In this document: in pieces, positions 1 to 26,571 of the stretch | How positions within the stretch are numbered: position 1 is the stretch's first letter | Layout of the letters: each line of letters begins with the position of its first letter | Source of the DNA: a virus | Length of the DNA stretch: 26,571 nucleotides | Virus record (IMG/VR): IMGVR_UViG_3300046012_000286 | Span: 1-26,571 of that record | Reading direction: 5' to 3' (one strand) | Program-made: the position numbers and the translations under genes | The notes under the pieces: generated by a model | What the model was told of the DNA's origin: nothing | The model's database searches: none | What the model saw: only the letters and a program-made list of their open reading frames with translations

Positions 1-719
1 AAGAAATATAGGGCTGGGCGCGCGCTGGATTTAAAACCCCGGGTCGAACTTTCCGACATGTCCGATACGCTGGGATAAAGAGCCCAAGAATTGCGACGAA
101 CGGGACGCCGGGAATGTGTCGGGAATGCCAGGCATATGCGGCTATCGGACGATCATACAATGACTAGTGCTGAGCAGGGCCGAGCAACATAACCGGCATT
201 ATGGTGTAGGCGAATGGCGCGCCGAATAGGCCGGAGAATGGGGCACGAGGCATCGATCTCCATCAAGTTGGGGTAGGCTAAGTTGGCTGTGCCGACTGTC
301 GCCCTGAGCAGGTGTGGGCAGGTGGGGAAGGGCGTTTGTGGCGTGGTGTGTGTGGCCGTGTAGGAGGAACGCGCGCGTGGCTGCGGTTGGCCGAATGGGG
401 GAGGTGTGGGTTGGCCGATCGTATGGTTTTGCAAGTTTGCTGGCTTTGGGGCTTGACGGGGTGAGCGTGGGAGGGGATTGTTTGGCCGGTACCGCTAAGC
501 ACGACGGATTGCCGGATGGTTTCGGTGGATCGGTAAGGCTGCGGGATGAGGGTTCGTTGACAATCGCAGAGTGGATCGCCCTGAGGATGCCGCGAGGCTT
601 TCGATTGGCCGCGTGTGGCACGGAGTGTTCCGGCGTTGACTTGTCCGCTGTTGAGCTGAACCGTGTACGTGTTGGCCGTGGCTCGGTTGGTTAGGGGCGT
701 TGTTTTCTCCCTTTGATCT
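1..719. other. Left-edge region without a convincing gene
   Basis: I see no gene here that I would defend. The longest rightward frame (314-694, GTG start) has no clear ribosome binding site, a Gly/Arg/Val/Trp-heavy composition and no recognisable motif. The leftward frames are Pro/His/Thr-rich, as expected of antisense shadows. A -10-like TACAAT occurs at 156-161 but has no matching -35 element at normal spacing. The heptamer TTGGCCG recurs about five times between 380 and 690 at irregular spacing. The region may hold the promoter for the rightward small-gene block, or a decayed gene, but neither can be shown. Confidence 0.5.
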
Positions 720-786
720 CTTAACGGAGATCATGGGAGCATCGATAGTCATTTGTGGTTATGGGTGCTCTCACATGTCCGTTAAG
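720..786 (+). promoter_or_regulatory. Three-tier intergenic stem-loop, copy 1
   Basis: Outer stem 720-728 with 778-786 is 9 perfect pairs (CTTAACGGA/TCCGTTAAG), extended by CATG/CATG (732-735 with 774-777). Middle stem 737-743 with 764-770 is 7 pairs. Apical stem 745-751 with 756-762 is 7 pairs around a TTTG loop. Its primary sequence is quite unlike the later copies, but the architecture is the same. A GAGAGGCGAGG ribosome binding site and the start of the first gene follow directly. Confidence 0.7.
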
Positions 787-802
787 CGAGAGGCGAGGTT
801 TG

Positions 803-1207
803 ATGATGAGCAGTGTTGAGGTTCGTTCGCCGCGTGAGATTGCCGCCGATTTGAAGGGCCGTCCGCATGCTGTTTCTCGGCTGTTGCTCGGTGGTGGCAC
901 GACTCAGTATCGGGCGGAGTTCGCGGCCGATTTTATGGGTTTGGTGCGCGAGTTTTTGAATGCGCCGCGTGAGTTGGTGGCGGATTTGGATGCCGATGAG
1001 ATGCCATGGAACGGGGCGGATTGGGTCCCGTTGCGGCGTGCGGTTGACCATTTTGACGATTTCAGCGATAGGTATGCCGCGTGGCGTGATTGTTGGGATG
1101 TTGTGCCAGCGGATCGGTTTGCGTATTCGGCGCAGCGGATGATTGAGATTGCGTGTGAGGTTGCGTTTATGTTGCGTACGTCGGAGGGGTTGGGGTATTG
1201 GGCGTGA
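803..1207 (+). CDS. Hypothetical phage protein, 134 aa
   Basis: I do not recognise this family. The frame is open from 755, but translation from there would run through the apical half of the stem-loop at 720-786. I therefore take the ATG at 803 (or the adjacent one at 806), which sits after GAGAGGCGAGG. The protein is acidic and soluble, with amphipathic helical stretches and many Trp/Arg/Asp residues. There is no signal peptide, membrane segment or metal-binding motif. The codons are strongly G/T-ending, like the rest of the 800-4350 block. It is the first gene of the rightward small-gene array, and the next stem-loop begins four bases after its stop. Function unknown. Confidence 0.75.
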   Translation: MMSSVEVRSPREIAADLKGRPHAVSRLLLGGGTTQYRAEFAADFMGLVREFLNAPRELVADLDADEMPWNGADWVPLRRAVDHFDDFSDRYAAWRDCWDVVPADRFAYSAQRMIEIACEVAFMLRTSEGLGYWA

Positions 1208-1210
1208 TTG

Positions 1211-1265
1211 ATTGAATGGTTTGTGTCATGCACACGATGGGTGTGTGTGGCGCTGAACATTCAAT
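1211..1265 (+). promoter_or_regulatory. Three-tier intergenic stem-loop, copy 2
   Basis: Outer stem 1211-1218 with 1258-1265 is 8 perfect pairs (ATTGAATG/CATTCAAT). An internal loop of GTTT against TGAA follows. Middle stem 1223-1228 with 1248-1253 is GTGTCA/TGGCGC, including two G-U pairs. Apical stem 1230-1235 with 1241-1246 is GCACAC/GTGTGT. The ribosome binding site GGGAGAG of the next gene begins three bases downstream. Confidence 0.8.
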
Positions 1266-1278
1266 TTGGGAGAGTGAG

Positions 1279-1542
1279 ATGATGGAAGGTTCGGCGGTTT
1301 TCATCGGCGATTGGCTGACTGTGCCTCGCGAGTTTAGCGGTCGGGTGGTGTCGCGGAACGGTGATGGTTGGTTTCTGCGAGACAAGGGTGGCGAGGTTGC
1401 CGGTCCGTGGGATGCTAGTGAGCTTTCCGATGATTCTCGGTGGTGCACGAATTGTTGTGAAGATGAGCAGGATCATTGCGGGGGCTGCGGTATTTGTTTC
1501 GGTCAGGAGTGCCCGAATTGGTGTGAGGATGACGTTTTGTGA
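1279..1542 (+). CDS. Small cysteine-rich protein, 87 aa
   Basis: The start is the ATG at 1279 (or 1282), six bases after GGGAG. The frame is open upstream to 1216 through the stem-loop, which I read as fortuitous. Residues 1-50 look like a small beta-rich domain. The C-terminal 32 residues hold eight cysteines (56, 59, 60, 67, 70, 73, 78, 82) in CxxCC, CxxCxxC and CxxxC spacing, together with many acidic residues. That pattern suggests binding of one or two zinc ions, or an iron-sulphur or disulphide-rich fold. I know no named family with this spacing. Its TGA stop at 1540 forms the first three bases of the next stem-loop. Function unknown. Confidence 0.8.
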   Translation: MMEGSAVFIGDWLTVPREFSGRVVSRNGDGWFLRDKGGEVAGPWDASELSDDSRWCTNCCEDEQDHCGGCGICFGQECPNWCEDDVL

Positions 1543-1593
1543 ATGGTTTTGGTCATTGACAAGCGTTGCTTGTCTTTGGCCATGGCACATTCA
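1540..1593 (+). promoter_or_regulatory. Three-tier intergenic stem-loop, copy 3
   Basis: Outer stem 1540-1545 with 1588-1593 is TGAATG/CATTCA, and the TGA is the stop codon of the preceding gene. The upstream internal loop is GTTTT. Middle stem 1551-1555 with 1577-1581 is GGTCA/TGGCC. Apical stem 1558-1564 with 1568-1574 is GACAAGC/GCTTGTC, seven perfect pairs around a GTT loop. The next gene's GGGGAG follows at 1600. Confidence 0.85.
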
Positions 1594-1612
1594 ATGATTG
1601 GGGAGAATGGCT

Positions 1613-2173
1613 ATGGATGTTGTGAATATCACTGCGCTTCTGCGGTCTAAGAGAAATTTCTTGGATTCGTGGGAGGCGACCATGGTCGACGGTAACAATA
1701 AGTATTTTACGGTTGTTATTGTTGACATGGCGCGTGGTGAGATTGTGAACACGGTTGCGACTATTCGCGTGTATCAGAACGGGGCGGGTAGTTGCCGTGT
1801 TCTAAAGCATGCGCCGGGTGGGCCGGATGAGGTTCATACTACCGAGGATTTTGACGCGGCTCTTGCATTGGTCGCCAGAAAGCCCATGTGTGCGTGTGGT
1901 GTTCCGAGTCGTGCGAATTGGTTTGTGCATGCGATCATCGGGAAGAATGTTCCGGGTGGTACTAAGACGGAATACACGGACATGTATGTGTGTGATGCGC
2001 ATTTCCCGACGATTCTTGACGATGGCGAGAATGCCGACCCCGATCGCTGCACGCTGCTTACGGAGGCAGATGAGGATTGGGAAAACTTGGCTCTCGCGGT
2101 GTGTGGCATGTTTGAGTTTGACAAGGCGGACGAGTGGGAGGTGTTGAAAGCGGAGGTGACACATATTCGCTGA
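1613..2173 (+). CDS. Hypothetical phage protein with Cys/His cluster, 186 aa
   Basis: The frame begins at a TTG at 1598, but the ATG at 1613 is the better start, seven bases after GGGGAG. The N-terminal half (residues 1-75) is predicted beta-rich. Around residue 95 there is a CxCG motif, and about 40 residues later a CDxH motif. This pairing is seen in small zinc-binding phage proteins, so zinc binding is plausible. The C-terminal third is acidic and helical. No catalytic signature is visible. Its TGA stop (2171-2173) is also the first three bases of the next stem-loop. Function unknown. Confidence 0.8.
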   Translation: MDVVNITALLRSKRNFLDSWEATMVDGNNKYFTVVIVDMARGEIVNTVATIRVYQNGAGSCRVLKHAPGGPDEVHTTEDFDAALALVARKPMCACGVPSRANWFVHAIIGKNVPGGTKTEYTDMYVCDAHFPTILDDGENADPDRCTLLTEADEDWENLALAVCGMFEFDKADEWEVLKAEVTHIR

Positions 2174-2220
2174 ATGGTTTTGCATCATGCACACATTGTG
2201 TGTGTGGTGTTCGGCATTCA
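2171..2220 (+). promoter_or_regulatory. Three-tier intergenic stem-loop, copy 4
   Basis: Outer stem 2171-2176 with 2215-2220 is TGAATG/CATTCA and again contains the preceding stop codon. The internal loop is GTTTT. Middle stem 2182-2187 with 2205-2210 is GCATCA/TGGTGT, with G-U pairs. Apical stem 2189-2194 with 2198-2203 is GCACAC/GTGTGT around an ATT loop. GGGAG at 2230-2234 follows. Confidence 0.85.
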
Positions 2221-2241
2221 GAACAGAATGGGAGAATGAAA

Positions 2242-2574
2242 GTGGCTAATGGGCGTACCGACTGGTACAAGGTGTCAGGCGATTTGATCACCGAGCTTAA
2301 TGCTTTGATGCACAAGCGTGGCATCATCGGCGAGGATGAGCGTTTCTGGTTGTCTGAGATTCCGCTTGTGGGAGCCGTCGGGTCTGAATGGTGCCTGAAG
2401 TTGGAACGTGGCCATGGGCGTCATGCGGAGATGGTTCGTTCATCGCCGAGGATTTCCACGGACCATGTTCGAGCTGTTTTGTGGCTACAGGGGTATGTGG
2501 CCGCGTGTTATCACTTGTTGGGTGATACGGCGGGTCACGAGTTTTTGCGCCCCAATGCAAAGGTAGGAGAGTAA
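2242..2574 (+). CDS. Hypothetical phage protein, 110 aa
   Basis: The frame is open from 2134. An ATG at 2236 lies only one base from the GGGAG box, whereas the GTG at 2242 has seven-base spacing, so I choose GTG. The protein is predicted mostly helical, with a hydrophobic C-terminal helix (around residues 75-95) that is too polar for a clear membrane segment. No known motif is visible. The next gene starts four bases after this stop, without a stem-loop between them, so those two are probably translated as a pair. Function unknown. Confidence 0.75.
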   Translation: MANGRTDWYKVSGDLITELNALMHKRGIIGEDERFWLSEIPLVGAVGSEWCLKLERGHGRHAEMVRSSPRISTDHVRAVLWLQGYVAACYHLLGDTAGHEFLRPNAKVGE

Positions 2575-2577
2575 GAG

Positions 2578-2790
2578 ATGGTTAGTGAGCGCGGGTATTA
2601 CGTCACCTATCCGGGGAGTCTGTCGAATCCGTCAAGGCTGTTTCGGGTGGTGAATTTTGAGGATTGGCTCACCTGGTTTAACGCTCCGACACATCGGCGG
2701 TTTCTGTTTCCGGTACATCCGGTGAGTGAGCACAAAACGTTTGCCGAGGCGGATGCGGCCTGCAATGTGTTGAATGGTGTCAAGGTCTGA
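2578..2790 (+). CDS. Small hypothetical protein, 70 aa
   Basis: The ATG at 2578 has a good ribosome binding site (GGTAGGAGAG) that lies in the end of the preceding gene, suggesting translational coupling. The protein is rich in aromatic residues and Pro and probably forms one small alpha/beta domain. A short stretch inside the gene near 2771 (TGAATGGTGTC) resembles the upstream arm of the intergenic stem-loops but has no partner arm. The stop lies inside the next stem-loop. Function unknown. Confidence 0.75.
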   Translation: MVSERGYYVTYPGSLSNPSRLFRVVNFEDWLTWFNAPTHRRFLFPVHPVSEHKTFAEADAACNVLNGVKV

Positions 2791-2842
2791 ATGGTTTTCA
2801 TCATAGGCAAGCCCTGGTTTGTCTGTGGTGATGAACATTTAG
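2787..2842 (+). promoter_or_regulatory. Three-tier intergenic stem-loop, copy 5
   Basis: Outer stem 2787-2793 with 2836-2842 is CTGAATG/CATTTAG, where one G-C pair of other copies has become G-U. The internal loop is GTTTT against ATGAA. Middle stem 2799-2803 with 2826-2830 is CATCA/TGGTG. Apical stem 2805-2812 with 2817-2824 is eight pairs around CCTG. The ribosome binding site GGGGAGAGAG follows at 2847. Confidence 0.85.
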
Positions 2843-2858
2843 TTTGGGGAGAGAGATT

Positions 2859-3167
2859 ATGTCTGTTGAGGTTGACTATGCCGCGTATTATCGGCGGTTG
2901 CTTGACGAGATGACCGATGTCCAAAAGGCGCGTGTGAAGGTGTTGCGGCATGAGGCAATCGGCTATGTGTGGGGTTGGCAGGATGCTAGAGGCGAAAAGG
3001 ACACTGGCGTGTCGCTCGATTTCGGGTATGCGTATGGTGCTCATGCTGCCGAGTACGCATTGGAACTGTTCGGCTGGCGTATGTCGCCTAGCGCGGCGTG
3101 GAAGTGTTGGCAAAAGGTTGGCCGTATCGAACGGGATTTCGGCGACGCTAAAGAGGAGAAGAACTGA
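2859..3167 (+). CDS. Hypothetical phage protein, 102 aa
   Basis: The ATG at 2859 has GGGGAGAGAG in ideal position, and this start leaves the stem-loop untranslated. The protein is mainly helical, with a Tyr/Trp-rich core and a basic C-terminal end. It has no cysteine cluster and no membrane segment. I do not recognise it. Its stop codon overlaps the next start by one base (TGATG at 3165-3169), so the next gene is translationally coupled to it. Function unknown. Confidence 0.8.
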   Translation: MSVEVDYAAYYRRLLDEMTDVQKARVKVLRHEAIGYVWGWQDARGEKDTGVSLDFGYAYGAHAAEYALELFGWRMSPSAAWKCWQKVGRIERDFGDAKEEKN

Positions 3168-3328
3168 TGGACCCTAACGAGGCGTTGAAGCGTCTACGTC
3201 TGATGATGGACTGGGATTGGTCCGAAGACGACATGGACGAGGTGAAGGAACTTTTTAACGGTCTTGACGAGTGGATTTCCAAGGGCGGGTTTCTGCCGAC
3301 GTCTTGGAACGCGGAAAGGGCAGTGTAA
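3167..3328 (+). CDS. Small 'MDPNE' family protein, 53 aa (first of tandem pair)
   Basis: This short gene starts at the ATG at 3167, overlapping the previous stop by one base, and ends at the TAA at 3326-3328. It opens with MDPNE and ends with LDEWISKGGFLPTSW, both shared with the protein encoded immediately downstream. The rest is an acidic helix. Similar MDPNE...LDEWL..GG.LP..W proteins are, as I recall, common in actinophages, with no known function. The 1-base overlaps at both ends (TGATG upstream, TAATG downstream) imply coupled translation. It is shorter than its paralogue because the middle segment is reduced. Confidence 0.8.
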   Translation: MDPNEALKRLRLMMDWDWSEDDMDEVKELFNGLDEWISKGGFLPTSWNAERAV

Positions 3329-3537
3329 TGGACCCTAACGAGAATTTGAGGCAGATCCGGGCGGCAGTCACCGGCTACTACGACGGACCGCTCACATCGG
3401 ATGAGGCTGTTGAAGCGTTGGCGCCGTTGGCTCAGGCGTTGGATGAATGGCTGTCTAAAGGTGGAGCTTTGCCGCACGACTGGCAGAACTGTGTACGGTG
3501 CGAGAATTGCCGCAGGGATAAGACGCACGGAATCTGA
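3328..3537 (+). CDS. Small 'MDPNE' family protein, 69 aa (second of tandem pair)
   Basis: The ATG at 3328 overlaps the preceding TAA (TAATG). The frame is open further upstream, but this is the only start that lines up with the paralogue just before it. It shares MDPNE at the start and LDEWLSKGGALPHDW near the end, and adds a C-terminal tail with a CxxCxxC pattern (residues about 56-62) that the 53-aa copy lacks. This is a clear local duplication with divergence. The predicted structure is a helical hairpin. Its stop codon lies inside the next stem-loop. Function unknown. Confidence 0.8.
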   Translation: MDPNENLRQIRAAVTGYYDGPLTSDEAVEALAPLAQALDEWLSKGGALPHDWQNCVRCENCRRDKTHGI

Positions 3538-3587
3538 ATGGTTTTGATGGTCGGCAACTTCGGTTGTCGTCTGTCATGGCAATTCAG
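3534..3587 (+). promoter_or_regulatory. Three-tier intergenic stem-loop, copy 6
   Basis: Outer stem 3534-3539 with 3582-3587 is CTGAAT/ATTCAG and includes the preceding stop codon. The internal loop begins GTTTT. Middle stem 3546-3550 with 3571-3575 is GATGG/CTGTC. Apical stem 3552-3558 with 3563-3569 is CGGCAAC/GTTGTCG, closed by a stable TTCG tetraloop. AGGGAGAG follows at 3594. Confidence 0.85.
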
Positions 3588-3606
3588 CCAGATAGGGAGA
3601 GCGCAA

Positions 3607-3879
3607 ATGAATCTCTGGAAGACACAAGCAATGTGGGAAGAGAAACGGAAAGGCATCGTTGTAGGTTCGATCGTGCGTGTCGACACTCTCAGCGAAGGCC
3701 CGTGGATTGGCCGTGTCACCCACGTCCACACTGAGCAGATCCAATACGTGGGTGGTACAGACTTCCGGCCTAACGGCATTCTGCGTGTGGAGGTGACTGA
3801 TCCTTTGGCGTCGCCTAAGAAGGTTGGCGAGTTTTGGGATGTCGGTACGATTGTCTGCTATCCGCAAGCCGACGACTGA
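3607..3879 (+). CDS. Hypothetical small beta-barrel-like protein, 90 aa
   Basis: The ATG at 3607 follows AGGGAGAG at good distance. The frame is open back to 3538 through the stem-loop, but I take that as chance. After a short helical N-terminus, residues 18-85 alternate hydrophobic and polar residues with Gly turns (GSIVRV, WIGRVTHV, ILRVEVTD), as in small SH3- or KOW-like beta barrels. This fold assignment is inference only. There is no catalytic motif. Function unknown. Confidence 0.75.
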   Translation: MNLWKTQAMWEEKRKGIVVGSIVRVDTLSEGPWIGRVTHVHTEQIQYVGGTDFRPNGILRVEVTDPLASPKKVGEFWDVGTIVCYPQADD

Positions 3880-3890
3880 GCCAGCAACGA

Positions 3891-3947
3891 TTGAACCGCT
3901 TTGATCGTAGGCAAGCCAATGGTTTGTCTACGGTCACGGCGGCTCAA
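3891..3947 (+). promoter_or_regulatory. Three-tier intergenic stem-loop, copy 7
   Basis: The middle and apical stems merge into one 15-pair helix, 3903-3917 with 3921-3935, closed by an AAT loop. The outer stem is 3891-3899 with 3939-3947 (TTGA/TCAA plus CCGC/GCGG, with one A/C mismatch). The TGAATGG sequence of other copies is replaced on both arms, which keeps pairing. A GGGGGAGAAGG ribosome binding site follows at 3964, spaced further away than in other copies. Confidence 0.8.
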
Positions 3948-3983
3948 ATTGTTTGGGTTGGCCGGGGGAGAAGGGCGCCACAC

Positions 3984-4184
3984 ATGGAACGAACCAATCT
4001 CGTTGTCTACTGGCGTCCAGCCGGATTCACGGGACTCATGCCGGTAACCGTTATCACGACGATGGCGGAAACACGGCAAGCCCTGGTGGATGTCGCAAGC
4101 GGTCTGGCTAAGCGAACGAGCACCAGTCACCGTATTTGCGTCTCATATGATCGGCTGGTTATCAAAAGTGAGGTGAGCGTATGA
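3984..4184 (+). CDS. Small hypothetical protein, 66 aa
   Basis: The ATG at 3984 is chosen because it follows GGGGGAGAAGGG, while earlier in-frame starts would translate through stem-loop copy 7. The protein is basic and predicted alpha/beta, with a conserved-looking helix around residues 28-45. No motif is recognisable. Its stop overlaps the next start as ATGA at 4181-4184, so the zinc-ribbon protein behind it is coupled. Function unknown. Confidence 0.7.
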   Translation: MERTNLVVYWRPAGFTGLMPVTVITTMAETRQALVDVASGLAKRTSTSHRICVSYDRLVIKSEVSV

Positions 4185-4354
4185 CTGTTTCCCCAAAGAC
4201 GGGGGACACTGCGATCTGTGCGAAGTGTGGTGAGGAACTGTTGTGGAATTCGATTACCAGCCAATGGGTGTTGCGTGATCCGGGTTTCAAGTTTCCGGGC
4301 GCGGTTTGCCGGGAGGGAGGTGATCACATTCCGAGGAAGCCTGGTAAGAGGTAG
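4181..4354 (+). CDS. Small zinc-ribbon-like protein, 57 aa
   Basis: It starts at the ATG of an ATGA overlap (4181) and ends at the TAG at 4352. A CxxC knuckle (Cys13, Cys16, in ICAKCGEEL) and a distal Cys43 with His49 suggest a single zinc-binding site. The basic C-terminal tail (RKPGKR) would suit nucleic-acid binding, but that is inference. Proteins of this size and pattern are frequent in actinophage early regions and are generally unannotated. The tRNA-like element begins 17 bases after the stop. Confidence 0.8.
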   Translation: MTVSPKTGDTAICAKCGEELLWNSITSQWVLRDPGFKFPGAVCREGGDHIPRKPGKR

Positions 4355-4371
4355 GTAGGTGGTACGGGGGA

Positions 4372-4422
4372 GCGCCGGTCGGCCGTTGGGGCTGTTGTTG
4401 GGGTTCGATTCCCCCCGGCGCA
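4372..4422 (+). ncRNA. Compact tRNA-like fold (51 nt), not a complete tRNA
   Basis: A perfect 7-pair acceptor-like stem joins 4372-4378 (GCGCCGG) to 4415-4421 (CCGGCGC) and is followed by A4422 in the discriminator position. Stacked directly on it, as in tRNA, is a T-arm: GGGG, the seven-base loop TTCGATT (4404-4410), CCCC. GGGGTTCGATTCCCC is the classical tRNA B-box pattern. Only 21 bases lie between the acceptor and the T-arm, enough for one 5-pair hairpin (4380-4384 with 4390-4394), so a D-arm or anticodon arm is missing and no anticodon can be assigned. No CCA follows. It could be a tRNA deletion remnant or a structured leader for the gene at 4446. Confidence 0.5.
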
Positions 4423-4445
4423 CGCAAATATTGAAGGAGGAAAAT

Positions 4446-4646
4446 ATGGGTGACCGTCAGACGGTAAGTTTCCGCACCAGCCCCGACCTGTGGCGGGAAG
4501 TGAAGACCACATGTGCACAGGAGGGAATCAAAATCAATGATTGGATGAACGCTGCCATGGAAGAAAAACTTGCCCGTGAGCAGGAAGAACGCATGGCGAG
4601 ACTTCTTGGCAATTCGCAGCTTGACATTCCGCAAACCGAAAGCTAG
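4446..4646 (+). CDS. Ribbon-helix-helix DNA-binding protein, 66 aa
   Basis: The ATG at 4446 has a strong AAGGAGG Shine-Dalgarno site. The frame is open back to 4359 but would cross the tRNA-like fold. Residues 5-10 (TVSFRT) form a beta strand and are followed by two helices (PDLWREVKTTCAQEG, then INDWMNAAMEEKLARE), the Arc/CopG/MetJ arrangement. Such proteins bind DNA as dimers through the paired strands and often act as autoregulators or plasmid- and phage-encoded repressors. It is the only clear specific-regulator fold in this block and precedes the Lsr2-like gene. The operator is unknown. Confidence 0.8.
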   Translation: MGDRQTVSFRTSPDLWREVKTTCAQEGIKINDWMNAAMEEKLAREQEERMARLLGNSQLDIPQTES

Positions 4647-4708
4647 ATTCGTTCCACTGCGTTAAACCCCCCGCACAACAAACAACCGCACCGAGGGAGA
4701 TTCACAAA

Positions 4709-5335
4709 ATGGCAAAGCGTACCGTACTCATCGTCGACGACCTGTCCGGCGTAGCCACCCCGGAAGAGGAATTGAAGGAAATTGAGTACGCTCACCCGGT
4801 GAACGGCAAGACGTACCTTCTCCTCACCACCGACGAAAACTTCGCCAAGTTCCTGATCAAGGTTACCAAAGAGACGGACAAGATGGAGGGGATTCGCAAC
4901 CAGGCATTCGAGGCTTTCGAGGAGACGCGCAAGGCTGCCAGTGAGGTTTACGACGCTGCGATCGCCGCTGCGGCTGAGGAACGGAAGAAGCTCACCTTGG
5001 ACCTTGGCGCACCTGTAGAGGCGGCAATTGCCAAGGCTGCCAAGGGTTACGCCGATTGGGAAGAGAAGCGCATGCCTGCCCGTGGTGGCCGTGCGTCTGG
5101 TTCCGGTGATCCTGAGCGTGCCCGTGAAATCGCGATCGGCAAGGCCCGTGCGGCATTCGTTCAGTCTGACGCGGCGTACGACATCGGCGGCTCTCAGATG
5201 CGCGCCTACATCAAGCAGCGGCGGTTGAAGCCCAAGGGCCGGATGAACAACGTTCTGGCTGACTGGCTGGACACGCCGGAGATCCGCGCCATGTGGTACC
5301 CGGCCGAGTTGGACTCTCAGCCCTCGCTCGTCTAG
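4709..5335 (+). CDS. Lsr2-like nucleoid-associated protein, 208 aa
   Basis: Residues 1-60 (MAKRTVLIVDDLSG, then a VNGKTYLLLTTDENFAKFL segment) match the Lsr2 N-terminal dimerisation/oligomerisation domain in its beta strands and following helix. The C-terminus, about residues 170-205, resembles the Lsr2 DNA-binding helix pair, with KGR in place of the AT-hook-like RGR loop. Between them lies a long Ala/Glu/Lys-rich helical insert (residues 60-165), which makes it almost twice the length of host Lsr2. Lsr2 proteins silence AT-rich foreign DNA in actinobacteria. Phage copies may mimic or antagonise host Lsr2, or organise phage DNA. The start has GAGGGAG upstream. It is the last gene before a strong terminator. 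Confidence 0.8.
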   Translation: MAKRTVLIVDDLSGVATPEEELKEIEYAHPVNGKTYLLLTTDENFAKFLIKVTKETDKMEGIRNQAFEAFEETRKAASEVYDAAIAAAAEERKKLTLDLGAPVEAAIAKAAKGYADWEEKRMPARGGRASGSGDPERAREIAIGKARAAFVQSDAAYDIGGSQMRAYIKQRRLKPKGRMNNVLADWLDTPEIRAMWYPAELDSQPSLV

Positions 5336-5360
5336 CCCCTACCCCGTACCACCCCACATA

Positions 5361-5399
5361 AAGAAAAGGCCCTAGGTGAAGCTCCTAGGGCCTTTTCTT
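5361..5399 (+). terminator. Strong bidirectional intrinsic terminator
   Basis: A 16-pair perfect stem (5361-5376 with 5384-5399) surrounds a 7-base loop. The outer part is AAGAAAAGG/CCTTTTCTT, which gives a U-rich tail in both directions. It closes the rightward block that ends with the Lsr2-like gene. Confidence 0.92.
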
Positions 5400-5528
5400 G
5401 TGCCCTTCTGCCTACCGCTTCAACACCCCGGGTATGCGGAACCTGGTTGTCTACGTGCGGTCGGAACCGGCAGCTACAGGGGGACGTCCCTGCAAGGCAC
5501 ACACGGACAGTACCGCCAGCTCCCCCGG

Positions 5529-5729
5529 TTGGATGACAGCGACACGCCCACCTGGACAAATCGACAACCGTCTACTACCTTCGCCCGTGTGCCGCTCATC
5601 CCCGAAACGCCGGAAGAACACCACCGGTGGAATCTGATCATCGCCCTAGGCATCGGCATCTCGATCGGCCTGGCCGCGCTCCTCATCGGCTACCTGTACA
5701 TACGGGCCGTACTCGCGGGGGACGCATGA
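5529..5729 (+). CDS. Small membrane protein, start uncertain (up to 66 aa)
   Basis: The C-terminal half has one hydrophobic segment of about 24 residues (NLIIALGIGISIGLAALLIG region) flanked by HHRW on the N side and a short acidic tail, so it is a probable single-pass membrane protein. The stop overlaps the next ATG as ATGA (5726-5729), which supports it as a real gene. The start is unclear: TTG 5529 and GTG 5589 are both in frame without a good ribosome binding site, and the frame is open back into the terminator. Function unknown. I see no gene between 5400 and 5528, which presumably holds a promoter I cannot identify. Confidence 0.45.
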   Translation: MDDSDTPTWTNRQPSTTFARVPLIPETPEEHHRWNLIIALGIGISIGLAALLIGYLYIRAVLAGDA

Positions 5730-5890
5730 ACGCCACAGGCTACTCAATGGCGTGTGCCCCTACCGCCCTCTTCCGCCACCACACACGCTGCCTCGGGTAC
5801 ATCATCTATCGCGGAAACAAGATGACCTGCGAGTGCTACTGCCATCAAGGCAAACAGTCCCGCAACCGACAACCCAAAAAACACAGATGA
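5726..5890 (+). CDS. Small Cys/His-rich protein, 54 aa
   Basis: The ATG at 5726 overlaps the previous stop (ATGA). The middle of the protein (RCLGYIIYRGNK) leads into TCECYCH, a CxCxCH cluster that with the upstream Cys could bind a metal. The C-terminal tail is very basic (KQSRNRQPKKHR). I recall similar short Cys-rich proteins in other actinophages, with no known function. It is followed two bases later by a convergent terminator. Confidence 0.65.
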   Translation: MNATGYSMACAPTALFRHHTRCLGYIIYRGNKMTCECYCHQGKQSRNRQPKKHR

Positions 5891-5891
5891 C

Positions 5892-5925
5892 AAAGCCCCC
5901 CACCGAATCTCGGCGGGGGGCTTTT
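5892..5925 (+). terminator. Bidirectional intrinsic terminator between convergent operons
   Basis: The stem AAAGCCCCCC-A-CCG (5892-5905) pairs with CGG-C-GGGGGGCTTT (5911-5924) with a single mismatch, loop AATCT, followed by TTTTCT. The AAAG on the other side serves the leftward operon ending at 5941. Confidence 0.9.
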
Positions 5926-5940
5926 CTATGCCCACACTTC

Positions 5941-6492
5941 CTACACCTGCGAATTCAACACATCCCGCAACCGGCCAACCGCCCGCGACACATTCCGCCG
6001 CACCAACGCGTCCACCTCCACCAAACACTGAGGCCCGTACACTTCCCACAACAGCACCTGATCCTGCTCACACAGGCCCTCATAGGCCCGTTGCACGTCA
6101 ACAATCTCCATATGCTTAACCGACCCTACCGGCGACCTCGGCACGTCGTCTTCCCACATCAAAGGCAACAATGCACGCACCAGGCCGGCGGTGTAGAACG
6201 CTTCATCCTCAACCGCATAACCGCAACGTTCTGCTTTCTCCGCCCGCGCATAGTTGGCAATCTCCCGACGGACCGAAAGCCGAACATAGTTTCGGCCACG
6301 TTCCGTGTCCAAACGTTCCACAAATTCTTGACGGCCGCCCATGTACGCAGCCCAACCCTCTTGCACACAGTCGTCCCACTCGACCGGCGGATTGCGGCCA
6401 GCATTCGCGGCCTGGTTCGCGAACCCCCAAAAGACCCGCTCGGCTGCCCGTTCAATCAAACCCTGCGCCGTCTCAAACTCTTCAACCGTCAT
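5941..6492 (-). CDS. Sigma-70-like transcription factor, 183 aa
   Basis: The start is the ATG at 6492, which overlaps the upstream stop as ATGA. A GTG at 6501 is a longer alternative. Residues about 38-90 (EWDDCVQEGW, then RNYVRLSVRREIANYARAE) have the helix pattern of sigma region 2. The C-terminus (LCEQDQVLLWEVYG, then VRRNVSRAVGRLRDVLN) resembles the region 4 helix-turn-helix. Small sigma-like proteins of this kind occur in actinophages and could redirect host RNA polymerase to later phage promoters. It is the last gene of the long leftward operon, so it would be made after the replication genes. The promoter specificity is unknown. Confidence 0.65.
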   Translation of the reverse strand: MTVEEFETAQGLIERAAERVFWGFANQAANAGRNPPVEWDDCVQEGWAAYMGGRQEFVERLDTERGRNYVRLSVRREIANYARAEKAERCGYAVEDEAFYTAGLVRALLPLMWEDDVPRSPVGSVKHMEIVDVQRAYEGLCEQDQVLLWEVYGPQCLVEVDALVRRNVSRAVGRLRDVLNSQV

Positions 6493-7232
6493 GGCATCCA
6501 CTTACGGCCCCCCCACAAAAACGAGCCGTCATTGCCGATCTTCACAAACTCTGGAGCCACCATGTTGCCTTCAACGTGAAGAATGCCGAAACCGAGTTGC
6601 CAATCCGGGTTCATCACATAGCTTGCGTCTTTGGTATTCATCAGATGGCCGCATTCCATTCCCCAACGAGTCTTATCTCCAATGGTCCGGTAAACAATTC
6701 CGGCGCGGTGAGTGTGGCCGTGCACGACATTTCGATTGAACCGTTCAAGGTGCGCGTGAGCTGTATATCCCGAATACTTTCTAACTGCAATCCCGTGGAC
6801 AGAGACTGTGCCAGGGGCAATATTGTAAGGCTGCGGTTCGGTAATCCACCCATATTCTTTCGCCTCCGTCAAAACATCGTACGAAAGAACGTCCAAACCT
6901 TGGAGCCCGTGCGCGTGTTGGGTCAAATAGTTGTCGAGCCGGTCATCGTGATTGCCTTTGATCCGGGTCTTCTTGCCACCCCACGCCTTGTTCAACGCCT
7001 CATTGAATTCACGCCCGGCCCGTAGCTCGTTCTGCAAACTCTTGCCATTTTCCGCAGGTGTGCCTTTCACCCAACGTGATACGGCCGTGAAATCGTAGAA
7101 GTCGCCGATCTGGTGTACTTGTTCAATCCGCGGGGCGTTATCCGCTATCCAGTTGAACATGGAATTGACTGCACGTCTGTGCGTGTACGGCAACTGTGTG
7201 TCGGAGATAATCGGAATCATTGTGCAAACCAT
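6489..7232 (-). CDS. Calcineurin-like metallophosphoesterase, 247 aa
   Basis: All the expected metal-binding motifs are present in order: ISDTQ (D11, with Gln replacing the usual His), GDFYD (D44, D47), GNHD (N94-H95-D96) and HGHTH (H171, H173, H175). The enzyme class hydrolyses phosphomonoesters or phosphodiesters with two metal ions. Substrates of phage versions are generally unknown; DNA or RNA ends or signalling nucleotides are possible. The start is the ATG at 7232, just after the preceding small gene's stop, and ATG 7220 is an alternative. The 3' end overlaps the sigma-like gene. It is cytoplasmic, with no signal peptide. Confidence 0.9.
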   Translation of the reverse strand: MVCTMIPIISDTQLPYTHRRAVNSMFNWIADNAPRIEQVHQIGDFYDFTAVSRWVKGTPAENGKSLQNELRAGREFNEALNKAWGGKKTRIKGNHDDRLDNYLTQHAHGLQGLDVLSYDVLTEAKEYGWITEPQPYNIAPGTVSVHGIAVRKYSGYTAHAHLERFNRNVVHGHTHRAGIVYRTIGDKTRWGMECGHLMNTKDASYVMNPDWQLGFGILHVEGNMVAPEFVKIGNDGSFLWGGRKWMP

Positions 7233-7238
7233 TTGTCA

Positions 7239-7364
7239 TCACGTCATCCAATCGTCCATGTCATCCCAGTAGAAGATGGCGATCAGGATGAAAGCCATCA
7301 GGAGAAGACCTGCGAGGCATGTTGCGGCGCCCGCATTCTCGGTAATGTCGGCCAGCACCTTCAT
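7239..7364 (-). CDS. Tiny single-pass membrane protein, 41 aa
   Basis: The ATG at 7364 overlaps the upstream stop (ATGA) and the TGA is at 7239-7241. After 15 residues there is a continuous hydrophobic helix (CLAGLLLMAFILIAIFYW) and then a strongly acidic tail (DDMDDW). One membrane pass is clear. It follows directly after another membrane protein gene, and the two may work together, for example as an accessory or superinfection factor or a holin-like pair, but nothing in the sequence settles this. Confidence 0.7.
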   Translation of the reverse strand: MKVLADITENAGAATCLAGLLLMAFILIAIFYWDDMDDWMT

Positions 7365-7720
7365 TCGCGCTTACTTCCCTTCAAACCGTATTCGGCGAGA
7401 TACCAGGTGACCGCTGCCACGCCGAGGAAAAACACCCACGTAAACATGTCGCTCAAATCTTTGCCCTTGCCGAGCTGGACCCCGACCCACAAGGTTCCCA
7501 ACATGATCAGCGGCACCGCAGCACGAGCCAGCTTGCGACGCACATCACCTAGCTTTGCGTCTGTACGGCTCTTAGACGGGCCTTGAAGGGTTGTGTACAG
7601 CTCGGCAACCATCATGTTGACTGCACCTCGGAAACGGTCCGGCACATCGTCACCCACGGCACGAACCGAACCTTGCAGCGTTGCCCATGCGACCTCTTGG
7701 CATTCATACAAGCTTTTCAT
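7361..7720 (-). CDS. Two-pass membrane protein, 119 aa
   Basis: I choose the ATG at 7720 because it follows AGGAGGT at good spacing. The frame is open upstream to 7879, but that part is antisense shadow of the neighbouring gene. A soluble N-terminal helical region (residues 1-62) carries several Arg/Lys. Two hydrophobic segments follow (about 68-87 and 92-112), separated by a short KGKD loop, and the C-terminus is basic. The topology resembles small holins, but it lies among replication genes and not lysis genes, so I make no functional call. Confidence 0.7.
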   Translation of the reverse strand: MKSLYECQEVAWATLQGSVRAVGDDVPDRFRGAVNMMVAELYTTLQGPSKSRTDAKLGDVRRKLARAAVPLIMLGTLWVGVQLGKGKDLSDMFTWVFFLGVAAVTWYLAEYGLKGSKRE

Positions 7721-7949
7721 GCCCGACCTCCTCTCGCTCCCTGCTCTTGTCGTAACATGCCGGATCGTCGCAACGCTGGTACATCGACAGTTCATTGAAC
7801 GGACCGTCATAGACGCGACGAACATAGTTTTTGCCGCCATCAACCGAAAGCTTTCCGCACTTGCACGTAACAAAATCATGCCGGTGGGTAGATTCGATTA
7901 CCGTTCGGCAGCCTTTACACTGCGCCAAGTTTGTCAGAAGTTTGCACAA
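7704..7949 (-). CDS. Small zinc-binding protein (CxxC...CxC), 81 aa
   Basis: It starts at TTG 7949, one base after the stop of the TOPRIM gene and six bases after GGGGGAAG. No ATG is available in frame. Cys11-x-x-Cys14 and Cys29-x-Cys31 flank a HRHDF segment, followed by GKLSVDGGKNYVRR. This matches a small phage zinc-ribbon family I recall as DUF7695-like. The molecular role is unknown. It overlaps the downstream membrane-protein gene by 17 bases. Confidence 0.75.
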   Translation of the reverse strand: MCKLLTNLAQCKGCRTVIESTHRHDFVTCKCGKLSVDGGKNYVRRVYDGPFNELSMYQRCDDPACYDKSREREEVGHEKLV

Positions 7950-7950
7950 A

Positions 7951-8601
7951 TCATTCTTCCCCCGAGTCTTCTAACAAGGCAACAAAATATCCGGCCCCCT
8001 GCGAACAGAATACCGAATTGACATCATGCCCGGCAGGCAAACGCATAACTTCAACGGTACGCACCCGCTCCTGCCACCGTTTTGCCATTTCCGAACCGGC
8101 CTTATCCCCGTCAGGCCATACACACACCCTGTCGAAACCGGCTAGATGAAACGGCCAATGGTCCCGCCATAAGGATGCCGTCGGGAGTCCAATAACGGGG
8201 TCCGTGACAATGGTGGACAGTATGATCGTATCAATTTCGCCTTCGCAGATGTGGAGCGTTTCGGAATCGCTGTCCAACGCCAGTACGTTGAACAAACCAA
8301 GTTCTTGCCCGTCCGGGTTGAGATACTTTTTGCAATTCTCCTGCTTGCAATCACTATGCGCCAGGCAGCGAAACTTGTAACTGCAAATCCCGATACGGTC
8401 AATGTAGGGGATAGCCAACCGGCCCACATACTGTTCATAGCCCTTGACGCCATCCGATACGACGCCGAGCCGGTACGCCATCGCGGTCTCGTCGCCGATT
8501 CCTCGCTCCGCCAAAAAGTTCATCGCCGGACCCAGATTGTTCTGGAAGATCCGCGCCGCTTTCTCCATACCGGTCCGCTGCCTCTTGCTTGGCTTCCACA
8601 T
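7951..8601 (-). CDS. DNA primase TOPRIM half, 216 aa
   Basis: Residues 115-170 form a TOPRIM domain: HICEGEID with catalytic Glu120, then VWPDGDKAG with Asp164 and Asp166. This is the metal-dependent catalytic core of DnaG-type primases, and AGHDVNS near residue 190 is the usual following motif. Residues 14-50 (helix, then AERGIGDETAMAYRLGVV) are the typical linker after the zinc domain. The zinc domain itself is in the overlapping upstream gene, in a frame one base away. ATG 8601 follows GGGGGTGGG; ATG 8568 would fit the conserved region more tightly. Primer synthesis would need both halves. Confidence 0.85.
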   Translation of the reverse strand: MWKPSKRQRTGMEKAARIFQNNLGPAMNFLAERGIGDETAMAYRLGVVSDGVKGYEQYVGRLAIPYIDRIGICSYKFRCLAHSDCKQENCKKYLNPDGQELGLFNVLALDSDSETLHICEGEIDTIILSTIVTDPVIGLPTASLWRDHWPFHLAGFDRVCVWPDGDKAGSEMAKRWQERVRTVEVMRLPAGHDVNSVFCSQGAGYFVALLEDSGEE

Positions 8602-8803
8602 ATCCCACCCCCGTTCTGAGCATGATCAGTCCGATAACGTCCTCATGGATGCCGCATGTAAAACAATGGAACCGGCCCTTTTGCTCATTCAAAGAAGCCG
8701 ACGCATTCCGGTCCTTGTGGAACGGGCAACGCATGTAGCGCCAACCTGCACCACTCGGCGGCACCTGGCCGCCCTGGTCTTCAAGATAATCCCGAATCCC
8801 CAC
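8435..8803 (-). CDS. DNA primase CHC2 zinc-finger half, 122 aa
   Basis: This is the DnaG-type zinc-binding domain, with Cys26-x-x-His29 (RCPFHKDRN) and Cys47-x-x-Cys50 (FHCFTCGIHEDVIGLI). Residues up to about 80 are homologous in pattern to primases. After RYGE the frame becomes Gly/Arg-rich and looks non-conserved, while conserved primase sequence continues in the +1 frame of the next gene. The 167-base overlap therefore suggests a split primase or a +1 ribosomal frameshift product. ATG 8803 overlaps the RusA-like gene by 23 bases. Confidence 0.85.
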   Translation of the reverse strand: MGIRDYLEDQGGQVPPSGAGWRYMRCPFHKDRNASASLNEQKGRFHCFTCGIHEDVIGLIMLRTGVGYVEAKQEAADRYGESGADLPEQSGSGDELFGGARNRRRDRDGVPARRRIGWRQGL

Positions 8804-9197
8804 CGACTACCTCCCAAACGAAGAATGCAACGCCCTGTGCCACGCCAGGCTTTTTACCGTCAGCGTCAAACCGGCGTAGGTCAGGTCCAATAAGAATGCC
8901 GTCCCTGTCGTCCTCCCACAGGTTGGCGTCAGTGAACCCATCAATACATGCTTTGACCGTCGGCAAATAATTGTGTACGTCGCGCCTGCGCCCGTCGCCG
9001 AAATGAAAAACAGCCTGGACCCAAGCCTGACCGAGTACCGGTATCTCAGCGCCTTCCGCAACCACACGAGCCGCCTCACGCCATATTGCCGTCTTGCCAC
9101 TACGAGACCCCCAATGCGCCCGCTCGTTGAGGTTGATCCATTTAGGCTTACCGTGAGAGGGCGGGAGCGGAACCCAAAGGCCCCACCCCCGCCCCAC
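8781..9197 (-). CDS. RusA-like Holliday junction resolvase/endonuclease, 138 aa
   Basis: The diagnostic segment is GRRRDVHNYLPTVKACIDGF followed by LWEDDRDGILIG, which carries the acidic residues and basic strand of RusA-family endonucleases. These enzymes act as dimers and resolve branched DNA. The N-terminal NERAHW segment fits too. The frame is open to 9314, but a start there would overlap the previous gene by over 100 bases. The GTG at 9197 lies ten bases after that gene's stop and gives a family-typical length. No good ribosome binding site is visible, so the start is uncertain. Confidence 0.8.
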   Translation of the reverse strand: MGRGWGLWVPLPPSHGKPKWINLNERAHWGSRSGKTAIWREAARVVAEGAEIPVLGQAWVQAVFHFGDGRRRDVHNYLPTVKACIDGFTDANLWEDDRDGILIGPDLRRFDADGKKPGVAQGVAFFVWEVVGGDSGLS

Positions 9198-9207
9198 ACT
9201 CGGTATG

Positions 9208-9489
9208 TCAGGCGGCGATAGCTTCGGCCGGGTCTTCAACGGTGTTACCTTCAACGATATTTGCGGCACGTTCTCGCAGTTCTTGCAGGAGCTCCAACGC
9301 CCGTTCAATTGCAAGGGTCAGAGGTGAAAGCTTCGGCTCCGCAATGTTCTTTGCAGCGTTCCGAATGTCTTCCGCAGCCGCATAGTCGTGCGCAAACGAC
9401 AGGGCTTCAACGAGAATGTTGAGGTTGTATTCTTGGCCCTTGACCGTCAGTTCAAACTTTGGCATCGTGTTGAAACCGTTTTCAGACAT
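9208..9489 (-). CDS. Hypothetical helical protein, 93 aa
   Basis: The ATG at 9489 follows GGGGGTGGG and overlaps the RNA ligase gene end by 8 bases. A second Met at residue 9 is a possible start. A short beta strand pair (KFELTVKGQEYNLNI) is followed by Ala/Glu/Leu-rich helices to the end, which may form a coiled coil (TLAIERALELLQELRERAA). No domain is recognisable. By position between ligase and RusA it may be a DNA/RNA metabolism accessory factor, but that is only context. Confidence 0.75.
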   Translation of the reverse strand: MSENGFNTMPKFELTVKGQEYNLNILVEALSFAHDYAAAEDIRNAAKNIAEPKLSPLTLAIERALELLQELRERAANIVEGNTVEDPAEAIAA

Positions 9490-10108
9490 TGCCCACCCCC
9501 ACCATGTTCACACTCTTCGGAATTTCGTCACCCTCGCACAAAACCTTGAACCGTTCCCCCGACTGGGAATGACGCAGCACAATCCCCTCCGGCTGGCTGT
9601 ATCCCTTTGAGATCAGCGACCCTTCATCGCGGAGGAAATCTAGGCTGTCTGCGATCTGCTCATTGATGTTTGCGCCGTTGTGCCGACCGAGGAGGGGCAC
9701 CACATCCACACCAGGCGGCATCATCCTCTTCTCGTACTTGTTCACGTCAAACAACGCAAACCGCTTCTCCGCCAGCCCGTAGCCGCGTTGAATACCGGAC
9801 CCGTACCACTCCCCGAAATGGCGTCCTTTACCCAGCGTGGCAAGGAAAGGCCCCCACTCTTGAGCCCACTTCGCAAAGCCGTGGTTGTCTTCCTTGACCG
9901 TCAGCCAGCGGGTACGAGATCCGGCGTACAGGTAAAGCAGCGTGTCCTCACCGGTACCAAGATTCAGAAGACTGTCCTGCCCTAGACAGAATTCGGGATG
10001 GTATTCGTCGTGCCACAAAAGAATCCCGTTCGTACCGTCAACCTTTTCGGTGATTTCCCAATCCCGCTGGAAGCGGGAGATCTTGCTCCACCTCACAAAA
10101 TCAATCAA
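9482..10108 (-). CDS. RNA ligase (Rnl2-like nucleotidyltransferase), 208 aa
   Basis: The nucleotidyltransferase motifs are in order: motif I EKVDGTNG with the nucleophile Lys22, motif III FGEWYG (Glu100), motif IIIa RFALFDV, motif IV EGIVLRH (Glu174), and motif V ERFKV (Lys188). This is the adenylyl-transfer core of T4 Rnl2-type RNA ligases, which seal nicked or broken RNA. There is no separate C-terminal domain, so it is a minimal ligase. A start at TTG 10108 is forced, since an in-frame TGA lies two codons upstream. AAAGGA lies about 18 bases away, so initiation is probably weak or coupled. A phage role in repairing host-cleaved tRNA is possible. Confidence 0.88.
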   Translation of the reverse strand: MIDFVRWSKISRFQRDWEITEKVDGTNGILLWHDEYHPEFCLGQDSLLNLGTGEDTLLYLYAGSRTRWLTVKEDNHGFAKWAQEWGPFLATLGKGRHFGEWYGSGIQRGYGLAEKRFALFDVNKYEKRMMPPGVDVVPLLGRHNGANINEQIADSLDFLRDEGSLISKGYSQPEGIVLRHSQSGERFKVLCEGDEIPKSVNMVGVGNV

Positions 10109-10132
10109 CTGTCATACACCGGAATCCTTTCT

Positions 10133-10471
10133 CTAGACGGCTTCTGCCCTTGAATTTCGTTCCCTCGCCAGCATCTCCCCAACGGTCTCCGGATAAGAAA
10201 CCTCCGCACGCGGCTCTGAGCCCACCGGAACGTTAGGAAACGCAGCCACAGCCCCGCTAGGACTTTCAAAAACCAGACGAGTTGCGCCACCATGCCCATG
10301 AATATGAACCACACTGCCGACTCCATCGGGGTGGACGGTTGTGGTGCGATAAGCGCCGACAATCCAATGGATAACAGCAGTGCCATCGGAAAACTCGATC
10401 CCCTCACAGACAACCCCCGTACCCGAAACCCCGGTAATGTCATCCTCCCGCACCAGCCGAAACGTTCTCAT
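10133..10471 (-). CDS. Hypothetical phage protein, 112 aa (small beta-rich)
   Basis: The start ATG at 10471 overlaps the upstream stop (ATGA). The sequence opens MRTFRLVREDDITGVSGTG and continues with EFSDGTAVIHWIVGAYRTTTVHPDG and HIHGHGGATRLVFE, a pattern I recall from many actinophage proteins of about this size that are annotated as hypothetical. It is predicted to be one beta-rich domain. The C-terminal tail is charged (ETVGEMLARERNSRAEAV). The biochemical function is unknown. Confidence 0.8.
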   Translation of the reverse strand: MRTFRLVREDDITGVSGTGVVCEGIEFSDGTAVIHWIVGAYRTTTVHPDGVGSVVHIHGHGGATRLVFESPSGAVAAFPNVPVGSEPRAEVSYPETVGEMLARERNSRAEAV

Positions 10472-10860
10472 GCCTTGACCTTGGAAAGAAACGTGTGCTC
10501 AACCGCATCTGCGATCTCGGCAAAAGGCATCCCCAACAGGTCATTCAGCTCGGTAAGAAACTCGCGCTGTAGTAGTCCTGCCCTGTCCACGTAATCAACC
10601 ATCGGAGACATGGCGGTAATCCCCAACCATTCCATAACAGCGCGTGGCAGATGTACCGAATGCTGGTCGTAGTAGTAAACGGAGGTGTCGCGTTTCACAT
10701 CCATTTGCACACCGTTGCGGAGCGCCACCTCACACGCCACCCCAAGACAGCAATACTTTCCGTCTTGAGCCAGCGCTCCTTTCCCCTGCACATAGTCACC
10801 AGACCGCAAGGCTTCAACCCACCGCCTCACGTTGCCCTGATTCACAACCTCATCTGTCAT
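10468..10860 (-). CDS. 'KYCCLGVAC' family protein, 130 aa (paralogue 3 of 3)
   Basis: It shares with its two upstream neighbours a helix RRWVEALRSGDYVQG, then KYCCLGVACEVA, then LPRAVMEWLGI, and at the end LTELNDL...PFAEIADAVE. The family is widespread in phages and some bacteria and, to my knowledge, has no established function. The CCLGVAC core suggests a buried cysteine pair and not a zinc ribbon. The ATG at 10860 overlaps the upstream stop (ATGA). It is closest in sequence to paralogue 2 (10857-11252). Confidence 0.85.
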   Translation of the reverse strand: MTDEVVNQGNVRRWVEALRSGDYVQGKGALAQDGKYCCLGVACEVALRNGVQMDVKRDTSVYYYDQHSVHLPRAVMEWLGITAMSPMVDYVDRAGLLQREFLTELNDLLGMPFAEIADAVEHTFLSKVKA

Positions 10861-11252
10861 GCCGCCACCTCCACATGATCGGAAAGGTATGTACGTTCAA
10901 TGGCGTCTGCGATTTCGGCAAACGGCATTTCCACCAGATCATTCAACTCGGTAAGATACTGGCGTTCCATTCCGTCGCCGACCACGATGTCAACGGAGGG
11001 CGAATGTGCGGCAAGCCCCAACCAGTCGACAACGGCAGGCGGCAAATCGGCCCTGTGCTTGTCGTAGTGGGTCACGACGCCATGATGTACCTTCATCTTG
11101 ACACCGTTGCGAATGGCAACCTCACAGGCCACGCCAAGACAGCAGTACTTGCCCTTTGAAGCGAGCACCATTCGGCCCTGCTCGTATTCACCAGACCGCA
11201 GAGCGTCAACCCAAAGGCGGATGTTTTCGCGATTCAAAACCGGATCTGTCAT
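10857..11252 (-). CDS. 'KYCCLGVAC' family protein, 131 aa (paralogue 2 of 3)
   Basis: The same architecture as its neighbours is visible: IRLWVDALRSGEYEQG, KYCCLGVACEVAIRNGV, LPPAVVDWLGL, LTELNDLVEMPFAEIADAIE. Over its full length it is similar to the 130-aa paralogue, with differences concentrated in the segment between the Cys motif and the LP..V..WLG helix, which may be the specificity region. Both ends are ATGA overlaps, so the three genes are translationally coupled. Function unknown. Confidence 0.85.
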   Translation of the reverse strand: MTDPVLNRENIRLWVDALRSGEYEQGRMVLASKGKYCCLGVACEVAIRNGVKMKVHHGVVTHYDKHRADLPPAVVDWLGLAAHSPSVDIVVGDGMERQYLTELNDLVEMPFAEIADAIERTYLSDHVEVAA

Positions 11253-11713
11253 GCCGCTACCAGCTCACTATCAACCGCCGGATAGCGGGCATCGATCATG
11301 TCGGCAATCTCCGGGAAACCGAACGCCCCGTCATCGTTAAGCTGGATCAGCGTGTACTGCGTCCCCTGGTACTCCACCCACGGATTGCGCGAATCAAGCC
11401 CATACCAGTCGGCAACTTCTATCGGCAGATAGCTCACCTCCCGCGCATACCGGATCGCATGCACCCTTTCACGCTTACTGCCATTAACCATGTACGGGTA
11501 CTCATCGGCGACGCGGGTAATGTTCAAACCATTCTCGTACGCCACCTGGCATGCGACCCCGAGGCAGCAATACTTTTCACCATCGCACAACACCCGCTGA
11601 GCCTGCGCATACTTGCCGGAACGAAGTGCCTCAGTCCACAGGCGGATACGGTCCACATCGGGAACAACGTTCAGCTCTGCGCATTGCATCGGATCAAACT
11701 CGTGCGTAACCAT
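11249..11713 (-). CDS. 'KYCCLGVAC' family protein, 154 aa (paralogue 1 of 3, divergent)
   Basis: This is the first and most divergent of the triplet. It has RIRLWTEALRSGKYAQA, EKYCCLGVACQVAYENG, LPIEVADWYGL and LIQLNDD...FPEIADMID, but also a longer N-terminus and an expanded middle with basic residues (NGSKRERVHAIRYAREV). ATG 11713 follows GGGGGTGG at seven bases and overlaps the helicase gene by 20 bases. ATG 11689 would remove the overlap. Function unknown. Confidence 0.82.
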   Translation of the reverse strand: MVTHEFDPMQCAELNVVPDVDRIRLWTEALRSGKYAQAQRVLCDGEKYCCLGVACQVAYENGLNITRVADEYPYMVNGSKRERVHAIRYAREVSYLPIEVADWYGLDSRNPWVEYQGTQYTLIQLNDDGAFGFPEIADMIDARYPAVDSELVAA

Positions 11714-12524
11714 TCACAACCACCCCCGGTTTTTGAAGTGTTGATTCCCAAATTTTGCCCCGCGCCAAATCAACAACAAACCGAAACGGGCCAACAGCCC
11801 CCGGATCAGCCTCACCAAACCTGTTCTTCACCACAGCCAGCCACATAATATTCTCATCTTTGCCAACTGTGATAATCAAAGACTGCAACTGCGAAATCTT
11901 TCCCTGAATAGCAGACCGGGGCGGAGCCCCCGAAATCCATCTAGGGTCCTGCTCAGATGTGTGATGCAAGGCAACAATGCAAGCCTTCGTCTTGCGGCAC
12001 AGGTAGTGCAAATCTTTCGCCGCCATCCGAATACCGGCCCACTCATTCGCATTATCGGATTCCAAGTTGATCAGATTGTCGACAATGATGAGCTGCGGCA
12101 TCTGCCCATTCAACTCCTGATACGCTTCCAACTCGTGGCGAATGTCTTCCATCGACGGTTCGGAAGGTTCAAACAGAAACCGGATCGGCAAATCTGCAAC
12201 AATGTCGCCGTACACTTCTTTGAACAATCCGTGATCGGAAACTTCACGTACCGTTCGCTGGTCGTGGCCGGTCAACATACTCGCCACCCGGATTCGCATG
12301 GTGATATCGTCGCTGTCGGCAGATATGTACAGGGCCGGAATATTCATCCGGGTTGCCAAATCCAAAGCGAGCCAAGTTTTTCCGGCACCAGGCGCCCCAG
12401 CCAGCATAACGAATTGCGAAGGGTAGAAACGCACGTGATACCTTGACTGCGCGAGACTTGGCCATGGGTCCGGCAAACTTGCGCTTGTCTGGAGGTTCGC
12501 AGCCCGCAACAGCGGTACGGGCAT
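11694..12524 (-). CDS. DnaB/RepA-like replicative helicase ATPase, 276 aa
   Basis: It has a RecA-fold core with Walker A GAPGAGKT (residues 43-50), Walker B LIIVDN (Asp149), a sensor-like IVALHHTSE (His187/188), and SAIQGKISQL, which resembles the arginine-finger/DNA-loop region of hexameric RepA- and DnaB-type helicases. At 276 aa it has only the motor domain and no DnaB N-terminal primase-binding domain, as in RepA-like helicases. It lies in the same operon as the primase halves. ATG 12524 lies three bases after the upstream stop, with GGGATGAG upstream. Confidence 0.85.
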   Translation of the reverse strand: MPVPLLRAANLQTSASLPDPWPSLAQSRYHVRFYPSQFVMLAGAPGAGKTWLALDLATRMNIPALYISADSDDITMRIRVASMLTGHDQRTVREVSDHGLFKEVYGDIVADLPIRFLFEPSEPSMEDIRHELEAYQELNGQMPQLIIVDNLINLESDNANEWAGIRMAAKDLHYLCRKTKACIVALHHTSEQDPRWISGAPPRSAIQGKISQLQSLIITVGKDENIMWLAVVKNRFGEADPGAVGPFRFVVDLARGKIWESTLQKPGVVVNGYARV

Positions 12525-12527
12525 TAC

Positions 12528-12797
12528 TCATCCCATTCCCAATCCAACGGTAGGAGCCATGTCGTCTCGAAACGTTCTGCCCTCACGAATCAACTGCTCC
12601 ATGCGCCCGGCGTAGACCGCTTCCCAAATCTGAAACTCTGTGGCCTTGTACGCCTGTGTCAGGTGGTACAGCATGGCGTCCTTGCCAATGTGCGGATTGG
12701 TGCCGAGGTCGTCCATCAGGTAACGCATCGGTTCCCAATGTTCGCGGCTGAGCTTGATGTTTTTGACCTTCAGCCGATTTCGCTTAAATAGCTTCAT
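12528..12797 (-). CDS. Hypothetical basic protein, 89 aa (possible helicase partner)
   Basis: The N-terminus is highly basic (MKLFKRNRLKVKNIKLSREHW) and is followed by helices (MRYLMDDLG, KDAMLYHLTQAYKATEFQIWEAVYAG). There is no known motif. It sits directly upstream of, and three bases from, the RecA-like helicase gene, a position often held by helicase loaders or DNA-binding adaptors. That role is inference from context. ATG 12797 has GGTGATCGGCG upstream, a weak site. Confidence 0.7.
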   Translation of the reverse strand: MKLFKRNRLKVKNIKLSREHWEPMRYLMDDLGTNPHIGKDAMLYHLTQAYKATEFQIWEAVYAGRMEQLIREGRTFRDDMAPTVGLGMG

Positions 12798-12803
12798 CGC
12801 CGA

Positions 12804-13262
12804 TCACCCGAAAAACTTTGGCTCGCAGCGGGGGACACCGTTGATGCCTTCCCTTGGGGCGGCGCAGAAGTTACCGGCCCATTCCTTGCCGTTCTTGACG
12901 CCCTTCTTCAATTCGTAGACAAGCCCATGTGCGCACCGTTCCTGTGCCGGGGGCTGCCCGTACGTTCGCGGTTGCTGCTGCGGTTGTGCGTACGGTGTCA
13001 CCACCCCGGGTTGGATCTGCTGTGTCTGCGGAAACTGCTGTTGAAGATTCTGTACCGCCTGGTGTTCCTGTACCGGCGTCGACGGCTCCGCGATCTCCGC
13101 CACCGTTGAGTTGATGAAGTTGGTGGCAGAAGCGAGCGAGTCGAGCAGGTGTGAAAGTTCGTTCACATCATTCGCCCGTACGTTGATCATGTGCTGTAGC
13201 GAATGGCCAAACTTGATATTCGCCTGCACCTTGTAGCTGTCAGATTCGGTTGTGTAATTCAT
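12804..13262 (-). CDS. Protein with Q/P-rich linker and C-terminal zinc-binding domain, 152 aa
   Basis: Residues 1-60 form an alpha/beta or beta-hairpin plus helix unit. Residues 64-105 are a Gln/Pro-rich disordered linker. The C-terminal 45 residues read RCAHGL...GKEWAGNFCAAP...VPRCEP, a Cys-His-Cys-Cys pattern with a GKEWxGxFC centre that is typical of phage ssDNA-associated zinc domains. Position between the Cas4-like nuclease and the helicase suits a single-stranded-DNA-binding or recombination accessory protein, but this is inference. The start overlaps the nuclease stop (ATGA). Confidence 0.75.
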   Translation of the reverse strand: MNYTTESDSYKVQANIKFGHSLQHMINVRANDVNELSHLLDSLASATNFINSTVAEIAEPSTPVQEHQAVQNLQQQFPQTQQIQPGVVTPYAQPQQQPRTYGQPPAQERCAHGLVYELKKGVKNGKEWAGNFCAAPREGINGVPRCEPKFFG

Positions 13263-13942
13263 TCGTTGCCCCCGTCGATGTACTGATAGTCAGGATCAAA
13301 ATGGGACTGCAAACCGCCGTAGGCGGCGCAGTAGTCACGAACCCCACACGAGCGGCACCAATGTGAAAGGTTCGGAATGTAAATCCCTGCCTCGCGGGCT
13401 GCCTCAAACTGGCGCATCCAATGGCCGACCAGTGCAGGCGTATACCGGGTGAGGCTTACCGTGTCAGACAACACGCCCTTGCGTGCGTCGTAGTAGTTTC
13501 CCTGATCGATCCGCACACCCAAGTTTTGCAGCACACCGACACGATAGAATCCGAGCTGCATGTCTGAGGCGGGCGAACGGGCGCCGCTCTTCAAATCAAC
13601 AATGGCAAGATGGCCGAGCGGGTTGATGAAGATCCGGTCGATGTACATTTTCACCGGCAGCTTCGCGCCGACATCAACTACCAAACCTAGTTCGATTGCC
13701 GGAATGCCTTCTGGCGTTTGCCAAATGCGGTAGTCGGTCGTGTCCCGCCAATGCTCGTACGATTCCAACATTTTGGGACCGTTGTCGAGCCACCACTTTT
13801 CGTCTTCGCCATGCGGATACGCTTTGGTGCCTTTACCGGCTGTTGCGATCCGATCCGTTGGCGTGTCTGCATACCGTGCCCGCTGAGCCCAAAATGAGGC
13901 TTGGAAACTGCCGGGTGGTGGTGTGGTGTCGTCCGGTTGCAT
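13259..13942 (-). CDS. Cas4/RecB-like PD-(D/E)XK nuclease, C-terminal part, 227 aa
   Basis: The catalytic core is here: Glu84, Asp102 (KMYIDRI), the VDLKSG motif with Asp116 and Lys118, and QLGFY (Gln129). Near the C-terminus Cys196, Cys199 and Cys205 (WCRSCGVRDYC) are three of the four ligands of the Cas4/AddB-type iron-sulphur cluster. The fourth cysteine and the RecB-family His are missing from this ORF but are encoded by the 68-aa ORF at 14457-14663, with an unrelated gene in between. The ATG at 13942 overlaps the inserted gene's stop by one base. Such enzymes resect DNA ends for recombination. Confidence 0.85.
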   Translation of the reverse strand: MQPDDTTPPPGSFQASFWAQRARYADTPTDRIATAGKGTKAYPHGEDEKWWLDNGPKMLESYEHWRDTTDYRIWQTPEGIPAIELGLVVDVGAKLPVKMYIDRIFINPLGHLAIVDLKSGARSPASDMQLGFYRVGVLQNLGVRIDQGNYYDARKGVLSDTVSLTRYTPALVGHWMRQFEAAREAGIYIPNLSHWCRSCGVRDYCAAYGGLQSHFDPDYQYIDGGNE

Positions 13943-14442
13943 CAGTTGCCGCTACGGGGACCGTAGACGCTCTGATAGCGGCACACGTTTTCGGGGTAGT
14001 CCAGCGTGATGTACATGTGGTCGAGACCGAGTGCCAGCGACTCCAAGCCAACGGTCAGGTCCGGGGCAGGCAGCGGTGCCGGAAGGTAATTGATGCGGTC
14101 TTGGAGATAGTGGGTGAGTGCGTAGCGGTTGTAAATGCCGCCGTGGCCTTGATGGCCGAGCTTGTGAAGATGCGTCCAGATGGATTCGGGATTGGTGGGA
14201 AGTTCGCCTAGGGCGCAGTCAACGATATGGAGTGCCTGGCACAACGCCTGCCGATTCCGTGGATGCAAATCAACCGGCTTCTCCGGCTTAGGGGTAAAAC
14301 CCATCGCTGTGCGGCCGGAGGTCTTGTCCCGAAGTTCCTGCTCCCACCGAGAAACATCGGCCTGCAATTCTGCCTGAGTCATCTCCACCTGCTCCGGCTC
14401 CGCCGCATGCCGTGCCTCATACACTGTGATAATCAAAGTCAT
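13942..14442 (-). CDS. Hypothetical protein inserted between two nuclease halves, 166 aa
   Basis: The frame starts at a GTG at 14460 that overlaps the N-terminal nuclease ORF stop, but the ATG at 14442 is seven bases after GGGGG and is the likely start. I recognise no homing-endonuclease (HNH, GIY-YIG, LAGLIDADG) motif and no intein splice-junction residues. The N-terminal part has acidic helices (EMTQAELQADVSRWEQELRD), followed by a His/Leu-rich helical middle (ALCQALHIVDCALGELP, then HLHKLGHQGHGG). It fills almost the whole gap, leaving no room for a group I intron. Function unknown. Confidence 0.75.
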   Translation of the reverse strand: MTLIITVYEARHAAEPEQVEMTQAELQADVSRWEQELRDKTSGRTAMGFTPKPEKPVDLHPRNRQALCQALHIVDCALGELPTNPESIWTHLHKLGHQGHGGIYNRYALTHYLQDRINYLPAPLPAPDLTVGLESLALGLDHMYITLDYPENVCRYQSVYGPRSGN

Positions 14443-14456
14443 CGCAAACCCCCGTG

Positions 14457-14663
14457 TCACTTACCCGAAATCGAATACCGGCGCCGGTCATTGTTTTCCG
14501 ACGCTTCATGAAACGCGCTCCCGCCGATCAGCCACATAGCAGCGCTTTCGGGAACACCGATGATTCGTTGCAGCTCGTAGGCTTTGCCACAGCGTAGGAA
14601 GCTGGACAGCTGCGAATGGGATGTGTGCCCGGCGGGCGGCCCGGTTGGGCTATTCACATTCAT
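14457..14663 (-). CDS. Cas4/RecB-like nuclease, N-terminal part, 68 aa
   Basis: HTSHSQLSSFLRCGKAYEL (Cys25) matches the start of Cas4-type nucleases, where this cysteine is the first iron-sulphur ligand. LIGGSAFHEASE (His52) is the RecB-family His motif. The ORF stops shortly after, in a stretch that is variable in the family. The remaining catalytic residues and three cysteines are in the ORF at 13259-13942. The two parts are in different frames and separated by a 166-aa gene, so they are presumably separate chains. ATG 14663 is the first gene of the leftward operon, with only a weak ribosome binding site. Confidence 0.8.
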   Translation of the reverse strand: MNVNSPTGPPAGHTSHSQLSSFLRCGKAYELQRIIGVPESAAMWLIGGSAFHEASENNDRRRYSISGK

Positions 14664-15043
14664 GTTTCAAGTTTCGTGGCAGCCTTCAACGATCGAAGCC
14701 AAATCGCGTTACTGTGAACCACATCACATTCCGGGAAAGGCGACACGCCACGCCAACCGATGCGCTACAGGCCACGGGTGCGGTAAGAAGTTTCCTTGGG
14801 CTGATCTTCCCGCCGTTGGGGAGAGCTCACGCCCTGGCCGTAGTCGGCACAGAACCGCACACACGCGGACACCAGACCCCCTACACGGCCGGTGGGGGAC
14901 AACAGGAGGAGCTGACGCCTATGAGGTAGCCGACATCGCGGATCGATTCACAAGATGTTGTAAACAGGGGCAGTCCACGGGGAGAAATGTTTCTTGGTCG
15001 TTTCAGACTCCCTGCGGGCTGCCCTCATCCACCAGGAAGCAGA
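14664..15043. promoter_or_regulatory. Divergent control region between leftward replication operon and rightward block
   Basis: This 380-bp gap separates divergent transcription units, so it must hold promoters in both directions. I could not find a confident -35/-10 pair on either strand. It contains a perfect TGTGA-N6-TCACA palindrome at 14713-14728. It also contains a possible two-codon minigene (ATG AGG TAG at 14921) behind an AGGAGG site at 14904. Long open frames cross it in two frames (ending at 14929 and 15282) but lack protein-like composition. Confidence 0.6.
14713..14728. promoter_or_regulatory. CRP/FNR-type palindrome TGTGA-N6-TCACA
   Basis: A perfect inverted pentamer with six-base spacing lies about 50 bp upstream of the leftward operon start. 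The pattern equals the consensus recognised by CRP-family regulators, including actinobacterial Crp/GlxR. Whether a host regulator or a phage repressor binds here is unknown. Confidence 0.35.
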
Positions 15044-15625
15044 ATGTTCAAAGACATAATCCGCGACGGCAACGGCACAATCATCCTGTGGAACAACAAT
15101 GCCGACCCGGGCGAGGGAATCAAAGAAGTCCGGCGCCCGCTACACACGAACGGGATCATGTGCCGAGACGGGTACACGTTCAGCGTCCGCGCGGGAGAAA
15201 ACTACTACTGCTCCCCACGGCCGGGGTTCCTGTACGGAAACTCGCCACCAGCCGACTACCCCGGACCGTACACACATCTTGAGGTCGGCTTCTCGGGATT
15301 CAAGGTGCCGAAACCGCTGAAGGATTGGCGCAAATACTGGATCGGTGGCCGCCACGGCAAACAAGACATTGCCAACGTTCACATTTTCGGGTACGTGCCT
15401 AAACGGCTCGTCTACGCCCTGATCAAACTCCACGGCGGCGAAATCGAACCGTACCCGTACCACGCTGCGAAGGGATACATCAAACGGTATAGGCGGCACT
15501 ACGTCCGCCTATCGGCGCAACTGTCACACAGCCAGCGCAGCCAAATCAACGCCTTCCGCAGCAAGTTGAACGCGGCCACGGAAACAATGTCGGAAACCGG
15601 TGGAGCAGACGAGGCGGCAGAATAA
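15044..15625 (+). CDS. Hypothetical phage protein, 193 aa
   Basis: I choose the ATG at 15044, which follows AGGAAG. The frame extends upstream to 14987 without a ribosome binding site. The central part contains PGPYTHLEVGF and later NVHIFGYVPKRLVYALIKLHGGE, a pattern I recall from unannotated phage proteins. The C-terminal third is a basic helical region (YIKRYRRHYVRLSAQL, then a SKLNAATETM helix). Cysteines are few and there is no membrane segment. It is the first gene of the rightward 15-19 kb block. Function unknown. Confidence 0.8.
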   Translation: MFKDIIRDGNGTIILWNNNADPGEGIKEVRRPLHTNGIMCRDGYTFSVRAGENYYCSPRPGFLYGNSPPADYPGPYTHLEVGFSGFKVPKPLKDWRKYWIGGRHGKQDIANVHIFGYVPKRLVYALIKLHGGEIEPYPYHAAKGYIKRYRRHYVRLSAQLSHSQRSQINAFRSKLNAATETMSETGGADEAAE

Positions 15626-15862
15626 ATGAACTGGCAAGCTTTCATCGACATTCTCGAAATGGGAATTGCTGCATTTGTCGGTGCAGCCGTCGGCTGCGAA
15701 TTGTATTGGCGAGCAAATGCCGGCCGGAGGAAGAAGCAGCTGCGGAAAGATTTCAACTACATTTGTGAGGAGCTTTTGAAACTGCCCACCGAGGTACTAC
15801 AGGTTTTGCGGCCGCCTACTTCGGGCTCGTCGCTCGACTCCGCTCCCTCCGATCCCTCTTGA
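15626..15862 (+). CDS. Small membrane protein, 78 aa
   Basis: The ATG at 15626 directly abuts the preceding TAA. An N-terminal hydrophobic helix (about residues 6-26, ILEMGIAAFVGAAVGCELYW) is followed by a very basic segment (RANAGRRKKQLRK), which predicts an N-out, C-in single-pass protein. The C-terminal tail is helical and then Pro/Ser-rich. Its position next to an unknown gene gives no hint of function. The Gly-rich membrane helix does not identify it as a holin. Confidence 0.7.
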   Translation: MNWQAFIDILEMGIAAFVGAAVGCELYWRANAGRRKKQLRKDFNYICEELLKLPTEVLQVLRPPTSGSSLDSAPSDPS

Positions 15863-15924
15863 TCCCTCCGTCACCCCCCTGCCCCCCTAGGTTCCAAGGT
15901 TGAGCGCGGGAAAGGATCTTTGTC

Positions 15925-16236
15925 TTGGGAACGCCGAAAGCAGTCAACAGAAAACACCAGCGGACCAGTTCAGTGCACCAAATGAGGCGGGTGGAACACG
16001 CCCAACACGCAACGGTCCTCTCCATCGTCTTGTACGTCGCCCTGGCCATCGCCGCCCTGTGGCACGCCTCAACGGTCCTCCTCGTCTTCCTCGCAGCCAT
16101 CACCCTCACCACGTCCGCTGTGAGCCTGCGCGCGATCTTCCAGGCACGCCGCAAACAGCCCTCAGAGCCACGCACAGCCCCGACCATGCGTATTGCCACA
16201 CCAGCCCACCACGAGAAGGATAGGAACCCGCAGTGA
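15925..16236 (+). CDS. Two-pass membrane protein, 103 aa
   Basis: TTG 15925 has AAAGGA eight bases upstream and is the likely start. An ATG at 15982 (residue 20) is an alternative that would still keep both membrane helices. The hydrophobic segments are ATVLSIVLYVALAIAALW and STVLLVFLAAITLTTSAVSL, separated by only a few residues, so a tight hairpin is predicted. Both termini are basic and probably cytoplasmic. The stop overlaps the next GTG start (GTGA). Function unknown. Confidence 0.7.
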   Translation: MGTPKAVNRKHQRTSSVHQMRRVEHAQHATVLSIVLYVALAIAALWHASTVLLVFLAAITLTTSAVSLRAIFQARRKQPSEPRTAPTMRIATPAHHEKDRNPQ

Positions 16237-16667
16237 GCCAGCTAGACGTACACCCGATCGGCGAACCAGGCGGACGCCACGGGACCTTCCGACGCCACCC
16301 CTACGGAATGACCTTCACAGTCGCATCGGTACCCGGCGAGACGGATTCAAGCATCGATATCGAATACGGCATCGACACCGAAGACCACCAATGGTTTGTC
16401 CACGTCAAATTCCACGACCCAGAACTGTCCGACGACCTTTTCAAAACCTCCGACGAACGCTGCGCCCTCATGTGGTTCGGCCACACCTGCTACATGATGC
16501 AAGCAAACGCGGAGGGATTCGCTGCCGCCAACACACAGGTCGTGGAGGTGCCGACGCAGCTCGTACAGATCCTCAGCCAACTACAACAACAGCAGCCCCA
16601 CAACCACAACCACAATCACAACGAGCCGATTAGCGAAAATGCAGTATTGACAGGACAATACCTGTGA
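16233..16667 (+). CDS. Hypothetical protein with (His-Asn) repeat, 144 aa
   Basis: GTG 16233 overlaps the previous stop and follows AGAAGGATAGG. Residues 1-100 look like an alpha/beta domain with several aromatic and His residues. Residues 110-135 are low complexity: poly-Gln followed by alternating His-Asn (four repeats) encoded by a CAC-AAC microsatellite. The repeat could bind metal or simply be a slippage-prone linker. The stop overlaps the next GTG start. Function unknown. Confidence 0.75.
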   Translation: MSQLDVHPIGEPGGRHGTFRRHPYGMTFTVASVPGETDSSIDIEYGIDTEDHQWFVHVKFHDPELSDDLFKTSDERCALMWFGHTCYMMQANAEGFAAANTQVVEVPTQLVQILSQLQQQQPHNHNHNHNEPISENAVLTGQYL

Positions 16668-17314
16668 GCGTATCCCCGTCCCCCGTCACGATTCACGAAA
16701 TCACCGACGCCAACGATGCCGTAGAAAAAGCCGTCGAATTTGCGATGGACGGAATCAACAAAGGCGTACCCGTAGTTACGATAATGCGGGTCCTTTACGC
16801 CAGCATCAGCACATGGCCGCGAACGTTCATCATCGAAACCCTCGCCGACGCCCGCTTCCGGCACAATCCGAATCCTACCGTCGCAGAAACCATCGCCAGG
16901 CTGAGCACGTCACCACAAACCGATACCGCGATAGGCCACGCATGCGCCGGGAACATTGTTGCCGCCGCATATCACAAACTTGGCCGATTCGACGAATGGG
17001 AAGCAGAAGTTGCAAGAAATCAGAAAGAGGTGCGGCGAAAGAACGGCACTGTAAGAAAGGAACTGTTCACTCGCGAACTTGTCAGAAACATTGCCGAAAT
17101 CCCCGCAGACAACATAATCATCTTTGCCGTCACCCCCTGCCACACCACCCGACCCGGCGCCGTGTACGCCACCATCGAATGCGACACCTGCCCCAACGTG
17201 TGCTGGATCAGCCCCGCAACCGCCCGCGCATACCAACAAGCCCAACAAGAACAACGCACGACCCGTATCACCTGCGCCGAATGCATCGGCCCGATCCTCA
17301 AGGAGCTTCAATGA
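16664..17314 (+). CDS. Hypothetical protein with C-terminal zinc ribbon, 216 aa
   Basis: GTG 16664 is part of a GTGA overlap. The first 110 residues are helical (EKAVEFAMDGINKG, IVAAAYHKLGRFDEWEAEVARNQ). The C-terminal 60 residues contain CDTCPNVC and, about 35 residues later, CAEC, forming a CxxC...CxxC zinc ribbon. A basic stretch (KEVRRKNGTVRKELF) precedes it. A nucleic-acid-binding role is plausible but unproven. It is coupled to the winged-helix gene behind it by an ATGA overlap. Confidence 0.75.
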   Translation: MSVSPSPVTIHEITDANDAVEKAVEFAMDGINKGVPVVTIMRVLYASISTWPRTFIIETLADARFRHNPNPTVAETIARLSTSPQTDTAIGHACAGNIVAAAYHKLGRFDEWEAEVARNQKEVRRKNGTVRKELFTRELVRNIAEIPADNIIIFAVTPCHTTRPGAVYATIECDTCPNVCWISPATARAYQQAQQEQRTTRITCAECIGPILKELQ

Positions 17315-17784
17315 CAACAACTGAAACCGCGCCCGTAAAATGGACCGGCGTCGACGAAGTCCGCGCCTGGGTAGACACCCTCAAACCCGGAACCAAATTC
17401 GCCCGAGCCGTAGCCATCGCCGCACTCCCACACTTGAGCGAAGCACAAGTCACCGCCGCACTCCGCAGCCTCCGCGCAGAAGGCAAACTTTCCCACAACG
17501 GCAAACTTAGCGGGGCTGGAAGATACACCAAACCCAAGACCAGCAGCGCACCCGCACAACGGCAAGCCGAACCGGAGGTCGTCACCGAACAATTGCCCGA
17601 AATCATCGAACCACCCATGACCGAAATCGTGCGGGCATCAGGCGGCACAACCGTCTACATCCCCGACAACCTTCCCGCCGATGGCGAATGGCGCGAGGTG
17701 TTCCACCTATCCCCGAACTATGAAGTACACGTAGACACCCTAGTCGACGGCAGCAAAGTGTTATTCATCCGCCGGAACCCCTAA
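17311..17784 (+). CDS. Winged-helix-like DNA-binding protein, 157 aa
   Basis: ATG 17311 overlaps the preceding stop (ATGA). The frame is open far upstream, but that is shadow of the previous gene. Residues 10-70 (VDEVRAWVDTL, RAVAIAALPHLSEAQVTAALRSLRAEGKLSHNGKLSGAGRYTK) read as a winged helix-turn-helix with a Gly-rich wing. A Pro/Glu/Gln linker follows (residues 73-105), then a small C-terminal beta domain (TTVYIPDNLPADGEW). It is a candidate transcription regulator. The TAATG overlap with the next gene, also winged-helix-like, suggests a functional pair. Confidence 0.7.
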   Translation: MTTTETAPVKWTGVDEVRAWVDTLKPGTKFARAVAIAALPHLSEAQVTAALRSLRAEGKLSHNGKLSGAGRYTKPKTSSAPAQRQAEPEVVTEQLPEIIEPPMTEIVRASGGTTVYIPDNLPADGEWREVFHLSPNYEVHVDTLVDGSKVLFIRRNP

Positions 17785-18065
17785 TGGCCGACGACCCCTT
17801 GCACGTCAGCAAAAGCACCAACCGAGGACTACCCCAAGGCGAAAAAGTCTTCCGCGTCAAAAACATTATCCAAACATTCGGCTACGGCGACGAAATATCG
17901 TACAACGTACTCCGCCAGCGTCTACCCGACGTCGACCGAGCCACCATTGAACACATACTTAACACCGAAGCCGACGAAGGAAGGCTCGTAGGCTTCCGTA
18001 TCAGACGCGGCGTGTGGACATATTTGCGAGTCGCACCAGTCACCATCCGACGAATACCAGAATAG
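17784..18065 (+). CDS. Winged-helix-like protein, 93 aa
   Basis: ATG 17784 overlaps the previous TAA by one base. The central part (FGYGDEISYNVLRQRLPDVDRATIEHILNTEADEGRLVGFRIRRGVWTYLRV) has the spacing of a winged helix: recognition helix DRATIEHILNTEADEG, then a beta wing with RIRRGVW. It has no additional domain. Together with the gene before it, this is the best candidate for a regulator in this block. Target sites are unknown. Confidence 0.7.
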   Translation: MADDPLHVSKSTNRGLPQGEKVFRVKNIIQTFGYGDEISYNVLRQRLPDVDRATIEHILNTEADEGRLVGFRIRRGVWTYLRVAPVTIRRIPE

Positions 18066-18109
18066 AAAGACAGCCAGATCAACACCACAGACGACACGGG
18101 GGCAACATC

Positions 18110-18505
18110 ATGACAGACATCAGCGACCAGTACGATCCGGAACTGTTGAAGTACGGAATCTTCGGCCACCTCGGCGCCACCGACAACGACGGACTCACCT
18201 ACAGGGCATTCACTGACGCGGTTACTGTACGACTGTACCCCGAAGGCGGCGAATGGAAAGTGACCGTCGCCGGGAGTCACAAAAAGACAGCCGAAGCAAT
18301 CGACGAAACAAAGGCATACCCCACCCGCGACATCGGCCTCATGAACTTCGGTTTCGTCGTCTGCGTAATCACCCAAGTCACCCGCGACGAAATCCTCCGC
18401 AGAAACGTGGCCAAGAAGGCTGAGGATATGCTCTCGAACCTTTTCAACATCAGGCGAGAACCCGATGCCAGCCTCAGCGAACTACTCCGAGGACTGCTCC
18501 GCTAA
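18110..18505 (+). CDS. Hypothetical protein, 131 aa
   Basis: ATG 18110 follows CGGGGGC at suitable distance. The longer frame from 18014 lacks support. The N-terminal half is beta-rich (LTYRAFTDAVTVRLYPEGGEWKVTVAG), and the C-terminal half is helical and basic (RDEILRRNVAKKAEDMLSNLF). No known motif is present. Its stop overlaps the next start (TAATG). Function unknown. Confidence 0.75.
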   Translation: MTDISDQYDPELLKYGIFGHLGATDNDGLTYRAFTDAVTVRLYPEGGEWKVTVAGSHKKTAEAIDETKAYPTRDIGLMNFGFVVCVITQVTRDEILRRNVAKKAEDMLSNLFNIRREPDASLSELLRGLLR

Positions 18506-18771
18506 TGGACGAAGACGACATTGTCGAATCAAGAATGATCGACCTTACGGAAGCCGAATATGTTACCGACATACAATGGGGAGTCAGCGAAAACGTCCTA
18601 ACAAGCGGACCGCTCTACGCCCTCAACCTCACCACAACAACCGACCCATACGGCCCCGGCGAAAGAATCACACGCACCGTATTGATCACCAAATCCGGCT
18701 GGCAGACGTTGAAAGAATCCATCGCCCACATAGACAGAATCCACCCACCAGCCGAAGACAAACCGAATTGA
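18505..18771 (+). CDS. Hypothetical acidic protein, 88 aa
   Basis: ATG 18505 is in a TAATG overlap. The N-terminus is acidic (MDEDDIVESRMIDLTEAEY). The middle is predicted as beta strands (PLYALNLTTTTDPYG, RITRTVLITKSGW) and the end is one helix. No metal site or membrane segment is present. The TGA stop is embedded in TTGA, where the next gene starts. Function unknown. Confidence 0.75.
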   Translation: MDEDDIVESRMIDLTEAEYVTDIQWGVSENVLTSGPLYALNLTTTTDPYGPGERITRTVLITKSGWQTLKESIAHIDRIHPPAEDKPN

Positions 18772-19112
18772 AAACCAGACTAGACTGGTGCCGCCAAAAC
18801 ACATTCCCACTCAGACACGGCGACATCACCTTCCACGGCTTCATGCGCGCCTACAGCCGATGGATACCAGACAAGGCCCGACTCCAAATCGTCATGACGA
18901 AAGGCAGCCAAGACGGCAAAGACATTTGGACGATCGAACTACGGTACGGGCCAGCACAGCAAGACTGGATGTCGCTCACCTACGACGGCACCGAAGGCGA
19001 ATGCTTTACCGACTTCCTCACCATGGTCACCGCATGGGAAGAATACGACAACACCACATTCGCCAAAGAAGTACGAGCCGCGAAAAGATTTAAGAAACAA
19101 TCCCGCACATAG
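18768..19112 (+). CDS. Hypothetical protein, 114 aa
   Basis: The start is TTG 18768, which overlaps the previous stop (TTGA). The frame is open further upstream, but that is shadow. The protein has beta strands (RLQIVMTKGSQDGKDIWTIELRYG, DWMSLTYDG) and a basic helical C-terminus (AKEVRAAKRFKKQSRT). It is the last gene of the rightward 15-19 kb block and is directly followed by a hairpin. Function unknown. Confidence 0.7.
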   Translation: MKTRLDWCRQNTFPLRHGDITFHGFMRAYSRWIPDKARLQIVMTKGSQDGKDIWTIELRYGPAQQDWMSLTYDGTEGECFTDFLTMVTAWEEYDNTTFAKEVRAAKRFKKQSRT

Positions 19113-19145
19113 CAAGAGGGACCAGGGTGCGCCCGGTCCCTCTTG
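19113..19145 (+). terminator. Hairpin terminator after the rightward block
   Basis: The stem CAAGAGGGACC (19113-19123) pairs perfectly with GGTCCCTCTTG (19135-19145), and the loop contains a further GGG/CCC pairing. The U-tract is short (CTCTTGTACT), so it may rely on stem strength. Confidence 0.75.
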
Positions 19146-19434
19146 TACTGCGTACCCCCCGCACCGTACGGCCAACCACACAAAAGATAGCCGACGGCAC
19201 GAGCCCATGCGTTCCCTGTACCCCAAATAGCGACCCAGCCGCGCGAACGGTTAACCGATATTTAGGGAACCCCCTACACCCACCCGGAATAGGCGTACCA
19301 ACTAGGTGCAGGGGGACGGGCGCCTCACAAGATTCAACCGCGTGTTACAACCTTGTTCGGCTGTTTCAGGATAAGCCACGACACGCCGTCGACACAAGCC
19401 AGGACGGGCGGCCGAAAACACTAAGATCCTTCAC
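19146..19434. other. Intergenic region of the integration module
   Basis: No gene is visible. The region contains the candidate attP inverted repeat (19270-19315) and a perfect 10-bp palindrome CGGTTAACCG (19248-19257). By position it should also hold the promoter of the 19435/integrase pair. I could not assign one, and weak matches such as TTACAA near 19345 lack a good -10. Confidence 0.5.
19270..19315. other. Candidate attP (46-bp imperfect inverted repeat)
   Basis: The arms CCCCCTACACC (19270-19280) and GGTGCAGGGGG (19305-19315) are complementary at ten of eleven positions and separated by 24 bp. The total length, near-symmetry and location upstream of a serine integrase gene match the general form of serine-integrase attP sites (about 50 bp, with a central crossover dinucleotide). 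The crossover dinucleotide cannot be identified from sequence alone. Confidence 0.42.
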
Positions 19435-19905
19435 ATGGCAGCCGCCCCTTTCGATTTCCGCCACACCCATACCGCCCTGTTGATCACGTGGGCCGATAAG
19501 CTACGAGACCAGTACCAAGCGGACGAAAACGGAGCAATGCTCCGAATGTACGTAGCAGTGCGGCTCGTTGAAGATCAGATTGTGCGCTTCATGCTGGCCG
19601 CTGGCCGCGAGTCCTGGTCGCCAACACTCGGCATCGTTGGAGGTGACAAGGATCTATCTGGCCTGATGGACGTATGCGCCGAAGAGGCTTGGGCCTGCCT
19701 GGCAGCGCACGAGGTCACGGCCATGAAGGTTGTTGCTAACTGGCAAACATCGGAGTGCCGATGTTTTGGAGTTGACAACACCTTTGACCTGCGCATACCG
19801 TTTGCTACATGGAACTACATATACCAGGTACACGATGCCTTGAGTGCGCGCGGCTCAGTCACGAGCAAGACGGCTCTACTTCAATCGAAATGCAATTGGA
19901 AATAG
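19435..19905 (+). CDS. Hypothetical protein overlapping the integrase start, 156 aa
   Basis: It starts at ATG 19435 with a poor ribosome binding site and overlaps the integrase gene by 97 bases. The first 120 residues look protein-like, with amphipathic helices (LLITWADKLRDQYQADENG, MYVAVRLVEDQIVRFML, LMDVCAEEAWACLAAHEV). The last 30 residues lie antiparallel in function to nothing known and share sequence with the integrase 5' end in another frame. Its role may be translational coupling to, or regulation of, integration. Not recognised. Confidence 0.6.
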   Translation: MAAAPFDFRHTHTALLITWADKLRDQYQADENGAMLRMYVAVRLVEDQIVRFMLAAGRESWSPTLGIVGGDKDLSGLMDVCAEEAWACLAAHEVTAMKVVANWQTSECRCFGVDNTFDLRIPFATWNYIYQVHDALSARGSVTSKTALLQSKCNWK

Positions 19906-21482
19906 AGGACGCATACGCTAAGGCTCACAATTGGACAGTCGTAGGCAGGGCGATTGACAATTCGGTTTCCGGCTCCGTAGATCCCGTCGAGCGACCGGGC
20001 CTAGGGCCATGGCTAACCCAAAAGAAGTTGAATGAATTCGACGTTCTGCTTTTCGCCAACATGTCTAGAGCCTCACGGGATACGCTCGACATGCTGGTCT
20101 TGTTAAGAATGCTGGACAGTGCGGGCAAACGTCTTGTCATCCTAGATCCGCCCTTTGATAGTTTCACCGCCACCGAAATGGATCGGTCGATGCTGGTGTT
20201 TCGTACGGAAATGAATCGGATGCAGCGCGTTGACACCATCAAGAATGTCCAAAGGCAGGTCAAGCGCGACCGTCAGTTAGGAAAATATCTCGGCGGGCGG
20301 GTGCCGTTCTGGTTGATGGTCGTTCCGCACAAGGGCTCCGATGACGGATGGCAATTCGTTCTCTCCGACAATCCCAAGGCGTTGGAGCTTGCGAGGGAGG
20401 TTGTGCGTCGCGTTTTGAATAATGAGGGATTGGGGATGATCGCAGCCGACCTGAACGCGCGTAACGAGCCCACGCCCGAACAACTGAGGGTCAAGCGTCG
20501 GGCTGTGCGCCCCCGGAAGGCGAGCGAGATACGGCAGCGGTATTCGTGGAGTGTATCCGGGATTAGAGCAATAGCTCGGAACCGAATGCTGATCGGACAG
20601 AGGGAAATCGAACGGTACAAATACATATACGTTGACGGCAAGCGGCGGAAGGTTGTACTTGCTAAATATCTGCAAACAAAGATCGACGCGAACGGCAACG
20701 ACACTGGGATTCCCATCGAATACTGCCCACAGCTGATCACTCCCAAGGAATACGCCAAAGTTCAAGTTATCGTTAATACGCCTAGACGAAAGGTAGCGCA
20801 AACCAACCGTTCGGATCTTTACGACGTTTGCTATTGTCTAACGTGCGGTTGCCGCCTCTATCAGTCGTCGCCGGACAAGAAGAGGGCAAATTACTACTCA
20901 TACTATTACTGCCCAAGGCGCCGACTCGCTAAAGCCTGCGATAACAAGCCCGTCAGTTACGACCTCGCACAAAACGCGATTGAGGCAGAAGTGCAACAAT
21001 GGCGCGGCCGTCGCGTGTATCTGCCGGAGGAAACACAGCGTCAGGACTTTGACTCCATTATCGCAAAGCTCCGGGCGGACCAAGAAATTGAGGTAGCACT
21101 GGGAAAGCTCGCACAAACGGAGGAGAGTCGTCGACTGCGCCTAGACAATTTTGGTAAGCTGGAGACCCAGATTTCCGAATTTGAAGAGGAAAAGATCCAA
21201 GCGAGCGACAAAGATTACATACCAACCGGTTTAACCTTTGGTGAGTTGTGGGATTCCATGACGTGGCGGGAGCGGGGAGATTTCCTGCGTCAATGCGGCA
21301 TCAGGTTTGAGTTTGGGAACATGGAGGGAAAGGTGCTTGTTCTTCACGCGGCGCTGCCCAAGGACATTGACGCGATCTTCGCTGATGTTGCCACGGGCCG
21401 GGTTATTGTGCCGGGCAACCGCGACACTCCCGAGATTGCCGCCCATGCCGCTATGATTGCCCAGTCACACGCCGCGAAGTGA
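19809..21482 (+). CDS. int: Large serine integrase (site-specific recombinase), 557 aa
   Basis: N-terminal resolvase domain: CARLSHEQDGSTS, with Ser17 as the likely nucleophile; ERPGLGPWL; NMSRASRD, with the conserved arginines. The recombinase domain follows (SWSVSGIRAIARNRMLIGQ and neighbourhood). A zinc ribbon has CYCLTCGCRL and later YYYCP and AC, around residues 340-380. A coiled-coil segment (residues about 430-470) and a C-terminal region complete the family architecture. Such enzymes recombine attP with attB without accessory proteins and need a directionality factor for excision. The start at ATG 19809 lacks a clear ribosome binding site, so it may be coupled to the upstream ORF. Confidence 0.95.
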   Translation: MELHIPGTRCLECARLSHEQDGSTSIEMQLEIEDAYAKAHNWTVVGRAIDNSVSGSVDPVERPGLGPWLTQKKLNEFDVLLFANMSRASRDTLDMLVLLRMLDSAGKRLVILDPPFDSFTATEMDRSMLVFRTEMNRMQRVDTIKNVQRQVKRDRQLGKYLGGRVPFWLMVVPHKGSDDGWQFVLSDNPKALELAREVVRRVLNNEGLGMIAADLNARNEPTPEQLRVKRRAVRPRKASEIRQRYSWSVSGIRAIARNRMLIGQREIERYKYIYVDGKRRKVVLAKYLQTKIDANGNDTGIPIEYCPQLITPKEYAKVQVIVNTPRRKVAQTNRSDLYDVCYCLTCGCRLYQSSPDKKRANYYSYYYCPRRRLAKACDNKPVSYDLAQNAIEAEVQQWRGRRVYLPEETQRQDFDSIIAKLRADQEIEVALGKLAQTEESRRLRLDNFGKLETQISEFEEEKIQASDKDYIPTGLTFGELWDSMTWRERGDFLRQCGIRFEFGNMEGKVLVLHAALPKDIDAIFADVATGRVIVPGNRDTPEIAAHAAMIAQSHAAK

Positions 21483-21493
21483 GAGGCCACCCC

Positions 21494-21739
21494 ATGGCAG
21501 GGCTAACGTTCAACGAAGCAGCACAGATCATCAGACACGCACAGAACGGCATCCACGAGGCAGAGCAAGTACGCGACGACCCGGCCACGTCTGAGGCTGC
21601 CCGTAACGGCGCGGCGAGGCGGATACGGGTCTTTGGCCACACGATCGCAGCCACGTTCAGCCACTTTGATGAGCCGGTCCGGCGCCGTCTTGAGGATGCA
21701 GTGTTGGAACGGGCCGAGCAGACCGAAACATTGTTCTGA
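21494..21739 (+). CDS. Small helical protein behind the integrase, 81 aa
   Basis: ATG 21494 follows GAGAGG; an in-frame GTG at 21479 overlaps the integrase stop. The protein is almost entirely helical (FNEAAQIIRHAQNGIHEAEQV, SEAARNGAARRIRVFGHTIAATF, PVRRRLEDAVLERAEQ), with alternating charges. Its tight linkage to int makes a recombination directionality factor or integrase partner possible, but I see no similarity to known factors. It is the last rightward gene before a bidirectional terminator. Confidence 0.7.
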   Translation: MAGLTFNEAAQIIRHAQNGIHEAEQVRDDPATSEAARNGAARRIRVFGHTIAATFSHFDEPVRRRLEDAVLERAEQTETLF

Positions 21740-21755
21740 GAGCCCACTACCAGAG

Positions 21756-21785
21756 TATTCTCACATCAGCCTGTAAATGAGAATA
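21756..21785. repeat. Perfect 8-bp inverted repeat downstream of the integration module
   Basis: TATTCTCA (21756-21763) and TGAGAATA (21778-21785) are perfectly complementary with a 14-base spacer. It precedes and shares one base with the terminator stem. It could be an extra hairpin, a protein operator, or a second att candidate. Confidence 0.5.
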
Positions 21786-21818
21786 AGGCCCCACCCCCAA
21801 AATGGGGGGTGGGGCCTT
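21785..21818 (+). terminator. Strong bidirectional terminator between convergent genes
   Basis: AAGGCCCCACCCCC (21785-21798) pairs perfectly with GGGGGTGGGGCCTT (21805-21818), loop AAAATG, followed by TTAGTCTT. It separates the rightward integration module from the leftward tail operon, whose last stop codon (21818-21820) touches the stem. Confidence 0.93.
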
Positions 21819-22090
21819 TAGTCTTGCCAAGCCAAATACCAAGTCTCCTCGTTAATGTAACCATCCTCAGGCAGTTCAGCTTCATGTTGTAGCGTAACCG
21901 CTATACGTTGCGTAGCTTTATCTACCATGCCAGAAGGTATCAGCCGCTCGTCGGGAAACATTTGCGCAACTTTGGCCTGCCACAGGCGAAGCCACATTGA
22001 TTCTTGAATGTTTGCCGAACCGTCGTGAACCAGCGGATGTATTCCGTGCCCGTACCTGTGGTCGGCGGGTAGCGGGAACGTGACGGGCAT
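21818..22090 (-). CDS. Peptidoglycan-binding-like small protein, 90 aa
   Basis: ATG 22090 overlaps the stop of the large tail gene (TAATG). Residues 25-88 (SANIQESMWLRLWQAKV, GMVDKATQRIAVTLQHEAEL, EDGYINEETWYLAW) follow the pattern of the PG_binding_1 fold, in which a D-x-x-T turn and a final DG-x-I-x-x-x-TW are typical. No catalytic domain is attached. In the tail module it could be a wall-binding subunit or a lysin helper for the peptidase at 24023. It is moderately diverged, so this is a family-level guess. Confidence 0.6.
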   Translation of the reverse strand: MPVTFPLPADHRYGHGIHPLVHDGSANIQESMWLRLWQAKVAQMFPDERLIPSGMVDKATQRIAVTLQHEAELPEDGYINEETWYLAWQD

Positions 22091-24036
22091 TAGACGGTCC
22101 TCATCGTGAGGAGGATACGTCCACCGGTAGAGCCAGGCTGCCTGTAATGGGCGGGGGGTGAACCCTGTTGAAACTCTACATTTTCGATGAAAACATCTTG
22201 GGCTGTGTTGTTGTCCAAATCTTGGAACGTTGTAATGTTTCCGGACGCTTCCAAACTTTCCAACTGGAACAGGCGCGCAATTGCCGAACCTTGGCCGCCG
22301 ACCTTCACCCCGTGTTTGTCTTCCTCATAGTCGAAACAATACAACGGCAGTGTGATCAAACGTTGGCGTGGCGAACCGGGTAGGGCTTTAACCTGCCAGC
22401 CGAACATTTGCGCACCAGTACTGATATCGGTCAGGTTGCGGCTCAACGTGAACTGCAAAGACAAGAAATCGCGTACCGTGCCAGACAGTTTCAGATCATC
22501 GCTGCCGGGCAATTGGCCGTTACCGTAGGTGTATACGGGGGTTATGCTGCCTGTCGCGGTAACGTAGGCGACATGTAGGGAGCCGGTCAACAGGGGTCCG
22601 CGTACTCTTACACCTCTAAAAATTTTGGGCTCTAGGGTGTTGAAACGGATGCGTGACGTTTCCAAATATCCGTTTGCCTGCAACCTGCGCGGGTCTTCAA
22701 CCCACGTGTTTGTTTGGGTGGAGAAGGCGAGTAGCGGCGAGTCTCCGAGGAATGCGATATGGATACAGTCGGCCACGTCGGTGAAAGTTTCCAAATCTGT
22801 GCACAGGTCGGTAGACCATGCGAACGTCAACGGCTCCAACTGTAGACCCAAGTCTATTCGCGCACATTTGATTTGCGTATCCGAGGCGTCCTTGTACGTG
22901 CACCAGATCCAATGGTCGCGGGCAGCGAAATCATAAACAGGTCCGCCGTTGTCCCACAGCAGAGGTCCGTAGGTGAGGTTGCCTTGATCGTCGGCTATGG
23001 CGACACGTACCCCGCGTGAGGTGCCGATGGCCAGGAATGTTCCCAAATAGCCGAGGGCGCTGATTGCTGTTTCGCCGCCTGGTAGTTGGCATGCGATCGT
23101 TCCGCCGGTGAGGGTGGGCAGATCTCCGGAAGCGTCGAGGGTGAATTTGAGTACGGCCGAAATGGCCACAGCGTTGCCTACGGCGTAGATGGCACCCGTT
23201 GTTTCGGTAATATCTGTCCACACCCAGCCGGACGCTTTAGCCGTATACAGCGCTGTGGGTAGGGCTGCCGGTGGTGTTGCCGGGTTGGGCGATAGTTCGT
23301 AGATGCTTTGCCCGGAGCCGAGGATTAGCCGGTCTTTCGCCCACGCCAGTTTAGCCTTGACCAGCGTTGCCGCATATATTTGGGTGAACGTCAAAGGTGT
23401 GGTGATGACGGCAGGGTTTGGTGACTTCCACACGCCGCTTGTTGTCGCAATGAATATGTTTGCACCATCGGTCGACACAGACAGAATGGTTCCGACACCA
23501 GCCGGAGTATCTGAAACACTTCGCAAGACGTTGGTGTTGTCGCGGTAGATTCGCCAAACTTTTGTCGGCTGAATGCCGACGGCTGCCTTGGTTGTGCCGG
23601 AGATGATGGAGATTAGTTCATTGAATGGTTGGGCGCCGGTGGACGTGAATCGTTCGGGGGCTTGCAGGAGAGACAGGGCGCCCGGTGTCCACACAGAAAC
23701 GTTTCGCGATTTCCAGTATCGGATGTCGGAGGAGGTGTTTCCTTCCACGGGATCTGCGTAGAGTTGTCCGGCGCCTCCGTGGAAAGACATGACGGATCTG
23801 ATCCAGTAGCCTTCGAGGCTCTGTTCGCCAGGATTCTGGGCGTTATCGAACTGCTGTTTGCGGAAGGGTGCGGTTTCACGTTTAATCCACCAGTTTCCAT
23901 AACTTGTGTCCGAGGCAGCGGAGAGAAACGGGATTCCGCCGATTGCATAATTGTACGAGTTGCGCTGGTTGCCGAACAGTTGGCTTTCGCCGCCGCGTAT
24001 GGACAGGTTGCCGGGGAGTTTGTTAGGAATTCTCAT
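22090..24036 (-). CDS. Minor tail protein (beta-propeller-like), 648 aa
   Basis: The sequence is long, beta-rich and Gly/Thr/Ser-rich with repeating strand-turn units (for example DGANIFIATTSGVWKS, KDRLILGSGQSIYEL, GAIYAVGN, HWIWCTYKDASDTQ). These resemble propeller blades found in phage minor tail or baseplate proteins. There is no signal peptide. ATG 24036 has AGGAGG at ideal spacing and overlaps the peptidase gene by 14 bases. The context between a peptidase and a tail fibre-like protein supports a virion tail-tip role. The exact function (structural or receptor-binding) is not visible. Confidence 0.75.
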   Translation of the reverse strand: MRIPNKLPGNLSIRGGESQLFGNQRNSYNYAIGGIPFLSAASDTSYGNWWIKRETAPFRKQQFDNAQNPGEQSLEGYWIRSVMSFHGGAGQLYADPVEGNTSSDIRYWKSRNVSVWTPGALSLLQAPERFTSTGAQPFNELISIISGTTKAAVGIQPTKVWRIYRDNTNVLRSVSDTPAGVGTILSVSTDGANIFIATTSGVWKSPNPAVITTPLTFTQIYAATLVKAKLAWAKDRLILGSGQSIYELSPNPATPPAALPTALYTAKASGWVWTDITETTGAIYAVGNAVAISAVLKFTLDASGDLPTLTGGTIACQLPGGETAISALGYLGTFLAIGTSRGVRVAIADDQGNLTYGPLLWDNGGPVYDFAARDHWIWCTYKDASDTQIKCARIDLGLQLEPLTFAWSTDLCTDLETFTDVADCIHIAFLGDSPLLAFSTQTNTWVEDPRRLQANGYLETSRIRFNTLEPKIFRGVRVRGPLLTGSLHVAYVTATGSITPVYTYGNGQLPGSDDLKLSGTVRDFLSLQFTLSRNLTDISTGAQMFGWQVKALPGSPRQRLITLPLYCFDYEEDKHGVKVGGQGSAIARLFQLESLEASGNITTFQDLDNNTAQDVFIENVEFQQGSPPAHYRQPGSTGGRILLTMRTV

Positions 24037-24745
24037 TCCGCATCCTCCTGTGCAAAATCCATGCGAGTCCGGCTAGACCCAATCCGACGATGGCGCCGCC
24101 TGGTCCTAGCGTGGCGTGGGTGTCGGTGGACTGTGCGGCTGGTGACCGTTCAGGCGGCACTGTGGCAGGCGGAGAGGGTGTGGGTAGGTCTGTGTGCGGG
24201 CTGGGGCTCGGCGACGGCTTAGGGCGGCTCTCAGCGGGCGGGGGACGGTACGTGGTCGGATGCCACCCGGGCCAGTCCGCCAGGACGCCAACCTGAGACC
24301 TGTGCACGCTGTCGCGCCACCACTCCAAATGTGTATGCGTGCGGTGGTTGCCGTAACCGGCCGTATACGGAACACCCTGCCAATTGTTGTCAACCGACCA
24401 ATAGTTTTGGTGCTTGCCGTCGAGGGAGCCGATAATGCCGTGCAAATCCCGGTAGCGGCCGTCGCGGCATTGGTTGACGAGCCAGGCAAGCCACGTGCGT
24501 GAACCGGCCCACACGCCAAGGTCGATAGCGGCCGAAAAGTTTCCGGCACGTTTGCCAACATTGTTGCGTGTTCCCAAAACCGAATAGTCGTCTCCCGGGA
24601 GGTCGCCTGTACCGTAGTGGTATCCGAACGCACCCCACCTGGCCGTGTTCTTCGCACCGGCAACGATGCCTAAATACATTTTCGGCCCGACATGCTGTAT
24701 CACAAAATCGCGGACAGCGGTAAGACCGTCAGGGACGCGGGTCAT
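24023..24745 (-). CDS. M15-like peptidoglycan peptidase with C-terminal membrane anchor, 240 aa
   Basis: Residues 50-150 match a D,D/L,D-carboxypeptidase-like family of actinophages: DDYSV, FSAAIDL (Asp75), WLVNQCRDG, IIGSLDG, and HRTHTHLEWWRDS with a His137-x-His139 pair. These residues suit zinc coordination, although the usual first His is not obvious. After residue 165 comes a Pro/Ser/Thr-rich linker of about 45 residues. A hydrophobic helix (GAIVGLGLAGLAWIL) and a basic tail (HRRMRNENS) follow, like a membrane-anchored wall enzyme. It could be an endolysin or a virion-associated lysin. ATG 24745 follows GGTGAG. Confidence 0.7.
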   Translation of the reverse strand: MTRVPDGLTAVRDFVIQHVGPKMYLGIVAGAKNTARWGAFGYHYGTGDLPGDDYSVLGTRNNVGKRAGNFSAAIDLGVWAGSRTWLAWLVNQCRDGRYRDLHGIIGSLDGKHQNYWSVDNNWQGVPYTAGYGNHRTHTHLEWWRDSVHRSQVGVLADWPGWHPTTYRPPPAESRPKPSPSPSPHTDLPTPSPPATVPPERSPAAQSTDTHATLGPGGAIVGLGLAGLAWILHRRMRNENS

Positions 24746-24749
24746 CAGC

Positions 24750-26186
24750 TCACCAAAAAACTTTGACGATCAAGCCGCTCCACGGATAGCGGTAGTTCAT
24801 TGCCGCCGAGCCAGCCGTCCTGCGTTCTTGAATCGTAATCGTGTGTGAGCCGGCCGCTATTGACTGTATTGCCGTCAGCATGAGTGACATGTTTTGGCCG
24901 CCTACGAACGACAACGCGGCACCAGAGGAAGAACCTTGATACGCTGCACCATCGATCATAAGCCGCCATTCCTGCGAATTACCGGCCGTGTTACACAAAA
25001 CGTTGGCGTTGAACAGGATTTCAACAAACGCAGTACGTCCCGTGGGGACGGTAAATGTGTCGGTCATCGCAGGCAGGTCAACGAATGTGGAGCTGGTGGT
25101 TGGGACGGCACCGTTGGCGACAAGAGGACCGGCAACATGCATGAGTATTGAGCCGGGGTTTGCGTCGCGGGTGATGTCGCCGTTCAACCGGATGATACTT
25201 CCCGGGCTGCAATCGAGAATAGCGCCGCTGTTGAAATAGCCTTGCTTGCCGGTGAGCATACTGAACCCGTTGCCGAATGAGACGATGCTTGCGGCGCCGA
25301 AGCTAACCGTTGACCAAAGGTTCGCCACCGCGTTGAAATCTACCCTGCCGTTGAACGTCGCGACACCGTTGCAGTTCATCGTCCCAGCCATTGCAACGTT
25401 CTGCCCGTTAGGTACGCTCACACCAGCATTAGCGGTAACAAGCCCCGACGCGGTAACAGCACCGATAGTCAGGCTTTGCCCGGTCGCGGTGATAGAACCA
25501 GTAGACGTGAGACCAACAACGATCATCCGCCCGGTAGGCGACATTTCTGCAACCGACGTGGAGAAAGACGTACCATACCAGCGTTGACTGAACGTGTTTG
25601 TATCCGACCGCACCCGTAGCTGCCCGTCAGGGTCGATAACCACATCGTCGCCGAGCACAGCAACATTCACAGTCGCAGACGCACTACGGTTAACAGTAAT
25701 AGCCGGGAGGGCCGGGTTGGTTTGGGCAACAGTCACATTCGCGAACACGCCAACAATCGACGACGGCGGAATGTTGGTAAAACTGTTACTGGCACCGTCC
25801 AACGTTTTGTTCGTCAACGTCTGCACATCGGTAGTACCGACGACACTGCCGACAACGCCGTGCACACCATCGGGATGATCGTAGTGTTCCATGGCGTTAA
25901 CCGCGTCTTGGGCCGTCCACGGATGTACCACAATCGCACCGACACTATGCGTCGACGACGCGGTGTCTTGCTGGCCGCGTACCACATTCAAATTGTTGCC
26001 GACCGCACCAGTGACCAACATGATCTCTAGCGTGGAAGTTTCGTAGTCTACGGCGATGTTGAACGGAAACGAGCCCGGCAAACCTGACGCGTCGTTCACT
26101 GCACAAACTGTGTCGTCCAAATCCATCGGCGTCTGGACGGTCATCACCTTGGAAACGTTCGAGTAGTGCCGAATGGGTACAACCAT
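24750..26186 (-). CDS. Tail fibre / receptor-binding-like minor tail protein, 478 aa
   Basis: The N-terminus (TSTLEIMLVTGAVGNNLNVVRGQQDTASSTHSVGAIV region and DHPDGVHGV) matches the head of many phage tail proteins. The VQTLTNKTLDGASNSFTNIP motif is a common tail fibre motif. The middle (residues 170-350) is a long stretch of short Gly/Thr/Val/Asn repeats (TATGQSLTIGAVTASGLVTAN and similar), as in trimeric beta-helix fibres. The C-terminal 110 residues form a probable beta-sandwich tip. ATG 26186 follows GGTAGG, and the stop lies four bases before the peptidase start. It probably contacts the host surface. Confidence 0.8.
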   Translation of the reverse strand: MVVPIRHYSNVSKVMTVQTPMDLDDTVCAVNDASGLPGSFPFNIAVDYETSTLEIMLVTGAVGNNLNVVRGQQDTASSTHSVGAIVVHPWTAQDAVNAMEHYDHPDGVHGVVGSVVGTTDVQTLTNKTLDGASNSFTNIPPSSIVGVFANVTVAQTNPALPAITVNRSASATVNVAVLGDDVVIDPDGQLRVRSDTNTFSQRWYGTSFSTSVAEMSPTGRMIVVGLTSTGSITATGQSLTIGAVTASGLVTANAGVSVPNGQNVAMAGTMNCNGVATFNGRVDFNAVANLWSTVSFGAASIVSFGNGFSMLTGKQGYFNSGAILDCSPGSIIRLNGDITRDANPGSILMHVAGPLVANGAVPTTSSTFVDLPAMTDTFTVPTGRTAFVEILFNANVLCNTAGNSQEWRLMIDGAAYQGSSSGAALSFVGGQNMSLMLTAIQSIAAGSHTITIQERRTAGSAAMNYRYPWSGLIVKVFW

Positions 26187-26192
26187 GGTGAC

Positions 26193-26571
26193 CTACCAGT
26201 TTTGTTTCACACCAAGCGGGTACCGTTCCGCATACCAGTACCGCAGTTCTTGCAACCGGGTCTGGTACAGGCCGTACACGTACTTGGCGACATTGGTGAT
26301 GGAACCGGCAGGGGTTAGCTCTGCACGGGACGACGATTGAACCGACTGGACCTGTAGCCTTGACGGTTCGGCGAGCGACAACATGCGGGCTGTGGCACCG
26401 AGCACCAAACAGCCGTGGATGTCTTGCGGATATCCGAACAATTCCAAATCCTGATTCGCAGTCAACGCGGTAGGCAAAGATCTCATATACATGATGCGGC
26501 AACGGTCAGGGCCGGGCCACGCCGGGCCAAGCAGCTCCAGCTCTATTCCGGCACCGATCTTGTTTTGCCGT
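26193..26571 (-). CDS. Partial tail-module protein running off the window edge (at least 125 aa)
   Basis: The frame has an internal ATG at 26492 but stays open to the last base, so the true start lies beyond the window. The visible part has KIGAGIELELLGPAW, then YPQDIHGCLVLGATARMLS, and ends YGLYQTRLQELRYWYAERYP, predicting a beta region followed by helices. Its location directly before the tail fibre-like gene suggests a tail or baseplate component. I do not recognise it. Confidence 0.65.
   Translation of the reverse strand, partial: RQNKIGAGIELELLGPAWPGPDRCRIMYMRSLPTALTANQDLELFGYPQDIHGCLVLGATARMLSLAEPSRLQVQSVQSSSRAELTPAGSITNVAKYVYGLYQTRLQELRYWYAERYPLGVKQNW

What the first reader, a model, noticed from the sequence alone, without database searches (positions are those of the whole stretch)
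720..3947. Seven covarying three-tier stem-loops in the intergenic gaps of one operon
Seven gaps hold an RNA-like fold of the same plan: outer stem (mostly TGAATG/CATTCA), short internal loop (GTTTT on the 5' side in most copies), middle stem, apical stem with a 3-5 base loop, and then a GGGGAGAG-type ribosome binding site. The apical stems differ in sequence but keep pairing: GACAAGC/GCTTGTC, GCACAC/GTGTGT, AGGCAAGC/GTTTGTCT, CGGCAAC/GTTGTCG with a TTCG loop, and ATAGTCA/TGGTTAT. Copy 1 keeps the plan with almost no shared sequence. Such compensatory change argues for selection on RNA structure. Gaps where genes overlap lack a copy. The closest precedent I know is the SAS/ESAS repeats of cluster K mycobacteriophages. 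Possible roles are RNase processing sites that segment the operon, translation control, or a binding site for a phage regulator.
Basis: partly seen in the sequence, partly recalled or inferred. Interest (0 to 1): 0.87.

Follow-up and report, generated by a model that had tools for sequence, protein, structure and literature searches.

The report
RNA hairpins punctuating a phage operon
A phage of actinobacteria places a long, base-pair-conserved RNA hairpin between almost every pair of genes in one operon, a related group of Streptomyces phages does the same with different sequences, and the hairpins most likely act as cutting sites that divide one long messenger RNA into separate messages, as in phage T7.

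Summary
All seven stem-loops are where stated and fold far better than shuffles. In copies 2-7, 95% of pair cells are standard, 13 of 22 pairs change on both sides, and slid controls pair at 30-42%. Mismatches are 24 G·U to 1 A·C, so selection acts on the transcribed strand's RNA, not on a DNA palindrome. A U·G wobble is invariant in copies 2-7. Copy 1 is similar in plan but is not found by a covariance model of the others. The same design, unreported in the papers searched, fills all 62 gaps of at least 45 nt in the positionally equivalent operon of seven Streptomyces Beephvirinae phages. There the hairpin is a 26-position rod, and (A)AGG(G)GAGAG follows in 53 of 62 gaps. Nineteen of 22 pairs covary. 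Size, internal loop and place match T7's five early RNase III sites. SAS/ESAS is the wrong precedent: there is no SAS sequence and no promoter. Best explanation: RNase III-type intercistronic processing signals placed at the stop codon, leaving a short leader with the ribosome-binding site (0.5). Cleavage itself is not shown. New variant of a known kind.

The parts
721..785 (+). Copy 1: leader stem-loop before the first gene; outer TTAACGGA/TCCGTTAA, inner GGGAGCATC-G-ATAGTCA/TGGTTAT-G-GGTGCTCTC
   Evidence: (z -4.9); not hit by model R1
1210..1266 (+). Copy 2: 13-bp inner stem, 4/4 internal loop, 9-bp outer stem
   Evidence: (z -6.4)
1540..1593 (+). Copy 3: starts at the TGA stop (1540-1542); 7 bp, UU/UU, 6 bp, internal loop, 6 bp
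   Evidence: (z -5.2)
2170..2221 (+). Copy 4: overlaps the stop TGA 2171-2173; 13 bp, 5/4 internal loop, 7 bp
   Evidence: (z -3.7)
2787..2842 (+). Copy 5: overlaps the stop TGA 2788-2790; 15 bp, 4/4 internal loop, 7 bp
   Evidence: (z -4.7)
3534..3587 (+). Copy 6: overlaps the stop TGA 3535-3537; UUCG loop, 7 bp, U.U mismatch, 6 bp, internal loop, outer stem
   Evidence: z -2.9; best hit of the Beephvirinae model in 600-5400, E 0.013
3891..3947 (+). Copy 7: 16-bp inner stem; longest outer helix, extendable to about 3876-3965
   Evidence: z -7.6; E 0.098
1267..1274 (+). Shine-Dalgarno TGGGAGAG just after copy 2
1600..1607 (+). Shine-Dalgarno GGGGAGAA after copy 3
2230..2236 (+). Shine-Dalgarno GGGAGAA after copy 4; start probably GTG 2242
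2846..2853 (+). Shine-Dalgarno GGGGAGAG after copy 5
3594..3601 (+). Shine-Dalgarno AGGGAGAG after copy 6
3965..3972 (+). Shine-Dalgarno GGGGAGAA after copy 7
803..5335 (+). The operon: 13 small genes of unknown function (803-1207, 1279-1542, 1613-2173, 2242-2574, 2578-2790, 2859-3167, 3167-3328, 3328-3537, 3607-3879, 3984-4184, 4181-4354, 4447-4646, 4709-5335)
   Evidence: no Pfam hit above a curated cut-off and, of the ten genes scanned, one clear PHROG match
5360..5400 (.). Perfect GC-rich hairpin flanked by A/T tracts: intrinsic terminator at the operon end, unlike copies 1-7
5944..7232 (-). Sigma-like protein and metallophosphoesterase converging on the operon, the same order as in Beephvirinae

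Best explanation
The copies are one family of RNA processing signals in a polycistronic phage mRNA. The hairpin starts at or just after the stop codon of the upstream gene and ends a few bases before the next Shine-Dalgarno. It forms an irregular rod of 20-26 bp with an internal loop about 13-16 bp from the apex. Host RNase III (AbsB-type in Streptomyces hosts) would bind the rod and cut at or near the internal loop. The inner hairpin would remain as a 3' cap on the upstream message, and the downstream gene would be left with a short 5' leader carrying GGGGAGAG. Shown: structure, covariation, strand, placement, recurrence in Beephvirinae, and geometry like T7 R sites. Inferred: transcription as one operon, cleavage, the nuclease, and effects on stability and translation.
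For: Covariation in the window and in Beephvirinae (19 of 22 pairs, covariation score 0.68 against 0.19 shuffled). G.U to A.C of 24 to 1, binomial p 8e-7, or 0.002 after correcting for base composition. In Beephvirinae, all 62 gaps analysed hold structures, mean z per phage -3.1 to -4.1, against -1.7 for 22 gaps elsewhere in the same phages, none with that SD. In gaps under 130 nt the mRNA strand is the more stable in 32 of 42. T7's five early gaps, run through the same finder, give rods of 47-53 nt and 18-21 bp with inner stem, internal loop and outer stem, two of them beginning at a stop codon; the window gives 52-65 nt and 20-26 bp. Literature: R1.1 is a 60-nt hairpin with a 4/5 internal loop between T7 genes 1.0 and 1.1 (PMC6121014), and T7 early mRNA is cut at five sites by RNase III (PMC4858673). 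Tight spacing: the stem starts -1 to +14 nt from the stop codon, with an SD 3-17 nt after the stem.
Against: No RNA-seq or cleavage data exist for this phage or were found for Beephvirinae. RNase III has little sequence specificity, so the fit to T7 is one of shape. The conserved U.G, U.U and A.C/A.G positions are more constrained than a nuclease needs. The freshwater relative ct2KA10 manages its operon without such elements, so the function is dispensable in the lineage.
Confidence: 0.5

Rival explanations
1. Translational insulators: the rods stop terminating ribosomes from sliding on and present a standby surface beside a strong Shine-Dalgarno, so that each gene is initiated independently. 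No cleavage is needed.
For: The outer stem overlaps the stop codon in four copies and the SD follows 3-8 nt after the stem in six of seven copies. A near-invariant AAGG(G)GAGAG SD follows the rods in Beephvirinae. Gene pairs that overlap and can couple lack a rod.
Against: It does not explain a fixed internal loop and fixed mismatches about 15 bp from the apex, nor a rod before the first gene (copy 1).
Confidence: 0.25
2. Binding site for a phage (or host) RNA-binding protein that represses or activates translation of the whole set.
For: Invariant U.G wobble in copies 2-7. In Beephvirinae, U.G (10 of 16) or unpaired, mostly U.U (6), at rod position 12, G.U at 15, and A.C or A.G at 16.
Against: The apical loop sequence is not conserved in the window, no candidate RNA-binding gene is identified, and the Shine-Dalgarno lies outside the structure.
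Confidence: 0.15
3. DNA-level inverted repeats (operators or promoters), like the ESAS of cluster K.
For: Inverted repeats upstream of starts in a non-structural operon, as in cluster K and EF phages (PMC3203893, PMC7302621).
Against: 24 G.U to 1 A.C. No promoter-like site in any copy and only two in 1-5500, the chance number. No SAS sequence. Two to four tiers with internal loops.
Confidence: 0.05
4. Partial (U-less, I-shaped) terminators or attenuators that create polarity.
For: Strong hairpins without U tracts are discussed as I-shaped terminators in GC-rich bacteria (PMC8269248).
Against: None of the seven stems is followed by a U tract, the stems carry internal loops, and the operon ends in an ordinary terminator at 5360-5400.
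Confidence: 0.05

Closest known systems
Phage T7 early-region RNase III processing signals (R0.3, R0.5, R1, R1.1, R1.3)
   Same: Irregular hairpins of about 50 nt in the gaps of an early polycistronic operon, inner stem / internal loop / outer stem, some beginning at the upstream stop codon, copies related to each other in sequence (PMC6121014; PMC4858673).
   Different: Different host phylum and sequence, no demonstrated cleavage, somewhat longer rods (20-26 against 18-21 bp), and a conserved wobble.
Unreported intergenic rods of Streptomyces Beephvirinae (Manuel, Immanuel3, FlowerPower, Dennebes, RosePharie, Stella, Abafar)
   Same: Positionally equivalent operon, rod in every gap of at least 45 nt, three or four tiers, GGGGAGAG Shine-Dalgarno.
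   Different: Different sequence: the window model does not hit them, and their model hits only window copies 6 and 7, weakly. More regular register.
SAS/ESAS of cluster K mycobacteriophages and cluster EF Microbacterium phages
   Same: Repeated intergenic inverted repeats before Shine-Dalgarno regions of non-structural genes (PMC3203893, PMC7302621).
   Different: 13-mer GGGATAGGAGCCC absent. ESAS holds SigA-like promoter hexamers (PMC11373665), absent here.
Selective RNA processing and stabilisation by intergenic stem-loops (e.g. Clostridium cellulolyticum cip-cel operon, PMC4423207)
   Same: Stem-loops in operon gaps thought to set message ends and stability.
   Different: Cellular operon in another phylum with unrelated sequence; known here from titles and abstracts only.

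Membership tests
T7-type RNase III processing signals | Lies in gaps between genes of one co-directional early-type operon | tested here: met
   'early' timing is inferred
T7-type RNase III processing signals | Irregular hairpin of about 20 bp with an internal loop between inner and outer stem | tested here: met
   same finder run on T7 and on the window
T7-type RNase III processing signals | Cut by RNase III in vivo at the internal loop | not testable with these tools
   needs end mapping in wild type and rnc mutant
SAS/ESAS (cluster K) | 13-bp GGGATAGGAGCCC at the ribosome-binding site | tested here: not met
   6 matches with up to 3 mismatches, 6.2 expected, none at the copies
SAS/ESAS (cluster K) | SigA-like -35/-10 within the inverted repeat | tested here: not met
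   two sites in 1-5500 (chance 2.5), none in copies
SAS/ESAS (cluster K) | Inverted repeat just upstream of starts of non-structural genes | tested here: met
Beephvirinae intergenic rods | Hit by a covariance model of the rods | tested here: inconclusive
   copies 6 and 7 rank first and second in 600-5400 with E 0.013 and 0.098; the others are not hit at full length
Beephvirinae intergenic rods | Same register of pairs and mismatches from the loop | tested here: inconclusive
   pair order similar for copies 2, 3 and 5 (p 0.01 or less); mismatch positions agree only for copies 3 and 5 (all copies together p 0.22)
Intrinsic terminator | GC-rich hairpin followed by a U tract | tested here: not met
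Any Rfam 15 family | Score at or above the gathering cut-off | tested here: not met

The most novel reading that the evidence does not exclude
A widespread, undescribed class of structured intercistronic RNA in actinophages: sequence turns over almost completely while a rod of about 26 positions with a fixed wobble and mismatches is kept. It would be read by a dedicated machinery (RNase III or a phage factor) that divides early mRNA into single-gene messages and is independent of what the genes encode.
Probability: 0.4. Interest if true: 0.78.

Novelty: new variant of a known kind. Interest (0 to 1): 0.64.

Why it matters
Small orphan genes in actinophage operons are common, and how they are expressed separately is little known. 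A covariation-backed RNA element in every real gap of a culturable phage group makes the question directly testable, because Beephvirinae grow on laboratory Streptomyces in which RNase III (AbsB) has been studied. It would show T7-style RNA punctuation outside Enterobacteria phages, and it would separate RNA elements from the promoter-type repeats (ESAS) with which such repeats are now grouped.

Tried and rejected
Close relatives: none found by DNA or by single operon or helicase proteins. A pattern scan for TGAATGGTTTTG... in viral contigs gave 22 hits, none with the fold. Tail-protein relatives: 534 in viral contigs, none confirmed in genomes. Model R1 gave no hit in 45 related records. Freshwater kin (ct2KA10 and three long contigs) lack a systematic series. 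The nearest contig G001 is a fragment without the operon. Prophages of Catellatospora and Micromonospora with a related helicase show no such gaps. SAS, promoters and terminators and Rfam were rejected. Exact homology of window and Beephvirinae rods was tested and left open. An attempt to include copy 1 in the structural alignment failed.

Full report
What the window is. The window is a 26,571-base virus record from an actinobacterial phage, probably temperate: it has a large serine integrase (19809-21482), a DnaB-like helicase, a primase, a RusA-like resolvase, an exonuclease and an RNA ligase. Its nearest named kin are distant. Its tail protein is 33-35% identical over full length to Streptomyces Beephvirinae and to ct2KA10. 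The operon 803-5335 holds 13 small genes. Of the ten scanned, none has a Pfam hit above a curated cut-off, and only one (3328-3537) has a clear PHROG match.

The observation. All seven stem-loops were read and folded. They are much more stable than dinucleotide shuffles (z -2.9 to -7.6). A hand-made structural alignment of copies 2-7, padded with N so that the aligner leaves it alone, gives 95.3% standard pairs. 13 of 22 pairs have changes on both sides, and 0/500 shuffles reach any of the five measures. Sliding the 3' partners by 1-3 columns drops pairing to 30-42%. The alignment was made to fit the structure and the copies are paralogues, so these figures lean in its favour; the gap is nevertheless large. 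A covariance model of copies 2-7 finds only those six on the + strand, at 48-60 bits. Copy 1 shares the plan, a U.G wobble and a GCATC/GGTG piece with copy 4, but it is not recovered by the model.

RNA, not DNA. If the repeats were DNA palindromes, G.T and A.C mismatches should be about equally common. In the stems there are 24 G.U and 1 A.C (p 8e-7; 0.002 against the G+T-rich composition of the strand). One wobble, U.G at the fourth pair of the middle stem counted from its base, is invariant in copies 2-7. No promoter-like site lies in the copies.

Placement. In copies 3-6 the outer stem begins one base before or exactly at the stop codon of the upstream gene; in 2 and 7 it begins 7 and 14 nt after its first base. 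The Shine-Dalgarno follows 3-8 nt after the stem (17 for copy 7). Junctions that overlap or leave <=3 nt have no copy. The two last real gaps (4355-4446, 4647-4708) have none either, and the operon ends with an ordinary terminator hairpin (5360-5400).

The same design elsewhere. In Beephvirinae the operon in the equivalent place, converging on a metallophosphoesterase and a sigma-like gene as in the window, has 62 co-directional gaps of at least 45 nt in seven phages. All were folded: mean z per phage -3.1 to -4.1. (A)AGG(G)GAGAG ends 53 of the 62 gaps. Twenty-two gaps elsewhere in the same phages have mean z -1.7 and none has that Shine-Dalgarno. Anchored on the loop, the regular hairpins form an ungapped rod of 26 positions: stem 1-8, usually U.U at 9, stem 10-15 with U.G or U.U at 12, A.C or A.G at 16, a pair at 17, a mismatch (mostly pyrimidines) at 18, stem 19-25. 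On 16 of them, chosen by hand for regularity, 19 of 22 pairs change on both sides (77 cells against 20.7 in shuffles). The model built from them (R2) finds further copies in the same operon. None of the 13 window operon proteins has a match in these phages, so the design persists while coding content turns over. I found no mention of it in the papers searched, including the Abafar paper; the library holds open-licence papers only.

Are window and Beephvirinae rods one family? The plan, the place and the Shine-Dalgarno agree. R2 run over 600-5400 of the window ranks copies 6 and 7 first and second, full length, but weakly (E 0.013 and 0.098). A permutation test of pair order against the Beephvirinae profile is positive for copies 2, 3 and 5 and negative for 4, 6 and 7. 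Mismatch positions agree only for copies 3 and 5. Common descent is possible; common function with convergent or fast-evolving sequence is equally compatible.

How it most likely works. T7's five early gaps, run through the same hairpin finder, give rods of 47-53 nt with 18-21 bp: an inner stem of 9-13 bp, an internal loop, and an outer stem, two starting at the upstream stop codon (the identity of these five gaps as the RNase III sites is from my own knowledge apart from R1.1). R1.1 is described as a 60-nt RNA with a 4/5 internal loop between genes 1.0 and 1.1, and T7 early mRNA is cut at five sites by RNase III into messages of one or two genes. The window rods span 52-65 nt with 20-26 bp, and copies 2, 4 and 5 have internal loops of 4/4, 5/4 and 4/4. 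I therefore infer cutting at the internal loop by host RNase III. That would leave the inner hairpin as a 3' end on the upstream message and a short leader with the Shine-Dalgarno on the downstream one. Shown: structure, covariation, strand, placement, recurrence, geometry. Inferred: transcription unit, cleavage, enzyme, consequence.

Rivals. Translational insulation explains the stop codon and Shine-Dalgarno placement but not the fixed internal loop or the leader copy. A protein-binding site would explain the conserved wobble and mismatches, but no partner is known. DNA operators and terminators are disfavoured.

Limits. There is one window genome, an unknown host, no expression data, hand-made alignments, and no close relatives of the window phage in any collection searched. 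Freshwater kin lack the series, so it is not universal in the lineage.

Noticed in passing
window 4371-4422 (+): tRNA-like stretch in the next operon gap: T-arm GGGGTTCGATTCCCC and acceptor-like GCGCCGG/CCGGCGC without a D arm. Weak Rfam matches to mascRNA (E 1.9) and the tmRNA 3' end (E 0.024). The minimum-energy fold is no better than chance.
   Followed up: partly
L024 (ct2KA10, OX376641) 23538-23586: A similar cloverleaf without D arm (acceptor, one arm, T-like arm GTTCGAGAC) in a gap of the equivalent operon; z -4.1; not called by ARAGORN.
   Followed up: partly
L025 (Streptomyces phage Stella) 39936-40044 (-): Rfam finds a piece of bacterial 16S rRNA (model positions 106-311, 85 bits) near the right end of this phage genome.
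   Followed up: no
window 7951-8601 and 8435-8803 (-): The primase is split into two overlapping frames, as in the Beephvirinae; possibly a programmed frameshift.
   Followed up: no
window 10468-11713 (-): Three related genes in tandem (10468-10860, 10857-11252, 11249-11713) whose products share motifs such as 'GKYCCLGVAC' or close variants.
   Followed up: no
window 3167-3537 (+): Two adjacent genes start with the same MDPNE; the 69-residue second one matches a PHROG called HNH endonuclease (phrog_865, E 5e-17), which looks too short for an endonuclease.
   Followed up: no
window 4709-5335 (+): The last operon gene has a weak Lsr2-dimerisation-like N-terminus (Pfam E 0.006, below cut-off).
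   Followed up: no
window 9482-10108 (-): An RNA ligase (phrog_548), with a 42%-identical relative in a Catellatospora prophage, L122.
   Followed up: no
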